From Polaromonas sp. (GTDB lineage: Bacteria > Pseudomonadota > Gammaproteobacteria > Burkholderiales > Burkholderiaceae_C), in assembly GCA_028292745.1 (NCBI GenBank), contig JAQGLT010000123.1:1-64000 (forward strand): DNA of 64,000 nucleotides, written 5' to 3'. The translations under genes were made by a program, and so were the position numbers. This document shows positions 1 through 64,000 of this stretch, piece after piece. The stretch's first letter is position 1. Each line of letters starts with the position of its first letter. The notes beneath the pieces are model-generated. The model was not told the origin of the DNA, ran no database searches, and saw nothing but the letters and a program-made list of their open reading frames with translations.

Positions 1-141
1 GAGGGAAAGCCCGCGTGCCGCCTGGATGCGGCCAACCGCATCGTGAACTGGGTCACCAGCTTTATCGGCGCGGCCAGCCCGCCCATGCCCGCGGAGCAAG
101 AGGGCCAGGCGCCCGAGCAGCCCGAGCCGGTATTGGACTGA
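1..141 (+). CDS. C-terminal end of an unrecognised protein (partial)
   Basis: Frame 1 is open from the window edge to a TGA at 139-141 and gives 46 residues. It begins with a mixed polar and hydrophobic stretch (around NRIVNWVTSFIGAA) and ends in a Pro/Glu/Gln-rich tail. The start lies outside the window. I do not recognise the family. The composition of the tail looks like a disordered C-terminus rather than a non-coding shadow, but this is a weak argument. Confidence 0.4.
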   Translation, partial: EGKPACRLDAANRIVNWVTSFIGAASPPMPAEQEGQAPEQPEPVLD

Positions 142-335
142 CTGAGCGGCCAGGCTGGCCGGCCCGGACAGGGCCGCCTGAATGCCTTGCGCGCTACCAG
201 GCCGGGCGCCGATCCGCCAGCCCCTGTGGGGGTTTTGCCCGGAGGACCTGTTGCGCGCAGGGGTTCAACGACAATGGCGCCATGCCCACCGCTGCGCGGT
301 GACGGCCCTTTTGCCTCAACACAGCTTGCTTTTCC

Positions 336-605
336 ATGCCACTTCCTACTGCTCCCACCCGCCGCCCCAACAATGCCAATACCCGGCAGGCGGACAAAAA
401 AGCCAACAACGACCTGCTGCTCAAAGGCATTTTGTGCATCCTGATCGGCCTGGGCGTCGTCGTCTCGCCCTACTTCATCACCTCGCCCGGCATGCAGGGC
501 ATCGTGGCCAATGCTTCGCTGGTGGGCTGGTTTTCGCTGGTGCTGGGCTGCGCGTTTATGGGGCTGTACCTGAAGCGGCGCATGGCCGCGGCAGTCAAAC
601 CCTAG
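336..605 (+). CDS. small two-helix membrane protein, hypothetical
   Basis: 89 residues. The N-terminal ~28 residues are polar and Asn/Arg/Lys-rich. Two hydrophobic segments follow, at about residues 29-48 and 60-78, joined by a short loop and closed by a basic tail (KRR), so an inner-membrane hairpin is predicted. It precedes the small Cys-motif gene at 615 by only nine bases, so the two may be co-transcribed. No enzymatic motif is visible and the function is unknown. Confidence 0.55.
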   Translation: MPLPTAPTRRPNNANTRQADKKANNDLLLKGILCILIGLGVVVSPYFITSPGMQGIVANASLVGWFSLVLGCAFMGLYLKRRMAAAVKP

Positions 606-614
606 GCGCGGCCC

Positions 615-857
615 TTGCCAGGCACCCTTTCTCCGGTTGCTGCCGGCGCGCGCCTGCCGCCTGCCAGCCGGGAAGAGGCGCGGGCCCTGTTCGAGCCGCT
701 GCAGCAGCGTGCCGTCCAGCAGGGGGTGGCGCTGCGCAGCCCGCCGCCCGAGCCGCTGACCTGCTGCGGGCGCGGCTGCAACGGCTGCGTCTGGGAAGGC
801 TACTACCAGGCGGCGGCGTACTGGTGCGAGGAAGCGCGGCTGACGCTGGCGCCTTGA
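615..857 (+). CDS. oxidoreductase-like domain (Oxidored-like N-terminal) small protein
   Basis: 80 residues. The diagnostic part is a Pro-rich lead followed by CCGRGCNGCVWEGYY, the cysteine motif of the Oxidored-like (PF09791) family. This motif is found alone in small bacterial proteins and at the N-terminus of some larger oxidoreductases. The four cysteines could bind a metal or cluster, but the biochemical role is not established. The start is a TTG at 615. No ATG lies upstream in frame before the stop of the preceding gene, and the motif itself fixes the reading frame. Confidence 0.7.
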   Translation: MPGTLSPVAAGARLPPASREEARALFEPLQQRAVQQGVALRSPPPEPLTCCGRGCNGCVWEGYYQAAAYWCEEARLTLAP

Positions 858-942
858 TGCGCCCGGCCTGCCGCCGGAGTGCCGCGCCTGCCGTTGCGCT
901 CGATTGGTGATTTGAAAATATGACTGCGCGATGAGGCCGACG

Positions 943-1890
943 ATGCGAATTCTGGTGATTGGCGCTGGCGCCATTGGCGGCTATGTGGGCGGCCTGCTGG
1001 CCCGTGCCGGACATGACGTGACCTTCGGCGTGCGCGGCAAAGCCCTTGCCGCCATCGCCCGCGACGGCATCGAGCTGCTGGGGCCGCGCGGCAACTGGCG
1101 CATCCCGCAGGTCAAGGCAATCGATGCGGCGTCTTTCGCCAACGCCCCCCTCGCGCCATTCGATCTGGCGCTGTCGTGCGTGAAGCTGTACGACGCCGAA
1201 ACCGCAGCGCACCAGTGGCGGGCCGCGCTGGCATCGGCAGGCGCGGTGGTCAGCCTGCAAAACGGCATCGACGGCGCCGAGCGCGTGGCCCGGGGCGCGC
1301 CTGGGGCGCGGGTTTTCGGCGGGCTGGCCTACATCGCCGGCCGGCTGGAAGCGCCGGGCGTGGTGCGCTATCTCTCGGACATGTCCTCGATCACCTTCGG
1401 CGGGCCGGGCGCGGCCCGCCACCCCTTGCTGATGGCCTTTGCCGAGTCGCTCAATGCCACCGCCGGCGCGGATGCCCTGCAGGCCTGTCTGGTCGAGGAC
1501 ATCCGCAGCGCGCAATGGGCCAAGTTCACCGTGCTGGCCACCAACGCCGCCCTCACCTGCCTGACGCGCCAGCCCGCCGGCGGGGTCTACCGCGACCCGG
1601 ACCTGCTGGCGCTGGCGCAAGCCTCGGTTGCCGAAGTCATGGCCGTCGGCGCGGCTGAAGGCGCGGTGTTTTCGGCGACGCAGCCACACGACACCCTGGC
1701 CATCCTGCAGGGGTTTCCGCCGGAACTCTACGCGTCCATGCACCACGACTTGGTTGCCGGCCGGCCGCTGGAGCTGGACGGCATCAGCGGCCTGGTGAGC
1801 CGGCTGGGCCGCCGGCACGGCATCGCCACGCCGTTTCACAGCATGGCCTATGCCTGCCTGAAGCCTTACCTGAACGGGAGCAAGGCTTGA
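943..1890 (+). CDS. panE: 2-dehydropantoate 2-reductase
   Basis: Catalyses NADPH-dependent reduction of ketopantoate to pantoate in coenzyme A synthesis (cytosolic). 315 residues from the ATG at 943. This start is preferred over the in-frame ATG at 931 because GAGG at 933-936 then sits 6 nt upstream and the protein begins directly with the Rossmann strand. Visible motifs are GxGxxG at residues 7-12, QNG at 106-108, the catalytic Lys at about 194 with Asn at 201, and a Glu in LELDG at about 277. Length matches the family. Paralogues of PanE act on other 2-oxo acids, and no other pantothenate gene is nearby, so the exact substrate is an inference. Confidence 0.85.
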   Translation: MRILVIGAGAIGGYVGGLLARAGHDVTFGVRGKALAAIARDGIELLGPRGNWRIPQVKAIDAASFANAPLAPFDLALSCVKLYDAETAAHQWRAALASAGAVVSLQNGIDGAERVARGAPGARVFGGLAYIAGRLEAPGVVRYLSDMSSITFGGPGAARHPLLMAFAESLNATAGADALQACLVEDIRSAQWAKFTVLATNAALTCLTRQPAGGVYRDPDLLALAQASVAEVMAVGAAEGAVFSATQPHDTLAILQGFPPELYASMHHDLVAGRPLELDGISGLVSRLGRRHGIATPFHSMAYACLKPYLNGSKA

Positions 1891-1907
1891 ATCCAAAGCA
1901 CCGGCCG

Positions 1908-1975
1908 CTCTATTTTTGATAGCTGCTTGTGCAGACCCCGCTTGCGCAAGCAGGGCTTTTTACTTAAAAATTACC
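1908..1975. repeat. dispersed AATAGCTGCTTGCGC-type intergenic repeat, copy 1
   Basis: Lies between the convergent panE and gshA genes. It has the family pattern: GCTATTTTT-like lead, TAGCTGCTTG, a GC-rich centre, TTGCGCAAGCAG and an A/T-rich tail (TTTTTACTTAAAAA). CTTGCGCAAG is itself a 10-bp palindrome. Confidence 0.75.
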
Positions 1976-2024
1976 CAAAACCAGCCGGCAGCAAGACCGC
2001 CGTGGCTCAACAACCGCCTGGCAA

Positions 2025-3599
2025 TCAGCTGTGCACCGCTTCGCCGACGGCCACCCCGAGGCAATCGGCCGACACATACTGCTGGCGGTATTCCTCGAAC
2101 GGCAGGGTGTCGGCCGCCTCGATCTTCTTTTGCGCTTCCACCGATTCGCGGCTCAGCGCGGTAAAGCCCGCCAATTGCTCATCGGTCAGGGGTAGGCCTT
2201 GCAGCGCGGCCTGGGTTTTCAGCGACTGGGCGCGGGCAAACTTCACAAAGGACTTGTCGAACTCCTGCGTGACGGCCGCCAGCACCCGGGCCGACGGCAG
2301 CGTGGCCGCATCGGCCAGGCCGGCGCTGGCGGCCGTCAGCGCGTCCCGGTACTGGGTGCCGCCATGCGCGGCATCCAGCGCGGCGGCAATCGGCGCGCAT
2401 TGGGCCAGCACCTCACCGCCCCACTCGACCAACGGCACCTCGCTGCCGGCGCGCATCAGCCTAACGCCCGGCGCGCGGCCGCGCGCTGCGGTCTGGTGCT
2501 GGTTGTGGTTGAGCTCGGCAATCTCGGCCGGCGTGTCGGGCGGGCTGTCGCTGAGCAGGCAGTGCAGCAAGAACACGTCGATGAAACGCATCGTCCGCGC
2601 ATTGATGCCGACCGGCTCGAACGGGTCCAGGTCCATCAGGCGGACCTCGATGTACTCGACGCCGCGCTCGCGCAGCGCATGCAGGGGCCGCTCCCCCTGG
2701 CGGATCACCCGCTTGGGCCGGATGGTGCCGTAGAACTCGTTCTCGATCTGCAGCAGCGTGGTGGCCAGCTGGTTGTAGTCGCCGCCGGGGTTGCGGATGC
2801 CCACCTTTTCATAGGCCGGGTACGGCCGGGTCAGCGCGTCCTGCAGCGACGCGGCATAGCCGTCCAGGCTGTTGTAGCTGACGGCCAGCGAGGCCTGCGC
2901 ATCGCTCTGGTAGCCCAGCCGGCCCATGCGCAGCGAGGTGCCGTGCGGCATGTACATGGTGTGGTCGGTCAGGTTTTCCAGCGCATGCTGGCGGCCGGCG
3001 ACAAAGCTGGAGCACACGGCGGGCGAGGCGCCGAACAGGTACAGCAGCAAGAATGCGTGGCGCCGAAAGTTGCGTATCAGCGCGAAATACTGCTCGCTTG
3101 TCACGCCAGGGAGCGACCAGTTGTAGTGAATGCCCGAAATCGTCTGCATGCGCCGGCCGTAGCGGTGCGACAGGCCCATGCGGTACACGCTTTTGGCGCG
3201 GCCCACGTTGGACGAGCCGAAGCGGGCGATCGGAATCGTCTCGTCGGTGGGCAGGCCGCACGGCATGCTGGACACCCAGAGCATTTCGTCCCCGATGTCT
3301 TGCAGCGTGCGGTAAGTGAACTGGTGCAGTTGCGTGAGTTCTTCCAGCGCCGCCTCGGGGCTGGCATGCGCGCCGGTCACCAGCTCCAGCTGCGACTCGC
3401 TGAAGTCGGTGGTGATGCTGGGGTGCGTCAGGGCCGAGCCCAGCGCGGCCGGATGCGGCGTCAGCGCCAGTGCGCCGCTGGGCTGGGCGCGCAGGCTTTC
3501 CTTTTCAATGCCGCGGCGCATGCCCTTGAGTTGCTGGGGCGTGAGCGCTTTCAGGCGGTCTTGCAACATCGCGGCGTCGCGTGTCTGCAATGGGGTCAT
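2025..3599 (-). CDS. gshA: glutamate-cysteine ligase (gamma-glutamylcysteine synthetase, E. coli type)
   Basis: First step of glutathione synthesis: ATP-dependent coupling of L-glutamate to L-cysteine, cytosolic. 524 residues, the usual size of the gammaproteobacterial-type (class I) enzyme. Family-typical blocks are GIEKESLR near residue 30, TDFSESQLELVTG near 70, a long central region with the SGIHYN and NPGGDYNQL motifs, and EVRLMDLDPF, all in the expected order. The ATG at 3599 is followed by a second in-frame ATG (MLQDRL) ten codons on, which could be the true start. It is convergent with panE and separated from the esterase gene by a gap that holds a dispersed repeat. gshB is not in the window. 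Confidence 0.93.
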   Translation of the reverse strand: MTPLQTRDAAMLQDRLKALTPQQLKGMRRGIEKESLRAQPSGALALTPHPAALGSALTHPSITTDFSESQLELVTGAHASPEAALEELTQLHQFTYRTLQDIGDEMLWVSSMPCGLPTDETIPIARFGSSNVGRAKSVYRMGLSHRYGRRMQTISGIHYNWSLPGVTSEQYFALIRNFRRHAFLLLYLFGASPAVCSSFVAGRQHALENLTDHTMYMPHGTSLRMGRLGYQSDAQASLAVSYNSLDGYAASLQDALTRPYPAYEKVGIRNPGGDYNQLATTLLQIENEFYGTIRPKRVIRQGERPLHALRERGVEYIEVRLMDLDPFEPVGINARTMRFIDVFLLHCLLSDSPPDTPAEIAELNHNQHQTAARGRAPGVRLMRAGSEVPLVEWGGEVLAQCAPIAAALDAAHGGTQYRDALTAASAGLADAATLPSARVLAAVTQEFDKSFVKFARAQSLKTQAALQGLPLTDEQLAGFTALSRESVEAQKKIEAADTLPFEEYRQQYVSADCLGVAVGEAVHS

Positions 3600-3932
3600 A
3601 CAGTGTTCCCTTGTATTCTTGTAATGGCGTGGAAGTTATCACAGGCGAATGCTCCGCGCTGTGGCGGGCCATTTGCAGGCACCGCCGCCGCGAATCCAGA
3701 AAACCCGCGCCGCTGAGGGTTGAATCGCGCCAGGCCGGAGCAAAAACCGCCGCTGCGCGCAGGCACGGCGCGGCAAACGCCCGGTCTGCCGACGGTGGCG
3801 TCGCGATTCCCGTGCCCGCCAGCCAGGGCCAAGGCGGCAGGCCTTGCGTCGCCAGCTTAAATGCTACTCTTTTAATAGCTTCCTAGGCAAGCAGCTGCTG
3901 CGCAAAACCTTTTTTTTAGTTAAGAATCCGGC
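3600..3932. other. intergenic region upstream of gshA
   Basis: 333 bp with no convincing gene. The right end holds repeat copy 2. The rest should contain the gshA promoter. Short open frames here lack family features and cover the repeat. Confidence 0.5.
3861..3927. repeat. dispersed AATAGCTGCTTGCGC-type intergenic repeat, copy 2
   Basis: Immediately past the 3' end of the esterase gene. It shows ATGCTAC, TTTTAATAGCTTCC, GGCAAGCAGCTGCTGCGCAAAA and then a T-rich tail. The T-rich part could help end transcription from the left, but no strong stem-loop terminator is evident. Confidence 0.7.
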
Positions 3933-4595
3933 TCACGCCAGCACGCGCAGCAGCCACTGCTCCAGGTCGGCCACCTCTTCCGGGCAGACCGAATGCTCCA
4001 TCGGGTACGCATGCCATTCGACCGGGTAGCCCAGCGCCGTCAGCGCGTCCCGGCTGGCGACGGCGCGCGGCAGCGCCACCACGCCGTCGCGGGTGCCGTG
4101 GGCCAGGAAGATCGGCACGTCCTTGTTGGCCGGACTGCCTTCGGCCGCCGTTTTGGCCGCCAGCGGCAGGTAGCCCGACAGGCCGGCGATTCCGGCCAGC
4201 CGCTCGCCATGGCGCAGGCCGGCCATGAGCGCCATCGCGCAGCCCTGCGAGAAACCGGCCACCACAATGCGGTGGGCAGCCATGCCGCGTGATTTTTCAT
4301 TGGCCAGGATCGCCTCCATGGCCGCCTGCGACTGGCGCATGCCAGCCTCGTCCTGCTGGCTGGTCAGGTCGGCGCCCAGGATGTCGTACCAGGCCGGCAT
4401 GGTGTAGCCGCCGTTGATCGTCACCGGCATGTGCGGCGCGCTGGGAAACAAAAAGCGCACCGGCCCGATGCCCGACAGGTCAAGCTGCTCGGCAATCGGC
4501 ACGAAATCGCGCCCGTCGGCGCCCAGGCCATGCATGATGAGAATGGTGGCGACCGGGTCTTCGCCGGTCTGGGCTTCGATGATTTGCAGGGACAT
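3933..4595 (-). CDS. phospholipase/carboxylesterase family serine esterase
   Basis: 220-residue cytosolic alpha/beta hydrolase of the carboxylesterase (EstB/Abhydrolase_2) family, which hydrolyses short-chain carboxylic esters. The catalytic triad is readable: Ser116 in GFSQG, Asp170 in HGTRDG and His201 in MEHSV. The oxyanion segment MHGLGADGRDF (residues 21-31) is typical. Length and motif spacing match the family. There is no signal peptide. It is flanked by gshA and a TspO-like gene on the same strand, with gaps of over 140 bp, so it is probably its own unit. Confidence 0.9.
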   Translation of the reverse strand: MSLQIIEAQTGEDPVATILIMHGLGADGRDFVPIAEQLDLSGIGPVRFLFPSAPHMPVTINGGYTMPAWYDILGADLTSQQDEAGMRQSQAAMEAILANEKSRGMAAHRIVVAGFSQGCAMALMAGLRHGERLAGIAGLSGYLPLAAKTAAEGSPANKDVPIFLAHGTRDGVVALPRAVASRDALTALGYPVEWHAYPMEHSVCPEEVADLEQWLLRVLA

Positions 4596-4720
4596 GGGTG
4601 GCCAATTAAAAGAAAAAGAAAGGTCTGGATGGGGCGTTCAACACACCGCCCAAGTCATCCGAACCCAGAAAAAAGCAAATTCTAGTGCGCGCCAGCTTGG
4701 CAACACCGATTTCCTGGCCA

Positions 4721-4752
4721 GCGGTTCAGCGGTTCAGCGGTTCAGCGGTTCA
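4721..4752. repeat. four tandem copies of an 8-bp unit (GCGGTTCA)
   Basis: Perfect octamer array 4721-4752. On the minus strand it reads TGAACCGC x4 and contains the last codons and the TGA stop (4742-4744) of the TspO-like gene. Eight is not a multiple of three, so copy-number change would alter the reading frame past the stop. Because the stop is in the first-read copies, gain or loss of one unit would still leave a nearby stop. Confidence 0.9.
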
Positions 4753-5146
4753 GCCAGGTAATGCTGAGCTGCAGCACCGTGGCGAAGGCGACCCAGAGCA
4801 GATAGGGAATATTGACCAGCGCCACCCAGCGCGCGCGCCGCCACACGGCGGCCAGCGCCCAGACCAGGGTGCCCAAAACCAGCAAGATGTCGATGCTGGC
4901 TAGCCAGTTGTTCCTCAGCCCGAACTGCAGCGGCGTGTAGGCCAGGTTGAACAGCAGGTTCAGCAAAAAAGGCAGCAGCACGGCAAACGGCCAGCGGCGG
5001 CGCAGGTACTGAACCAGCACGAAACCGAAGCTGACGGCAATGACGAGGTAAAGCGCCGTCCAGACCGGCCGGAACACCCAGGCCGGCGGCGCAAAAAAAG
5101 GCTTGGCGAGTTGCCCATACCATGCGGTGCTGCTGGCGCTGTCCAT
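4742..5146 (-). CDS. TspO/MBR family protein, short form lacking the first helix
   Basis: 134 residues from the ATG at 5146. TspO/translocator proteins are tryptophan-rich inner-membrane proteins linked to tetrapyrrole or stress signalling. The WYGQLAKPFFAPPAWVF and PVWT blocks, the central NLLFNLAYTPLQFGL helix and the final PYLLWVAFATVLQL helix match helices 2-5 of the family. Helix 1, which normally precedes the WY motif, is absent. The frame upstream stays open to 5344 but encodes an Arg/Gly-rich, non-hydrophobic stretch, so extending the start does not restore the helix. Four-helix forms are known in annotation but are less studied. Confidence 0.75.
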   Translation of the reverse strand: MDSASSTAWYGQLAKPFFAPPAWVFRPVWTALYLVIAVSFGFVLVQYLRRRWPFAVLLPFLLNLLFNLAYTPLQFGLRNNWLASIDILLVLGTLVWALAAVWRRARWVALVNIPYLLWVAFATVLQLSITWLNR

Positions 5147-5346
5147 GAGAAATCCTGGCCGGGTTGAAAACCCTTGATTCTTAACGCCGGCCGCGCCGCC
5201 GCGCAGGCCCCGGCGTCCCGGATCGGGGTAGGACGCGCGCGCAAGCCACGGCCTGCATCCGCCGGCGCGCCGGCTGCGTCTACCTGCCAGGCCGGTTTGA
5301 AGCATGATGGCGACAGCGCCCCTTTCAGCCCTCGACGAAAGCACCC

Positions 5347-5817
5347 ATGAAAAACGGCACCCCCGCCCCCGCTTCGCGGCTTTTTCTCAACGCGCTGGCC
5401 CGCCTGCTCACGGCAGCCGTCGCGGCCTGCCTGCTGCAGTTCCCGGCGCAGGCATCGCCGCTTAGCTCCGGCGACGAACAAGGCGTGCGCGCCGTCGTCG
5501 AAGGCCAGCTGGTCGCGCTGGCCAATGACGACGCCAGCAAGGCGTTTTCATTCGCGGCGCCCAACGTCCGCCAGGCCGTGGGCACGGCCCCGCGGTTCAT
5601 GGCGATGGTTCGCGCCAGCTACCCGGCCCTCTATCGCCCGGCCTCAAGCGCCTTCCTCAAGCCCGACGGCCATGACGACCAGGCGATCCAGCGCGTCCAG
5701 ATCGTCGGTGCCGACGGCAGCACCTGGCTGGCCATCTACAGCCTGCAGCGCCAGAAGAACAAGGCTTGGCGCATCACCGGCTGCAAGGTGGTCGCCAGCA
5801 AGGACCGCATGGCCTGA
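5347..5817 (+). CDS. exported DUF4864 protein
   Basis: 156 residues. A clear Sec signal peptide occupies residues 1-36 (basic start, hydrophobic core LLTAAVAACLLQF, cleavage after AQA), so the mature protein is periplasmic. The mature part (GVRAVVEGQLVALANDDASKAFSFAAPNVR, then ASYPALYRP and WRITGCKVV) has the arrangement of the DUF4864 family, which resembles the NTF2/SnoaL-like fold. Biochemical function is unknown. It is divergent from the TspO-like gene and is followed by a repeat-rich gap. Confidence 0.75.
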   Translation: MKNGTPAPASRLFLNALARLLTAAVAACLLQFPAQASPLSSGDEQGVRAVVEGQLVALANDDASKAFSFAAPNVRQAVGTAPRFMAMVRASYPALYRPASSAFLKPDGHDDQAIQRVQIVGADGSTWLAIYSLQRQKNKAWRITGCKVVASKDRMA

Positions 5818-5824
5818 AGGTTTT

Positions 5825-5890
5825 TGCTATTGTTTCAGTAGCTGCCTGCGCACGCAGCCATTGCGCAAAAGCACTTTTTCATCCAAATCC
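5825..5890. repeat. dispersed AATAGCTGCTTGCGC-type intergenic repeat, copy 3
   Basis: Directly after the DUF4864 stop. Reads TGCTATTGTTTCAGTAGCTG, then CCTGCGCACGCAG and TTGCGCAAAAGCAC. Confidence 0.7.
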
Positions 5891-5919
5891 AACTCTACCC
5901 AGGAGTTCAAACCGAATAC

Positions 5920-5975
5920 GCTATGAGTTTGATAGCTGCTTGCGCTTATTCCACCTGCGCCAACAGCACTTTTGA
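5920..5975. repeat. dispersed AATAGCTGCTTGCGC-type intergenic repeat, copy 4
   Basis: Second copy within 100 bp, same orientation: GCTATGAGTTTGATAGCTG then CTTGCGCTTATTCC, CTGCGCCAACAGCAC and a T-rich end. Confidence 0.65.
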
Positions 5976-5989
5976 CCCTGATTCCGCCC

Positions 5990-6033
5990 CAAACCCAAAC
6001 CCGAATCCGAATCCAAATCCGAATCCGAATCCA
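5990..6033. repeat. hexanucleotide microsatellite (AACCCR/AATCCR)
   Basis: About seven imperfect tandem hexamers: AACCCA, AACCCG, AATCCG, AATCCA, AATCCG, AATCCG, AATCCA. The unit differs at two positions, so it is a decayed array. It is not in a recognisable gene. Confidence 0.85.
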
Positions 6034-6061
6034 CCCCGTCCTGGCCGGGCCAGCGCAGGTT

Positions 6062-6176
6062 GCCCGCAGCGCAGCGAAGGGACCCGGACAGTCGGGTCGC
6101 CTTTCTTTTCCTTAGGTTTCTTTGGCGAAGCAAAGAAAAGTAAGTCGCCCGCCGGGGCGAGACCCGGCCAGCAGGC
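6062..6176. repeat. palindromic intergenic element (TTTCTTTG-GCGAAG-CAAAGAAA core)
   Basis: Nested inverted repeats: GACCCG/CGGGTC at the left, a central TTTCTTTG (6117-6124) and CAAAGAAA (6131-6138) pair around GCGAAG, and GCCGGG/CCCGGC at the right. It is distinct from the AATAGCTG family. From memory, similar elements recur in Comamonadaceae genomes; only one copy is present here. Confidence 0.6.
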
Positions 6177-6286
6177 CCTAGCAGCACCCAGCCAGCCAAT
6201 CAACCTATCAACCAAACCACCCAGAGCGACTCACACACGGCGGCAGGGCGCCTCCGTCACGCCAGGCAGTTTCCAGGCGAAACCGA

Positions 6287-7885
6287 TCAAGTCCCCTTCC
6301 CAGGCAACCCCAGCCGCTTCGCCAGACGGACCAGGTTGGCCCGGTGCAAACCCAGCTCCCGCGCCGCAGACGCCCAGTTGCCATGGTGCCGCGCCAGGCT
6401 CGCCGCAATCCGCTGGCGCTGGTGCGCATCGGTCGAGGCGCGCAGGTCGGGCCCGGCCTCTGTGTCCTCGGCATCTGAGCCGAGCACCAACGCCCCACCG
6501 CCCGCACCCTCCCCCCCCGCCTCCACCAGCACGGGCCGCGGCGCCAGATCAAAATGCGCAGCCGTCAGGCTGACGATGCGCGGCCGTGGCTTCAGCCCGG
6601 CCAGGGCCTTCAGCGCGCTGCGGCCCACCAGGTGCTCCAGTTCGCGCACATTGCCCGGCCAGTCGTGCGCCAGCAGCGCGGCGCGGGCGCTGCCGTCCAG
6701 CCGCAACCCGCCCAGCCCCAGGCGCGAACGGTTCTGCTCCAGGAAACTGCCCGCCAGCAGCAGCACGTCCTGCCCCCGCTCGCGCAGCGGCGGCACCACC
6801 AGCGGATAGACGCTGAGGCGGTGGTAGAAGTCGGCGCGAAAGCGCCCGGCGCGCACTTCCTGGGCCAGATCGCGGTTGGTGGCGGCGATCACGCGCACGT
6901 CCACCTGGTGCTCGCGGTCCGAGCCCAGGCGCTGCAGCTGCCCGCCCTGCAGCACGCGCAGCAGCTTGGCCTGCACCGCCAGCGGCAACTCGCCCACCTC
7001 GTCCAGAAACAGCGTGCCCGCGTCGGCCAGCTCGAACTTGCCGCGCCGGTCGGCCACCGCGCCTGAAAACGCGCCGCGCACATGGCCGAACAGCTCGCTT
7101 TCGACCAGCGTTTCGGGCAGCGCGGCGCAATTGATGCTGATGAGCGGGCGCGATGCGCGGGGCGACGCGGCATGCAGCGCCTGCGCCACCAGCTCTTTGC
7201 CGACGCCGGTTTCCCCGGTCAGCAGCACCGTCAGCTCGCTGTTGCCGACGCTGGCGATTTCCTCCATCAGCCGGCGGTGCGCCGCACTCTGCCCGATCAG
7301 GGTGGGCGGCGCGTTTTTTTCGGCGGCCAGCGCGCGGTAGGTGTCGGCGCGCTGCTGCGCATCAAGGGCCCGCCGGGACAGGCCGTCGATGCGCTGCACC
7401 ACGCTGACCGTGGCGGCCGCGAGGCTGGCAAACGCCTGCAGGTCGTTCAGGTCGACCGCCGAGAGCCGCTCGCGGCCGAGCGAATCGAGCGTCAGCAGGC
7501 CCCAGGTCTGCTCGTCCACCCGCACCGGGCAGCCCATGCAGTCATGCACCTCCAGCTGGCCCTCGACGCCTTCGACCAGGCCGTCGTACGGATCGGGCAA
7601 GGGGCTGCCTGCCGGGATGCGCGCGGGGCCGCCGGCCTGCAGCAGCAGCCCGAAGCGCGGATGCTCGTCGATACGAAAGCGCCGCCCCAGCGTGTCGCGG
7701 CTCAGGCCATTGACGGCCAGCGGCACCAGCCAGTCGCCTTCGAGCCGCAGCAGCGCGACCGCATCGCAGGGCAGCAAGGTCTGCATGGCGTCGAGCAGGC
7801 GGCGGTAACGCACGCCGTCGGGCACCTCGCGCGCGAGATCGTCCACCAGCGGCACCAGGGCCTGCAACATCGATTTGGCAATCAA
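6287..7885 (-). CDS. norR: nitric oxide-responsive sigma-54 activator NorR
   Basis: 532-residue bacterial enhancer-binding protein that activates NO-detoxification genes with RNA polymerase-sigma54. The N-terminal GAF domain (about 25-165) retains residues expected around the non-haem iron site (DPYDG near 98, His114 and Cys116 in EVHDCMGC). The AAA+ domain (about 195-430) has Walker A GETGVGKE at 224-231, the sigma54-contacting GAFSGA loop at 271-276 and DEVGE near 295. A Fis-type helix-turn-helix ends the protein. The TTG start at 7885 has AAGGAG five bases upstream; an ATG lies five codons inside. It is divergent from hmp, the expected target. Confidence 0.93.
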
Positions 7886-7886
7886 A

Positions 7887-7938
7887 TTGACTCCTTCATA
7901 AATCTTTTTGACTACTTTATTACAGCATCAAAATGACT
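7887..7938. promoter_or_regulatory. three spaced TTGACT/ATGACT direct repeats, candidate NorR enhancer
   Basis: TTGACT at 7887-7892 and 7908-7913, and ATGACT at 7933-7938, starts 21 and 25 bp apart, about 50-100 bp upstream of the sigma-54 promoter of hmp. Three upstream sites is the arrangement known for NorR in E. coli, but the published GT-N7-AC core is not evident here, so the assignment is a guess based on position and repetition. Confidence 0.35.
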
Positions 7939-7989
7939 CGTTTAATGAAAATTCGCGTGCAAGTGCCTGATTCATATCAAGGTCCGGGC

Positions 7990-8005
7990 TGGCACGGTAA
8001 TTGAG
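7990..8005 (+). promoter_or_regulatory. sigma-54 promoter of hmp
   Basis: TGGCACG-N4-TTGAG at 7990-8005 against the consensus TGGCACG-N4-TTGCW. The GG is at 7991-7992, with the normal 10-bp spacing to the -12 dinucleotide, which is GA instead of GC. Transcription should start near 8016, leaving a ~57-nt leader. The divergent norR gene makes NO-dependent control very likely. Confidence 0.8.
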
Positions 8006-8072
8006 TAAGAAAGACAGGCAGCCTTTTCGGCCTCGCACGGCGCGAGGCGACGCTGCCATCAATGGAGAAATC

Positions 8073-9263
8073 ATGCTGACCCCAGAACAACGCGCCATCG
8101 TCAAATCCACCGTTCCCCTGCTTGAAACCGGCGGCGAGGCGCTGACCACCCACTTCTACAACATCTTGCTGTCCGAGCACCCCGAGGTGCGCCCCTTCTT
8201 CAACCAGGCGCACCAAAGCAGCGGCGACCAGCCGCGCGCCCTGGCCAACGGCGTGCTGATGTACGCCCGGCACATCGACCGGCTGGACCAGCTCGGCGGC
8301 CTGGTCGCGCAGATCATCAACAAGCACGTGTCGCTGCAGATCGAGCCGGCGCACTACCCCGTCGTGGGCGGCTGCCTGCTGCGCGCCATCCGCGAGGTGC
8401 TGGGCGCCGAGGTGGCGACCGACGCGGTGATTGCGGCCTGGGGCGCGGCCTACCAGCAGCTGGCCGACATTTTGATCGGCGCGGAAGAAAAAATCTATGC
8501 CGACACGGCGGCGGCTCCGGGCGGCTGGCGCGGCGCGCGCGCCTTTCGCGTGGCGCGCAAGGTGGCAGAAAGCGCCGAGATCACCTCGTTTTACCTGGAG
8601 CCGCAAGATGGTGGCGCGCTGGCAGGCTTCGAGCCGGGCCAGTACATCGGCCTGCGCCTGGTGGTCGATGGCCAGGAAATCCGCCGCAACTATTCGCTCT
8701 CGGCCGCCCCCAACGGGCGCGACTACCGCATCAGCGTCAAGCGCGAGCCGGGCGGCGTCGCCTCGGGCCACTTGCATGACGCGGTGCATGCAGGCGATGT
8801 GCTGGACCTGTTCCCGCCCGCCGGCGAATTCGTGCTGGGCGAGGGCGACAGGCCGGTGGTGCTGATCAGCGGCGGCGTCGGCATCACGCCGACGCTGGCC
8901 ATGCTGGACAAGGCCCTGCAAGGCAAGCGGCCGGTGCATTTCATCCATTTCGCGCGCAACCGGTCGGCGCACGCCTTTCGCGCCGCGATCGACGCCCGCA
9001 ATGCGCGGCATCCCCAGCTGCAGCGCTTTTATGTCTATGACGCGGAAGAAGCGCATGTGGACGGCGTGGAAGCGCCGCATGCCACGGGGCGGCTCAGCAG
9101 CGAAACGCTGGCCGCCTGGCTTCCGGCCTCGCGTGATGTGGACGCCTACTTCCTGGGGCCGAAACCCTTCATGCGCCGCATGAAAAAGCAGTTGCGCGAG
9201 CTCGGCGTGCCCGAAGCCCAGACCCGTTACGAGTTTTTCGGTCCTGCCAGCGCGCTGGACTGA
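8073..9263 (+). CDS. hmp: flavohaemoglobin, nitric oxide dioxygenase
   Basis: Converts NO and O2 to nitrate with NAD(P)H; cytosolic. 396 residues from the ATG at 8073 (GGAGAA at 8064-8069). This start puts the key globin residues at the E. coli numbering: Tyr29, Phe43, proximal His85 and Tyr95. The reductase half has the FAD motif RNYSLS near 210 and the NAD-binding GGVGITPTLAML near 270. A longer frame begins inside the -12 element of the sigma-54 promoter and is rejected. Divergent from norR. It probably protects respiratory oxidases from NO. Confidence 0.95.
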   Translation: MLTPEQRAIVKSTVPLLETGGEALTTHFYNILLSEHPEVRPFFNQAHQSSGDQPRALANGVLMYARHIDRLDQLGGLVAQIINKHVSLQIEPAHYPVVGGCLLRAIREVLGAEVATDAVIAAWGAAYQQLADILIGAEEKIYADTAAAPGGWRGARAFRVARKVAESAEITSFYLEPQDGGALAGFEPGQYIGLRLVVDGQEIRRNYSLSAAPNGRDYRISVKREPGGVASGHLHDAVHAGDVLDLFPPAGEFVLGEGDRPVVLISGGVGITPTLAMLDKALQGKRPVHFIHFARNRSAHAFRAAIDARNARHPQLQRFYVYDAEEAHVDGVEAPHATGRLSSETLAAWLPASRDVDAYFLGPKPFMRRMKKQLRELGVPEAQTRYEFFGPASALD

Positions 9264-9297
9264 CCGCGGGCGGCACGGCTTGCGCCGGCAGGCATTT

Positions 9298-9370
9298 GCT
9301 ATTTTTTCAATAGCTGCCTGCGCCCGGCTGCATTGCGCCAGAGGCCTATTCAGCTATTAAATAGCTGGCT
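9298..9370. repeat. dispersed AATAGCTGCTTGCGC-type intergenic repeat, copy 5
   Basis: Between the convergent hmp and DUF1993 genes: TGCTATTTTTTCAATAGCTG, CCTGCGCCCGGCTGCATTGCGCCAGAGG, then CAGCTATTAAATAGCTGG. The right end forms its own short inverted repeat (CAGCTATTxAATAGCTG). Confidence 0.75.
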
Positions 9371-9372
9371 TT

Positions 9373-9882
9373 TCAGTAGCTGCCGACGTAGTCCTTCTTG
9401 CCCACTTCAACCCCGTTGTGCCGCAGGATGCCGTACGCGGTGGCGGTGTGAAAGAAGAAATGCGGCAGACCGTAGTTGAACAGGTAGGACTGGCCGGTGA
9501 AGCGCTTTTCCTTGGGCGTGCCGGCCTGGGTGACGATTTCGCGGGTGGCGGCCTCGTCGAACCGGGCGGCATCGAGTCCCTCGATGAACGCCAGCACGGT
9601 GGCGATGCGGGCCTGCAGGTCGGCAAAGGTCTGCTCGTTGTCTTCGAGCTTGGGCACCTCGACGCCGGCCAGGCGGGCCGACACGCTTTTGGCGAAGTCG
9701 GTCGCCACCTGCACCTGGCGCAGCAGGGTGAACATGTCCGGGAAGAGGCGCGCCTGCAGCAGGGCATCGGGCTCTATTTTTTTGGCCGCAACGTGGGCGT
9801 CGGCCTTGGCCAGCACCTGGCTGAGCCCGCCCAGCATCTGTTTGAACACGGGAATCGAGGCGGTGTAGATAGCGCTGGTCAT
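9373..9882 (-). CDS. DUF1993 family protein
   Basis: 169 residues from the ATG at 9882. The DUF1993 (PF09351) family comprises small, largely helical cytosolic proteins of unknown function resembling the DinB four-helix fold. Family-like features are the N-terminal YTASIPVFKQMLGGLSQVL helix, ALLQARLFPDMFTL, FTGQSYLFNYGLPHFFFHTATAYGILRHNG and a C-terminal KKDYVGSY. The frame is open upstream to 9993 but the extra part shows no conservation-like pattern. The gene stands alone between a dispersed repeat and the GH5 gene. Confidence 0.8.
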   Translation of the reverse strand: MTSAIYTASIPVFKQMLGGLSQVLAKADAHVAAKKIEPDALLQARLFPDMFTLLRQVQVATDFAKSVSARLAGVEVPKLEDNEQTFADLQARIATVLAFIEGLDAARFDEAATREIVTQAGTPKEKRFTGQSYLFNYGLPHFFFHTATAYGILRHNGVEVGKKDYVGSY

Positions 9883-10023
9883 GGGGTCTTTCGGTAAGAA
9901 GTCGTCGTTGAGTTGGAAAGCACGCCCCCGCAACAGGAACGCGCAGACCTGGCGATTCTCGCCGACCTGGATGGCAGCGGCCTCCCGCGCCATCCACGCA
10001 AGCGGCGCAAGCCGGTCAGGCCG

Positions 10024-12429
10024 TCACGCGTAGGCAGCCGCGCCGGCCAGGCGTCCCAGGTAGCGCTCCAGCACCGACAGCTCGGCCGCTGAAGGAAAGC
10101 CCTTGCCGGTGACGACAGCATGAATGTTTCCGTGGAATCCATCGCGCGGGTAATAGTTCGCAAACCCCCAGCCGATCAGCATCTGGTTGTAGACGCCCGG
10201 CGCGAAACTCGCCTTGCCGCTGCCCATCAACGCCGAATTGACGCGAAACAGCTGCTGGCCGGGCGCCGAGGCGAAGGTCAGCACCGCCGGGCGGTTCTGG
10301 GGCAGCTTTTCCGCGCTGGCCAGCATGACGGTCTGGCCTTTGGCATCGACCCACCGGGCCATGGGCTGGCCATTGGCAAACGCCAGCTCGGAGGTGTAGG
10401 ACGCCTCGGCCCGGGACGCCTCGAACACCAGGCCGGAGGTGTTGGGCGACGCGCTGCTCACCACGGCCAGGGCGAAATGCGCATCCTCGATGCTGTAGGG
10501 CACCCGGTTTTGCGGATTGGGCTGGATGCCGGCCTCGGGAACCGTCTTCTTGCACCAGAAGCCCCAGGTTTTGTCGCCCGCATGCTGCGACGCCTTCAGG
10601 CCGTTTTTCACCCGCATCACCGGCACCGCCATGCTGCCCATGGCGGCGCTGTCGGTGTTGGTCCAGTTGATCATCTCCATTGCATTGCCGGGACTGGAGC
10701 CATAGCCTGAATCGGACACGGCGCGCACCGGCTGGCCGTCGGCCGCCGGCGCGCCCAGCAGGTAGTCGCTGTAGCCGTCGGCCAGGTCCCACTTGCAGGC
10801 GTTGTATTTGGCCAGGATGGCGAGGGCCGCATCGGGCAGGCCGGTGGCCGCATGCGCCACCGGGTCGGCCAGGGAAAACACCTTGCGCGGCGGCGGCACC
10901 AGCAGGCCGGCCGGCAGGCCTTCGCCGGCATAGGCAAGCGTGGCGACCTCATTGGCCGCCGGCGTGTAGGTAAAGGTTTCCTGGCTGTTCGGGCCGGCGG
11001 GCAGCGTCAGCTGCGTGCGGCTCAGCTTGCCGCCGCCCTTGGCCGACACGGTGAGCGTGAGCGGCCGCGCCAGGTTGCCGCGGCCATACAGCGCAATCGT
11101 GACCGGCACGCCGGCGGCCCCGTGGGCGGGGCCGTCGCTGAAGAGCGTGGCCTGCGCAATGCCGGCCGAGGCCTTGAGCACGCCCGACACCAGCGGCTCC
11201 AGCGTCTTGTTTTGATGCCAGCCCGGCGCATGGTTGATGGCGTAGCCGTGGATCGGCCAGTGGTTGCCGCCCATCCAGGTGTAGACCTCGCAGCCGGCGT
11301 CGCGGGCATGGTCGATCGTTCGCCTGAACATCGCCGCCCAGCGCGCATCGTCGATCGGCATGCCGATTTCGGTCAGCGCCACCCGCACGCCTTTTTCCTT
11401 GGCCCAGTCGGTCGCCATCTTGAGCCGGTCCAGGCCGGTGTTGGCATGGATCGCCCGGTTGCCAAAGCCCGCGCTGGATTTTTTGGCGACCTCGGTGTCG
11501 AAGTCAAAGGCATGGCCGTTGCTCCGCGCATCCAGGTACAGGTGCACCTCGTAGATCAGGTTGTCGCCCGCCAGCGGAAAGCCGGGGTTTTTGGTCGCCA
11601 TCGCCATGGCCGAGCTCCATTCGTTGCCGGCGACATAAATCGGATTGACCTTGTCCAAGGCCCGGATCGCCTGGATGGCCGCCTGCGCGAAGGCCGGCCA
11701 GATCGTCAGGTCCTCGCCCGACGTTGACGCCACCACCGTGCCGGGCCTGGGCAGGTCGTGCGGCTCGTTCATCAGGCCGTAGCCGCCGAAGCCGGGGTGG
11801 TTTTTCCAGCGCTCGGCGGCCCGCTGCCAGAAATCGACAAAATGCGAAATTTTGAGGGTTGCCCCCTCGGCCAGCGAGAAAATCCGCTCCCTCACCTGTG
11901 CGGGATCCTGGGTGTAGGGGCGCATCAAGGGACTGGGCGGCGCCGTCAGCCCGACAACCGCGCGATTGGCCTGATACCGGAAGTCCTGGTAGCGGCAGTA
12001 GTTGTGCAAGTCGATGATGCAGCGAATGCCAGCCGCCGCGTGGGCGTCCAGCAGGCCGGTGATGTAGGACGCGTAGCCGGCATGGAATTCGCCCGGATTG
12101 CCAATCGCCGCCTTGGCGGCGGCATCGGCCTGCGTGTCGTGCAGCATGGGCTGCAGCAGTTCCCACTGGATGGGCAGCCGGTTCTTGGTGATGCCGCAGT
12201 CCGCCAGGTAGGCCACGTCGGCCTTGCGCGGCACGGTGAAGTGAATGTTGGGCGCTGAACTGAGGCCGTGGCGCAGGCCGGGCTTGGCCCATTCCATGCC
12301 CGACAGGTTGGTGCCGACGGCGACCGCGGCCTTGGCGCCCGGAGCGGCGGCCATCCCCGGCCGCTCCAGGCCCAGGGCGCGCATCGCCACGAGCGCAGCG
12401 GCTACTTTTGAAAATTCACGTCGTTGCAT
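10024..12429 (-). CDS. exported multidomain glycoside hydrolase family 5 (endoglucanase-like)
   Basis: 801 residues. Residues 1-30 form a twin-arginine-like signal (RREFSK, then a short hydrophobic run ending MAAAP), so export by Tat is likely. A GH5 barrel spans about 35-400: the acid/base Glu is in GLMNEP (about 222) and the nucleophile Glu in LTEIG (about 355), with HLYLD near 296. A beta-rich segment near 430-520 resembles an Ig-like or carbohydrate-binding linker domain. The last ~260 residues are another beta-rich region I cannot name. GH5 enzymes cleave beta-1,4-glucans or mannans; the substrate is not predictable here. No other polysaccharide genes are adjacent. Confidence 0.82.
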   Translation of the reverse strand: MQRREFSKVAAALVAMRALGLERPGMAAAPGAKAAVAVGTNLSGMEWAKPGLRHGLSSAPNIHFTVPRKADVAYLADCGITKNRLPIQWELLQPMLHDTQADAAAKAAIGNPGEFHAGYASYITGLLDAHAAAGIRCIIDLHNYCRYQDFRYQANRAVVGLTAPPSPLMRPYTQDPAQVRERIFSLAEGATLKISHFVDFWQRAAERWKNHPGFGGYGLMNEPHDLPRPGTVVASTSGEDLTIWPAFAQAAIQAIRALDKVNPIYVAGNEWSSAMAMATKNPGFPLAGDNLIYEVHLYLDARSNGHAFDFDTEVAKKSSAGFGNRAIHANTGLDRLKMATDWAKEKGVRVALTEIGMPIDDARWAAMFRRTIDHARDAGCEVYTWMGGNHWPIHGYAINHAPGWHQNKTLEPLVSGVLKASAGIAQATLFSDGPAHGAAGVPVTIALYGRGNLARPLTLTVSAKGGGKLSRTQLTLPAGPNSQETFTYTPAANEVATLAYAGEGLPAGLLVPPPRKVFSLADPVAHAATGLPDAALAILAKYNACKWDLADGYSDYLLGAPAADGQPVRAVSDSGYGSSPGNAMEMINWTNTDSAAMGSMAVPVMRVKNGLKASQHAGDKTWGFWCKKTVPEAGIQPNPQNRVPYSIEDAHFALAVVSSASPNTSGLVFEASRAEASYTSELAFANGQPMARWVDAKGQTVMLASAEKLPQNRPAVLTFASAPGQQLFRVNSALMGSGKASFAPGVYNQMLIGWGFANYYPRDGFHGNIHAVVTGKGFPSAAELSVLERYLGRLAGAAAYA

Positions 12430-12541
12430 GCCTGCTTTCCTGTTTTTTTTGATCCTGTTGCCCCAGGCAACCGCCGGAACCGGCGGCCTGCAGGCGGCGA
12501 ACAGGGAATTTTTACACTGTTGCCGCGCGCGGCGGCAACCC

Positions 12542-12587
12542 CTTATTTCAGCCGATGCGCAGCAGGCATCCGGCGCTGTGAAATAAG
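12542..12587. promoter_or_regulatory. 9-bp inverted repeat in the GH5-LysR intergenic region
   Basis: CTTATTTCA at 12542-12550 and its exact complement TGAAATAAG at 12579-12587, separated by 28 bp. It lies between the divergent GH5 gene and the LysR gene and could be an operator or an RNA stem. A GC-rich hairpin (GTTGCCGC...GCGGCAAC) is just to the left, near 12519-12539. Confidence 0.4.
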
Positions 12588-12687
12588 CAATCAGCGTATC
12601 CTCGGATTTTCAGGCAGACAACGGCGAGAGCCAATTTCCACCCGTGCCGTCGGACAAGCCCGGCAATCCAGTCCGCAGGAGCCCATC

Positions 12688-13683
12688 ATCAACCTTCGCC
12701 AGCTTCAGTACTTCGCCCGTGTCGTCGAAACCGGCAACATCACCCGCGCCGCCGAACAGCTGTACGTGGCCCAGCCCGCGCTGGGCATGCAGATCCGCCA
12801 GCTGGAGGAAAAGCTGGGGGTGAGCCTGCTCAGCCGGCATTCGCGCGGCGTCTCGCCGACACGCGCCGGGCAGGTGCTGTACGAGCGCGCCTGCGAAATC
12901 CTGCGGCTGATCGATGAAACCGAGCGCGAGGTGGCGGCGGCCGGCCGGCTGGAGCGCGAAGGCATCGTGCTGGGCCTGACCAACGGCTTCATGAACATGG
13001 TCGGGCGCGAGCTGATCCTGCAGTCGCGCCAGGACCTGCCGGCCGTCAACCTCAGCCTGGTCGAGGAGCGCAGCGTGGTGCTGGTCGATGCGCTGGAGCG
13101 CCATGAGATCGACATTGCGCTGGCCTACGAGGTGCATGAGCGGCCGGGGCTGCTGCGGGTACCGCTGGTCGAGGAGGAAATGCTGTTTGTTTCGGCGGCG
13201 AGCAAGGTGCCTGCCGAAGAGCTGCAGCAGCCCATTGAATTCTCGGCGCTGGCCGGCCATGGGCTGGTGCTGCCGGGCAAGCGCGACGGCGTGCGCCAGC
13301 AGGTGCTGGCGACGGCCAAGCGGCTGGCGCTCGATCTGAACGTCATGCTCGACGTGTCCTCGATCTCGATGATGAAGAACATGGTGGCCCATGGCGACGC
13401 GGCGGCGGTCATGCCCTACGGCAACGCCATCGACGACATCGAAAGCGGCCGGCTGGCGGGCCGGCGCATCGTCAACCCGAGCCTCAAGCGAACGCTCTAC
13501 CTGGTGCGCTCCTTGCGGCGCGCGCCGTTCAAGTACGAGGACGAGCTGCTCGAACTGCTGCGTGCCATGAGCCTGCGGTTTGCCGACAAGCTCGGTCCGC
13601 TGGCCCGCCGGCTGGAGGCGCTGGAGCAGCCGCTGGCCGCCAGCCTGTCGGCCCTGCAGCACCGCGCTCAGCACAAACCCTGA
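12688..13683 (+). CDS. LysR-type transcriptional regulator with an ATC start
   Basis: 331 residues. The N-terminal helix-turn-helix (residues 1-60: NLRQLQYF, GNITRAAEQLYVAQPALGMQIRQLE, SRHSRGV) and the C-terminal inducer-binding domain are intact. The natural first residue for this family is the codon before Asn-Leu-Arg-Gln-Leu, and here that codon is ATC (12688), with AGGAG at 12677-12681 six bases upstream. The frame has no ATG until 12424, which lies inside the start of the divergent GH5 gene. It probably controls the downstream Bug/SDR cluster on the same strand. The subgroup resembles Nac/CbbR-like regulators near TctC genes. Confidence 0.85.
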   Translation: MNLRQLQYFARVVETGNITRAAEQLYVAQPALGMQIRQLEEKLGVSLLSRHSRGVSPTRAGQVLYERACEILRLIDETEREVAAAGRLEREGIVLGLTNGFMNMVGRELILQSRQDLPAVNLSLVEERSVVLVDALERHEIDIALAYEVHERPGLLRVPLVEEEMLFVSAASKVPAEELQQPIEFSALAGHGLVLPGKRDGVRQQVLATAKRLALDLNVMLDVSSISMMKNMVAHGDAAAVMPYGNAIDDIESGRLAGRRIVNPSLKRTLYLVRSLRRAPFKYEDELLELLRAMSLRFADKLGPLARRLEALEQPLAASLSALQHRAQHKP

Positions 13684-13711
13684 GTTTTCGGCCCCAGCCA
13701 CAACAAAAAGC

Positions 13712-13781
13712 TTGGGGCAGGCAGACCTCGATCGTTTTGGACTTGCGGCGCTGAATTCGTTGTAATTCTTGCGTGCCCCAA
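13712..13781. promoter_or_regulatory. nested inverted repeats around a candidate promoter of the catabolic cluster
   Basis: Outer pair: TTGGGGCA (13712-13719) and TGCCCCAA (13774-13781), exact complements. Inner pair: GAATT (13753-13757) and AATTC (13764-13768), fitting the T-N11-A logic of LysR sites. A TTGGAC (13737-13742) with an 18-bp spacer to TGTAAT (13761-13766) could be the -35/-10. The position, between the LysR gene and the first Bug gene, suits LysR control. Confidence 0.45.
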
Positions 13782-13839
13782 AGGCATGCGGATTTCAACG
13801 AAAGGCTGCTGCAGGCGGCCTTGCCACAGGAGACAAACG

Positions 13840-14838
13840 ATGACGATGCATTCAATCGACCGGCGGGGTTTTCTACGCGATGCCGGCCTCGCCACCGCCG
13901 CGCTGGCGCTTCCTGCGCTGGGCCGGGGCCAGGACAGCTACCCGAACAAGCCGGTCAAGCTCAATGTCGGCTTCTCGGCGGGCGGGCTCACCGACGTGCT
14001 GGCCCGCCTGACGGCCACCAGCCTGGGCGACAAGCTGGGCCAGCCGGTCATCATTGAAAACAAGACCGGCGCGGCGGGCAACCTGGCGACCGAATTTGTC
14101 ACCAAGGCCCCGGCCGACGGCTACAACCTGCTGTTCTCGTCGGTCGGCCAGATCGTGGTGTCGCCCCACACCTATACCGACATGCGGGTCAATCCGCAGA
14201 CCGACCTGTCGCACATCTCGATGATCGGCGAAGGCGACCTGATCCTGACGGTGAACACCCAGGTGCCGGCCCAGACCATCCAGGAGTTCATTGCCTTCGT
14301 CAAGAAAAGCCCGGGCCAGCTGTTCTTCGGCGACTCCGGCGCGGGCGGCAACCTGCACCTGTACATGGAGTATTTCAACCTGCTGGCCGGGCTGAAGATG
14401 ACCGGCGTGCATTACCGGGGCACGGCCCAGCTGATGCCCGACTTCCTCGGCAACCAGGTGCAGATGAGCCTCAATGCCTACCCGGCCATCGAGGCCTATA
14501 TCCAGCAAGGCAAGCTGCGCGCGCTGATGGTGGTGGGCCGCCAGCGCGAAGCCAAGCTGCCCAATGTGCCGACCTGCGCCGAAGTGGGCCTAAAGCCGCT
14601 GGAGGTCTGCACCAACTGGTTTGGCCTGCATGCCCCCAAGGCCCTGCCCGAACCCATCAGGCAGAAGCTGCGGCTGGCGCTGGTCGAGGCGCTGAAGACC
14701 GAGGCCATGCAAACCGGCCTGGCGCTGCAGTCGATCCGGCCGGTCGGCGACACCCCGGCCGCCTTCACCGCGCGCATTGCGTCCGACTACGAAGCGTTTG
14801 CCAAGGTGGCCCGCAGCGCCAACATCCGGGTCGGCTGA
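13840..14838 (+). CDS. Bug/TctC-type tripartite tricarboxylate transporter binding protein (first)
   Basis: Periplasmic solute-binding protein, 332 residues from the ATG at 13840 (AGGAGA at 13828-13833). The signal has twin arginines (DRRGFL) followed by a hydrophobic stretch, so Tat or Sec export. The mature part shows the Bug pattern: YPNKPVKL, VGFSAGGLTDVLAR, IIENKTGAAGN, ADGYNLL, VHYRG, and LPNVPTCAEVGL near the end. Bug proteins usually bind carboxylated or aromatic organic acids. It is the first gene after the LysR regulator. No TctA/TctB membrane genes are nearby, as is common for Bug proteins in this group. Confidence 0.9.
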   Translation: MTMHSIDRRGFLRDAGLATAALALPALGRGQDSYPNKPVKLNVGFSAGGLTDVLARLTATSLGDKLGQPVIIENKTGAAGNLATEFVTKAPADGYNLLFSSVGQIVVSPHTYTDMRVNPQTDLSHISMIGEGDLILTVNTQVPAQTIQEFIAFVKKSPGQLFFGDSGAGGNLHLYMEYFNLLAGLKMTGVHYRGTAQLMPDFLGNQVQMSLNAYPAIEAYIQQGKLRALMVVGRQREAKLPNVPTCAEVGLKPLEVCTNWFGLHAPKALPEPIRQKLRLALVEALKTEAMQTGLALQSIRPVGDTPAAFTARIASDYEAFAKVARSANIRVG

Positions 14839-14876
14839 GCGTCGCCCTCCTCACACTTACTTACCAAGGATTCATC

Positions 14877-15677
14877 TTGACTCTGGAAAACACCGAAGGC
14901 CGGGGCCGCCTGGCCGTTGTGATTGGCGGCGGCAACGGCATTGGCGCGGCCACCTGCGCCCTGCTGCACCAGCGCGGCTGGCGGCTTGTCGTGGCCGACA
15001 TCGACCTGGCGGCCGCCGAGGCCATCGCCGGCCAGTGCGAAGGCCACAGCCTGCGGATCGACGTGCTCGATGCGCAGTCGATTGCCGATGCCGCCGCCCG
15101 TATCGAGGCCGAGCACGGCGCGTTTTACGGCATGGTGAACTCCGCCGCGATCTTCGCGCCGCAGATGGCGCCCGAGCTGATGCCCATGGACACCTGGGAC
15201 CGGATCGTCCAGTCGGGCTACCGGGGCACCTACATCAGCAATGTCGAGTTCGGCAAGCGCATGGCGGCGCAGGGCGCGGGCGCCATCGTCAACATCTCGT
15301 CCATGGTCGGCCAGCGCCCCAACCACGGCCATGCGTACTACTCGGCCAAGGCCGCCGTCAACATGCTGACCGAAGGCATGGCGGGCGAATGGGGCCGCAG
15401 CGGCGTTCGCGTCAACGCGGTCAGCCCCGGCTTCGTGGCGGTGCCGCGCATGGTCGCCAACATCAAGGAAGGCAAGCGCTATGCGGTGTCGCCGGTCGAG
15501 GTCAGCGCGCTGGGCCGGCTGGTCGAGCCTTCGGAAGTCGCCGAGTCGATCGCCTTTTTGCTGTCCGACAGGGCCTCGGCCATCACCGGCGCCAACCTGG
15601 CCGTCGATGCCGGCGTGCTGGCGACCAACGGCTGGGTGGTGCATGGCGGCGTGCCGCCCGCGCGGCCCCGCGCTTGA
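14877..15677 (+). CDS. short-chain dehydrogenase/reductase
   Basis: 266 residues from a TTG start at 14877 with AAGGA seven bases upstream; no ATG is available before the Rossmann motif. Classical SDR signatures: GGGNGIG (17-23), an NSAAI segment near 88, Ser141/142 in NISS, Tyr154 and Lys158 (YYSAK). It oxidises or reduces an alcohol/ketone with NAD(P). The Asp at the end of beta-2 (VVADID) suggests NAD preference. It lies between the two Bug genes, 38 bp after the first, so it is co-transcribed with them. Confidence 0.88.
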   Translation: MTLENTEGRGRLAVVIGGGNGIGAATCALLHQRGWRLVVADIDLAAAEAIAGQCEGHSLRIDVLDAQSIADAAARIEAEHGAFYGMVNSAAIFAPQMAPELMPMDTWDRIVQSGYRGTYISNVEFGKRMAAQGAGAIVNISSMVGQRPNHGHAYYSAKAAVNMLTEGMAGEWGRSGVRVNAVSPGFVAVPRMVANIKEGKRYAVSPVEVSALGRLVEPSEVAESIAFLLSDRASAITGANLAVDAGVLATNGWVVHGGVPPARPRA

Positions 15678-15768
15678 GCGGCTGCGCCCCTGAGCACCTG
15701 CATCACGCCAACATCACCCCCAAAAACCCTGTCCGCCCAGCGGGCGCCGAGACCAAGGAATAGCCATC

Positions 15769-16767
15769 ATGAAAAACACAACACTTTCCCGCCGCAACCT
15801 GATCAAGGCCGGTGCCGGCATCGCCGCCGGCATGGCGCTGCCGCTGGTCGGCCAGGCCCAGGCCTACCCGGGCAAAGCCATCAAACTGGTCGTCGGCTTT
15901 GCCCCCGGCGGCCTGACCGATGCCTTGCCGCGCCTGCTCAGCGGCCCGATGAGCGAGCGGCTGGGCCAGTCGGTGATCGTTGAGAACAAGGCCGGCGCCG
16001 CCGGCAACATCGCCACCGCCTTCGTGGCGAATGCCGCGCCCGACGGCTACACCCTGCTGGCCTCGGGCGTGGGCCAGATCGTGGTGCTGCCGCACACCTC
16101 GAACCTGAGCGTCAACCCGCTGACCGACCTGGTGCACATCTCCATGATGGGAGAAGGCGACCAGATCCTGAACATCAATGCCGACGTCCCCGCCAAGAAC
16201 CTGGCCGAATTCATCGCGCTGGCCAAGAAAAACCCCAAGTCGATGTTCTATGGCGACGCCGGCGCCGGCGGCAACCAGCATTTGTACCTGGAGTATTTCA
16301 GGATGCTGGCCGGCATCGAGATGGAGGGCGTGCATTACCGGGGCGGCGGCCCCCTGATGCCCGACCTGCTGTCCAACCGGGTGCAGATGAGCCTGAATGC
16401 GCCGTCGGTGGTCGAACCCTACATCGCCCAGGGCAAGCTGCGCCCTATCCTGATCGTCGGCAAGAAACGCAACCCCAAGATGCCTGACGTGCCCACCGCC
16501 GCCGAGGCCGGGCTGCAGCAACTCGAAGCGTGCAGCAACTGGTTCGGCCTGCACGCGCCCAAGGGAACACCCGACGCCATCGTGCAGAAAATCCATGCCG
16601 CGCTGGTGGACAGCCTGAAGTCCGACGTGGTGAAAGCCGGGCTGGTCACGCTGGGCGTGCAGTCGATTGGCGATACGCCCCACGCCTTTAATGCCCGCAT
16701 CGCCAAGGACTATGCGCTGTTTGGCAAGGTGGCGAAGGACGCCAACATCCGGGCCGAAGGCTCGTGA
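15769..16767 (+). CDS. Bug/TctC-type binding protein (second)
   Basis: 332 residues, with a twin-arginine-like signal (SRRNLIKAG and a hydrophobic run, cleavage near QAQA). It has the same Bug motifs as the protein at 13840 and is clearly a paralogue (shared VGFAPGGLTDALPR, ENKAGAAGN, GDAGAGGN, VHYRG, CSNWFGLHAPKG). The two differ in many positions, so this is an old duplication or two independent acquisitions rather than a recent copy. Two binding proteins in one cluster suggest two related ligands. Confidence 0.9.
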   Translation: MKNTTLSRRNLIKAGAGIAAGMALPLVGQAQAYPGKAIKLVVGFAPGGLTDALPRLLSGPMSERLGQSVIVENKAGAAGNIATAFVANAAPDGYTLLASGVGQIVVLPHTSNLSVNPLTDLVHISMMGEGDQILNINADVPAKNLAEFIALAKKNPKSMFYGDAGAGGNQHLYLEYFRMLAGIEMEGVHYRGGGPLMPDLLSNRVQMSLNAPSVVEPYIAQGKLRPILIVGKKRNPKMPDVPTAAEAGLQQLEACSNWFGLHAPKGTPDAIVQKIHAALVDSLKSDVVKAGLVTLGVQSIGDTPHAFNARIAKDYALFGKVAKDANIRAEGS

Positions 16768-16834
16768 TGCGCCCCATTGACCCCGGCCTGGCCAGGGCCG
16801 CAAAAGCCGCCCGCGGCACAAGGACGAGAAACAA

Positions 16835-17929
16835 ATGAGCGACCACCCCACACTGCCTGTGGCCCAATTGCAGGCCTTCGTCATTGCCATCTTTGTGGCC
16901 GCAGGGCTTTCGGAGGCGGACGCCCGCACCCTGGCCGCGAGCCTGATCGAGGCCGACCTGCGCGGCACCCATTCGCACGGCGTCATTCGCCTGCCCTTCC
17001 TGGTGGACCGGCTGCTGGAGGGCGGGGCCAACCGCCAGCCGGACATCCGGGTGGTGAACGACGCGCCCGGCACCGCCCTGCTCGACGGCGACCGGGCGCT
17101 GGGCGCCATCACGGCGACGCGGGCGATGGAGATGGCGATCGAGAAAGCCCGCACGCAGGGCATCGGCTTTGTCACCGCCCGCAACAGCGACTTCATCGGC
17201 ACCTGCGCCCACTACGCCATGAAAGCCCTGCCGCACGACATGATCGGCATCGCCTGGACCAACGGCTTTCCGGGCATGGCGCCGTGGGGCGGGCGCAGCA
17301 ACACCATCGGCAACAACCCGATTGCGTTTGCCGCGCCCAGCCTGTCGCACGGCCCCATCGTGCTGGACATGGCGCTGAGCGTGGCGGCCGGTGGCCGCAT
17401 CCGGCTGGCGGCCAAGAACGGCGAGAAGATTCCGCGCGACTGGCTGGTGGACAGCGGCGGCCAGCCGACCGACGACCCGCAAGCGCTGGCCGCCGGCGGC
17501 GCGCTGCTGCCGCTGGGCTACAAGGGCTACGGCCTGGCGGTGTTCGGCGAGATTTTGTGCGGCGTGCTGACCGGCTCGCGCATCCTGGGCGAAATCCCGG
17601 CCTGGTTCAAGGACACGGGCAGCGCCATCGGCAACGGCCACCTGCACATCGCCATCGACATCGCCCGCTTCGTGGAGCCCGAAGCCTTCAAGCTGCGCAT
17701 GGACGGGCTGGTCTCGCTGCTCAAGGCCACGCCGCTGATGCCCGAGGTGCGCGAAATCCTGCTGCCCGGCGAGCGGGCGTGGAAAACCCAGCAGCACCAG
17801 GAAAAGCACGGCATTCCTGTGCCTTCGCCCGTGGCGGCCGACCTGATGGCACTGGCCCGGCGGCTGGGCGTGGCGGCACCCGCCTCGCTCCTTCCTTCTT
17901 TTTCTGATTCCCTGGATTGCACGACATGA
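16835..17929 (+). CDS. Ldh2/YlbC-type malate/L-lactate/ureidoglycolate dehydrogenase family enzyme
   Basis: 364 residues. This family (unrelated to classical MDH/LDH) oxidises 2-hydroxy acids with NAD(P). Recognisable blocks are the N-terminal helix with SEADARTLAASLIEADLRG, THSHGV near 48, ARNSDFIGTCAHYA near 128, NGFPGMAPWGG, NTIGNNPIAFAAP, DMALS and LGYKGYGLAVFGEIL. A GACGAG-type leader (ACAAGGACGAGAAACAA) provides a weak ribosome site. The stop overlaps the next start (ATGA, 17926-17929), so translation of the two is coupled. The true substrate is unknown and is probably the hydroxy acid handled by the cluster. Confidence 0.87.
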   Translation: MSDHPTLPVAQLQAFVIAIFVAAGLSEADARTLAASLIEADLRGTHSHGVIRLPFLVDRLLEGGANRQPDIRVVNDAPGTALLDGDRALGAITATRAMEMAIEKARTQGIGFVTARNSDFIGTCAHYAMKALPHDMIGIAWTNGFPGMAPWGGRSNTIGNNPIAFAAPSLSHGPIVLDMALSVAAGGRIRLAAKNGEKIPRDWLVDSGGQPTDDPQALAAGGALLPLGYKGYGLAVFGEILCGVLTGSRILGEIPAWFKDTGSAIGNGHLHIAIDIARFVEPEAFKLRMDGLVSLLKATPLMPEVREILLPGERAWKTQQHQEKHGIPVPSPVAADLMALARRLGVAAPASLLPSFSDSLDCTT

Positions 17930-18780
17930 AAACAATGACCCTTGCCCACCTGACCCTGAGCGCCACACCGGCCGAAACGATCGATGCGGCGGCCCGCGCC
18001 GGCTTTGGCGCCGTCGGGCTGCGCATCTGCGGTCGCCGGCCCGGCGATGCGTTCGCCACGCCGCTGATCGGCAACCCCGCCGCCCTTCAGGCGCTGCGCC
18101 AGCGCGCCGCCGACCAGGGCATTCGCCTGTCCAACGTGTCGGCCTACCAGTTCTATCCCGACGTGACCTGGGAACAGGTGGCCCCCGCCATCGAGGCGAC
18201 CCATGCGCTGGGCATCCCGGTCATCGTGGCCAACGGCTTCGATGCCGACGAGGAACGGTTCACCGCGCTGTTTGCCCGCTACTGCGAAGGCGCTGCCGCA
18301 GCCGGCATCCGCGTGGCGCTGGAGTTTCTGCCCTACAGCGGCGTGCGCAACCTGGACGCCGCGCTGCGCATCATCGAGCGCAGCGGCGCCGGCAACGCCG
18401 GCGTGCTGCTCGACGCGCTGCACCTGGACCGCTCGGGCAGCCTGCCCGCCGACATTGCCGCCATCGACCCGGCCCGGATCGTTTTTGCGCAGCTGTGCGA
18501 TGCGAAAAAACTCATCGGCCAGCGCACCGACGACGAACTGCTGCAGGAAGCCCGGGGCGCCCGGCTGCCGGCCGGCCAAGGCGAGCTGCCGCTGTTCGAC
18601 TTCCTCGATGCGCTGCCGAGCGGCCTGGAGATTGAATACGAGGTGGCGCGGATGGACCTGGCCGACCGCTCGCCGCTTGAAAAAGCGCAGGCCGCGCATG
18701 ACGACGCCGAGCGCTTCATGGCCGCCTATGCCGCCCATGCAGCGTCCCGCCAGGCCCTGAACACCGCTGCGGTGGACTGA
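17926..18780 (+). CDS. sugar phosphate isomerase/epimerase (xylose isomerase-like TIM barrel)
   Basis: 284 residues from the ATG at 17926, which overlaps the upstream stop. The AP endonuclease family 2 / xylose isomerase-like barrel has metal-binding acids at strand ends: Glu in ALEFLPYSG near 135, Asp in LLDALHL near 167, a Gln/Asp pair in FAQLCDAKK near 193, and Glu in LEIEYEVA near 236. Members isomerise sugars, epimerise ketoses or dehydrate keto-inositols. The position between an Ldh2-type and a Gfo/Idh-type dehydrogenase suggests a sugar-acid or polyol route. The gene is four bases from the next. Confidence 0.85.
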   Translation: MKTMTLAHLTLSATPAETIDAAARAGFGAVGLRICGRRPGDAFATPLIGNPAALQALRQRAADQGIRLSNVSAYQFYPDVTWEQVAPAIEATHALGIPVIVANGFDADEERFTALFARYCEGAAAAGIRVALEFLPYSGVRNLDAALRIIERSGAGNAGVLLDALHLDRSGSLPADIAAIDPARIVFAQLCDAKKLIGQRTDDELLQEARGARLPAGQGELPLFDFLDALPSGLEIEYEVARMDLADRSPLEKAQAAHDDAERFMAAYAAHAASRQALNTAAVD

Positions 18781-18784
18781 CGCC

Positions 18785-19852
18785 ATGCTTGAAAAAACCA
18801 TCTTGCGTGTCGGCGTGCTGGGCTGCGGCATGATCAGCGCCGACCACTTTGCCGCCTGGGCGCAATGCCAGGGCGCTCAGGTCGTCGCCGTCTGCGACCC
18901 GATGGCGGACCGCGCCAGGGCCCGCGCCGAGCAGTTCGGCATCCCAGCCTTCTACGACTCGCCCGAGGCCATGATGGCCGCCGAGTCGCTGGACCTGATC
19001 GACATCATCACGCCGCGCGAAACCCATGCGGCCATGGTGCGGCTGGCCGCCCGCCACGGGATTCATGCGCTCAGCGAGAAGCCGCTGTGCCCGACCCTTG
19101 CCGAAGCCGAGGCGCTGGTCGCAGAAGTCGGCGGCACCATCCGCGTGATGGTCAATGAGAACTGGCGCTACCGGGCGTACTTTCGCAAGATTGCCGAATG
19201 GCTGCAGGCCGGCAAGCTGGGCACCATCACACTGGCGCGCATGGCCCTGTGGCGCTCGAGCATGCTGCCGCGCGCCGAGGACGGAAAAATCCATGCACTG
19301 ACGCGCCAGGCCTTTCTGGCCAAGGAAGAGCGGGTGCTGATCGCCGAATCGCTGATCCATGAAATCGACGTGATGCGCGCCCTGTTCGGCGAACTCGACG
19401 TGCTGGCCTGCAGCACCGGCCGGGCCTGCCCCGGCATCGTCGGCGAAGACAGCGCCACCATTTTGCTGCGCACCGGCTATGGCCTGACGGTGACGATCGA
19501 CGGCGTCATGACCGCCGCCGGCCACGACACCCGCGCGCCCGACCGGCTGGAGATTGCCGGCACGCGCTGCAGCGTGGTGCTCGAAGGCGCGGTGCTCAAG
19601 CTCATCGGCGCCGAAGAGGAAACCCATGTGTACGACGAGGCGGTGGTGCGGCAAAACTGCTTCAACGCCTCGATCCAGCATTTTGTCGACCAGGTCAAGA
19701 GTGGCGGCCCGTTCTGGACCTCGGCCGAGGACCAGCTGGGCAGCCTGCGCGTCATGGAGGACGCCTACCGGCTGGCCGGGCAGATGCCCGTTCTGTCGGC
19801 CATGCAGCTTCCCCCGGTTGCGCCGCCGCGCATCACCGGTTTCGACATCTGA
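18785..19852 (+). CDS. Gfo/Idh/MocA family oxidoreductase
   Basis: 355 residues. The N-terminal Rossmann domain has GxGxxxAxH (LGCGMISADHF, near 12-22) and the family hallmark Glu-Lys-Pro (EKP near 99-101); the C-terminal alpha/beta domain follows with ESLIHEIDVMRALFG, containing the His expected in the active site. Members oxidise sugars, inositols or cyclic polyols with NAD(P). The start is four bases after the TIM-barrel stop, which makes an operon almost certain. The combination resembles inositol- or sugar-acid-type pathways, but the substrate is open. Confidence 0.88.
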   Translation: MLEKTILRVGVLGCGMISADHFAAWAQCQGAQVVAVCDPMADRARARAEQFGIPAFYDSPEAMMAAESLDLIDIITPRETHAAMVRLAARHGIHALSEKPLCPTLAEAEALVAEVGGTIRVMVNENWRYRAYFRKIAEWLQAGKLGTITLARMALWRSSMLPRAEDGKIHALTRQAFLAKEERVLIAESLIHEIDVMRALFGELDVLACSTGRACPGIVGEDSATILLRTGYGLTVTIDGVMTAAGHDTRAPDRLEIAGTRCSVVLEGAVLKLIGAEEETHVYDEAVVRQNCFNASIQHFVDQVKSGGPFWTSAEDQLGSLRVMEDAYRLAGQMPVLSAMQLPPVAPPRITGFDI

Positions 19853-19892
19853 TTTGATTGGATTTGATTTTTAATTTCACAGGAGTTTGACA

Positions 19893-20573
19893 ATGGCTTT
19901 GGCAGGAACAGGACTGATCGCGATCTGGAATGACATTCTTCCCGAACTGCGCGAGGATTTTTTCGAATGGCACCCGCGCGAGCACATGGTGGAGCGCCTG
20001 GGCATTCCCGGCTTCCTGCGCGGGCGCCGCTACATCGCGGTCGATGGCGGCGTGGAATTTTTGACGCTGTATGAAGTCACCAGCACCGACGTGCTGGTCA
20101 GCGACATTTACAAGGAGCGCCTGACGCAGCCCACGCCGTGGTCGACCAAGACGCTGCCAGGATTTTTCAACAACGAGCGCGGCGCCTGCCAGATCGAGTT
20201 CAGCCAGAGCTACGCCATGGGCGGCGCCATGCTGACGCTGCGCTTTGAGGCTGAAGCAGGCAAGGAAGCTGTGCTGATTGACGCGGTCAAGGCCGCCATG
20301 GCGGGCCTGGTTGACGCGCCCCGCGTCACCGGCGCGCACCTGGTCAAGAACGACGTGTCGCTGACCGGCGGCAACTCGGGCAACCAGCGCGGCCGCGTGA
20401 TCACGCTGCCGCACCTGGTGGTGCTGATCGAAGGCTCCGGCCTGGAAGGCGTGCGCGCTGCGGGAGAAAAATTCCTTGGCAACGCCTGCTTGGCAGAACT
20501 GGGCGCCAAGCCGGAGGTGACGCGCGGGCTTTACCAGCTGGAGTACAGCATCCAGAATCTGGCGGAAAAATAA
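19893..20573 (+). CDS. double EthD-like (dimeric alpha/beta barrel) protein
   Basis: 226 residues from the ATG at 19893 with AGGAG at 19881-19885. The first half has an EthD-like signature (FFEWHPREHMVERLGIPGFLRGRRY), which forms a ferredoxin-like fold. The second half repeats the beta-alpha-beta pattern (MLTLRFEA, a helix of KEAVLIDAVKAAMAGL, and GAHLVKND), so the protein looks like a tandem of two such domains. EthD-like proteins often accompany catabolic enzymes but most have no assigned reaction. It ends the cluster. Confidence 0.65.
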   Translation: MALAGTGLIAIWNDILPELREDFFEWHPREHMVERLGIPGFLRGRRYIAVDGGVEFLTLYEVTSTDVLVSDIYKERLTQPTPWSTKTLPGFFNNERGACQIEFSQSYAMGGAMLTLRFEAEAGKEAVLIDAVKAAMAGLVDAPRVTGAHLVKNDVSLTGGNSGNQRGRVITLPHLVVLIEGSGLEGVRAAGEKFLGNACLAELGAKPEVTRGLYQLEYSIQNLAEK

Positions 20574-20672
20574 ACCGGCCGGCCATCCAACCGCCGCGCC
20601 CTGGGTCGACCGTGGCCCGGCCCGGCCGAATCCATCAGGCGACCGTCTGTTTCAGCAAGGCATAAAACGGCT

Positions 20673-21893
20673 TCAACGGCCGGGGTTCAGCACCTTGGCG
20701 ACCGGGTTGTGGCGCAGCCGGAAGGCGTCGGGCATGCCGGAGCCCAGCAGCGGGCGCAGGTACATCCGGAAGGCATCGGTCACGTCGGTGCCGCCGGGCG
20801 AAATGAATTCGTCCTCCATCACACGCGTCTTGCCGGCCACGGCGTCGAGCGGCAGCAGTTCGTAGTCCGCCGAATAAAACCCCGTGCGCTTGATGGCGAC
20901 CGAGCCGTCCTGCCCGCCCCACATGGCGAACTGCACCGCTTTTTCACCCACCTCTCTAGCCTCGCGCTGGTCCACGTCGGACACGCAGCCGATGAACGAG
21001 CGCTGCAGGTAGCCGAAGGTGTCGCCGCGCACCCGCTTGATCTTGAGCTTGGATTTGATCTCCTCGCACAGCAGATCGGCCAGCGCCCCATTGCCCGACA
21101 GCTGCACATTGCCGTGGGCATCGTGCTCCATTTCCCTGGCCAGCAGGCTGGCGATGGGCGCGCCCGAGGCATCGTGGATGCCTTCGGACACGGCGATCAC
21201 GCAGCGGCCAAAACGGGCATAGGCGGCTTTCACGTCAGCCAGAAACGATTCCAGCACGAAAGTGCGCTCGGGCAGGTAGATCAGGTGCGGGCCGTCATCG
21301 GGGAACTTCTTGCCCAGCGCGGACGCGGCCGTCAAAAACCCGGCGTGGCGGCCCATCACCACGCCCACGTACACGCCGGGCAGCGCCGCGTTGTCCAGGT
21401 TGGCGCCGGCAAAAGCCTGCGCCACGAAGCGCGCCGCCGACGGGAAGCCGGGCGTGTGGTCGTTGCCCACCAGGTCGTTGTCGATGGTTTTGGGAATATG
21501 GATGCAGCGCAGCGGGTAGCCGGCTCGCTGCGCCTCCATGCTGACGATGCGCACCGTGTCCGACGAGTCGTTGCCGCCGATATAGAAAAAGCGCTCGATC
21601 TGGTGCGCCTGCAGCACCTTGAAGATTTCCTGGCAGTAGCGCATGTCGGGCTTGTCGCGCGTCGAGCCCAGCGCCGAGGATGGCGTGTTGGCCACCTGCT
21701 CCAGGTTGTGGCTGGTTTCCTGCATCAGGTCAACGAAGTCTTCATTGACGATGCCGCGCACGCCGTGGCGCGCGCCGTAGATGTGCGTCACCGCGCCAAA
21801 ACGGCGCGCCTCCAGCGCCACGCCGACCAGCGACTGGTTGATCACCGCCGTCGGGCCGCCGCCCTGGGCCACCAGGATCTTGCCGGACGTCAT
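20673..21893 (-). CDS. pfp: pyrophosphate-type 6-phosphofructokinase
   Basis: 406 residues from the ATG at 21893 (AGGAGG just upstream). Phosphorylates fructose 6-phosphate, reversibly with PPi in this subtype. Two readable positions support PPi use: GGNDSS at 106-111 has Asp where ATP enzymes have Gly, and PKTIDND near 134-140 has Lys where ATP enzymes have Gly. The N-terminal AQGGGPTAVIN and the MGRHAGFL motif match the family. The frame is open far upstream but that region lacks similarity. PPi-PFK in this group may support both glycolysis and gluconeogenesis. Confidence 0.9.
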   Translation of the reverse strand: MTSGKILVAQGGGPTAVINQSLVGVALEARRFGAVTHIYGARHGVRGIVNEDFVDLMQETSHNLEQVANTPSSALGSTRDKPDMRYCQEIFKVLQAHQIERFFYIGGNDSSDTVRIVSMEAQRAGYPLRCIHIPKTIDNDLVGNDHTPGFPSAARFVAQAFAGANLDNAALPGVYVGVVMGRHAGFLTAASALGKKFPDDGPHLIYLPERTFVLESFLADVKAAYARFGRCVIAVSEGIHDASGAPIASLLAREMEHDAHGNVQLSGNGALADLLCEEIKSKLKIKRVRGDTFGYLQRSFIGCVSDVDQREAREVGEKAVQFAMWGGQDGSVAIKRTGFYSADYELLPLDAVAGKTRVMEDEFISPGGTDVTDAFRMYLRPLLGSGMPDAFRLRHNPVAKVLNPGR

Positions 21894-22108
21894 GCCGCCT
21901 CCTGCCGGGCCAGCCTGGGGGCTGCGTGCAGGCCCTTGAACAAAGTCAATCGAGGATGAAGCGGAAAGTGCATGGGTTCTCCTTGAAAAATGGCTGACGG
22001 GAATTGCCGGGCAACGAACGCTGGCCGGTGGCAATGCCGTTGCCTCCGGCGTAATAGAACACATCATGGCGGGCGAGGCAACGCCGCCGTTTTGAAATGG
22101 CACCGGAA

Positions 22109-23113
22109 TCAGGCAGCGGCCAGGCAGCCATGGAACGAGGCGCCTGTTGCCGCCTTCAGCCACGCATCGACCAGCGCCGGGTCATTGACCGTCCTGAGCT
22201 GCTGGTAAGCCGTTTCGGCTTCGGGAAAACGGCGGCGCAGGAAATTGAGCCACTGCTTGAGCCGGCCCGCGCGCGAGCGGGCATCCAGCCGGGCGCAGAC
22301 GATGTGCCAGAAATCGGCCAGCAGCGGCAGCAGGTGCGGCCAGCCGACGCCGGCGTGCGGCCCGGCGCCGTGCATTGCCGCCTTGATCGCCAGCGCCAGG
22401 CCGGGGTCGGTCACCATGCCGCGCCCCAGCATCAGCGCGCCGCAGCCCGACGCTTCGCGGCAGCGCCGCGCATCGTCCACCGTCCAGATCTCGCCGTTGG
22501 CCACGACCGGAATGCGCACGGCGGCGCGGATGTCGGCAATCCGCTCCCAATAAGCCGGCGGGCGGTAGCCCTGCGCCTTGGTGCGGCCATGCACGACCAG
22601 CTCGTCCGCGCCGCCGCCGGCCATCGCCAGCGCGCATTCGACCGCCCGCGCGTCGTCGTTGAAGCCCAGCCGCATCTTGGCCGACACCGGCACGCCGGCC
22701 GGGACGGCGCGGCGCACGGCGGACACGATGGCGAAGATGATGTCGGGCGTTTCCAGCAGCAAGGCGCCGCCGCCATGGCGGTTGACCACCTTGGCCGGGC
22801 AGCCGAAGTTCAGGTCGATGCCGGCCGGCCCGAGTTCGGCCAGCCGGCCGGCGTTTTCAGCCAGGCACACCGGGTCGGAGCCGAGCAGCTGGGGCCGCAC
22901 TGGAACGCCGGCCAGCGTGCGGCTGCCGTTGTGCAGTTCAGGCACGATGCGGGTGAAGACGCGCTCGGGCAGCAGCTGGTCGGTGATGCGGATGAATTCG
23001 GACACGCAGCGGTCGATGCCGCCGACCCGCGTGAGGATGTCGCGCAGCACGAAGTCGAGCAGCCCTTCCATGGGCGCGAGCAGCAGGGTCATCGGTTCGC
23101 TAGGGCGCATCAT
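22109..23113 (-). CDS. dusC: tRNA-dihydrouridine(16) synthase
   Basis: 334 residues from the first of two ATGs at 23113 (another candidate is 23092). A flavin enzyme reducing uridine 16 in tRNA. The FMN barrel begins LLAPMEG; the catalytic Cys is in LNFGCPAK near 125; KMRLGF, VHGRTK and NGEIW follow as expected, and the C-terminal helical domain (LADFWHIVCARL, LKQWLNFLRR) identifies DusC rather than DusA or DusB. The open frame continues to 23173 but overlaps dispersed repeat copy 6, so the longer start is rejected. Confidence 0.9.
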   Translation of the reverse strand: MMRPSEPMTLLLAPMEGLLDFVLRDILTRVGGIDRCVSEFIRITDQLLPERVFTRIVPELHNGSRTLAGVPVRPQLLGSDPVCLAENAGRLAELGPAGIDLNFGCPAKVVNRHGGGALLLETPDIIFAIVSAVRRAVPAGVPVSAKMRLGFNDDARAVECALAMAGGGADELVVHGRTKAQGYRPPAYWERIADIRAAVRIPVVANGEIWTVDDARRCREASGCGALMLGRGMVTDPGLALAIKAAMHGAGPHAGVGWPHLLPLLADFWHIVCARLDARSRAGRLKQWLNFLRRRFPEAETAYQQLRTVNDPALVDAWLKAATGASFHGCLAAA

Positions 23114-23129
23114 TTCAATCGGCAAACAA

Positions 23130-23197
23130 GTTTTAAGCATCAAATAGCCCTTTAGCGCAAGCACAGCCTGCATTAGCAGCTATGAATTAAATAGCGC
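23130..23197. repeat. dispersed AATAGCTGCTTGCGC-type intergenic repeat, copy 6 (inverted)
   Basis: Reads TTTTAAGCATCAAATAGCCCTTTAGCGCAAGCACAG...TTAGCAGCTATGAATTAAATAGCG, i.e. the complement of the usual orientation. Located between the methyltransferase and dusC genes, upstream of dusC. Confidence 0.7.
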
Positions 23198-23268
23198 CAC
23201 GCATTCCGACTTGAGCGCCGTGATTGAAAACCGGGGTGATTTCGTGCCACCCATGGCCCGTGCCGAGG

Positions 23269-24525
23269 TCAGGCCGCGCCCAGGCGCCAGAGCGAGGTGA
23301 CTTCGGCGGCGCGTGCCTTGTGCAGCGGGTTGCTCTCGTCGGCCGCCTTGGGATGCTCGGGCTTGGCGTCGATGCGGCCCAGCACTTTCAGGCCCCCGGC
23401 CTTGATGGCGGCCTGCAGTTCGGCGCGCGTGCGCAGTCCCAGCTTTTCGGCAAAGTTGGACAGGATCAGCCAGCCTTCGCCGCCTGGCGCCAGGTGCGCG
23501 GCCAGCCCGCCAATGAAACCCAGCAGCATGCGGCTGCCTTCGTCGTACACCGCGCCTTCCAGCGGCGAGCCGGGGCGCGCCGGCAGCCACGGCGGGTTGC
23601 AGACGATGACGGACGCCTGGCCCTCGGGGAACAGGTCGGCCTGCATCACCTTGACCGGATTCGGCAGGCGCAGGCCGTAGATGTTCTCGCGGGCGCATTC
23701 GAGCGCGCGCGGGTCCATATCGGTCGCCACGACCTGATCGACCTCGCCGCGCAGCGCCAGCACGGCCGCCAGCACGCCGGTGCCGGTGCCGATGTCGAAG
23801 GCGACGAACTTGCCGTTTGTCGGGTTGGCGGGCAGCGGCGCATTGGCCACCAGATCGACATACTCGCCGCGCACCGGCGAGAACACGCCATAGTGCGGAT
23901 GGATGCGGTTGTTCGGGGCCTCGCCCAGGGCCGCGATTTCAACCCCCTTCTTGCGCCACTCGTGCGCGCTGATGACGCCCAGCAGTTCGCGCAGCGACGC
24001 CACGCTGGGCCGGGCCGCCTCGCCGGGCGCGCCCCAGGCCTCGGCGCAAGCCTGCTTCGCATCCGGCGCGCGGCGCAGCTCGATGCCGTAGTCGGGGCCG
24101 AATTCGATCAGCACCATGCCCAGCACCCGCGCCCGCTGCGACTGGGCCTGGCGGTGCAGGTGAAAGTCCTGGCCGGCCGGCACGCCCGAGGCGGCGTTGT
24201 CGGCGGCCTTTTTCTGCGCCACCCGCGCCAGCTTGGAGGCCTTGGGCGGCTTGTCGATGCGCCGGGCCAGCGCCTGCACCATCTGCCGGGCATTCTGGAA
24301 GTCGCCGCGCCAGAGCAGGCCGGTGCCTTCGCAGGCCAGCCGGTAGGCGTCGTCGGCGGCCATGGTGTCGTCGGCCGCGACGATGCGCCGGGGCGGCGGC
24401 GCGCCGCGCTCGGAACGCCAAAGCGCCGAATGCGCCACACCGGCTTCTTTCCACTCGATCAGGGTTGAGGCCGCGGCGGCGGTCTCGGGGAGCGTGACCG
24501 AGGTCACGGAAAAGAAGGTAGGCAT
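23269..24525 (-). CDS. class I SAM-dependent methyltransferase
   Basis: 418 residues from the ATG at 24525. The C-terminal half is a Rossmann methyltransferase: motif I DIGTGTG at 244-250, an acidic end of beta-2 (ATDMDP near 268), and NPPW at 310-313, the motif of N6-adenine and N5-glutamine methylating enzymes. The N-terminal 200 residues are a helical, Lys/Arg-rich extension, resembling the layout of rRNA (guanine) or release-factor methyltransferases of the RlmG/PrmC superfamily. The acceptor is unknown. A possible alternative is a ribosomal protein or rRNA target. Confidence 0.8.
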   Translation of the reverse strand: MPTFFSVTSVTLPETAAAASTLIEWKEAGVAHSALWRSERGAPPPRRIVAADDTMAADDAYRLACEGTGLLWRGDFQNARQMVQALARRIDKPPKASKLARVAQKKAADNAASGVPAGQDFHLHRQAQSQRARVLGMVLIEFGPDYGIELRRAPDAKQACAEAWGAPGEAARPSVASLRELLGVISAHEWRKKGVEIAALGEAPNNRIHPHYGVFSPVRGEYVDLVANAPLPANPTNGKFVAFDIGTGTGVLAAVLALRGEVDQVVATDMDPRALECARENIYGLRLPNPVKVMQADLFPEGQASVIVCNPPWLPARPGSPLEGAVYDEGSRMLLGFIGGLAAHLAPGGEGWLILSNFAEKLGLRTRAELQAAIKAGGLKVLGRIDAKPEHPKAADESNPLHKARAAEVTSLWRLGAA

Positions 24526-24875
24526 GGCAAGGCAGTCAGAAAGAAAAGAGCCCCGTGTTTTAACAGATAGGCGGCGCTGCCCCGGCAAAAACCCCTTTCG
24601 CCGGCGTTTCTTGAACAAAAAATGCCTCTAGCGCAAGCACAGCATGTGCTAGCAGCTATCGATTTCATAGCAGACAAAGCCTGGGCGATGAATGGCTCCC
24701 GCGCCGCTGCCCGCTGGAAAATGCGTGGTGACTCACTAAAACAGTTGTTCAGCAGGCCAGGGCTGCTTTGCCAGCCGTCAATTCGATCAATTCAACGGCG
24801 TTTTCCGCCCCGCGTGCGTTTTGGTCCAGCCGCTGGAATAAATGGCGCCGCGCGTCAACGCCAAGGCGCCGGGGC
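24526..24875. other. intergenic region between methyltransferase and mpg genes
   Basis: 350 bp without a supportable gene. It contains repeat copy 7 (24612-24672). A small open frame overlapping the repeat has no family features. The methyltransferase promoter should lie near 24530-24600. Confidence 0.5.
24612..24672. repeat. dispersed AATAGCTGCTTGCGC-type intergenic repeat, copy 7 (inverted)
   Basis: Reads TGAACAAAAAATGCCTCTAGCGCAAGCAC, AGCATGTGCTAGCAGCTATCGATTTCATAGCA. Same orientation as copies 6, 11 and 14. Confidence 0.7.
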
Positions 24876-25463
24876 CTAGCGAAACGGCCGACTTAGAAAA
24901 GGCGATCCCGCCAGGCCGAAGCGCCAGGGGCGGTCAACGGCTTTGGAAATCCCGATGCGCGGGCCTGTCAGCACGGCAAAGTCCCTGGGCGGCCCGGGCG
25001 CGATCAGCGCCAGCGGCGGCGCATCGAGCCGCAGGCCGTTGAAGCTGCGGTCGATGCCCAAGGCCTGCCCCAGCCGGCCCGGCCCGGCGCACAGCAGCCG
25101 AACATTGTCCAGGCCGCGACGGGCCCGCATCAGCTCCAGCCCCTCGGTGGGCGCCAGCGCGCGGATCAGCACCCCGGCGCCATGGCCCGGCTCGCGGCAG
25201 ACAAGGTTCAGGCACCAGTGAATTCCGTAGGAGCGGTACACGTACAGCCGCGCCGGCGGGCCGAACATGGCGGCATTGCGCGGCGTGGGTCCGCTGAAGC
25301 TGTGGGAAGCCGGGTCCTCATGGTCATAAGCCTCGGTCTCGACGATGACGCCGCCCACGCCATGGACCAGCAGGCGCATACCGATCAGCTGGCGCGCCAC
25401 GGTATCGGACGCCGCCGAAAAATCGATGCCGGCAACGCTATTTGGGAAATTGGGCAACAACAT
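24876..25463 (-). CDS. 3-methyladenine DNA glycosylase (AAG/Mpg family)
   Basis: 195 residues. Base-excision repair enzyme that removes alkylated purines. The catalytic Glu lies in the [14 protein letters not shown] block (about 41-54); [22 protein letters not shown], the DNA-intercalating region, and [14 protein letters not shown] follow in the standard order. Size and start (ATG at 25463) match bacterial Mpg. The C-terminus ends in an Arg-rich tail. It is a single-gene unit; no adaptive-response gene is adjacent. Confidence 0.92.
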
Positions 25464-25684
25464 TCCTGGAAGGTAAAAGTTTTGAATGCAATTTAAACCC
25501 CTGAGCCAAATTACGGCAGCAGCGCAACACCAGTGTTTTCTGTCGGAATGCTCCGGCGGGTCTGGGGATTCATGAGGGGCAATAGACCAGCTGCTCCTAC
25601 GCCCGACTTCATGGCATGACTACAGGAGGCCCACGCAAGGCCGTTTAAGGTCAGCACCCTAGTCTAGTTTTGGGAGATACCAGC

Positions 25685-25873
25685 ATGTCCAGATTCAGTG
25701 CCCCGCCGCCCGATGGCGAGAGCCGAAAGGCGATCGAGCAACGCGCCCGCGACGCAACCCGGCCGGCCGCCCCTGAAAAAAAAGGCACTTGGCCTTTTTC
25801 CGTGGAAAAAAATCCTTCCAGCAACGGCCGCGAGTCAAGTCCGGCAGCCAGCACCGGCCGGGAGAAAGTCTAG
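25685..25873 (+). CDS. small hypothetical protein
   Basis: 62 residues from the ATG at 25685, with GGAG nine bases upstream. The sequence is polar and Pro/Ser/Arg-rich, probably disordered, and no motif is recognised. A perfect 8-bp A/T-flanked stem-loop sits inside it, which argues that part of this frame may be a terminator region rather than coding. Low confidence. Confidence 0.3.
   Translation: MSRFSAPPPDGESRKAIEQRARDATRPAAPEKKGTWPFSVEKNPSSNGRESSPAASTGREKV
25779..25799. terminator. bidirectional-type stem-loop AAAAAGGC...GCCTTTTT
   Basis: Left arm AAAAAGGC 25779-25786, loop ACTTG, right arm GCCTTTTT 25792-25799. The A and T tracts make it terminator-like on both strands, although the GC part is only three pairs. 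Confidence 0.45.
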
Positions 25874-25925
25874 CGCGGCTTCACGCGGGCTGGCAACAGC
25901 CAGCCCGGCCGGCTTCAAACTCCTG

Positions 25926-25978
25926 AATTTATAGCTACCCGTGCAGGCTGAGCCTGCGCTGCAGCCAGTTTTGGTCGG
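25926..25978. repeat. dispersed AATAGCTGCTTGCGC-type intergenic repeat, copy 8 (partial)
   Basis: ATTTATAGCTACCCGTGCAGGCTGAGCCTGCGCTGCAGCCAG; only the TAGCT start and the CTGCGC centre are recognisable, so it is a diverged copy. It lies between the DUF808 gene and the small ORF. Confidence 0.45.
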
Positions 25979-26058
25979 CTTTCAACCTGATTGGCCACCT
26001 GCCTCCGGCATTCAAGAAGGCCGCACTAAAACCGGCCAGAACGCTGTGGTCCGCCCGT

Positions 26059-27021
26059 TCAGTGCTTCAGGGTTTTTTGCGCCTGACCGGTCTTGAGCCG
26101 ACTGAGCAGGCTCACGGCAAGCAGCACCAGCGCGCCGGCAACCATGCCCACCAGGGCATTCATCAGCTGCGGCGTCAAGAACCCCAGCACGCCGCCAATG
26201 CCGTTGACCTCGCCAGCCTTCTGGGTGAGCGCTTCAATGCCATGGTGCAGTGGCGCAAATCCATGCGTCAAGATACCGCCGCCGACCAGAAACATCGCGG
26301 CCGTACCGGCGACAGACAGGCCTTTCATCAGCCAGGGAGCTAGCCATAAAATCCCGCGCCCGAGGTTTTGCCGCGCTTTGTTCCAGAGGTTGACGCCGCC
26401 CTGCTTGCTGAGGTAGAGCCCGGCATCGTCGAGCTTGACAATGCCGGCCACCAGCCCATACACGCCGACCGTCATCACCAGTGCAATACTGCTCAGCACC
26501 GCCAGCTGGGTGGTAAAGGGGCTGCTCTGCACCGTTCCCAGGGTGATCGCAATGATTTCAGCCGAGAGGATGAAATCTGTGCGCACAGCGCCGCTGATCT
26601 TGGTTTTTTCAACCTCCTTCACATCGACAGCCGGGTCTGCCAGTGCCGTGACATGGGCCAGGTGCTCGGCGGCCAGCTCGGTCTTGCTGTGCATGAACTT
26701 ATGCGCCAGCTTTTCAAAGCCTTCGTAGCAGAGAAAGGCGCCGCCCACCATCAGCAGCGGCGTCACCGCCCAGGGCGCAAAGGCACTGATGGCCAGCGCG
26801 GCGGGCACGAGGATGGCCTTGTTGATGAAGGAGCCTTTGGCCACGGCCCACACCACCGGCAGTTCGCGTTCTGCAGTGACGCCCGATACCTGCTGGGCGT
26901 TGAGTGCCAGGTCATCGCCCAGCACGCCGGCGGTTTTTTTGGCGGCAACCTTGGACAGAACCGCGACATCGTCCAGAACACTGGCAATGTCATCAATCAG
27001 GGCAAGAAGGCTGGTAGCCAT
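26059..27021 (-). CDS. DUF808 family inner-membrane protein (YedI-like)
   Basis: 320 residues. It starts with [39 protein letters not shown], the characteristic amphipathic start of the DUF808 family, followed by KGSFINKA and several hydrophobic helices (about 70-100, 150-175, 230-260 and 275-310). Family members are inner-membrane proteins of unknown function. Only general length and motif agreement support this; no partner gene is evident. The ATG at 27021 is the obvious start. Confidence 0.88.
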
Positions 27022-27127
27022 AAATCAGTCTTTGCAAATGTGGCCTAAGCCGAAAATGAAGTGATGTGCCCTACCGGGAACGCCCAGGCGGCATTGCCAC
27101 GCCCCAATCCAACATTCGCGGGGCGTT

Positions 27128-27152
27128 AAAAAACCGCCCTCGGGCGGCTTTT
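27128..27152 (-). terminator. intrinsic terminator downstream of the DUF883 gene
   Basis: AAAACCGCCC TC GGGCGGCTTTT. On the minus strand a GC-rich stem is followed by a T run (complement of 27128-27133), 30-60 bp after the stop of the DUF883 gene at 27184. The A/T symmetry would also allow termination on the plus strand. Confidence 0.8.
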
Positions 27153-27183
27153 GAATGGTTGATGCTCTCAAACCCCTCAACGC

Positions 27184-27573
27184 TCAATGTGCCGTCAAGC
27201 GTCCCCAGATAAAGCCCAGCGCCAGCGCCAAGCCGACAGCTTCGAGCGGCTTTTCCTGAATCCAGGTTTTCGATGACTCCACCGCACGGCCGGATGCTTC
27301 GACCACCCGGGTTGCCTGGTCCGTCACACGGCCAGCCACCTGCGAGGCGCCACTGGCCAGGCGGTCAACGGTTTCATGGGCAACGGTGGTGACGCGGTCC
27401 ACGGTGTCCAGGGCCGGGTCCACCATCTTGTCGATGGTGCTGTGCAGTGCAGAACCTGCCGAATCCACGCCACGCTGAACCGTGCCGCTGTCGGGGCCGC
27501 CGGAAGCAGCCATGCTGCCCGCATTCATGGATGCCGCGCCGTTATTACCGGATTTGGAGCCTGGGTTTTCCAT
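27184..27573 (-). CDS. DUF883/ElaB-YqjD-like ribosome- or membrane-associated protein
   Basis: 129 residues from the ATG at 27573, with AAGGAAACAAG in front. A Gly/Ser/Asn-rich N-terminus is followed by a long amphipathic helix (DKMVDPALDTVDRVTTVAHETVDRLASGASQVAGRV) and a C-terminal helix (about 105-125: EKPLEAVGLALALGFIWGRL), which is the pattern of ElaB/YqjD proteins. E. coli YqjD binds ribosomes at the inner membrane in stationary phase. The same role here is inferred. The frame is open to 27675, but the extra codons include no sensible start. Confidence 0.75.
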   Translation of the reverse strand: MENPGSKSGNNGAASMNAGSMAASGGPDSGTVQRGVDSAGSALHSTIDKMVDPALDTVDRVTTVAHETVDRLASGASQVAGRVTDQATRVVEASGRAVESSKTWIQEKPLEAVGLALALGFIWGRLTAH

Positions 27574-27862
27574 CTTGTTTCCTTCAAAAATCGGTTGATT
27601 AGCCAAAATTACCGTTTGCAATTTACGGAGCGCACCACTGGTGCCTAGACCAGGGGCTGCAGCGCCGGATCGCATTGCGGTAGACAGATCGAGTGTATAA
27701 ATCGGCCCTGTTTAAAACTGTGCGGCGGAGGAGTGAGTGGCTGTAGGACAGCAAGGATAGAAAAATATCAGACAAAACTGACCGCACAATAACACCAGGG
27801 CCTGATCTGGCTCTGCCATTAAGCAAATTCCTGTCCCTGGCTGCCGCGAAGGAGAATAACGC

Positions 27863-28039
27863 ATGCAAACCTGGTTGAAGCTCATCCTGAACAACGCCGC
27901 TTTGGCGCACAGTCCGCCCCACAAGCCACCCGGTCAAGAAACCGGGGAAGAAGAAGGCGGACTGGAACTGCCGGTCAATCCCGACCAGGGAACGCCGCTG
28001 GTTCCCAATGAAGAAGGCGTGGTGACCGTGCCGGCCTGA
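27863..28039 (+). CDS. 58-residue acidic Pro-rich small protein
   Basis: A short gene with a strong ribosome site (GAAGGAG at 27848-27854). The product starts with a short amphipathic stretch (MQTWLKLILNNAALA) and ends in a Glu/Pro/Val-rich segment with the pattern LPVNPDQGTPLVPNEEG. I recall similar small proteins with a PxxPDxGxPxVP-type tail in betaproteobacteria and pseudomonads, but have no name for the family. It is convergent with the GNAT gene, with only nine bases between stops. Confidence 0.6.
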   Translation: MQTWLKLILNNAALAHSPPHKPPGQETGEEEGGLELPVNPDQGTPLVPNEEGVVTVPA

Positions 28040-28048
28040 ACGCCTTGC

Positions 28049-28570
28049 TTAATCCAACGCCCTTTTAAGGCGTAGCTCCTCCAGCTTCACGCTGCCGAAA
28101 TCGACCGTTTTGAGCGATGGCATCTCGCGCTTGAAACCGGCGCCGTGCTCGAAGAACTCCAGCGCGCGCTCGTTGCGCAGCAGCACCCACAGCGTGACCT
28201 GGGTGCAGCCTTCGTCCTTGAGGCCGTCACGCGCACCGTCCCACAACGCCAGGCCGACGCCTTGGCGCCAATGATGGGGCGCCACATAAAGCGCCCAGAT
28301 TTCACCGACCGTGGAACGGGTCTTGGGGTCGCGCGACCGGTCGAAACCGACAAACCCCACCAGCTGGTCGCCTTTCGCGGCCACCAGCAGTTGCGGCTCG
28401 CTGTACTCGATGGCTTCGCGCCAGTAAGCCTGGCGTTTTTCCACCGTCATCGAGTCAAGGTACTCCGCAGGCATCAGGTCCTTGTAAGCGGCTTGCCAGG
28501 TGGCAACGTGAATTTCGGCGATGGCCTTGGCATCGCGGGCCAAAGCGGGGCGAACTGAGTAGCTGGACAT
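28049..28570 (-). CDS. GNAT family N-acetyltransferase
   Basis: 173 residues from the ATG at 28570. Standard GNAT layout: YSVRPALARDAKAIAEIHVATWQAAY at the start, the central strand IWALYVAPHHWRQGVGLALWDGA with the acetyl-CoA pyrophosphate loop (RQGVG), and a C-terminal VTLWVLLRNERALEFFEHGAGF block typical of YhdJ/RimI-like acetyltransferases. The substrate is unknown. The gene is divergent from the ferredoxin gene about 140 bp to the right, and its stop almost touches the stop of the small acidic gene. Confidence 0.85.
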   Translation of the reverse strand: MSSYSVRPALARDAKAIAEIHVATWQAAYKDLMPAEYLDSMTVEKRQAYWREAIEYSEPQLLVAAKGDQLVGFVGFDRSRDPKTRSTVGEIWALYVAPHHWRQGVGLALWDGARDGLKDEGCTQVTLWVLLRNERALEFFEHGAGFKREMPSLKTVDFGSVKLEELRLKRALD

Positions 28571-28713
28571 GAAAAAATCGCTTGTAAAAATCGGTAAGGA
28601 AGGCGCGGGAGGCAGGATTGTCGCGCAATTCACGAGGCGGCAAATCAAGGCCGGGTTAAATTCGAGGCTTCGCGCACCCCGCCCCCTGCGCTGGCGCCCT
28701 TTATTTTTATTGC

Positions 28714-29055
28714 ATGCCGCCTCCTCTTCGCCCGACGTCTTCTGCGCCGCACCAAGCCATTCCGGCTTGCCCATCCGAGGCCGTCTTTCATGCCGCCATC
28801 CAGCCGGGCGGCGCGGTTTTCGACGCCCCTGCATCGCTTTCCCTGCTACAGGCGGCCGAGCAGGCCGGGCTGTCACTGCTGGACAGTTCCTGCCGCAACG
28901 GCACCTGCCGCACCTGCATCTGCCAGCTGGTCAGCGGACAGGTTCGCTACCGCATTGAATGGCCGGGGCTCAGCCTGGACGAGAAGCACGAGGGCTACAT
29001 CCTGCCGTGCGTGGCGCATGCGGCGTCGGACGTGGTGATCAAACTGCCTTCCTGA
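28714..29055 (+). CDS. plant-type [2Fe-2S] ferredoxin
   Basis: 113 residues. Four ligand cysteines in the canonical spacing C60-x4-C65-x2-C68 ... C99 (CRNGTCRTC then LPCVAH). An N-terminal ~20-residue Pro/Ser-rich extension precedes the beta-grasp fold (AVFHAAIQPGGAVFDAPASLSLLQAAEQAGL). Electron carrier to an unidentified partner. The ferredoxin is followed closely by two cytochrome genes, but whether they form one unit is not clear (98 bp gap and another start region). The start could be internal (28790-28800). Confidence 0.82.
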   Translation: MPPPLRPTSSAPHQAIPACPSEAVFHAAIQPGGAVFDAPASLSLLQAAEQAGLSLLDSSCRNGTCRTCICQLVSGQVRYRIEWPGLSLDEKHEGYILPCVAHAASDVVIKLPS

Positions 29056-29152
29056 CCCATGCACCGCTGCAGTGGTGGCCGTAGTGGCTGTCGTGGCAGG
29101 CCTGATCCAGCCAAGCCGTGCAGACGCCGGCTCGCTGAGGCATGATTCCCTC

Positions 29153-29932
29153 ATGAAAAAAACCTGTGCAAAACCCTGGGTGCGCCAGCTGGCAGTGTCT
29201 GCCCTGATGAGTTGCGGCGGGCTGGCAGCAGGCCTGTCGCCGGCCTCGGCCGCCGCGCCATTCGAGGACACCATGGCCCAGCGCACGCTGGCCTGCACGG
29301 CCTGCCATGGCCCGCAGGGGCGGGCCGCGCCCGATGGCTACTACCCTCGGCTGGCCGGGAAACCGGCTGGCTACCTCTACAACCAGCTGCTCAATTTCCG
29401 CGAGGGCAGGCGGCACTACGGCCTCATGACGCAGCTGATCGACCCCCTCAGCGACGCCTATCTGCTCGAGATGGCGCAGTATTTCTCCCGCCTTGAGGTG
29501 CCCTACCCTGCGCCGCTGCCCAGCCAGGCGCCGGCAGAGGTGCTGCGCCTGGGCCAGCAGCTGGTGACGCAGGGCGATGCCAGCCGCAAGGTGCCGGCCT
29601 GCGTGCAGTGCCACGGCCGGGCCATGACGGGCGTGGCGCCCACGGTTCCAGGGCTGCTCGGCCTGCCGCGCGACTACCTCAACGCCCAGCTGGGCGCCTG
29701 GAAAGCCGGTCAGCGCCGGGCGCATGCGCCGGACTGCATGAAAGAAGTCGTCTCACGCCTGAGCCTGGAGGACATCAACGCCATTTCCAGCTGGGTCGCC
29801 GCCCAGCCTTTGCCTGCCGATACGCATCCCGCCACGGCCGCGCCCGCACCCGCAGCGGGCAGCGCGGCCATCGCCTGCGGAAGCGCGCCGCCGCCTGCCT
29901 TGGGAGCCACCAGCATGAAGGCACAAAAATGA
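29153..29932 (+). CDS. diheme cytochrome c (c4-like)
   Basis: 259 residues from the ATG at 29153. The signal peptide (KKTCAKPWVRQLAVSALMSCGGLAAG, cleavage near ASA) sends it to the periplasm. Two c-type haem motifs, CTACH at 48-52 and CVQCH at 150-154, lie in two similar halves, as in cytochrome c4. The tail after 235 is Pro/Ala-rich. It overlaps the next gene by ATGA (29929-29932), so it is translationally coupled to the triheme cytochrome. The frame extends further upstream but without a good start. Confidence 0.85.
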   Translation: MKKTCAKPWVRQLAVSALMSCGGLAAGLSPASAAAPFEDTMAQRTLACTACHGPQGRAAPDGYYPRLAGKPAGYLYNQLLNFREGRRHYGLMTQLIDPLSDAYLLEMAQYFSRLEVPYPAPLPSQAPAEVLRLGQQLVTQGDASRKVPACVQCHGRAMTGVAPTVPGLLGLPRDYLNAQLGAWKAGQRRAHAPDCMKEVVSRLSLEDINAISSWVAAQPLPADTHPATAAPAPAAGSAAIACGSAPPPALGATSMKAQK

Positions 29933-31224
29933 AAACATGGGTTGCATTTACATCCGCACTAGGCGTGCTTGCCGCCAGCGCCGCCGTGGCGGTCTGGTCG
30001 CTGAACATGCGTGATGAGGCGGACCTCAAAACGCCCGCGCCCCTGGTGGCCACCGACAGCCAGATTGCACGCGGCGCCTATCTGGCGCGTGCCGGCAACT
30101 GCATGGCCTGCCACACGGCGCGGGGCGGCCGTGAGTACGCCGGCGGGCTGGGCATTCCCACCCCTTTTGGCACGGTGTTCACCTCCAACCTGACGCCGGA
30201 TGCCGCCACTGGCATCGGCAGCTGGTCATCGGCCGAGTTCTGGCGCGCCATGCACAACGGGCGGTCAAAAAACGGCCGGCTGCTGTACCCGGCCTTTCCG
30301 TACACCAGCTACACCCAGGTGACGCAGGCCGATTCGGACGCGATTTTTGCCTACCTGCGCACCCTGCCGGCGGTCAGCCAGGAACGGCCGGACCACGCGC
30401 TGCGGTTCCCCTTCAATTCGCAGGCCGCGCTGGCGGTCTGGCGGGCCCTGTACTTCAAACCCGGCGTGTTCGAACCGGACACCCGCCGCACGGCCGAGTG
30501 GAACCAGGGGGCTTACCTGGTCAACGGCCTGGGGCATTGCAGCGCTTGCCATTCGCCTCGCAACGCGCTGGGCGGCACCCGCCAGAGCCTGGCCATGGCC
30601 GGCGGGCTGATACCGATGCAGAACTGGTACGCGCCTTCGCTGACGTCGCCGCATGAAGCCGGCGTGGGCGACTGGCGTCCGGAGGACATCGTGAGCCTGC
30701 TCAAGACCGGCGTGGCGCCGGGCGCCTCGGTCAGCGGCCCGATGGCCGAAGTGGTTTTGCGCAGCACCCAGCACCTGAGCGAGCAAGACCTAGGCGCCAT
30801 GGCGCAGTACCTGAAAGACCTGGGCAACGGCAACGGCAACGCCTCCCCGAAACCGCAGGCCCCGGCGCGCGCCGCCAGCCCTGCCGCCAATGCGGAAAGG
30901 GCCGCCAAGCTCTACAGCGCGCATTGCGCCCAGTGTCACGGCGACAATGGCCAGGGCGTTGCCAACGCCTATCCGCCGCTGGCGGGCAACCGCGCTGTCA
31001 CGATGGCTTCGACCGCTAATCTGGTGCAGATCGTGCTCAACGGCGGCTTTCCGCCCGCGACCGCCGGCAATCCGCGCCCCTTCGGCATGCCGCCTTTCGT
31101 GCTGGTGCTGAACGACAGCGAAGTGGCCGACGTGATCAGCCATATCCGCACCGCATGGGGCAACCAGGCCGGCAGTATCACGGCAATGGAAGTGAACCGG
31201 ATACGGGCCAGGCAGGGGCATTGA
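29929..31224 (+). CDS. triheme cytochrome c (alcohol/aldehyde dehydrogenase cytochrome subunit type)
   Basis: 431 residues from the ATG overlapping the upstream stop. An N-terminal hydrophobic helix (WVAFTSALGVLAASAAVAVWS) acts as signal or anchor. Three haem c motifs: CMACH at 58-62, CSACH at 204-208 and CAQCH at 333-337, the layout of the AdhB/gluconate dehydrogenase cytochrome subunits. A short Gly-Asn repeat linker near 299-304 joins domain 2 to 3. No dehydrogenase flavin or PQQ subunit is in the window, so its electron donor is unknown. With the diheme protein it could form a chain to a terminal oxidase. Confidence 0.88.
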   Translation: MKTWVAFTSALGVLAASAAVAVWSLNMRDEADLKTPAPLVATDSQIARGAYLARAGNCMACHTARGGREYAGGLGIPTPFGTVFTSNLTPDAATGIGSWSSAEFWRAMHNGRSKNGRLLYPAFPYTSYTQVTQADSDAIFAYLRTLPAVSQERPDHALRFPFNSQAALAVWRALYFKPGVFEPDTRRTAEWNQGAYLVNGLGHCSACHSPRNALGGTRQSLAMAGGLIPMQNWYAPSLTSPHEAGVGDWRPEDIVSLLKTGVAPGASVSGPMAEVVLRSTQHLSEQDLGAMAQYLKDLGNGNGNASPKPQAPARAASPAANAERAAKLYSAHCAQCHGDNGQGVANAYPPLAGNRAVTMASTANLVQIVLNGGFPPATAGNPRPFGMPPFVLVLNDSEVADVISHIRTAWGNQAGSITAMEVNRIRARQGH

Positions 31225-31248
31225 GCCACCGCGCTGCTGCCCATCGGT

Positions 31249-32523
31249 TCAGGGGCGCGGCGGCAGCGGCGGTGGAGGCGCAACCGAAACTGGCGGCGAC
31301 ATGCGGTCGCGGTTTGCCAGGGAGGGAAACCCCTTGAGCCACAACACGGCCACCAGCAGCGTGCCGATGCCGCCCGCGACCACCGAGCCGACCGGCCCCA
31401 GCCAGGCCGCCGTCGCGCCCGACTCGAATTCGCCCAGCTGGTTCGACGCGCCGATGAACACCGAATTGACCGCGCTGACACGGCCCCGCATCTCATTGGG
31501 GGTTTCGATCTGCACCAGCGTCTGCCGGACCACCACGCTGACCATGTCGGCGCCGCCGGAAACCGCCAGCGCGGCCAGCGACAGCACAAAGCTGGTGGAC
31601 AGGCCGAACACCAGCATGCACACGCCGTAAACCGCCACCGCCGCCAGCATGATGCGGCCGACCCGCCGCTCCAGCGGCCAGCGCGTGAGCACGATGGAAA
31701 TCAGCAAGGCGCCCGCCGCAGGCGCGCCGCGCAGCAGCCCCAGGCCCCACGGCCCCACATGCAGGATGTCCTTGGCGAACATTGGCAGCAGCGCCGTGGC
31801 GCCGCCCAGCAGCACCGCGAACAGGTCGAGCGAGACGGCGCCCAGCAAGGCCTTGCGCCGCCAGACAAACTCCGCGCCGGCCAGCAGGGTCCGCATGGAG
31901 ACCGCCTCGCGCGGCGGCGGCACATGGTCATATTTCAGCACCGCGATCAGCACGCAGGCGGCGGTAAAAAGAAAGGCGCAGGTCGAATAGACGGCGGTGG
32001 CGCCCGCCACGAAAATCATGCCGCCCAGCGCCGGCCCGATGATCACCGAGGCCTGCATGCCGGCCGAACTGAAAGCCATCGCACGGGGCAGCAGCACGGG
32101 CGGCACCAGCATGGGTGTCAGGGCCTGCTGGGCCGGCATCTGAAAGGCGCGCGCCACGCCGAGCATGACCGACACGCCGAGCAGCAGCTCGCGCGACGCC
32201 CATCCCGACGACGCGCCCCAGCCCTGGGTGGCGGCGGCCAGGATCAGCGCCACGCCGGTCTGCACAACCATGCACGAGGCCACGATGCGCCCCCGGTGCA
32301 GGCGGTCGGCCACATGGCCGGCGACCAGCGTGAGCAGCAGCGCCGGCGCGAACTGGTAAAGGCCGACCAGCCCGAGGTCCCAGGCATTGCCGGTCAGGTC
32401 GTACATTTGCCACCCCACCGCCACCATCAGCATCTGGTTCCCGGTGGTGCCGAAAAGGCGGGCGAACCACATCCGCATGAAGGCGCGCTGGCGGGTGAGT
32501 TCGGCAAAGCTCTGGTGTGGCAT
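31249..32523 (-). CDS. MFS transporter (EntS/MFS_3-type exporter)
   Basis: 424 residues from the ATG at 32523. About ten to twelve hydrophobic helices are seen. Features of the MFS_3 family, which includes the enterobactin exporter EntS and multidrug exporters: RAFMRMWFARLFGTTGNQMLMVAVGWQMYDLTG, VADRLHRGRIV, PAQQALTPMLVPP, and a second-half RWPLERRVGRIM. The C-terminus is a Pro-rich tail. Substrate unknown. The gene is convergent with the triheme cytochrome gene, with 24 bp between stops. Confidence 0.85.
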   Translation of the reverse strand: MPHQSFAELTRQRAFMRMWFARLFGTTGNQMLMVAVGWQMYDLTGNAWDLGLVGLYQFAPALLLTLVAGHVADRLHRGRIVASCMVVQTGVALILAAATQGWGASSGWASRELLLGVSVMLGVARAFQMPAQQALTPMLVPPVLLPRAMAFSSAGMQASVIIGPALGGMIFVAGATAVYSTCAFLFTAACVLIAVLKYDHVPPPREAVSMRTLLAGAEFVWRRKALLGAVSLDLFAVLLGGATALLPMFAKDILHVGPWGLGLLRGAPAAGALLISIVLTRWPLERRVGRIMLAAVAVYGVCMLVFGLSTSFVLSLAALAVSGGADMVSVVVRQTLVQIETPNEMRGRVSAVNSVFIGASNQLGEFESGATAAWLGPVGSVVAGGIGTLLVAVLWLKGFPSLANRDRMSPPVSVAPPPPLPPRP

Positions 32524-32587
32524 GGCGCCGAAGCTTAGCAGCCGTGGGGGACACAACGGCCGGCCGGTGTGGATCACCAGCAATGCT

Positions 32588-32652
32588 TGCTATTATTTCA
32601 ATAGCTATAACTGCACGCCCCGCCTGCGCAAAAACCGTTTTTTTCTTAAAAA
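32588..32652. repeat. dispersed AATAGCTGCTTGCGC-type intergenic repeat, copy 9
   Basis: TGCTATTATTTCAATAGCTATAACTGCACGCCCCGCCTGCGCAAAAACCG then TTTTTTTCTTAAAAA. Usual orientation. Confidence 0.7.
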
Positions 32653-32667
32653 GTGACATATCCCGTA

Positions 32668-32691
32668 TTTCTCAGGCCTGCGCCTGAGAAA
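32668..32691. promoter_or_regulatory. perfect 10-bp stem-loop upstream of the NADH dehydrogenase gene
   Basis: Left arm TTTCTCAGGC (32668-32677), loop CTGC, right arm GCCTGAGAAA (32682-32691). It has no T tract, so it is not a normal terminator. It could be an operator palindrome or an RNA hairpin. It lies about 210 bp upstream of the ndh start. Confidence 0.55.
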
Positions 32692-32903
32692 ATCACCTCT
32701 GCCTGCGTCACGCCGACTGAACGCTTGTCCACTGGGCATAATCCCTGCATTGCGCAGGGCGAACGACGCTCTGCCCGCAGGGTTGAAGGATTTTGACGGC
32801 CAACGTCGAACCGGACTTTCGGCAAACCGGTTGCAAAACAACTTCGAAAAGCAAGGCGCGGCGCCAAGCGCGCTTCCATTCAATCGCCTCAGGGAGAAAG
32901 TCA

Positions 32904-34211
32904 ATGCACCGTATCGTGATCGTCGGGGGAGGCGCTGGCGGACTGGCGCTGGCGACCAAGCTGGGCAGGCAGCTCGGGAAAAAAGCGCTGGCGCACATCA
33001 CTCTGGTCGATGCGGCCCGCACCCATATCTGGAAGCCGCTGCTGCATCAGCTGGCCGCCGGCAGCTATGACACCCATGCCGAGGAAATCGAGTACCTCGC
33101 GCAGGCCCGCGCCCACCATTTCAAGTTCCGCCTGGGCAAGATGGCGTCGCTGGACCGGTCTGCAAAAACCATTCAGCTCGCCTCCAGCCATGACCAGACG
33201 GGCCGTGAAATCACGCCCGTCCAGACGCTGGGCTACGACACCCTGGTGATTGCCGTGGGGAGCCAGACCAACGATTTCGGCACGCCCGGGGCCGCGGAGC
33301 ATGCCATCAAGCTGGACACGCCCCAGGCGGCCCGGCACCTCAATGACCGGCTGATCAACGCCTGCATCCGGGAGCAGAGCGTGCCCCGCACGGCGGGCAG
33401 CGGCCTCCTGACAGTCGCCATCGTGGGCGGCGGCGCCACCGGCGTCGAGCTGGCGGCCGAGTTGCATGCGGCGGCCCGGGTCCTGGTCAGCTATGGTTTT
33501 GACCACATCGATCCGCAAAAGGACATGAAGATCGTGCTGGTCGAGGCCGCCCCGCGCCTGCTGGTCCAGCTGCCCGAACGGCTGAGCGAATCGGCGCTGC
33601 GCGAACTGCGCAAGCTGGCCGTCGAGGTGCATACCGGCGAGAGGGTGGTGGAAGTGAGCGCCGCCGGCCTGCGAATGGCCAGCGGCCTGGTCATTGCATC
33701 CACCATCACCGTCTGGGCGGCCGGCGTGAAGGCCGCTGACTTTCTGAGCACGCTGGGCGACGCGCCGCTGGAGACCAACAAGCTGAACCAGCTGATGGTC
33801 AACAGCCACATGCAGAGCACCCGCGATGACAGCATTTACGCCTTTGGCGACTGCGCCGCTTGCCCGCAGCCCGACGGCACCTGGGTGCCGCCGCGCGCCC
33901 AGGCGGCCTACCAGCAGGCCATGTACCTGGCGCGCGCCCTGCCGCCACGCGCCAAGGGCCAAGCGGTGGCGCCTTTTCTGTACAAGGACAAGGGCTCGCT
34001 GGTGTCGCTGTCCGAATATTCATCGGTCGGCAGCCTGATGGGCAGCCTGAGCAAGGGCAGCTTTTTCGTCGAGGGGCAAATTGCCAAGGTGATGTACTGG
34101 GCGCTGCATAAACAGCATCAATTGGCCCTGGGCGGATTCATCAAAACCGTGCTCATCACCCTGTCCGAACTGATTGACCGGACGCACCGCCCCCGTATAA
34201 AGTTGCACTGA
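32904..34211 (+). CDS. ndh: type II NADH dehydrogenase (NAD(P)/FAD-dependent oxidoreductase)
   Basis: 435 residues from the ATG at 32904, with AGGGAGAAAG immediately in front. Non-proton-pumping entry of NADH electrons to quinone, bound to the inner membrane. FAD motif GGGAGG (8-13) at the N-terminus, WKPLLHQLAAG near 45 (typical NDH-2), the second dinucleotide motif GGGATGVELAAEL near 178, and YAFGDCA near 313. The C-terminal amphipathic helices (LHKQHQLALGGFIKTVLITLSELI) suit membrane attachment. Not in an operon with other respiratory genes. Confidence 0.88.
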   Translation: MHRIVIVGGGAGGLALATKLGRQLGKKALAHITLVDAARTHIWKPLLHQLAAGSYDTHAEEIEYLAQARAHHFKFRLGKMASLDRSAKTIQLASSHDQTGREITPVQTLGYDTLVIAVGSQTNDFGTPGAAEHAIKLDTPQAARHLNDRLINACIREQSVPRTAGSGLLTVAIVGGGATGVELAAELHAAARVLVSYGFDHIDPQKDMKIVLVEAAPRLLVQLPERLSESALRELRKLAVEVHTGERVVEVSAAGLRMASGLVIASTITVWAAGVKAADFLSTLGDAPLETNKLNQLMVNSHMQSTRDDSIYAFGDCAACPQPDGTWVPPRAQAAYQQAMYLARALPPRAKGQAVAPFLYKDKGSLVSLSEYSSVGSLMGSLSKGSFFVEGQIAKVMYWALHKQHQLALGGFIKTVLITLSELIDRTHRPRIKLH

Positions 34212-34239
34212 TAATCAAGCCCCAACCCTACAGGAGAAC

Positions 34240-34386
34240 ATGATGGCAAAAGGTCAGCAGAACAACGACAAAATGGTCAAAAAACCGAAAAAAGACACCT
34301 CTCCGCCCAAACTCGTGTCGCCCGATGCCGTGCGCCCCACCATCGTGACGCAGGTGCCGGTGCGCGGCAAGCTGAAAAACAAATAA
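34240..34386 (+). CDS. 48-residue basic small protein
   Basis: Short gene with an AGGAGAAC ribosome site at 34232-34239. Lys/Gln/Asn-rich start ([16 protein letters not shown]), then [28 protein letters not shown]. It has no hydrophobic segment and is highly basic. It ends ten bases before the VF530 start and begins 28 bases after ndh, so it may be co-transcribed with the next gene. I do not recognise a family. Confidence 0.55.
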
Positions 34387-34399
34387 GCAGGGCGGCGTG

Positions 34400-34726
34400 A
34401 TGATGCCTCCTGTTCCGCCTGCCGAGCCTGCGGCCGCTGCGCCGTCGGGCACCGCGGCGGCGCAGGGCCAGCCCGACAACCCGCTGCACGGCGTCAAGCT
34501 CGAAGCCATCGTCACCGCGCTGGCCGCCCATTACGGCTGGGACGAACTCGGGCAGCGCATCAACATCCGCTGCTTCACCAGCGAGCCCAGCGTGGCGTCG
34601 AGCCTGAAGTTCCTGCGCAAAACCCCCTGGGCACGCGAAAAGGTCGAAAGCCTGTACCTTTTCATGCTGCGCGAGATCCGGCGCAACAGCCCGCCGACGC
34701 ACAACTTTCCCCCGCCGCGCCGCTAG
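34400..34726 (+). CDS. VF530/DUF2132 family DNA-binding-like protein
   Basis: 108 residues. The core [61 protein letters not shown] is the VF530 (DUF2132) family almost in full. The family is small, conserved in many proteobacteria, and structurally described as DNA-binding-like, but its role is not known. The N-terminal ~30 residues (Pro/Ala-rich) are extra to the family. Start could be 34397 (GTG), 34400 or 34403. Confidence 0.85.
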
Positions 34727-34922
34727 GCCGGGCCCTGGTTGTGGCAACTCCCTCCTTTTTTGAACCGCGCGCGGCCCATTCGCAGCCCCGTGCGCAGTGC
34801 CCCACGCGGGCATGGCGTGGCCGGCATGCCCGCCCGGATCACCCATCCCCTCTCCATTGAACCCCCACGTCAAGGCGCCGCCTGCTTTACCCCCGCCCCG
34901 CCGCACGCTGCAGCAACTAAAC

Positions 34923-35585
34923 ATGTCCCCTGTCTCCTTTGCAGGCATCGACCTGGTGCATGCCGACGACAGCCTGCTGGTGCTCAACAAGCTGCCGGGC
35001 CTGCTCGCCGTGCCCGGTCGCGGCGAAGACAAGCAGGACTGCCTGAGCAGCCGGGTGCGCCGGCACTTTCCCGATGCCCTGGTCGTGCATCGGCTGGACA
35101 TGGCCACCTCGGGCCTGATGCTGATGGGCCGGGGAACGGCCATGCAGCGGGCATTGAGCCAGCTGTTCGAGCGCCGCGAAGTCCACAAGCGCTACGAGGC
35201 CGTCGTCGAAGGCTGCCTGGCCCCGGCCTGCGGCGCCGGCGGCTGGGGCCTGATTGACCTGCCGATCGCCGTGGACTGGCCGCGCCGGCCGTTGCGCATC
35301 ATCGACGCGGCGCTCGGCAAGCCCAGCCAGACCCGGTGGCGGGCTGTGGCGTTCGATGAACACACGCACAGCACACGCGTCCTGCTCGAACCCCTCACCG
35401 GACGGTCGCACCAGTTGCGGGTGCACCTGCAGGCACTGGGCCATCCGCTGCTGGGCGACGCGCTCTACGCACCCGCCAGCGTGCAGGCCAAGGCCCCCCG
35501 TCTGCTGCTGCATGCCAGTGCCCTGCGTTTTGCGCATCCTTTCAGCGGCGCCTTGCTGGCTTTTGACAGTTCACCCGGCTTCTAG
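34923..35585 (+). CDS. RluA family RNA pseudouridine synthase
   Basis: 220 residues from the ATG at 34923. Converts uridine to pseudouridine in rRNA or tRNA. The catalytic Asp is in HRLDMATSG (near 58); KRYEAVVEG, LEPLTGRSHQLRVHL and HPLLGDALYA are the standard RluA blocks. No S4 domain precedes the catalytic domain, which suits the short RluA-like type (RluA/TruC-like). Target position unknown. The frame continues upstream but the ATG at 34923 precedes the domain directly. Confidence 0.88.
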   Translation: MSPVSFAGIDLVHADDSLLVLNKLPGLLAVPGRGEDKQDCLSSRVRRHFPDALVVHRLDMATSGLMLMGRGTAMQRALSQLFERREVHKRYEAVVEGCLAPACGAGGWGLIDLPIAVDWPRRPLRIIDAALGKPSQTRWRAVAFDEHTHSTRVLLEPLTGRSHQLRVHLQALGHPLLGDALYAPASVQAKAPRLLLHASALRFAHPFSGALLAFDSSPGF

Positions 35586-35605
35586 GTGCAGGGTCCCGGA
35601 AAGTC

Positions 35606-35925
35606 GTGACGTCATTGCTGTCCACTGAGGAGGAAAAAGCGTTATGGCAACTATGTTTCACGGCAGCGCCCGAACGACGCCGCGAGCGCGAAGCCGAGCT
35701 TCTCAAAGCTCCAAAGATGAGAACCAGCGTCCTGGCCCAGCGCTACGGGCTGAGCCGCATCACTGTCACAAAGTGGCGCTCTCGCACGAAAACCACTGAT
35801 GCGCCCATGGGCCGAGCCAACCCGGAAGCACCGTGCTTTCACCTGCCGAAAAGTCCGTAATCGTGGAGTTCAGGCAAAGTACATTGCTGCTGCTTTTGGA
35901 TGACGTGATGGGCTGTCTCACCCAT
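35606..35925 (+). pseudogene. IS481-like transposase remnant, frameshifted and truncated
   Basis: The first frame (35606-35860) has a helix-turn-helix with LAQRYGLSRITVTKWRSR, followed by a KTTDAPMG linker. The homology then continues in another frame from about 35820: STVLSPAEKSVIVEFRQSTLLLLLDDVMGCL matches the IS481-family segment following the HTH (STVLSPAEEAIVVEFRxxTLLPLDDVLGCL type). A frameshift therefore separates the two parts, and the catalytic DDE region is gone. No terminal inverted repeats were identified. Comparison is from memory of the family. Confidence 0.75.
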
Positions 35926-36165
35926 GTCGAATTTCGGGACGACATGGGCAAAATGAACGGCGCGGACTTTTTTTTACGCGGCGTGATTAACGCTTTTCAC
36001 TATCTTGTTGGGGTTTTGTCCCGTTCCGTAGTCTTAATATTCACAGCCGCCTTGCCTTTCAAGATGACGAACGGCAATTGAACAGTCGGTGGGTGCGTGA
36101 TGCAGATCCGTATCACCACTGCCGGGTAATCAGTCAACAGCGGCCACTGTTTCTGCCTGACACCT

Positions 36166-37083
36166 TCATCCCGCCAAGCGCAAGCGCCTGACATCTTGCT
36201 GCGGTGGCGAGCCAAACAGGCGGCCGTACTCACGGCTGAACTGGGAGGCGCTTTCATACCCGACCAGCACACTTGCGCTCGCAGCGTCGACACGTTGATT
36301 CAGCATCAGTTGCCGCGCCTCCTGCAGTCGGAGCTGCTTCTGGTACTGAAGCGGACTCGTGCCCGTGATGGCGCGAAAATGCTGCCTGAAGGTCGAGGGG
36401 CTCATGTGCACAAGAGATGCCAGTTCGTCGACTTGCATCGCCTGGGCGAAGTTCTGCTTGAGCCAGCTCACTGCCCTCGTGATCTGCTGGCTTGGCGATC
36501 CGTCCGCCACCAGGTGCTGTAACTGGGGGCCATGCGGGCCGGCAAGCAGCCGAATGATGATCTCCCGCTTGATCAAAGGGGCCAGCACAGGAACGAGCGC
36601 TGGCTGGCCCAACAGTTCTACCAGCCGAACCAGGTCCGCAAGCAGAGGTTTGTCCAACGTTTCAATGGAAATGGGCTGGAAGGGGGTCAGTCGGGCGGGT
36701 GGCGCCAGCTGCATGTCGGCGGCCATCTGCATGATCTCCTGGCCGTCCAGCGTCAGCATGAGTCCCAACAGCGGCTCCGCTGGACTTGCACGCGTGACGT
36801 GCGAGATGACCGGCAGCTCAATGGAGGTCAGCATGGACTGGCCCGGCCCGTAGCTGATCACCTCCTCCCCCAGCAACACCTGCTTGTCGCCTTGCGCGAC
36901 AACCCCCAGGCCCAGTTTGAAAATGCAGTGCAATGGCGCTGTGGGCCCTTTGCGCCGGTGCAGCGAGAGGGGAGCAATGGCGGTCAGGTAGTCGCCATCG
37001 GTTTGGGCAAATGTCGCAATCGCACTTGCGAGATCGTGGGTTGCCGAAACTGGCGATGCATCCGGGAATAAAGAGCTTTTCAT
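36166..37083 (-). CDS. AraC family transcriptional regulator
   Basis: 305 residues from the ATG at 37083 (AGGAA seven bases upstream). The N-terminal AraC_N-type domain (THDLASAIATFAQTDGDYLTAIAPLSLHRR, YGPGQSMLTSIELPVISHVTRA) binds a small ligand; the C-terminal double helix-turn-helix (AMQVDELASLVHMSPSTFRQHFRAITGTSPLQYQKQLRLQEAR, VGYESASQFSREYGRLFG) is intact. Divergent from the alpha/beta hydrolase, 314 bp apart, so it probably regulates it. The pair lies between two transposase remnants, which points to horizontal acquisition. Confidence 0.88.
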   Translation of the reverse strand: MKSSLFPDASPVSATHDLASAIATFAQTDGDYLTAIAPLSLHRRKGPTAPLHCIFKLGLGVVAQGDKQVLLGEEVISYGPGQSMLTSIELPVISHVTRASPAEPLLGLMLTLDGQEIMQMAADMQLAPPARLTPFQPISIETLDKPLLADLVRLVELLGQPALVPVLAPLIKREIIIRLLAGPHGPQLQHLVADGSPSQQITRAVSWLKQNFAQAMQVDELASLVHMSPSTFRQHFRAITGTSPLQYQKQLRLQEARQLMLNQRVDAASASVLVGYESASQFSREYGRLFGSPPQQDVRRLRLAG

Positions 37084-37397
37084 TGGCGATTCCTGATCGT
37101 ATTCAACAGCCGTCACTGTAATCCTCAAAAAGTTCAGTAGGGGCGCGTTCTTTCACATCCGTCAGTTTAGGCAATAAGGGCATTGGTTTTGGCAACCCAG
37201 ATCGCCGCGTTCGCGCAACAATCATTCCAGGCCCGACGGACCTACCGGACGGCACGAAGCCAACGATCTGACCGCTGATTCATCAGCCCTTCGCATTTTT
37301 TCCGCTGCCTGACCGTTGCCCCCACACGAAGCGCTGTTGCAGGGCTTCAACCGCGTCAATTGCCTCAACCACATTAACCGCATCAAGGACTTACGAC
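37084..37397. other. divergent promoter region between AraC regulator and alpha/beta hydrolase
   Basis: 314 bp without a gene. Divergent AraC promoters are usually in such gaps. No obvious operator repeat was picked out by eye. Confidence 0.5.
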
Positions 37398-38450
37398 ATG
37401 AACGACCAGCTTTCGAACCTCGTACCGGCCAGCCTGGCTCGCCGCAAGACCCTCCTGGGCGGCTCGGCTCTAACCGCCTCCCTATGGATGCCTGCGTTTG
37501 CCGCAGGAAAGTCGGAATCCAGTGCCGGGAAAGGCGGCGTGAAGATAAAAAACGTCACTTTCAGGAACAACGCCATTGATATGGCGGGCAACCTCTACCT
37601 GCCGAAGAACTTCACCGAGGGCAGCAAGTTCCCGGCCATCGTCAGCGTGCACCCGGGCGGCGGCGTCAAGGAACAGGTGGCCGGCTTGTACGCACGGCTC
37701 ATGGCAGAACAGGGCTTCGTCGCCCTGGCGTTTGATGCTTCGCACCAAGGCGTCAGCGGCGGCATGCCCCGCCTCCTGGACGACCCGATGCGGCGCGTCG
37801 GCGACATTTACAGCGCCGTCGACTACCTGACCTCGCTGCGTTACGTTGACGCCAGCCGCATCGGGGCCTTGGGGATCTGCGCGGGCAGCGGCACCACGGT
37901 CAAGGCCGCATCGATGGAGCGGCGCATCAAGGCAGTGGCCACCGTCAGCGCGGTGGACGTCGGGGCAGTGACCCGAAAGGGCTGGGATGGCAAGGCAACC
38001 CAAGCGGAACAGTTCGCCATGCTCGACGCGGTTGCCAAAGAGCGCACCGCACAGGCGTCTGGCGCTGCGCCAACATACGTCAACTATGTGCCCAAGGTCG
38101 GCGACAAGACCGCGCCGCGTGACCTGCAGGAAGCAGCCGACTACTACCTCACGCCTCGCGGCCAGCATCCCAATTCGCCCAACAAGATGCTACTGACCAG
38201 CTTGAGCGCGCTGGTGTCGTTCACGGGTTTTGACCGCCTTGATCTGCTGACCCAGCCGCTCATGGTTGTCGCTGGCAGCGAAGCCGGCTCGCTTTGGCAC
38301 AGCCAGGAACTCCACGCCAGGGCGCCGGGACCGAAGGAGCTTTTCATCGTCGATGGCGCCACCCATATGGACCTGTACGACCGCGACGCCGTGAGAGTCG
38401 CCACGAACCAGCTGTCGCCGTTTTTCACGCGCGCGCTTCAAGCCGCTTGA
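37398..38450 (+). CDS. alpha/beta hydrolase with twin-arginine-like signal and Cys at the nucleophile elbow
   Basis: 350 residues. Residues 14-36 read ARRKTLLGGSALTASLWMPAFAAG, a Tat-like signal (RRKTLL). The hydrolase fold has VHPGGG near 85, a nucleophile elbow GICAGSG (159-165) with Cys161 in the usual Ser place, and a late Asp/His pair (LFIVDGATHMDLYD near 316). Cys elbows occur in dienelactone hydrolase-like and YcjY-like families. The substrate is unknown. Divergently transcribed from the AraC gene. The ATG at 37398 has CAAGGA upstream. Confidence 0.8.
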   Translation: MNDQLSNLVPASLARRKTLLGGSALTASLWMPAFAAGKSESSAGKGGVKIKNVTFRNNAIDMAGNLYLPKNFTEGSKFPAIVSVHPGGGVKEQVAGLYARLMAEQGFVALAFDASHQGVSGGMPRLLDDPMRRVGDIYSAVDYLTSLRYVDASRIGALGICAGSGTTVKAASMERRIKAVATVSAVDVGAVTRKGWDGKATQAEQFAMLDAVAKERTAQASGAAPTYVNYVPKVGDKTAPRDLQEAADYYLTPRGQHPNSPNKMLLTSLSALVSFTGFDRLDLLTQPLMVVAGSEAGSLWHSQELHARAPGPKELFIVDGATHMDLYDRDAVRVATNQLSPFFTRALQAA

Positions 38451-38559
38451 TTGGAGCCTCTGTCTCCGCAATCGACCCATCACCCTCGGCAAGCTGCTGG
38501 ACCGCCTGCCTGGGATGAGCTAACTCAAATCAAAGCAACACATGATTGACAAGAAAATC

Positions 38560-38700
38560 TGGTCGCCCCTCGGGGTAGTACGGCGCGATAAGCGCCACCA
38601 GCACAGCCCACGGAACCACGCGCTCCATCTGCGCGATGAACTCGCGCTTGCGGGTTCTTTTCATGCTGAGATTGAGCCCCAAACGTACGCGGCCCGTGAA
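38560..38700 (-). pseudogene. IS5-like transposase N-terminal fragment
   Basis: Minus-strand translation gives LGLNLSMKRTRKREFIAQMERVVPWAVLVALIAPYYPEGRPDF; the block KRTRKREF-AQMERVVPW-LVALIAPYYP is the N-terminal region of IS5-family transposases. It stops after the YYP motif, so most of the transposase is missing. It lies between the hydrolase gene and ynfA. No inverted repeats found. Family assignment from memory. Confidence 0.75.
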
Positions 38701-38735
38701 TCCATGGCAACGGCCGACTGCAGCCTCGGTACAGC

Positions 38736-39053
38736 TTATCGCGGCTGGAAAGCGATGACCGACATTCCGACCAGACTGATCGCAACTCCTGCGGCATCCC
38801 AGCTGGTCGGACGAACACCGTCAACTGCCCACAGCCAGGCGAGCGCCACCGCGATGTACACCCCTCCATATGCGGCATAAACTCGGCCAGCAGCCTCAGG
38901 GTGTAGCGTAAGCAGATAAGCGAACAATGCAAGGCTACCAGCCGCTGGAACAAGCAGCCAAGCCGAACGATGCTGGACCAGCCATAAATATGGCAGGTAA
39001 CACCCGACGATTTCGGCGAGCGCCGTTAACATGAACAAGAGGACGGTTTTCAT
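38736..39053 (-). CDS. YnfA/UPF0060 family small membrane protein
   Basis: 105 residues from the ATG at 39053. Four hydrophobic helices ([71 protein letters not shown]). Blocks [29 protein letters not shown] and [20 protein letters not shown] are diagnostic of the family. YnfA is an inner-membrane protein reported as an SMR-type efflux pump in enterobacteria; the role here is inferred. The next element to the left is the IS5-like fragment. Confidence 0.92.
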
Positions 39054-39227
39054 ACGGCCATTTTGCCGCTGCCGCTTGGATGAATCGATGCGGGTATGCA
39101 AGCCGCTATTTTGCTGGCCGCCATCGATGCGGCAGCAGTTTATGAATTAGGCTGGCCCGAATTATGCAGAGTTTGCCTAGAGCAAATCGCCTGGTTTGCA
39201 ACAGCTGCGTGACTGGCAGTAGACCAA

Positions 39228-39290
39228 TTGCTACTTAATTAATAGCTGCTTGTGCACTGGCTGCCTGCGCTACAGGTATATTTGATGCCA
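39228..39290. repeat. dispersed AATAGCTGCTTGCGC-type intergenic repeat, copy 10
   Basis: TTGCTACTTAATTAATAGCTG, CTTGTGCACTGGCTGCCTGCGCTACAGG, then TATATTTGATGCC. Lies upstream of the SDR gene at 39369. Confidence 0.7.
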
Positions 39291-39368
39291 AAAAATGGCT
39301 TTCCGCGCAACACCCAGGCGCTTTGGCCGGTTTGCAGCGGTCGGGGCTTGGCGCTACCATTTGGCGCC

Positions 39369-40124
39369 ATGACAGACCATCTTTTTGTACTGACCGGCGC
39401 CTCGCGCGGCATGGGCCTGGCCATGGCGCGCCAGCTGCTGGCGGGTGGCCACACCGTGCTGTGCATTTCGCGCAGCGGGGTGCCTGCGCTGGCGCAGCAG
39501 GCCCAGCAGCGCGGGGCGACCTTGCTGCAGTGGTGCCACGATCTGGCGGACAGCGGCACGCTTGCCGGCTCTTTGCAGGACTGGCTCCGCCAGCAAGGGG
39601 GCACGGCCTGGCGCACCGCCAGCCTCATCAACAATGCCGGCGTCATTCCCCCTGTCCGCCCGCTTGCGCAGGCCGATGCGGCAGACCTGGCACGGGCGCT
39701 GCGCGTTGGCCTGGAGGCGCCCATGCTGCTCGCGGCGGCGTTTTTGCAGGCGACCGAAGGCTGGTCCGCACAGCGCAGAGTGCTCAACATTTCCTCTGGG
39801 CTCGGGCGCCGGGCGATGGCGTCGCAGGCGGCCTATTGCGCGGCCAAAGCCGGCATGGATCATTTCACCCGCTGCCTGGCGCTGGAAGAGGCGTCGAAAA
39901 CCAATGGCGCGCAGGTGTGCTCGCTGGCGCCCGGCGTGATCGACACGGCCATGCAGGTCCAGCTGCGCGGGGCGGACGGTGCCGCTTTTCCTGACCGGGA
40001 CAGCTTTGTCCGCCTGAAATCGGGCGGTCAGCTGACATCGCCTGACGAGGCGGCGAAACGGGTGCTGGCCTATCTGGCGCGGCCGGACTTTGGCGCCCAG
40101 CCAGTCGCGGACGTCCGGGAGTAG
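39369..40124 (+). CDS. short-chain dehydrogenase/reductase (benzil reductase/YueD-like)
   Basis: 251 residues from the ATG at 39369. SDR signature: TGASRGMG (9-16), NNAG at 88-91, Ser142/143 in NISS, Tyr156 and Lys160 (YCAAK). The SRSG after beta-2 suggests NADP preference. The NNAGVIPPVRPLAQAD region and the C-terminal part resemble benzil or sepiapterin-type reductases, so reduction of a dicarbonyl is a possible activity. It appears to be a single-gene unit. The frame extends upstream over the dispersed repeat, which is rejected. Confidence 0.85.
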   Translation: MTDHLFVLTGASRGMGLAMARQLLAGGHTVLCISRSGVPALAQQAQQRGATLLQWCHDLADSGTLAGSLQDWLRQQGGTAWRTASLINNAGVIPPVRPLAQADAADLARALRVGLEAPMLLAAAFLQATEGWSAQRRVLNISSGLGRRAMASQAAYCAAKAGMDHFTRCLALEEASKTNGAQVCSLAPGVIDTAMQVQLRGADGAAFPDRDSFVRLKSGGQLTSPDEAAKRVLAYLARPDFGAQPVADVRE

Positions 40125-40204
40125 GCGGCGGGCGTTCGCGCCCCGCTGGCCCCCATCCCAACCTTCCTCCAGCGGAGAAGGAGAAATACCGGGGAAAATG
40201 CCGC

Positions 40205-40262
40205 ATTTTTGATCAAAACGGGCTCTAGCGCAGGCAGCGCTTGCGCAAGCAGCTATGAATTC
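40205..40262. repeat. dispersed AATAGCTGCTTGCGC-type intergenic repeat, copy 11 (inverted)
   Basis: TTTTTGATCAAAACGGGCTCTAGCGCAGGCAGCGCTTGCGCAAGCAGCTATGAATT. CTTGCGCAAG is present as in copy 1. Confidence 0.75.
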
Positions 40263-40343
40263 AGGAGCAGCAAGGCCGTCCGGCTTCGCTGTTGCCAGCC
40301 AGGGGCAACCGCTCTGACCGAAACTTGAAATCCGCCCTATCAG

Positions 40344-40420
40344 TTTGCTATGTTTTTTATAGCTACAGCCTAAGATGTGGTGCGCGTCGGAACCACATTT
40401 GGCTTAAAAAATTACCAAAA
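40344..40420. repeat. dispersed AATAGCTGCTTGCGC-type intergenic repeat, copy 12 (diverged)
   Basis: GTTTGCTATGTTTTTTATAGCTACAGCC, then AAGATGTGGTGCGCGTCGGAACCACATTTGGCTTAAAAAATTAC. The ends match the family (GCTATxxxTTTTATAGCT...TTAAAAAATTAC); the centre differs and forms its own ATGTGGT/ACCACAT stem. Confidence 0.55.
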
Positions 40421-40424
40421 CCTG

Positions 40425-40664
40425 CTAATCCGCTTTCAAAATCTGATAAATCTCGTCCTTGAGTTCCAACCGTTTTTTCTTCAGCACCTCCAGCGCGTCG
40501 TAGGCGATGGCTTCCTTGCCCTGCTCGTGCTGGGTGATGGTGTGATTGTGGGAATCGTAGTGTTCGGCCAGGGTCGAAAAATGCGCATCCGAGGCTTTGA
40601 GGTGGGTCATCTTCTCCAGGTACTCGGGAAACTCATGCGCCAGATCGTGATTCATCAAATGCAT
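40425..40664 (-). CDS. YdcH/DUF465 family small protein
   Basis: 79 residues, starting at 40664 with AAGGAA six bases upstream. The family sequence features are the N-terminal DLAHEFPEYLEKMTHLKASDAHF and the C-terminal heptad-like LKKKRLELKDEIYQIL, a short coiled-coil/helical hairpin. Function is not established; such proteins are widespread in proteobacteria. It is divergent from the kyn operon by over 300 bp. Confidence 0.9.
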   Translation of the reverse strand: MHLMNHDLAHEFPEYLEKMTHLKASDAHFSTLAEHYDSHNHTITQHEQGKEAIAYDALEVLKKKRLELKDEIYQILKAD

Positions 40665-41000
40665 AACCGATTCCTTTCAGGAATAGAAACGTATAGACAA
40701 CGTTGGGAAACCTGACGCAGGCCGTTGATCGACAAGCCAGTCAGGCCTTCAATGCTAGCAAAATGCCCATTGGGCCGGCCTGACCCACGACATGCGCGTT
40801 GAGGCGACCAGCGGCAGCGCACCCGGCGCCATGCCTTTTGTCATTCCAAAGCAAAAAGGTGGCTTCCGTCAGGCGCCGATGCATTGAATAATCGCATCAT
40901 GCCAGCCCGCTCATCCGTCCCGCCCCGACCACGCTCTCCATTGCCGCGTGCCGGGGGACGGTCTTGCGCGGCGGCGCTTTCAATTGCAGGAGTCACTGGC
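40665..41000. other. intergenic region upstream of the kynurenine operon
   Basis: 336 bp. The frame of the formamidase is open back to 40884, but the extension is Pro/Arg-rich and a ribosome site (GCAGGAG at 40985-40991) precedes 41001. The operon promoter should be here. No KynR/Lrp-like site was recognised with confidence. Confidence 0.5.
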
Positions 41001-41864
41001 ATGAAGCTGTACGGCGATTTTTCTTCCCAGGCCGAGATCGACGCGCAGTACAACGCGTCGCTGCGCGTGGCCGATCCCGCGGCCGAGATGGCGCATTACG
41101 CCGCCGCCGCTGGGCTGGCCCGCCAGCGGCTGCAATGCCGGCTCGACCTGCGCTACGGCGCGACCCTGGACGAGACGCTGGACATCTTCCCTGCCGCGCA
41201 GCCCAGGGCGCCAGTATTCGTCTTTTTGCACGGTGGCTACTGGCGTGCGCTGGGCGCCAAGGACTTCAGCGGCGTGGCTCTGGGCCTGCAGGCGCGCGGC
41301 ATCACCACCGTGGTGGTGAATTACGCGCTGTGCCCCAAGGTCACGCTGGAGGAGATCACCCGGCAGTGCCGCGCCGCCGTGGCATGGACGCTGCGCCACA
41401 TCGGCGACCATGGCGGCGATCCGGCGCGCGTGGCGGTCGGCGGCCATTCCGCCGGCGGGCACCTGAGCGCGATGTGCCTGCTGACCGACTGGGCGGGCGA
41501 CTACGGCCTGCCGGCTGACCCGCTGCGCGCCGCCCTGCTGGTCAGCGGCCTGTTCGACCTGGCGCCGCTGCGCTGGAGCTACCTGCAGCCGGTCATCCAG
41601 CTCGACGATGGCCTTATCCGCCGGCAGTCCCCGCTGCTGCAGGTGCGTCGCTGCGCCACGCCGGCGCTCATCGCCTGGGGTGCCGACGAGAGCAGCGAGT
41701 TCGCGCGCCAGTCCACCGCTTTCGGCACGGCCTGGCGGGCCGCCGGCAACACGCATGAACAGCTGGCCCTGCCCGGCTGCCATCATTTCTCCGCCATCCA
41801 TGGCTTCGAGCAGGCGCAGAGCCCGCTCGTTGACTGGCTGGCCCACCAGCTTGGAGCCGCATGA
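41001..41864 (+). CDS. kynurenine formamidase, alpha/beta-hydrolase type
   Basis: 287 residues. Hydrolyses N-formylkynurenine to kynurenine in tryptophan breakdown. Features: HGGYWR at 77-82 (oxyanion), Ser150 in GHSAGG, Asp229 in WGADES and His261/262 near the end, giving a Ser-Asp-His triad. This belongs to the AFMID-like alpha/beta hydrolase group, not to the metal-dependent KynB cyclase family. The stop overlaps the kynU start (ATGA, 41861-41864), which strongly supports the pathway role. The start at 41001 was chosen over the longer frame because of the ribosome site. Confidence 0.9.
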   Translation: MKLYGDFSSQAEIDAQYNASLRVADPAAEMAHYAAAAGLARQRLQCRLDLRYGATLDETLDIFPAAQPRAPVFVFLHGGYWRALGAKDFSGVALGLQARGITTVVVNYALCPKVTLEEITRQCRAAVAWTLRHIGDHGGDPARVAVGGHSAGGHLSAMCLLTDWAGDYGLPADPLRAALLVSGLFDLAPLRWSYLQPVIQLDDGLIRRQSPLLQVRRCATPALIAWGADESSEFARQSTAFGTAWRAAGNTHEQLALPGCHHFSAIHGFEQAQSPLVDWLAHQLGAA

Positions 41865-43165
41865 GCGACATCACCCGCCTGGCTTGCCAGGCACTCGACG
41901 CCCAGGACAGCCTCGCCCCCTTGCGCGGGCAGTTCTCGCTGCCTGCGGGCATGCTTTACCTCGACGGCAATTCGCTGGGCCCTTTGCCCAGCGCCACCGC
42001 TGCCCGCGTGCAGGCCGTGGTCACCGGCGAATGGGGCCAGGGCCTCATCAGCAGCTGGAACAGCGCCGGCTGGATCGACCGGCCGCGCCTGGTCGGCGAC
42101 AAGATCGCTCGCCTCATCGGCGCCGGTCCAGGCGAGGTGGTGGCCGTGGATTCCACGTCCATCAACCTTTACAAGGTGCTGGCCGTGGCGCTGGCACTGG
42201 TCCGCGAGGGCGCGCCCGGCCGCCGCCGCATCGTCTCCGAGCGCGACAATTTTCCGACCGACCTCTACATCGCCGAAAGCCTGGCCCGCCAGCACGGCTG
42301 CGACCTGACGCTGGCGGGCGCCGACGAGATCGAGGCCCAGCTCGATGACAGCGTCGCGGTGCTGATGCTCACGCAGGTGAACTACCGCACCGGCCGGCTG
42401 CTCGACATGGCCGCCTTGACGGCCCGCGCGCATGCCGCCGGCGCGCTGGCCGTGTGGGACCTGGCGCACAGCGCCGGCGCCCTGCCGGTGGATCTGCGCG
42501 GAGCGGGCGCGGACTTCGCGGTGGGCTGCGGCTACAAGTACCTCAATGGCGGCCCAGGCGCGCCCGCCTTCGTCTGGGTCCATCCGCGCCATGCGGCGCG
42601 GATGGACGCCGAGGCGCGCTGGCAGCCGCTGTCGGGCTGGATGGGCCATGCCACGCCGTTCGATTTCACGCCGGGTTACCAGCCAGGGGCAGGCATCGGC
42701 CGGTTTATCTGCGGCACGCCGTCGGCAATTTCGCTGGCGGCGCTGGAGTGCGGCGTTGACACGCTGCTGGCGGCTGAGGCCTGCGGCGGCCTGGCGGCGC
42801 TGCGCCGCAAGTCGCTGGCCCTGAGCGACCTGTTCATCGCGCTCGTCGAGCAGCGCTGCGCCGGCCACGGCCTGCAGGTGCAGACACCGCGCGAGCACGC
42901 ACGGCGCGGCAGCCAGGTCAGCCTCTACCTGGACCCGGCCGACGGCGACGCCTACGCCATGGTGCAGGCGCTGATCGAACGCGGCGTGATCGGCGACTTC
43001 CGGGCGCCGGGCATCCTGCGCTTTGGCCTGACCCCGCTGTACCTGGGCTTTGCCGAGGTCTGGGACGCCGTCGATCATTTCGCGCAAGTGCTGGCCAGCG
43101 GCCAATGGCGCGAGCCGCGCTTCAGCCGCCGCAGCCGCCCGAGCCACCGCACCACCGTGACATGA
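41861..43165 (+). CDS. kynU: kynureninase
   Basis: 434 residues. PLP-dependent cleavage of kynurenine (and hydroxykynurenine) to anthranilate and alanine. The PLP Lys is in [11 protein letters not shown] (about Lys226), preceded by [14 protein letters not shown] with the cofactor-binding Asp; [12 protein letters not shown] near 32 and the final [15 protein letters not shown] block complete the family pattern. Translation is coupled to the formamidase upstream. Eight bases separate its stop from kynA. Confidence 0.95.
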
Positions 43166-43172
43166 GCCGACC

Positions 43173-44033
43173 ATGAACCAACCCGTCCACGGCCCCGCTG
43201 GCACCGAACGCATTGTTGCGGAGGAAGGCGCGCAGCTAGACTTCAGCCGCCACATGAGCTACGGCGACTACCTGCACCTCGACCAGCTTCTGGCCGCCCA
43301 GCACCCGCTGTCGCCCGCGCACGACGAAATGCTCTTCATCGTGCAGCACCAGACCAGCGAGCTGTGGATGAAGCTCATGCTGCACGAACTCACCGCCGCC
43401 AGCGCCGCGGTGCGGGCTGACGCGCTGGCGCCGGCCTTCAAGATGCTGGCCCGCGTCAGCCGCATCATGGAGCAGCTGGTGGGCGCCTGGACCGTGCTGG
43501 CAACGATGACGCCGCCCGAGTACACCGCCATGCGGCCCTACCTGGTCAACTCCAGCGGCTTTCAAAGCGCGCAATACCGCTGCATCGAATTTGCGCTCGG
43601 CAACAAGAACGCGGCCATGCTCAAGCCGCACCAGCACCGCCCAGAGTTGCTGCAACAGGTGCAAACCGCCTGGCGCGCGCCCTCGCTGTACGACGAGTCG
43701 CTGCGCCTGATGGCCCGCTGTGGCCTGGCGCTGCCAGCCAGCCACCTGGAACGCGACTGGACCGCGCCCTACGAAGCCAGTGAAGCGGTCGAGCAGGCCT
43801 GGCTGCAGGTCTACCGCGACCCGGCGGCGCATTGGGATCTGTACCAGCTGGGCGAGAAGCTGACCGACATCGAGGACGCGTTCCGCCTCTGGCGTTTTCG
43901 CCATGTGACGACCGTGGAGCGTGTGATCGGTTTCAAGCGCGGCACCGGCGGCACGGGCGGCGTGAGCTACCTGCGCAAGATGCTCGACGTGGTGTTGTTC
44001 CCCGAGCTGTGGTCGCTGCGCACCCATCTTTGA
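43173..44033 (+). CDS. kynA: tryptophan 2,3-dioxygenase
   Basis: 286 residues. Haem enzyme that opens the indole ring with O2 to N-formylkynurenine, the first pathway step. Signature: [42 protein letters not shown] with the substrate-contact residues, [20 protein letters not shown], and the haem-ligand His region [28 protein letters not shown]. Length matches bacterial KynA. It closes the operon; the anthranilate formed could enter catabolism elsewhere. The gene order is formamidase-kynU-kynA. Confidence 0.97.
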
Positions 44034-44378
44034 ACGTGAAGACCCCATGAACCTTGCCGCTATCGGCGGCGCCGTCGCCAGCCCCATCCCGGCCTTATGC
44101 CGGCCTCCGCGCGGGGCGTTATTTCCGCGCAAGCGGCTGGGTTGTCGCTGCTGGCGCAGACCCGATCCGGCGAATTGCCAGCGGCCCGCGACCCCGACTT
44201 TGCATGCGCCTGTTTTTTAGGCACCCTCGGCATCATCAATGCTGGCGCCATTTTGGCGAGTTGTTCAGGCTGTTATCCACAGCGTAAGCCACCTTTGGCA
44301 GGGATAAGTTTTGCACCCGTGAATGCGGCGGGATTGCGTTTGTCAGAAAACAGACCGGGCGTGTCATAGCCCAAGCGC
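44034..44378. other. intergenic region after the kyn operon
   Basis: 345 bp. Overlapping open frames here (44054-44369) are Cys/Ala/Arg-rich without motifs and differ in frame, so no gene is called. A short GC stem with TTTTTT (near 44210-44218) could act as a weak terminator. Confidence 0.4.
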
Positions 44379-44660
44379 TCAAGCCTCGATCTTCACGCCT
44401 TTCCAGAAAGCGACATACCCCTTGATGTTGTCAGCCTCCGGCTTGGGGTCGGGGTAATACCAGGCGGCGTCGGTGTTCATCTCGCCATCGACCAGCAGCG
44501 AGTAATAGCTGGCCTGCCCTTTCCATGAACACATGGTGTGGTGATTGCTGAAGGTCACATGCTCACGGTTGAGCGAACTTTCGGGGAAATAGTGGTTGCC
44601 CTCAAGCACCACGGTGTCCTCGCTTTGCGCAATGACTGCGCCATTCCAGATTGCTTTCAT
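44379..44660 (-). CDS. DUF427 domain protein
   Basis: 93 residues from the ATG at 44660. The family sequence WNGAVIAQSEDTVVLEGNHYFPESSLN, CSWKGQASYYSL and AAWYYPDPKPEADNIKGYVAFWKGVKI is matched along its length. DUF427 proteins are small, beta-rich cytosolic proteins of unknown function. Divergent from yaeQ with about 145 bp between starts. Confidence 0.92.
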   Translation of the reverse strand: MKAIWNGAVIAQSEDTVVLEGNHYFPESSLNREHVTFSNHHTMCSWKGQASYYSLLVDGEMNTDAAWYYPDPKPEADNIKGYVAFWKGVKIEA

Positions 44661-44806
44661 GTTTTTTCTTTCCTGATGGGCCTTTAATCTTCGCACATGC
44701 CGAGCCCACTGTTTCCAGGGCAAAAGGCTGTTCCAATCAGGGGTTTAACACAAGGTCCCGGTCCGCCTGTCAGGCGCGCAGGCCTCGCCACTCTGGAACC
44801 CCGTCC

Positions 44807-45364
44807 ATGGCCATCAAAGCCACCATTCACAAAGCCCAACTGCAAATCGCCGACATGGACCGCGCCATCTATGGCGACCACAACGTCATCATCGCCCGCC
44901 ATCCGTCGGAAACCGATGAACGCATGATGATCCGCCTGCTGGCGTACGCGCTCAACGTGGCAGGCGATGACAAGCGGGGCCGCCTCGAATTCGCCAAGGA
45001 CCTGTGGGATGTCGATGAGCCCGCGCTCTGGCACAAGGACTACACCGATGCGGTGCTGCACTGGATCGATGTCGGCCAGCCCGACGACAAGCGCCTGATG
45101 CGCGCCGCCGGCCGTGCCGAACGGGTGAGCGTCATCAGTTTTTCCAGCAGCACCCCGGTCTGGTGGAAAGGCATTGAAAGCAAGCTGACGCGCGCGGCCA
45201 ATATCACCGTGTGGCAGATCGAAGCCGCCCAGAGTCAGGCGCTGGCCAAACTGGCGGAGCGCGGAATGCAGCTGCAAATCTCGATCCAGGACGGCACCGT
45301 CTGGATGAGCACCGGCAGCGAATCGGTCGAGATCACGCCGCGCCGGCTCACTACCGGCGCCTGA
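44807..45364 (+). CDS. YaeQ family protein
   Basis: 185 residues from the ATG at 44807. Characteristic start MAIKATIHKAQLQIADMDRAIYGDHN and the later DLWDVDEPALWHKDYTDAVLHWIDVGQPDD and VWMSTGSESVEITP blocks place it in the YaeQ family (PD-(D/E)XK-nuclease-like fold). Role uncertain; reported to influence RfaH-dependent transcription in E. coli, which should not be carried over directly. Single gene. Confidence 0.92.
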   Translation: MAIKATIHKAQLQIADMDRAIYGDHNVIIARHPSETDERMMIRLLAYALNVAGDDKRGRLEFAKDLWDVDEPALWHKDYTDAVLHWIDVGQPDDKRLMRAAGRAERVSVISFSSSTPVWWKGIESKLTRAANITVWQIEAAQSQALAKLAERGMQLQISIQDGTVWMSTGSESVEITPRRLTTGA

Positions 45365-45441
45365 CTCCCTTTCTCAATCAAGCGCGTACGCGAAGCCGGC
45401 AACGGCATCGTTTGATCTAGAAACGCGATGAGGGCAAACGC

Positions 45442-46365
45442 TCAACGTTCGCGCACGGTTGCCTCGGCGGCCGGCTGGTCCGCTGGCCAACGCCGGTCGT
45501 CCTCGGCCAGCCTTGCGGCGCAGTTAAAGCAGAAGTTGGCATAAGGCGCATGGCCTTCGGCCCGGCATTCGCGGCAGCTGCGCGATGCCAGCCCCTGGAA
45601 CATCTTGGTTCGCCGCTGCGCCGCCATTTCGGCCGTGACAATGCCTGTCGGCACGGCCAGCGTGCCCCATCCCAGCAGCATCATGAACGAGGCAATCAGC
45701 CGGCCCAGGTCGGTCTTGGGCGTGATGTCGCCAAAGCCCACCGTGGTCACGGTGCTGATGGCCCAGTAAACCGATGTCGGGATGCTGGTGAAGCCGTTGC
45801 CCCGGCCTTCCACCACGTACATCACCGTGCCCAGGACGAGCACCAGCATCACCACGGTGGACAAGAACACCAGGATTTTTCGCCTGCTGGCCGCCAGCGC
45901 GCTGCCCAGCGACTGGTACTCGGCCACGTACTCGGTGAGCTTGAAGACGCGAAACACCCGCAGCAGCCGCAGCACGCGCACATCGATCAGCGCATGAAGC
46001 TCGGGAACAAACAGCGCCAGATAGGTCGGCAGCAAGGCCAGCAGGTCGATGACGCCGAAAAAGCTGGTGGCGTAGCGCCAGGGGTTTCGGATGCATGCCA
46101 GCCGGGCCAGGTACTCAAAGGTGAAAAGCGCCGTGAAAAACCATTCGGCCACGGCAAATGTGCGGCCATGCAGGCGACTGACGGCCTCGACACTGTCGGC
46201 CATCACCACCGCAATGCTGAGCAAGATGATGCCGATCAGCAGCTGGTCGAACAAGCGTCCCGAGCGGGTATCGGCCTCGAAAATGATCCTGTACCAGCGC
46301 AGGCGCCAGCCGCCCAGCGGTTTTAACGGGACGAAAGGCGGTCTTTTTTTAACGGATGGGGCCAT
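45442..46365 (-). CDS. voltage-gated potassium channel-like protein with C-terminal zinc ribbon
   Basis: 307 residues, six-helix ion transporter. The S4 segment carries regularly spaced Arg (RVLRLLRVFRVFK, near 130-142), the selectivity filter is TTVGFGD at 207-213, and S6 follows. After S6 a Cys4 zinc-ribbon-like motif is present: C264-x2-C267 ... C279-x2-C282. That cytosolic tail could gate or anchor the channel; it is less commonly annotated. Inner membrane. Convergent with yaeQ. Confidence 0.88.
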   Translation of the reverse strand: MAPSVKKRPPFVPLKPLGGWRLRWYRIIFEADTRSGRLFDQLLIGIILLSIAVVMADSVEAVSRLHGRTFAVAEWFFTALFTFEYLARLACIRNPWRYATSFFGVIDLLALLPTYLALFVPELHALIDVRVLRLLRVFRVFKLTEYVAEYQSLGSALAASRRKILVFLSTVVMLVLVLGTVMYVVEGRGNGFTSIPTSVYWAISTVTTVGFGDITPKTDLGRLIASFMMLLGWGTLAVPTGIVTAEMAAQRRTKMFQGLASRSCRECRAEGHAPYANFCFNCAARLAEDDRRWPADQPAAEATVRER

Positions 46366-46493
46366 GGGTTGCAGGCAGCGTTCAGGTGCGTTCGATTGTT
46401 CGGTTGTTGGGTTTCAGCGTCGCCGAGGATAAACCACGGCTTCCCACAAAGTGAAACAGGGATAGTGCCGCGAAAGCGCCGATTTTCCGATGC

Positions 46494-46552
46494 GCTATTC
46501 TTTTAATAGCTGACTGCGCAGGTGGTTATTGAGCTACAGCCGTATTTGATCA
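46494..46552. repeat. dispersed AATAGCTGCTTGCGC-type intergenic repeat, copy 13
   Basis: GCGCTATTCTTTTAATAGCTGACTGCGCAGG, then TTATTGAGCTACAGCCGTATTTGATCATT. It directly follows the stop of the acyl-CoA ligase gene (46553). The left edge is approximate. Confidence 0.7.
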
Positions 46553-48415
46553 TTATTTTTCCTGAAATCGGGCTTGCGCGCCCTCGGCTTCCTGCAGCGC
46601 CCGCCACATCACCTTGCCCGAACCGCTCTTGGGCAGCACGTCGACGAACTGGACGACCCGTGGGTACTTGTAGGCGGCCATGTGGTCCTTGCACCAGGCG
46701 ATGATCTCGTCCTCGGTCACCGTGCCCCTGGCGTTTGCCCGCAGCACCACCACCGCCTTGACCGTCTCGCCCCGGTAGGCGTCGCGGGTGGAAATGATGC
46801 AGGCTTCCTGAATGGCCGGGTGCCTGAACATCAGCGCCTCGACCTCGGCCGGCCAGACCTTGAAACCCGACGCGTTGATCATGCGCTTGAGCCGGTCGGT
46901 GATGAAAAAATAGCCCTCCTCGTCCACATGGCCCAGGTCGCCCGAGCGGAAAAACCGCTTGCCGTCCCGCTCGATGAAGGCTGCCGCCGTGGCGTCCGGT
47001 TGCTTCCAGTAGCCCTGGAAGTTCTGCGGCCCGGACATGATGATCTCGCCCTGCTCCCCCTGCGGCATTTCCTCCAGCGTGAACGGGTCGACCACCCGCG
47101 CCTCGGTGCTCATGAACGGAATGCCCAGGCACTGCTGCTTGGTGGCGTCGGGCGGATTGCTGTGCGACGGGGCGGCGGTTTCGGTCAGGCCGTAGCCCTC
47201 GGCAAACCGCAGGCCGTATTCCTCCCACAAGCGCTGGGCCACCGCCTGCGGCATGGCCGCGCCGCCCCCGCCGATATAGACCAGGCTGCCGAGATCGAAG
47301 CTGCAGGGGCTTGGCCCCCCGGGGCTGTCCTTTCCTGGGGGCGGCCCAACGGAAAAGTTCGGGCTGGCCATCAGGTCGATCACCATGGTCGGGATGCAAG
47401 TCCAGTGCGTCACGCGCCAGCGCGAAATCAGGCGCCCGGCCAGTTCGCGGTCCCAGCGCGGCATGATGACCAGCGTGGCGCCGCCGTAGATGGCCGCATG
47501 CAGCACCGACACCATGCCGGTGATGTGAAACATCGGCACCACCGACAGCACCACGTTTTCAGAGGTGCTGTTGCCCCACAGGACGCTGGCGACCGCGTTG
47601 TGCATCAGGCTGGCATGCGTGTGCATGCAGCCCTTGGGCAGGCCGGTGGTGCCGCTGGTGTAAGGCAGCACCGCCAGGTCCTGCGGCGTGGCGTCATGCG
47701 CAGGCAGCTCGGCTGCGCCTTGAGGCGCCAGGGCCTCGGACCAGTGCAGCACCGTGCCGCCGGCCAGTTCAGGCAGCGCGTGCCGGGTGCCCAGCCAGTC
47801 GCGCCAGGCCTCGGGCATGGCGACGCCGGCTTCTTCCCCTGCGCCCGCCTGGCCCGGCGCGTCTGCCGCGCCGAAGGCATCGCTGTAATGGGTCACGATC
47901 AGGTGGGCCAGCCGCACCTCAGGCGCCAGCTGCGCACTGGCCCGGGCCAGCTCGGCGGCAAGATCGGCCGATGTGATGGCGACCCGGGCGTCCGGGTCGG
48001 TGATGTAGTGCTTCAGCTCCTCGGCCCGGTTCATCGGGTTGACCGGCACCACCACCGCATTGGCCCGCAGAATGGCGAAGTGCGCAATCACCCACTGCGG
48101 GCAGTTCTGCATGTGGAGCACCACCCGGTCGCCCCGGCGCACGCCCAGCCGGTGCAGCGTCGCGGCCAGGCGCTCGGCCTGCTGCAGCACGCTGGCGTAG
48201 CTCAGCACGCGGTCGAGGAACACCAGCGCGGGCTTGTCTGGAAAGCGCAGCGCACTGACGGCCAGGTTGTACCACAGGGAGGTCTGCGGCGGCGTGATGC
48301 TGCGCGGCAGGCGGCTGGGCCAGAACCGGTAGTGAAGGTCGTGCCTGGGAACGGCTGCGGGCGCGGGCAGGCTGGCGGATGAGAGGGGATGCAAAAACGA
48401 CTCCAGTTGATTCAT
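46553..48415 (-). CDS. acyl-CoA synthetase (AMP-binding, long-chain fatty acid type)
   Basis: 620 residues. Activates fatty or aryl acids with ATP and CoA. P-loop-like YTSGTTGLPKG at 252-262, GYGLTE near 401, a conserved SGDLGHVDEEGYFFITDRLKRMI near 500 and the C-terminal KSGSGKV with the catalytic Lys. Residues about 355-372 (SVGPPPGKDSPGGPSPCS) sit between LMASPNF and DLGSLVYIGGGG, where family members run on directly with only a residue or two, so an in-frame insertion is likely. The fold should tolerate it as it lies in a surface loop. No fatty-acid genes adjoin. Confidence 0.87.
   Translation of the reverse strand: MNQLESFLHPLSSASLPAPAAVPRHDLHYRFWPSRLPRSITPPQTSLWYNLAVSALRFPDKPALVFLDRVLSYASVLQQAERLAATLHRLGVRRGDRVVLHMQNCPQWVIAHFAILRANAVVVPVNPMNRAEELKHYITDPDARVAITSADLAAELARASAQLAPEVRLAHLIVTHYSDAFGAADAPGQAGAGEEAGVAMPEAWRDWLGTRHALPELAGGTVLHWSEALAPQGAAELPAHDATPQDLAVLPYTSGTTGLPKGCMHTHASLMHNAVASVLWGNSTSENVVLSVVPMFHITGMVSVLHAAIYGGATLVIMPRWDRELAGRLISRWRVTHWTCIPTMVIDLMASPNFSVGPPPGKDSPGGPSPCSFDLGSLVYIGGGGAAMPQAVAQRLWEEYGLRFAEGYGLTETAAPSHSNPPDATKQQCLGIPFMSTEARVVDPFTLEEMPQGEQGEIIMSGPQNFQGYWKQPDATAAAFIERDGKRFFRSGDLGHVDEEGYFFITDRLKRMINASGFKVWPAEVEALMFRHPAIQEACIISTRDAYRGETVKAVVVLRANARGTVTEDEIIAWCKDHMAAYKYPRVVQFVDVLPKSGSGKVMWRALQEAEGAQARFQEK
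47300..47350. repeat. in-frame GC-rich insertion inside the acyl-CoA synthetase gene
   Basis: 51 bp (17 codons). The plus strand contains GGGGCTTGGCCCC (hairpin-forming) followed by CCGGGG and TCCTGGGGGCGGCC. It has a different base pattern from its flanks, which read as normal coding DNA, and its translation is Pro/Gly/Ser only. Similar to selfish small palindromic elements that insert in genes. Confidence 0.55.
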
Positions 48416-48697
48416 GTCCAGTTCGATGCGGGAAGGCGACGGCCGCCGTCATGGCCCGTCACGCTCGAAGCGCAAATGGACGCAGACAGATGCCCGCCAG
48501 ACTACCCCGAGTCTGCATTGCCCGCATTGGGGAAGCTCCGGATGAAAACTTGTCACCTGAGCGACCGGGGGCTCCTTGCGGCCAGGGTCAATGCACATGC
48601 TTTGGCGGGCCTCCCGAAGGCTGAAGCCGCCAAGCGCCAACGCCCAGGCTAAAGTTGCCCGGCCCCACGCCGGTCTGCAGGGCCTGCCAGAGTAAAA

Positions 48698-48850
48698 ATG
48701 AACTTTTTCTGCTCCGCCCATTCCGATTGCCCATGCGCTGCCTGCAAGGCAGCCAACGAACGGACTGGCGCCCCGCCTACCGCCATGGTTTCCACCGATT
48801 CCATGCTTTTCCTTGCATTTTTGTTCCTGGTCCTAAAAGCGCTTTCATGA
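48698..48850 (+). CDS. 50-residue Cys-rich membrane protein upstream of cupredoxin
   Basis: A frame open from ATG 48698 to TGA 48848-48850, overlapping the cupredoxin start by ATGA. The N-terminal part has four Cys and one His (MNFFCSAHSDCPCAACKA), and the C-terminal 20 residues are a hydrophobic helix (MLFLAFLFLVLKALS). A Cys-rich start plus a single helix next to copper proteins suggests a metal-binding membrane peptide. No strong ribosome site is visible (AGAG only). It could be chance; the coupling to the next gene is the main argument. Confidence 0.45.
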   Translation: MNFFCSAHSDCPCAACKAANERTGAPPTAMVSTDSMLFLAFLFLVLKALS

Positions 48851-49356
48851 AATCACACCCACTTTTCATCGCAGTCCCCGCCCTGCTGCTGTCGCTGACC
48901 GCGCTGGCTTCTGGCGGCCATGGCGCCAGCCATGGGGCGGGACCAGAAGCCATCGGCAAGCCTGGCGTCGCGGCCAGGGTCACGCGCACCGTCAACATCG
49001 ACATGCGGGACGACATGCGTTTTCACGCCTCGCTCATCCATGCCAGACGAGGCGAAACGATCCGTTTCATCGTCAAAAACTCAGGCAAGGTCAGGCACGA
49101 GATGGTGCTGGGCACCGAAAAAGAACTGAAGGCCCATGATGAGTCGATGAAGAAAAGCCCCGAAATGGCGCACGCCGCGCCCAACATGGCGACGGTGGCG
49201 CCGGGCAAAACGGGCGAGATCATCTGGCACTTCACCACGGCAGGCAAAGTCGGCTTTGCCTGCCTGCAGCCGGGCCACTATGACGCCGGCATGAAAGGCC
49301 TGGTCCAGGTGTCCGGCGGCAATGCAACCCACAAGGAAATCCACCATGCGCACTGA
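48847..49356 (+). CDS. cupredoxin-domain copper protein, exported
   Basis: 169 residues from the ATG at 48847. Signal peptide MKSHPLFIAVPALLLSLTALASGG, with cleavage near 22. The mature protein has a His/Gly-rich N-terminus (GGHGASHGAG) and a cupredoxin fold with copper ligands His84 (RHEM), Cys139, His144 and Met149 (FACLQPGHYDAGM), the type-1 site pattern. Periplasmic electron carrier or copper chaperone. It overlaps DUF411 downstream by 11 bp. Confidence 0.88.
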   Translation: MKSHPLFIAVPALLLSLTALASGGHGASHGAGPEAIGKPGVAARVTRTVNIDMRDDMRFHASLIHARRGETIRFIVKNSGKVRHEMVLGTEKELKAHDESMKKSPEMAHAAPNMATVAPGKTGEIIWHFTTAGKVGFACLQPGHYDAGMKGLVQVSGGNATHKEIHHAH

Positions 49357-49849
49357 CAGCACATCGCTCCCTTCCCGCCGCAAGGCGCTGCAACTGCCGC
49401 TTGCGTTTGCCGGCATCGCGGCACTGGGCCACCCCTGGCAGGCCTTCGCCGCCGCACAAAAGACCGGGCGCATCACCGTCTGGAAAACCCCCAGTTGCGG
49501 CTGCTGCAAGGAATGGGTCGCGCATCTGCAGAAAAACGGCTTTGCCGTGGTCACGAACGATGTGAAGGACACGGCGCCCATGCGCCAGAAGCTGGGGCTG
49601 CCCGACAAATTCGGCTCTTGCCACACTGCCAGCCTGAGCGGCTACGTGCTCGAAGGCCATGTGCCTGCAGCGGAAATACGCCGGCTGCTGCATGAAAACC
49701 CCCAGGCCATCGGTCTGGCGGTGCCCGGCATGGTGGTGGGGTCGCCGGGCATGGAGATGGGTAAGGCACGGGATGCCTTCGACGTGCTGCTGGTCCTGGC
49801 TGACGGCAGTTCGCGCGTGTACCAGTCCTATCCAGCAAATTCGGTCTAA
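49346..49849 (+). CDS. DUF411 metal-binding protein (copper resistance associated)
   Basis: 167 residues from the ATG at 49346 inside the end of the cupredoxin gene. N-terminal signal (SRRKALQLPLAFAGIAALGHPWQAFAAA, Tat-like RRKALQ). The family core: CGCC (51-54) near VWKTPSCGCCKEW, SCHTAS near 92, and VPGMVVGSPGMEMG. DUF411 proteins accompany copper and heavy-metal export systems. Together with the cupredoxin and the small Cys-rich ORF it forms a copper-type module. Confidence 0.87.
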   Translation: MRTDSTSLPSRRKALQLPLAFAGIAALGHPWQAFAAAQKTGRITVWKTPSCGCCKEWVAHLQKNGFAVVTNDVKDTAPMRQKLGLPDKFGSCHTASLSGYVLEGHVPAAEIRRLLHENPQAIGLAVPGMVVGSPGMEMGKARDAFDVLLVLADGSSRVYQSYPANSV

Positions 49850-49993
49850 GCCCCTGCCAGGGCCATGAAGCCGGACGGCGCCGCCACCGGCAGAGCGTAG
49901 CCGGGCAGGCTGGACAGCTGCCGCCGCGAACGCGCAGGGCCCGTAGTCCAGGTTGCGCGGTCCTGCGCCGAGCGCCCATGCTAAGGTTCAGGC

Positions 49994-51316
49994 ATGACCA
50001 AAACCATACGCTACACCCTCCTGTCGCTGCGCGACCTGGCGGTTTCAGCTGGCCCGTTTTTACTTCTGGCAGTGGCGCTGCTGGGGCTGGCGTACGCATG
50101 GCTGGACCCCAATCCTCCCAAGCGCGTCACCCTGGCCACTGGCCCGGCGCAAAGCGCTTACGAAGAATTCGGCAAGCGTTATGCTGCGATCCTGGCGCGC
50201 GACGGCATCGAGGTGACCTTGCTGCCATCCGCCGGGTCGGTCGCCAATCTGCGGCTTCTGCGTGAAGGCAGGGCCGACCTCGGCTTTGTGCAGGGTGGCA
50301 GCAGCGAAGCCGGCAGCCCGGAGCAGGAGCAGCTCGAATCGCTGGGCAGCCTGTTTGTCGAACCGGTCTGGCTTTTTTACCGCGAGGACGCGGCGCGCCG
50401 TGTCAACCCGCAGGCCGTGCTGGCCGCCCTGCCCGAACTCAAGGGCCTGCGCGTCAACGTCGGCACGCCCGGCAGCGGCCTGCCCAGCCTGATGGGCAAG
50501 CTGCTCGACAGCAACCGGATCGAGCCTGGCGCCCTGCAGCTGTCACAGCTGGAGCCGACCCCGGCCACGGTCGCCTTCCTGGGCGGGGAGCTGGATGCCA
50601 TCGTGTTCGCCTCGGCGCCCGAGTCGCTGATGGTGCAGATGCTGCTGCAGACGCCGGGCGTCAAGCTGATGGATTTTGCGCAAAACGAAGCCTATTCGCG
50701 GCGCTTTGCCTTTTTAAGCCCGGCCATGCTGCCGCGCGGCGTGGTGGACCTGGCGGCCGACATCCCGCCGCAGGACGTGCGCTTGGTGGCGCCCACCACC
50801 ACCTTGCTCACCCGCGCCAGCACGCACCCGGCGCTGCTGCAGCTGTTTGCCCTGGCCGGCAATGAAATCCACGGCAGCGCCGGCTGGTTCAAGCGCGCCC
50901 GCGAGTACCCCAAGCTGGCCAACAGTGAAGTTCCCATTTCCGCCGAGGCCGAACGCAGCATCAGCAACGACAAGCCTTTCCTGCAGCGCTACCTGCCCTT
51001 TTGGGTGGCCAATCTGGTCGAGCGCATGTGGCTGGTGATGGGCATCATCCTGGCGATCATGCTGCCGCTGTCGCGCATCGTGCCGCCGCTGTATGAATTT
51101 CGCGTGCGCTCGCGGATTTTCAGGTGGTACGGCCAGCTCCAGGACATCGAAAACCGCGTTGACAGCCCGCACAGCCAGGGCGGCCTGCTTGAAGAGCTCA
51201 ACAGCCTGGAGAGCCGGGCCGAAAAGATCAGCGTGCCGCTGTCCTATGCCAACGAGCTGTATGCCCTGCGCAACCACATCCAGCTGGTGCGGGCCAGGCT
51301 GCAGCAGCTCGCTTGA
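49994..51316 (+). CDS. TAXI family TRAP-type solute-binding protein with two membrane anchors
   Basis: 440 residues. A hydrophobic helix at about 17-36 (GPFLLLAVALLGLAYAW) acts as anchor. The central part is a TAXI (TRAP-associated extracytoplasmic immunogenic) domain: VTLATGPAQSAYEEFGKRY, ILARDGIEVTLLPSAGSVANLRLLREGRADLGFVQ. After 345 a second helix (MWLVMGIILAIMLPLSRIVP) and a ~80-residue helical cytosolic tail follow. TAXI proteins usually bind carboxylates for DctQM transporters, but no such genes adjoin here, and the C-terminal helix is unusual for a binding protein. Confidence 0.82.
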   Translation: MTKTIRYTLLSLRDLAVSAGPFLLLAVALLGLAYAWLDPNPPKRVTLATGPAQSAYEEFGKRYAAILARDGIEVTLLPSAGSVANLRLLREGRADLGFVQGGSSEAGSPEQEQLESLGSLFVEPVWLFYREDAARRVNPQAVLAALPELKGLRVNVGTPGSGLPSLMGKLLDSNRIEPGALQLSQLEPTPATVAFLGGELDAIVFASAPESLMVQMLLQTPGVKLMDFAQNEAYSRRFAFLSPAMLPRGVVDLAADIPPQDVRLVAPTTTLLTRASTHPALLQLFALAGNEIHGSAGWFKRAREYPKLANSEVPISAEAERSISNDKPFLQRYLPFWVANLVERMWLVMGIILAIMLPLSRIVPPLYEFRVRSRIFRWYGQLQDIENRVDSPHSQGGLLEELNSLESRAEKISVPLSYANELYALRNHIQLVRARLQQLA

Positions 51317-51434
51317 GCGCCAAGCGCAACGCGGGTCCGCGGCGGCCGTATCCGCGCCGCGCAAAAGGAAATTAAAGTAGGGATTTAATGGGTGCGTGCA
51401 GCCCGGCTGCAACACTGTTTTAAAGGTATCCGAC

Positions 51435-52643
51435 ATGAAAATCATTGACTCCCTGCTGACCGAAGCCGCCGGGATTGCAGCCGTTCGCCGCGATATCCAT
51501 GCCCACCCCGAATTGTGTTTCCAGGAAATCCGCACCGCCGACCTGGTGGCTGAACAACTGGCCGGCTGGGGCATTCCCGTTCATCGGGGCCTGGGCACCA
51601 CCGGCGTCGTCGGCATCGTGCAGGGGCGCGACGGTGGCGCCTGTGGGCGCGGCATCGGCCTGCGCGCCGACATGGACGCCCTGCCCATGCAGGAGTTCAA
51701 CACATTCGCCCACGCCAGCCGGCACGCGGGCAAGATGCACGCCTGCGGCCATGACGGCCACACCGCCATGCTGCTGGCCGCCGCGCAGCACCTGTCGAAA
51801 AACCGCGACTTCGACGGCACGGTATACCTGATCTTCCAGCCGGCCGAAGAAGGCGGCGGCGGCGCACGGGAAATGATGAAGGACGGCCTGTTTGAGAAAT
51901 TCCCGATGGAAGCGGTCTTCGGCATGCACAACTGGCCGGGTGGCGCGGTCGGCACGTTTGCCGTCAGCGCAGGACCGGTCATGGCATCGAGCAATGAATT
52001 CAAGATCGTCATTCGCGGCAAGGGCAGCCATGCGGCCATGCCGCATAACGGAGTCGACCCGGTGCCGGTGGCCTGCCAGATGGTGCTGGCGTTCCAGACC
52101 ATCATCAGCCGCAATAAAAAGCCGCTGGATGCCGGGGTGATCTCAGTCACCATGATCAATGCCGGGGAAGCCACCAACGTCGTGCCGGACTTCTGCGAAC
52201 TTCAGGGGACGGTGCGCACCTTCAGCGTGGAAGTGCTGGACCTGATCGAGCAGCGCATGCGGGCGGTTGCCGAGCACACCTGCGGCGCTTTCGAAGCGCA
52301 ATGCGAGTTCGAATTCGAGCGCAACTACCCGCCCACCGTCAACTCGGCGGCCGAGGCCGACTTTGCGCGCCGCGTCCTGGTCGATATCGTCGGCGCGGAG
52401 CAGGTCCTGGTGCAAGAGCCCACCATGGGGGCCGAGGATTTTGCCTACATGCTGCAGGCCAAGCCGGGCGCCTATTGCTTCATTGCCAACGGCGAGGGCG
52501 AGCACCGGGAAATGGGCCATGGCGGCGGACCCTGCACCTTGCACAACCCGAGCTACGACTTCAATGACGAGCTGATCCCGCTGGGCGCCACCTACTGGGT
52601 CCAGCTGGCCAGCCGCTGGCTGAACACACCGGCCAAAGCTTAA
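51435..52643 (+). CDS. M20 family amidohydrolase (hippurate hydrolase-like)
   Basis: 402 residues from the ATG at 51435. Hydrolyses N-acyl amino acids or similar amides with a two-metal centre. Motifs: RRDIHAHPELCFQE near 19, LRADMDALPM, CGHDGHTAML, FQPAEEGGGGA, and AEDFAYML near 329. The dimerisation domain is in the middle. Cytosolic. Position after the TAXI gene does not prove cooperation. The same-strand gap is 118 bp. Confidence 0.92.
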   Translation: MKIIDSLLTEAAGIAAVRRDIHAHPELCFQEIRTADLVAEQLAGWGIPVHRGLGTTGVVGIVQGRDGGACGRGIGLRADMDALPMQEFNTFAHASRHAGKMHACGHDGHTAMLLAAAQHLSKNRDFDGTVYLIFQPAEEGGGGAREMMKDGLFEKFPMEAVFGMHNWPGGAVGTFAVSAGPVMASSNEFKIVIRGKGSHAAMPHNGVDPVPVACQMVLAFQTIISRNKKPLDAGVISVTMINAGEATNVVPDFCELQGTVRTFSVEVLDLIEQRMRAVAEHTCGAFEAQCEFEFERNYPPTVNSAAEADFARRVLVDIVGAEQVLVQEPTMGAEDFAYMLQAKPGAYCFIANGEGEHREMGHGGGPCTLHNPSYDFNDELIPLGATYWVQLASRWLNTPAKA

Positions 52644-52661
52644 GCCGTCCGGCTACAGCGC

Positions 52662-55010
52662 TTACGCGCCGGGCTGGTTCTCGCCATGCACGCTGTTGCG
52701 CATGGCGGTGCGGGCCACACTGTCCAGCGCCCCGTCGACCACGCCTTTTTGGCTGATGATCTTGACCATGTCAAGTTTGAGCAGATGGTGCAGCACGCGC
52801 GACGTCATCGAATGCTTGCGCCCGCCTTCGCTAGTGAACATGTACATGGTGTCATGGGGGCTGATCCAGGTCAGCTGCGCACGCAGCCACTGCATGTCCA
52901 CGAACAAATCGACCCAGTCGCCCAGGTTGAACTCGCTGCCCGAAGCCAAGGCCGGGGACGCCGGCTTGGCTGGCATGGCATCGGCCTGCGGCTGAGCCGG
53001 ATCGCCACGAACGCCGGGCATGGAAGGCGTGTCCCAGTCCTCCATGAAGCCTGAATGCTGAACCTCGGAGGGGGCCAGCCACACCTGCTCCGCATCGGAC
53101 GCGTCGTCCGCCACAAACATTTTCTCAAGTTTGTGCGTACTTTTCGATGCGGCTGCCGGCTGGTCGGGCACGGCCTTGAGCGCTGTCTGGTGAATCGCCA
53201 TGAGCTCGTCGAAAAATGACTGGGACTGCGCGATGGGAAAATCAATCGACGCCAGTCCGTCACGCACCGATTGGAGCATGTCCGGGATCATTTTGAGCAG
53301 GCGATGCCGATGTTTCGCTGTTTTTTGGGTGTCTAGACTCCAGAGTACATCGCCCAGCGTCAGGCTGTACGTGGAACCTGTCGAACCTGGAGCACTCTGC
53401 TGGCCCAGCAGTCTTTCCCGGGCCATGACCTGCGCCCAGGGGCCGGTCAGGAACGCGGAGATGGTTCGGTTGCCTTCGGCAAAATCGGGACGCGCCCTGA
53501 TCTCGGCGGCTATTTTTGACGCCATGAGATTGCGCTGCTCGGCCTGCAGCAGCGCCTGCACCGCGCGGCGCTGGGTCTGCCGCTGAAGCGGCGTGTTGCG
53601 GTTCTGCTTGCGCTCAAAGTCGTGAAGCAGTTCAGTGAAATGCTCGGCTTCGCTCACCTGCTCATCCTTGAGCCGGACCGCGATCTCTTCGAGGCTCTGC
53701 ATGAATTCAGGAAACCCCGCTGCGCTCTCGCTGCTGTACGCCAGGCTGGTATTGGTGATGGTGTCCAGCAAGCGCCTGGCCGGGTGGCCCTTGTCGCTGA
53801 AAAACCGCGAATCCGTCACGGCCAGCCGCAAAAAGGCCGGTTCCGCATTGGCAATGATCCGCCTGACGGGCATGAGCAGCCGCTCATCGTTGACAAGCTG
53901 CTCGATCATCAGGCCCACCACTTCAATCGCCAGCGACTGGCCCAGGGTTTTGGCCCCTGTCCTCAAGCGTGCGCGCAATTGCGCCACCGGACGCGGCGGC
54001 TCCGGTCGGGACGCTTTCACCGTTGAGGGGGCGAGCCCCTTTTCTTCCAGCTCCGTCAGCACGTCCAGCGCTGCGGGCACGGTATGCGAAAACTCGTGAT
54101 GGACAATTTCTTCCGAGCCGAAGTCCGAAAACGAGGACGACTCATCAATGGAGTTGTCATAGTCGCCCATCAACAGATGGTGCAGGTGGTCCAGCGTGAG
54201 CAGCTGCTTGCGGCCGCCTGGCGCGGGCTGGCCGCCCCTCGACAACGGGGCATGCCCTGAGCTCACCGGCTCCGGCGAATTCTGCATAGGAAAAGCGTCC
54301 ATCCGTTCGCGCGGCAACACCCTTCCATGCTTGGCGTCAGGCGTGGAAATGACGCCATAGGGCGCCGGTGGCATACCCAGTCCGGCCAAAAAATCACTCA
54401 GCGAGACATACAGTGCCTGCAGCTCCTCACCCATGATGCGGGCGCCGTCGAGCAGCCAGCAGGCCCGCGCCTGCGCGGTGACGGGAAGGGCCTGGAGCAG
54501 GTTGAGCAAGGCCTGCGCCATGACATCCGGACGCATCGGATTGCTGTCAGCCTTGACCACCAAAAAGCCCTGCGCGGTACTCAGGCGGGCAGAAAAAACA
54601 GCCAGCCCCGATTCGCAAGCCAGTTTGATGAGCTGCTGCAGGCGAGCGCTTTCCACCGCCTGCTGCACTTCGTTGTCCCCCATCAACTCCAGTTCATCAA
54701 AGCTGACCGAAGAAAGCGAACGCCCGGCGCCCGGAGCTTTTACCGAACTACCGGCGGCTGCGTCGTCGTCGATGGCCTTTTTAAGGTGCTTGGGGAATTC
54801 ATCGCCGATGAGGGTACGGTTCTTGTTGAGCGCGGCGATCGCATTTTGGATTTGCTGCCGTTCTGCAGGATCATGGACGCCTATGGACCGCTCATACATC
54901 TCATTCGCAAGTTTCGAGCACCAACGGTCGATCAGGAATGCAGACTGCCCGATTGCCTCGTCAACGCACGACCGGTAAGCCGCACTTGGAGCGTGTGATG
55001 AAGTCCTCAT
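52662..55010 (-). CDS. DUF1631 family protein
   Basis: 782 residues. The first ~130 residues are helical (SFDELELMGDNEVQQAVE near 105 is characteristic). The central region, with LDHLHHLLMGDY, LRTGAKTLGQSLAIEVVGLMIEQLVNDERLLMPVRRIIANAEPAFLRLAVTDSRFF and LLHDFERKQNRNT, is typical of DUF1631. The C-terminus ends with the LGDWVDLFVDMQWLRAQLTWISPHDTMYMFTSEGGRKHSMTSRVL block, resembling a PilZ-like c-di-GMP-binding motif. Role unknown. Cytosolic. Same strand as DUF1415 and ettA. Confidence 0.85.
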   Translation of the reverse strand: MRTSSHAPSAAYRSCVDEAIGQSAFLIDRWCSKLANEMYERSIGVHDPAERQQIQNAIAALNKNRTLIGDEFPKHLKKAIDDDAAAGSSVKAPGAGRSLSSVSFDELELMGDNEVQQAVESARLQQLIKLACESGLAVFSARLSTAQGFLVVKADSNPMRPDVMAQALLNLLQALPVTAQARACWLLDGARIMGEELQALYVSLSDFLAGLGMPPAPYGVISTPDAKHGRVLPRERMDAFPMQNSPEPVSSGHAPLSRGGQPAPGGRKQLLTLDHLHHLLMGDYDNSIDESSSFSDFGSEEIVHHEFSHTVPAALDVLTELEEKGLAPSTVKASRPEPPRPVAQLRARLRTGAKTLGQSLAIEVVGLMIEQLVNDERLLMPVRRIIANAEPAFLRLAVTDSRFFSDKGHPARRLLDTITNTSLAYSSESAAGFPEFMQSLEEIAVRLKDEQVSEAEHFTELLHDFERKQNRNTPLQRQTQRRAVQALLQAEQRNLMASKIAAEIRARPDFAEGNRTISAFLTGPWAQVMARERLLGQQSAPGSTGSTYSLTLGDVLWSLDTQKTAKHRHRLLKMIPDMLQSVRDGLASIDFPIAQSQSFFDELMAIHQTALKAVPDQPAAASKSTHKLEKMFVADDASDAEQVWLAPSEVQHSGFMEDWDTPSMPGVRGDPAQPQADAMPAKPASPALASGSEFNLGDWVDLFVDMQWLRAQLTWISPHDTMYMFTSEGGRKHSMTSRVLHHLLKLDMVKIISQKGVVDGALDSVARTAMRNSVHGENQPGA

Positions 55011-55103
55011 GACGTTAGATGCATCCCTTCAGGCAAAAGTGCGAAATTGCACACCGCAATAATGTTTCAAAGGCAAAGCAGTTTTGTCTTCGTTTTTCAA
55101 GCC

Positions 55104-55646
55104 TCAGGAATTCAGGCCCAGTGCCCGCCAGCCAGTATGGCCCAGCTTTTCCAGTGTCTTGATGTTCTCCTCAAAAATGGCTTCGGCTTCCGGAAAAGCC
55201 TGCACGGCGCGCGCTATGCTTTCCTCGCGCAGCAAGTGCAGCATAGCAAATGGCGCGCGATTCGTGTAATTGCTGATGGCATCGGGCTCGGTGCCTTCAA
55301 ACTGGAACCCCGGATGAAAGCTTGCCAGCTGCACCACGCCTTCGAGCGCATGCTCGATCACCACGTCGTCCGCAATTTCCATGAAATCATTGAAGTCCAG
55401 AAAATTGTCAAACAACGTGGGATGAATCAGCAGTGTCGTGTCAATTTCATCGCTTGGCGTGCTGGCCAGCAGGTCCAGTTCGCTATCGAGCTCTTCCAGC
55501 AGGTCGTCGGCATGCCGTGCGTGACTCACCACCAGGCGGACCTGGTTCTTGACATAGACCGCCTTGGCGAAAGGGCACAGGTTCAGGCCGATCACCGCTT
55601 TTTCAAGCCAGTGACGGGTCTGCTCCAGAATTTCCTGGTCGCTCAT
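55104..55646 (-). CDS. DUF1415 family protein
   Basis: 180 residues from the ATG at 55646. Family features: TRHWLEKAVIGLNLCPFAKAVYVKNQVRLVVSHA near 10, DFNDFMEIADDVV, LASFHPGFQFEGTEPDAISNYTNRAPFAMLHLLREESIARAV. Function unknown; the conserved Cys/Pro and His/Asp residues have led to speculation about an enzyme. The start (MSDQEIL) is preferred over the longer one four codons upstream. Thirteen bases separate it from ettA, so the two are probably co-transcribed. Confidence 0.92.
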   Translation of the reverse strand: MSDQEILEQTRHWLEKAVIGLNLCPFAKAVYVKNQVRLVVSHARHADDLLEELDSELDLLASTPSDEIDTTLLIHPTLFDNFLDFNDFMEIADDVVIEHALEGVVQLASFHPGFQFEGTEPDAISNYTNRAPFAMLHLLREESIARAVQAFPEAEAIFEENIKTLEKLGHTGWRALGLNS

Positions 55647-55659
55647 TGCGCACACCAAT

Positions 55660-57321
<1,662 letters not shown>

Positions 57322-57667
57322 CAGATCACTTTGGTAAAGAAGAACAGATAAAAATAAATCGAGTGAATTGCAAGCACCGCAAGCGGCAAGCAAATTCACA
57401 TTTCTACGGGCTTGGGCACACGCCTGGGCGCGCAAACAAATAACGCAATTCTGGCGTGAATCCATCGATTATCGTTCCGTGCGACAATCATTAGGTTGCA
57501 GGGCTCCAGTTGCCCTCAGCATTTGGGCACATCCAGGTACCGGCTTAGCCAGGCTGCCGACGATGTTCTAGCCCGACTCCCTGACCCCATCTGCCTATGA
57601 CTGGCGGGTTGCCTTCAAACCAAGGTGCCCAACAGGCCGATCTAGAGCGTCCCAGCGGCGCAATACC
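57322..57667. other. intergenic region between ettA and rhlE
   Basis: 346 bp without a gene; divergent promoters of ettA and the helicase are expected. A run of CAAGC-like repeats (57370-57395) is AT/GC mixed and unremarkable. An RhlE cold-inducible leader could be present, but no conserved cold box was identified. Confidence 0.4.
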
Positions 57668-59401
57668 ATGAAATTTGAAGAATTGAACTTGGCCCCGGCC
57701 ATTTTGAAGGCCGTGCTTGAGCAGGGCTACGACACTCCCACGCCCATCCAGGCACAGGCCATTCCGGCCGTGCTCGCCGGTGGCGACCTGCTGGGCGGCG
57801 CCCAGACCGGCACCGGCAAAACCGCAGCCTTCACCCTGCCCTTGCTGCAGCGCCTGTCCACCGAACCGCGCCTGGCCAACCGGCGCGGCGTCAACGCGGT
57901 GCGCGCGCTCATCATGACCCCCACCCGCGAACTCGCGGCCCAGGTCGAGGAAAGCGTTCGCACCTACGGCAAATACCTGGACCTCACCTCGATGGTGATG
58001 TTCGGCGGCGTCGGCATGGGCGCGCAGATCGAAAAACTGCGCCGCGGCGTCGATATCCTGGTGGCCACGCCGGGCCGCCTGCTGGACCATGCCGGCCAGG
58101 GCACGCTCGACCTGAGCCAGGTGCAGATCCTGATCCTGGACGAAGCCGACCGCATGCTGGACATGGGCTTCATCCATGACATCAAGAAAGTGCTGGCGCT
58201 GGTGCCCAAGCAGAAGCAGACGCTGCTGTTCAGCGCGACCTTCAGCGACGAAATCCGCGAACTGGCCAACGGCCTGCTGCGCAACCCGGTGTCCATCCAG
58301 GTGACACCGCGCAACACCACGGTGCAGCGCATCACGCAGACCATCCACCCGGTTGGCCGCAGCAAGAAGAAAGCGCTGCTGACCCACATCATCAACGAGC
58401 ACAACTGGAGCCAGGTGCTGGTGTTCACCCGCACCAAGTTCGGCGCCAACAATGTGGCCGAGCACCTGACCAAAAACGGCATTCCCGCGATGGCATTGCA
58501 TGGCAACAAGAGCCAGACGGCCCGCACGCAGGCCCTGCAGGGCTTCAAGAATGGCGAGATCCGCGCGCTGGTCGCCACCGACATCGCCGCCCGCGGCATT
58601 GACATCGACGAGTTGCCGCATGTGGTGAACTATGAAATCCCGAACGTCAGCGAAGACTATGTGCACCGCATCGGCCGCACCGGCCGCGCCGGCAACAGCG
58701 GCGAAGCCGTCAGCCTGGTCTGCCTGGACGAAGAAGGCTTCATGCAGGACATCGAGCGCTTCACCAAGCAGAACATCGAGAACATCGTGGTGCCTGGTTT
58801 TGAAGCCGAACCCGGTGAAAAAGCCGAGCCGCTGGCCATGGGCCGACAGACCATCTGGGGCGGCCTGGGCAAACCGCCGAGCCGCGACGTGATGCAGGCT
58901 GCCGCCAAGGCCGCCCGAAGCGAAATGATGACCCGCATCCGCGACACCAAAGGCGCCCAGCCTGCGCGTGGCGGCAATGCGGGCGGACGCGGCCGCAGTC
59001 CGGCCGGCAACAGTGCAGGCGCAGGCCGCGGCGGCAATGGGGGTGGCAGCTTCGCGGGTAATTTCGCTGGCAATGGCGCTGGCAACGGCGAGCGTCGCGC
59101 GCCAGCCCAGCCGCGCCAGAACGCCGGTTATCCGCAGGGCGGTCAGCCCTCGGGCCCGCCGCGAAATGCGTATGCGCAAGCGCCGCGCCAGCGCGACAGT
59201 GAGCCGCGCAACGATTTCGACAATCAGCAGCCGGCCAGCCATGCCTCTTCGGGCTTCCCCTCGTCGGGCCAGCCTTCGGGCAACCGCAACAACTTCCGTG
59301 GCGGCAACCGCAGTGGCGGTGGCGGTGGCGCGGGCGGCGCCGGGGGCCGGAGCAACGGTCCCCGCCGCTCAGGCGGTCCCGGCTCGTTTACCGGCCGCTA
59401 A
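57668..59401 (+). CDS. rhlE: DEAD-box RNA helicase RhlE
   Basis: 577 residues. ATP-dependent RNA unwinding, ribosome assembly and RNA turnover. Motifs: Q motif ([11 protein letters not shown]), [20 protein letters not shown], and HRIGRTGR, all in place in the first 370 residues. The remaining ~170 residues are Gly/Asn/Arg/Ser/Pro-rich low complexity ([24 protein letters not shown], ...SGGGGGAGG), the disordered RNA-binding tail of this helicase group. Start at the ATG 57668. Confidence 0.95.
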
Positions 59402-59747
59402 GCAGCAATAAAGTCGCCGGCGGTGCAGAGTGCGCGGGCCAGCAGGCGTCCATGCACCGCACCAGGCAGCGGGTCGATTTCGCTGAGCCTTCAGCTGATT
59501 TTTCTGCTGCCGCCAAGTGGGCTTTCATGCCAGCGCGCCCAGACACGCGGCTGCGCCGCGCTGCCCACGGGTGCCCAGCGAGCCCTGTTTGCGATTAAGG
59601 GCCAAATTTAAGCAAATAATGCCGCTAGCGCATGACCAGCATGTGTTAATAGCTATTAAAATAATAGCACTACCATTTCGCCATGACGATAGCCCTGGGC
59701 AAGCACGGCCCTGCCGGGCCCGTTCCCAGCACGCGACTGCATGGCGG
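59402..59747. other. intergenic region between rhlE and the enolase-superfamily gene
   Basis: 346 bp, convergent genes. Contains repeat copy 14 and no supportable gene; an open frame at 59423-59611 has no features. Confidence 0.5.
59605..59672. repeat. dispersed AATAGCTGCTTGCGC-type intergenic repeat, copy 14 (inverted)
   Basis: AAATTTAAGCAAATAATGCCGCTAGCGCATGACCAGCATGTGTTAATAGCTATTAAAATAATAGCAC. Same orientation as copies 6, 7 and 11. Confidence 0.7.
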
Positions 59748-60977
59748 TCATGCCTTGGAAACCCTCACCGTGGCGTCTGCCCGCTTGTGCAGGTCTGGCA
59801 GCAGTTCCAGGCCCAGGCCCGGCTTGTCGCCCAGGCTGATCATTCCATTTTTGACGACCGGCAATTCGGTCACGAGTTCCCTGTACCAGCCGGTGTAGAA
59901 AGCGCGCACGCTTTCCTGAACGAGCGCGTTGGGGGCATGCAGCGACAAATGCGTTGACGCCGCCCACACCACCGGCCCGGTGCAGTCATGCGGCGCCACA
60001 GGCAGTTGCCACGCATCGGCCATGCCGGCGATTTTCCGGGCCTCGGTCAGGCCGCCGCACCAGCTCAGGTCGAGCATCACCACCCCCGCCACGCCGGCCT
60101 GCAGATAGTCCTTGAAGCCCCATTTGTAGCTGAGCGTTTCGCTGGCGCAGATCAGCGCATCGCAGTCCTTGGCGTACTGCCTGAGCAGGTCCAGCGAATC
60201 CATTCGGATGGCGTCTTCATGCCAGAAGGTGTTGAAGGGCTTGAGCGCGCGGGCGATCTTCTGCGCCATGGGCAGGCGCCACAGGCTGTGGAACTCGACC
60301 ATGATGTCCATCTTGTCGCCGACCGCATCGCGGATCTTGCGAAAAGGCGCCAGCGCGGCGTCGAGGTCTTCGCTGCTGATGTACTGGCCCTGGCTTTTCT
60401 CGGCGGCCGGATCAAATGGCCAGATTTTCATCGCGGTCACGCCTTCGGACAGCAGCGACTGGGCCACCTCATCGGCCCGGTGCAGGAAGCCCTCCAGGTC
60501 TTCATATGGCCCAGCGGCCTGGCCCCGGGCGGCGTCCAGCCCCCAGTTGGCGGTGCTCTGGTTGACAGTGCTGCGCACATACTGGTAGCCGGCGCAGGTG
60601 TTGTAGATGCGGATGGCGTCGCGGCTCTTGCCCCCCAGCGCGGTGTGCAGCGGCATGTTGGCGGCCTTGCCGAAAATATCCCACAGCGCAATGTCAACGG
60701 CCGAGTTTCCGCGGGTTTCCACGCCCGAGCCGCGCCAGCCCAGGTAGCCGGTGAGGTCGCGGTTGCGTGCCTCGATGGCCAGCGGGTCCTGGCCCAGCAG
60801 CTTGGGCGCCACCCATTCATGCACATACGCCTCGACCGCCGCCGCCCCCATGAAGGTTTCGCCCAGGCCGGTCAGTCCTTCGTCGGTGCGCAGGCGTATC
60901 CAGATGATGTTGGGGAACTCGCCCAGCCGAACGGTTTCGACTTCAACGATTTTCAATGGCGCCTCCGCAAGTGACAT
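59748..60977 (-). CDS. mandelate racemase/muconate lactonizing enzyme family protein (sugar-acid dehydratase type)
   Basis: 409 residues, enolase superfamily. The capping domain is followed by a barrel with Lys184 in AMKIWPFDP, metal ligands Glu228 (MVEFHSLWR), Glu254 (HEDAIRM) and Glu280 (ASETLS), and His330 in APHDCTG. This set fits the acid-sugar dehydratases (for example galactonate/gluconate/mannonate type) in which His and Lys act as base/acid. The exact acid is unknown. It closes the TRAP operon, 63 bp after dctP, so the transporter probably imports its substrate. Confidence 0.88.
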   Translation of the reverse strand: MSLAEAPLKIVEVETVRLGEFPNIIWIRLRTDEGLTGLGETFMGAAAVEAYVHEWVAPKLLGQDPLAIEARNRDLTGYLGWRGSGVETRGNSAVDIALWDIFGKAANMPLHTALGGKSRDAIRIYNTCAGYQYVRSTVNQSTANWGLDAARGQAAGPYEDLEGFLHRADEVAQSLLSEGVTAMKIWPFDPAAEKSQGQYISSEDLDAALAPFRKIRDAVGDKMDIMVEFHSLWRLPMAQKIARALKPFNTFWHEDAIRMDSLDLLRQYAKDCDALICASETLSYKWGFKDYLQAGVAGVVMLDLSWCGGLTEARKIAGMADAWQLPVAPHDCTGPVVWAASTHLSLHAPNALVQESVRAFYTGWYRELVTELPVVKNGMISLGDKPGLGLELLPDLHKRADATVRVSKA

Positions 60978-61040
60978 GAAAAACGACCGCGAGGGTTGCC
61001 CCTGGCGGCCTTGCGAACCCCTTTTTCAGCAAAGGCCTGC

Positions 61041-62063
61041 TCAGCCGCCGCGGGCTTTTTTCAGGGCTTCCATCACGATATTGACGGGCTCCGCGCCAAT
61101 CGTGGGCAGGTTTTTGTCATAGACCGGCTTGACCTTGTCAAACATGCGGCGCTGCTCTGCCGGGGTGATCTCGTTGACGACCATTCCCTTGGCCTTCAGG
61201 CTGGCGAGCGATTTTTCCGACTGCGAGCGGATCGCGGCACGCTGCACTTTCTGGCCCTCCAGCGCGGCTTCCCGCAACACGGCCTGCTCCTGGGGGTTCA
61301 ACTGGTCCCACAGTTTCTTGCTGTACAGGATCAGGAAAGGCGTGTAGGCGTGCCGGGTCACGCTCAGGTATTTCTGCACTTCGTTGAACTTGGAGGTTTC
61401 GATGGTGACAAACGGGTTTTCCTGCCCGTCGATGGTCTTGGTCTCCAGCGCGGTGAACACCTCGCCGAAATTCATCGGCACCGCGTTGGTTCCCAGGGTC
61501 TTGAACGTGTCCAGAAAGATGTTGTTCTGCATGACACGGACCTTCACCCCCTGGAAGTCCTCGGCAGTCGCCACCGGCCGCTTGTTGTTGGTCAGGTTGC
61601 GAAAGCCGTTTTCCCAATAGGCAAGATTGACCAGCCCGGCCTCTTCCAGCTTTTTGTTGAAGTAAGCGCCAGCTGGGCCGTCCAGCACGGCATCGGCCTC
61701 CTTTTCGTTGGCGAACAGGAACGGCAGGTCGAACACGCCCAGTTCCTTGATGATGCCCACCAAAGGCGAGCTGGAGGTGCAGACCATCTCCTGCGTGCCG
61801 GCACGCAGGGCCTGGGTGGCCTGCAGGTCGCCGCCCGCCGCGTTGTTCCAGAAGGCATTGATCTTCATCTTGCCGCCGGTCTTGGCGGCAAGGATTTCCT
61901 GCATCTTCTTGACCCCGAGCCCGACCGGATGGTCTTCGGCCACGCCATTGGTGAACTTGATGGTCCGGTCGGCGAACTGGGCGAATGCCGCCGTGCTCGC
62001 GAGCAGGGCCGCGCCGACCAGGGCTGAGGGAAGCAGTGTTAAAAGGGTTCTGCGTTTGAACAT
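61041..62063 (-). CDS. dctP: TRAP transporter solute-binding protein DctP
   Basis: 340 residues. Signal peptide MFKRRTLLTLLPSALVGAALLASTAAFA, cleavage after AFA. The mature DctP domain begins FADRTIKFTNGVAEDHPVG, with the typical KMQEILAAKTGGKMKINAF, and the ligand-binding Arg in GVKVRVMQNNIF near 175. Periplasmic binding of a carboxylate, probably a sugar acid given the neighbour enzyme. It follows dctM by 76 bp on the same strand. Confidence 0.93.
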   Translation of the reverse strand: MFKRRTLLTLLPSALVGAALLASTAAFAQFADRTIKFTNGVAEDHPVGLGVKKMQEILAAKTGGKMKINAFWNNAAGGDLQATQALRAGTQEMVCTSSSPLVGIIKELGVFDLPFLFANEKEADAVLDGPAGAYFNKKLEEAGLVNLAYWENGFRNLTNNKRPVATAEDFQGVKVRVMQNNIFLDTFKTLGTNAVPMNFGEVFTALETKTIDGQENPFVTIETSKFNEVQKYLSVTRHAYTPFLILYSKKLWDQLNPQEQAVLREAALEGQKVQRAAIRSQSEKSLASLKAKGMVVNEITPAEQRRMFDKVKPVYDKNLPTIGAEPVNIVMEALKKARGG

Positions 62064-62139
62064 GTTGTCTCCTTGATAAATTGAAATGGCTGAACTGGCT
62101 GACGACGGTTATCTTTGCCCTGGCTGCGGAAAAATGCAA

Positions 62140-63438
62140 TCAGCGCATCCACCACTGCAGCGGCACGGTGACGATTTGCGGAAAAATGACGAGCAGGAAC
62201 AGCACGGCGAGCTGGGCCAGCAAAAACGGCAGCACGCCCTTGAAGGCGTCGTCCATGCTGATCTTGGCCACGCCGCACACCACGTTCAGCACCGTGCCCA
62301 CCGGCGGCGTGATCAGGCCGATGGCGTTGTTCATGTTGAACATGACGCCGTAGTACACCGGGTCGATGCCGGCCTTGAGCACGACCGGCATCAGGACCGG
62401 CGTGAGGATCAGCACCGTGGGCGTGAAGTCAAGCGCGGTGCCGACCACCACGATGAGCACCATCATGATGAGCATGAGCAGCATCTTGTTGCCCATGAAC
62501 GGGGCCAGCATGTTGGCGACCTCTGTGGGAATGTTGGCCACCGTGATCAGCCAGGCGCTGACCATCGCGGCGGCCACCAGGAACATGACGACCGCCGTGG
62601 TCTTGCCGGCCGACAGCACCAGCTGGTAGAGCGCGGAGACCTTGAGTTCGCGGTAGACAAACATGCCCACCGCGAAACTGTAGACCGCCGCCACCACGGC
62701 CGCCTCGGTGGGGGTGAACACGCCGAACTTCATGCCGCCGATGATGATGACCGGCAGCGCCAGCGCCAGGCTGCCCTGCCCGGTGATTTTCAGCCGCTCG
62801 GGCAGGGCGACCCTGACGGCCGGCAGCACTTTTTCCTTTTTGGCCACCCACCACCAGGCCAGCCCCACGGCCGCGCCCATCAGCACGCCGGGCACGATGC
62901 CGGCCAGGAACAGCTTGGTGATCGACACGTTGCCCGCCACGCCGAAAATGATCATGCCGATGGAGGGCGGGATCACCGGCGCGATGATGCCGCCCGAGGC
63001 GATGAGGCCGGCCGAGCGGTTGATGTCGTAGCCCGCCGCCCGCATCATCGGAATCAGCAGGGCCGCCAGCGCGGCGGTATCGGCCACGGCGGAGCCCGAG
63101 AGCGAAGCCATGATCACGGCGGCCATCACGGTGACGTAGCCGAGCCCGCCCCGAAAGTGCCCGACCCAGGCCATGGCCAGGTTGACGATGCGCCGGCTCA
63201 GGCCTCCGGCGTTCATGAATTCGCCGGCCAGCATGAAGAAGGGAACCGCCAGCAGCGGAAAGTTGTCGGCGCCATCGACAAAGCGCTGCGCCAGGATCTG
63301 GCTGTCAAAGGCCACCAGGCCGCTGGTGGCGGCCAGGAAACCCATCAGGCTCAAGCCGCAGACCAGCAAGGCGTAGGCAATCGGCATGCCAATCGCCATG
63401 GCCGCCAGCAGGCTGACGATGAAGACGGTGACGGTCAT
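62140..63438 (-). CDS. dctM: TRAP transporter large permease DctM
   Basis: 432 residues, about 12 hydrophobic segments. Sodium-coupled transport subunit. Characteristic blocks: ALLVCGLSLMGFLA, PLLAVPFFMLAGEFMNAGGLSRRIV, the GSAVADTAALAALLIPMM region with substrate/ion-site residues and LITPPVGTVLNVVCGVAKI near the end. Overlaps the dctQ stop by ATGA (63435-63438). Confidence 0.95.
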   Translation of the reverse strand: MTVTVFIVSLLAAMAIGMPIAYALLVCGLSLMGFLAATSGLVAFDSQILAQRFVDGADNFPLLAVPFFMLAGEFMNAGGLSRRIVNLAMAWVGHFRGGLGYVTVMAAVIMASLSGSAVADTAALAALLIPMMRAAGYDINRSAGLIASGGIIAPVIPPSIGMIIFGVAGNVSITKLFLAGIVPGVLMGAAVGLAWWWVAKKEKVLPAVRVALPERLKITGQGSLALALPVIIIGGMKFGVFTPTEAAVVAAVYSFAVGMFVYRELKVSALYQLVLSAGKTTAVVMFLVAAAMVSAWLITVANIPTEVANMLAPFMGNKMLLMLIMMVLIVVVGTALDFTPTVLILTPVLMPVVLKAGIDPVYYGVMFNMNNAIGLITPPVGTVLNVVCGVAKISMDDAFKGVLPFLLAQLAVLFLLVIFPQIVTVPLQWWMR

Positions 63439-63998
63439 GCCTGGGCATCCTTCATTTGTTTTTCAACGTCCGCCAGGCCTTCGGTCTCGATCACCTGCAC
63501 CAGCTCATCCTCGCGCAGCTGGCCGGTGAGGAGCCGGTACAGCACATGAAGATTCATGATTCCCATGACAAGGCCAACGATGTAGCCCACGCCATAGATC
63601 CAGATCATGGAAATCCCCACGACCGGCGAGACATTGCTGACCTGCAGCGCATGCATCTTCCAGGTGCCGACAAAAAACAGCACGTTGCAGGCGAGCATCA
63701 GCGATTCGCTCAGGAACAGGCACAGCTTCTTGCCGCCCACGTTCAGGTGCTTGACCAGCGTGTCGACGCCCAGGTGCCCTTTTTCCCGCATGGCGACCAT
63801 GGCGCCGATGTAGGTCAGCCAGATGAAGCTGTAGCGCGCCATTTCGTCGGACACGTCGATCCCGGAGTTGAAGCCGTAGCGCAGCACCACGTTGCCGAAC
63901 ACCATGATGACCATCGCCACCATGCACACGACGATCAGCAGCTCCAGCAGCCTGAAAAACCAGCGTATCGGGACATCGAGCATTTTTTGCAAAGCCAT
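63435..63998 (-). CDS. dctQ: TRAP transporter small permease DctQ
   Basis: 187 residues from an ATG at 63998, two bases from the window edge. Four hydrophobic helices (near 18-45, 52-68, 95-112 and 132-152). RYSFIWLTYIGAMVAMREKGHLGVD is the DctQ signature around helix 2. It couples DctP to DctM. The start is probably complete, but an upstream start outside the window cannot be excluded. First gene of the visible operon. Confidence 0.92.
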   Translation of the reverse strand: MALQKMLDVPIRWFFRLLELLIVVCMVAMVIMVFGNVVLRYGFNSGIDVSDEMARYSFIWLTYIGAMVAMREKGHLGVDTLVKHLNVGGKKLCLFLSESLMLACNVLFFVGTWKMHALQVSNVSPVVGISMIWIYGVGYIVGLVMGIMNLHVLYRLLTGQLREDELVQVIETEGLADVEKQMKDAQA

Positions 63999-64000
63999 CT

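Follow-up and report, generated by a model that had tools for sequence, protein, structure and literature searches.

The window analysed in this study is a stretch of 64,000 nucleotides from a Polaromonas contig, in which eight neighbouring genes on the forward (+) strand span positions 12688-20573. These genes and one associated non-coding feature are as follows:

12688..13683, + strand: LysR-type regulator, co-directional with the operon (Pfam HTH_1 4.4e-23, LysR_substrate 4e-29)
13708..13767, no strand assigned: non-coding, conserved block in the LysR-Bug1 intergenic region, a candidate operator/promoter for the operon (four-orthologue alignment)
13840..14838, + strand: Bug1, a TctC-type periplasmic binding protein (Pfam TctC 2.4e-59; frame open from 13786)
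14877..15677, + strand: SDR oxidoreductase (Pfam adh_short_C2 6.6e-48; TTG start with AAGGA upstream)
15769..16767, + strand: Bug2, a second TctC-type binding protein (Pfam TctC 7.5e-59)
16835..17929, + strand: Ldh2-family (malate/L-lactate dehydrogenase type 2) oxidoreductase (Pfam Ldh_2 1.3e-113)
17926..18780, + strand: predicted TIM-barrel isomerase/dehydratase (Pfam AP_endonuc_2 3.5e-19; frame open from TTG 17917)
18785..19852, + strand: Gfo/Idh/MocA NAD(P)-dependent dehydrogenase (Pfam GFO_IDH_MocA, PF01408, 5.5e-25)
19893..20573, + strand: EthD/DUF4286-like protein (19-sequence alignment; frame open from TTG 19887, AGGAG 7 nt before the ATG)

The initial annotation had described a same-orientation cluster of these families, and the open reading frames and Pfam matches bear this out for the LysR, the two TctC/Bug proteins, the SDR, Ldh2, the TIM barrel and Gfo/Idh/MocA, the exception being the EthD-like protein, for which Pfam returned no family. 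Its description of several genes as overlapping or a few bases apart holds at two junctions, where the probable ATG of the barrel gene at 17926 overlaps the Ldh2 stop codon as ATGA and where 4 nt separate the barrel stop from the Gfo start; it fails elsewhere, since the remaining intergenic gaps measure approximately 34-91 bases (102-156 between LysR and Bug1). No NCBIfam cut-off was reached among the matches listed (25 of 54 for LysR and 25 of 223 for the SDR), and the literature search found no description of the gene set, in agreement with the earlier reader's knowing of no described pathway with it.

The LysR gene appears, judging from the sequence, to start at ATC. This codon, rather than ATG, GTG or TTG, occupies position 12688, with a CAGGAG motif 6 nt upstream, and DNA similarity to a related locus (L067) starts at 12686. 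ATC is found at the start position in four of five loci (the window, L067, L159 and L160), while L158 has ATG. Downstream, the four orthologous intergenic regions all agree at 13-14 of 20 columns in the best stretches of the conserved block; a scan with the sigma-70 consensus found no promoter-like site. Bug1 probably starts at ATG 13840 and not at 13786, with the GGAG preceding 13840 being invariant in four orthologues.

Conservation and distribution of the operon

The gene set is a conserved operon present in four genera. Orthologues with 63-97% protein identity are clustered in two other Polaromonas metagenome-assembled genomes, in both of which the contig ends inside the operon, and in three other genera. 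The gene content recurs in five genomes (G001, G460, G636, G784 and G505) and a gene-neighbourhood check showed the order to be largely kept, with small reshuffles, the opposite of the outcome that would have spoken against the initial annotation. At the three loci from other genera (L158, L159 and L160), the LysR, at least one Bug, the SDR, Ldh2, the TIM barrel, Gfo and the EthD-like protein are all present. The contig scan relied on exact peptide words, with 80 of 171 loci kept, a procedure by which orthologues of moderate identity can be missed; those of G636, G784 and G505 came from a different search. G636 is a genome of 3 contigs with a listed completeness of 100%, and so may derive from an isolate. 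Five of the eight genes are under purifying selection, with dN/dS values against orthologues of 0.09-0.49 in all 19 comparisons covering them.

The operon is rare, occurring in 3 of 87 genus genomes and 4 of 399 sampled family genomes, its own genome being counted in. The flanking PFK and GH5-like genes are found in 16 and 26 of the 87 genus genomes, respectively (E<=1e-80, own genome again included). Eight other genomes carry both neighbours, never within 50 kb of each other on one contig, and therefore no empty site was found.

The dehydrogenases and the TIM barrel

The best PDB match of the Gfo enzyme is 5uhw (1.6e-37), a match that would point to a branched-sugar (apiose) pathway, which is not claimed here. 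Its candidate catalytic residues are conserved as K99-E188-H192, with Glu in place of the Asp of the usual K-D-H triad: in an alignment of nine Gfo proteins Lys and His are kept in all nine, and Asp is replaced by Glu in eight, the window protein included. The inositol-dehydrogenase triad is given as Lys-Asp-His in an excerpt of one source (PMC5969746), which also describes a Paracoccus laeviglucosivorans scyllo-inositol/L-glucose dehydrogenase as a Gfo enzyme for both cyclitols and a pyranose; on the strength of that excerpt, homology to Gfo enzymes is not by itself enough to tell which class of substrate is used.

A route of sugar or sugar-acid oxidation is a possible reading although on the unlikely side. 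In it Gfo would convert an aldose to a lactone, the barrel would epimerise, the SDR and Ldh2 would oxidise an aldonate or diketo acid, and an accessory role of the mutarotase or lyase kind would fall to the EthD-like protein. Gfo relatives at 38-40% (G439 and G028) adjoin a DHDPS-type aldolase. To this the G439 locus adds an amidohydrolase, IlvD/EDD and a hydroxyacid dehydrogenase, plus a sugar-type ABC transporter recognised by eye, which together make up a sugar-oxidation set. The nearest solved structures to the SDR are 5jla (a putative SDR) and galactitol dehydrogenase 2wdz, in keeping with such a route, as are ketose 3-epimerases in the Foldseek list of the barrel (from a query model with a pLDDT of 62). 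Ldh2 matched five NCBIfam models, all under the cut-off, among them a distant match to 3-dehydro-L-gulonate 2-dehydrogenase (163 bits against a cut-off of 316). Against this, Pfam detected no sugar dehydratase, aldolase, kinase or lactonase among the eight operon proteins, nor were any seen by eye at the operon edges of L158-L160, the barrel's nearest matches are Lmo2234, IolI and 5hmq, and the EthD-like family is often found beside shikimate-type genes.

The profile matches of the barrel are Lmo2234 (1.5e-26), IolI (1.5e-19) and 5hmq (1e-18), the last of which we take to be QuiC. Foldseek placed 5hmq, first by E-value, and 2g0w as best matches, the model's pLDDT being only 62. The residues R36, E136, D166, R172, D195, R213, R216 and E242 are invariant in 17 of 17 sequences. 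Cyclohexane polyols are the substrates of both QuiC and IolI. The predicted resemblance to QuiC is one of profile and modelled fold only: the score with the QuiC equivalog model was 34 bits, short of its cut-off of 1200, a weak test because this model spans a 635-position fusion. A variant of the quinate/shikimate route to protocatechuate, with the barrel as 3-dehydroshikimate dehydratase, would accommodate the 5hmq matches as well as the relatives of the EthD-like protein and barrel that lie near AroQ/AroE or, in Sinorhizobium meliloti Rm41, near pca genes. It is nonetheless distinctly improbable, considering the low QuiC score, the lack of AroQ/AroE near the operon and of any pca gene inside it, and the fact that Ldh2 and the EthD-like protein would be left without a role. 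As to the company of barrel relatives, a paralogue in the same genome lies on a 37.5-kb contig (C127) with three Shikimate_dh_N genes, and such a gene accompanies the relative at L050; overall, Shikimate_dh_N was found in two of the five barrel-relative stretches with listed reading frames (L043, L044, L045, L050 and L054).

A variant inositol (iol) operon, with Gfo as IolG and the barrel as IolE/IolI, would be in line with the barrel's match to IolI and the 102 bits scored by Gfo with the IolG model. That score falls below the IolG equivalog cut-off of 355, no IolB, IolC or IolD type occurs among the eight operon proteins, and IolD exceeds its cut-off in one of six operon-bearing genomes, which is not the window's own (G000, an assembly 88% complete), so that this reading is very improbable. 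An IolD identity for three TPP enzymes near relatives was considered and is not supported, other TPP models scoring higher.

The EthD-like protein and the binding proteins

The EthD-like family has no Pfam model of its own; W14, W28, H33, R37, R48 and Y62 are invariant in its 19 aligned members. Weak Pfam links connect two members to DUF4286 and two to ABM, and EthD, which we take to be PF07110, is not one of the four families with a match in the 19 sequences. The earlier view of a double EthD protein is unproven: EthD gives no match to the window protein at E<=1, and an internal duplication is unsupported by hhalign of its two halves (probability 1.2%). PDB searches gave no meaningful hit, whether with the sequence (two hits, E 1.3 and 1.9) or the 19-member profile (one hit, E 0.74), and a single-sequence AlphaFold model was discarded at a pLDDT of 41.5.

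Among 22 annotated plasmid loci with relatives of this protein, selected by rank and genus without a random control and including two near copies (H67 and H70), AroE/AroD/AroQ is nearby in nine, Gfo in six, a TIM-type gene in seven and any of these in 13; five have an amidase context and four have none of these contexts. By tblastn, window proteins match only three of the seven TIM-type and four of the six Gfo genes in this tally. In genomes, AroQ/AroE lies within 10 kb of 3 of the 12 strongest EthD-like matches, where 0.25 would be expected under random placement (P=0.0015). It is conceivable, although rather doubtful, that this protein marks a so far unrecognised system, widespread in bacteria, for dismantling non-aromatic six-membered carbocycles. 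As the signature enzyme of that system it would dehydrate, decarboxylate or aromatise the ring, and different lineages would pair it with AroE-, AroQ-, TIM-, Gfo- and FAH-type enzymes, the window operon being one branch, with Gfo, SDR, TIM and Ldh2.

Both binding proteins belong to the TctC/Bug family (201.5 and 199.9 bits, cut-off 27) and share 54-60% identity in cross-comparisons between loci. A twin-arginine-like signal, RRGFLR, is predicted in Bug1, and Bug2 has a weak TAT_signal match under its cut-off. Bug proteins are reported to be mainly unassigned (PMC11452294), which would leave room for an operon that modifies or detoxifies an acid, whether aromatic or alicyclic, with the Bugs used for sensing instead of uptake. 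Relatives also occur near phthalate, intradiol and MaoC genes; Pfam found neither an oxygenase nor a CoA ligase among the operon proteins, however, and three dehydrogenases with an isomerase-type barrel suggest polyol oxidation, making this reading quite unlikely.

Proposed pathway and related systems

The operon looks like an uptake-and-breakdown unit, perhaps for a cyclic polyol or polyol acid from plants. With less than even confidence, the preferred reading is that LysR controls an operon for the catabolism of a hydroxylated cyclohexane, either a cyclitol or a polyol carboxylate resembling quinate or shikimate. We infer its substrate class, step order and every reaction as follows. The two Bugs, probably Tat-exported, would bind this compound, or stereoisomers of it, for delivery to TctAB permeases whose genes lie elsewhere. 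Gfo/Idh/MocA and the SDR would each turn a hydroxyl group of the ring into a ketone, and the QuiC/IolI-like barrel, probably metal-dependent, would isomerise or dehydrate the beta-hydroxyketone. The keto acid or enone formed in this way could be dehydrated, decarboxylated or aromatised by the EthD/DUF4286-like protein, Ldh2 would interconvert a 2-hydroxy acid and a 2-oxo acid, and the end product would enter central metabolism through enzymes encoded elsewhere.

Counted in favour of the cyclic polyol are the operon's presence in four genera, the barrel's nearest matches, the shikimate-type company of EthD-like and barrel relatives, the retained Gfo Lys and His, a related Antarctobacter cluster and the TctA of the same genome (nine matches, two of them fragments). 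Counted against it are the sugar-oxidation context of the 38-40% Gfo relatives, the limits of the plasmid tally, the presence of Shikimate_dh_N in only two of five barrel stretches, the lack of a ring-cleavage enzyme in the operon, the barrel's pLDDT and the absence of AroQ/AroE within 10 kb of the operon in all four operon genomes considered (G000, G636, G784 and G505). The stepwise oxidation and isomerisation proposed at the outset, for a polyol or sugar acid, is compatible with the families as regards a polyol; a sugar acid is less favoured, with somewhat more evidence for a carbocyclic polyol or polyol acid. If correct, the cyclic-polyol reading would provide a compact, testable gene set by which Burkholderiales break down cyclic polyols of plant origin, a first functional context for the EthD-like family and two orphan Bugs whose ligands would directly indicate the substrate.

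Several known systems share parts of this arrangement. In quinate/shikimate degradation, QuiC is the 3-dehydroshikimate dehydratase; the operon is similar in its QuiC/IolI-type barrel and in having several genes with relatives that occur with AroQ/AroE, and differs in lacking AroQ, AroE and pca genes and in adding Gfo, Ldh2, the EthD-like protein and two Bugs. Myo-inositol catabolism pairs a Gfo dehydrogenase with a TIM barrel, oxidising first and then isomerising or dehydrating, and the same reaction logic is proposed here, whereas the Gfo score, the operon without IolB/C/D and a genome without IolD over its cut-off set the two apart. As far as the excerpt goes, the Paracoccus laeviglucosivorans enzyme (PMC5969746) has Asp where the window Gfo has Glu; the operon itself is without L-gluconate-type genes. 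Tripartite tricarboxylate transporters likewise employ TctC-family proteins, of which the operon has two, without TctA/TctB. A cluster on Antarctobacter heliothermus pSMS3-2 unites relatives of the window LysR (43%), SDR (50%), barrel (39%) and Bug proteins (36-39%), and carries its own AroQ (type II dehydroquinase), a TPP enzyme, ALDH, GMC, RraA and a full tripartite transporter in place of Ldh2, Gfo and the EthD-like protein.

Composition of the operon

The operon is real, rare, conserved and catabolic. Its genes had been placed by the initial annotation at positions that agree with the open reading frames (ORFs) in the window, where the surroundings have an even G+C content of about 0.67.

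Window 12688-20573, eight genes on one strand: LysR regulator, Bug1, SDR, Bug2, Ldh2, TIM-barrel protein (TIM), Gfo/Idh/MocA dehydrogenase (Gfo) and EthD-like protein

For three genes the probable start is not that of the longest ORF: 13840 for Bug1, 17926 for TIM, which overlaps Ldh2 by ATGA, and 19893 for the EthD-like gene. The proposed families were recovered by Pfam for seven of the eight proteins, the exception being the last, which has neither an EthD match nor any Pfam match of its own. Its name combines the initial label with a W...H...H...E-R signature, which we take to resemble the EthD motif; among the 19 members of its family, DUF4286 is matched by two and ABM by two. EthD-domain proteins include fungal decarboxylases (PMC6368318), but since the window protein lacks an EthD match, such a role would be only thinkable.

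Elsewhere in the window, an alpha/beta hydrolase, kynureninase and tryptophan 2,3-dioxygenase are encoded consecutively at 40884-44033, probably a kynurenine-pathway operon, while TRAP transporter genes and a mandelate racemase/muconate lactonizing-type enzyme at 59748-63998 mark a probable further sugar- or hydroxy-acid locus.

Distribution in the genus and family

By sequence, the window genome groups with Polaromonas MAGs. Among the best 80 of 171 loci in an Ldh2 search of genome contigs, Polaromonas RYN_585 and RYN_574 matched at 88-90% identity and the next locus at 48%. G001 and G460 encode Gfo orthologues at 96% identity (3 of 87 genus genomes, own included), and five further genomes hold Gfo relatives only (29-40%). 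Of the two orthologous loci, L067 runs LysR-Bug1-SDR-Bug2-Ldh2-TIM-Gfo and L066 covers the SDR to Gfo stretch, both being interrupted by contig ends before any EthD-like position is visible. In the family sample of 399 genomes, seven gave a Gfo match at E<=1e-40; beside those of G804, G598 and G563 no further operon enzyme was found, and the other four (own G000, G636, G784 and G505) carry the operon. The set, with small differences in order, is thus counted in 3/87 genus and 4/399 sampled family genomes, own included.

Operon loci in other genera (locus and genome, gene order, percentages in comparison with the window)
L158 (G636): LysR-Bug1-SDR-Bug2-Bug3-Ldh2-TIM-Gfo-EthD-like; 76-88% for orthologous pairs
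L159 (G784): LysR-Bug1-Ldh2-TIM-Gfo-EthD-like-SDR; 63-77%
L160 (G505): LysR-SDR-Bug2-Ldh2-TIM-Gfo-EthD-like; 63-74%

Read by eye from ORF starts, the flanks appear housekeeping or unrelated, and the unit is therefore taken to extend from LysR to the EthD-like or SDR gene; L159 additionally has two Bug genes close by, as well as one for an M81 peptidase. Values of dN/dS were 0.09-0.49 in all 19 comparisons, which covered five genes. The patchy distribution, together with DNA similarity to L067 that starts at 12686, two bases ahead of the likely LysR start, suggests that the operon may have moved horizontally. No empty site was found among the 87 genus genomes through the neighbour genes. In the window a PFK gene flanks the operon, and a GH5-like protein of 801 aa is encoded upstream on the opposite strand (10024-12429); its homologues in 25 other genus genomes of the 87 (E<=1e-80) do not adjoin that PFK gene.

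Probable LysR start and putative target

The LysR gene has the orientation of the operon and seems to start with the ATC at 12688-12690, 6 nt downstream of a Shine-Dalgarno sequence. ATC occupies this position in four of five loci (window, L067, L159, L160), and ATG in L158. The first in-frame ATG, GTG or TTG of L160 is internal to the gene; the L067 start is ambiguous because an ATG lies two codons ahead of the ATC. The 156 bp gap between LysR and Bug1 contains a block conserved in four orthologues, including that of G784; by inference, this block is the likely LysR target.

Enzymes, neighbourhoods of relatives and substrate

The TIM protein gave profile matches to Lmo2234, IolI and 5hmq, the last being the QuiC fusion dehydratase. 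An AlphaFold model of modest quality (three sequences, pLDDT 62) had 5hmq and 2g0w as its best matches by E-value, followed by ketose 3-epimerases and IolI, and R36, E136, D166, R172, D195, R213, R216 and E242 are invariant in 17/17 sequences. Ldh2 fell under all five cut-offs of the models matched, and SDR was closest to 5jla and galactitol dehydrogenase. The best solved relative of Gfo is 5uhw (1.6e-37); the EKP-motif Lys and the His are conserved in all nine aligned proteins, and eight of them have Glu where the K-D-H triad of PMC5969746 has Asp.

Of 61 sampled genomes, 13 (own included) have a match to the EthD-like protein; so do 76 of the 72,556 plasmid records searched, with every plasmid match below 60% identity. 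Inspection of 23 of these 76 neighbourhoods (22 annotated; flanks 7-12 kb) revealed AroE/AroD/AroQ in 9/22, Gfo in 6/22 and the TIM type in 7/22, at least one of these in 13/22, an amidase context in 5/22 and none of the named contexts in 4/22, counts that stand without a random control and include two near copies (H67 and H70). Only three of the seven TIM-type and four of the six Gfo plasmid genes matched the window proteins by tblastn. AroQ/AroE lay within 10 kb of three of the 12 strongest non-own genome matches (E<=1e-14) against 0.25 expected (P=0.0015, assuming random placement and ignoring contig ends), and near the operon itself in none of the four operon genomes. The own genome also holds a paralogous LysR-TIM-Gfo-Bug module (C67, L043, 13069-17161), accompanied within ~13 kb by genes for a TPP enzyme, ALDH and FAH; a second TIM paralogue lies on a 37.5-kb contig (C127, L044) that also carries three Shikimate_dh_N genes. 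On Antarctobacter plasmid pSMS3-2, AroQ and a complete tripartite tricarboxylate transporter accompany relatives of LysR (43%), SDR (50%), TIM (39%) and Bug (36-39%). Antarctobacter pSMS3-1 (L173) and Ponticoccus p-SCP2 (L174) share a near-identical cluster organisation, EthD-like then Gfo, also holding a type II dehydroquinase, a TPP enzyme, SDRs and an FAD oxidoreductase.

The initial view that the set lacks a described pathway agrees with the open-access literature searched, in which no description of the operon was found. A carbocyclic polyol or polyol acid is tentatively favoured as substrate, at somewhat less than even chance. The shikimate-type context of relatives is in conflict with that of Gfo relatives of 38-40%, which are located in sugar-oxidation clusters. 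A single Gfo enzyme can serve both substrate classes, as shown by a scyllo-inositol dehydrogenase with additional activity on L-glucose (PMC5969746).
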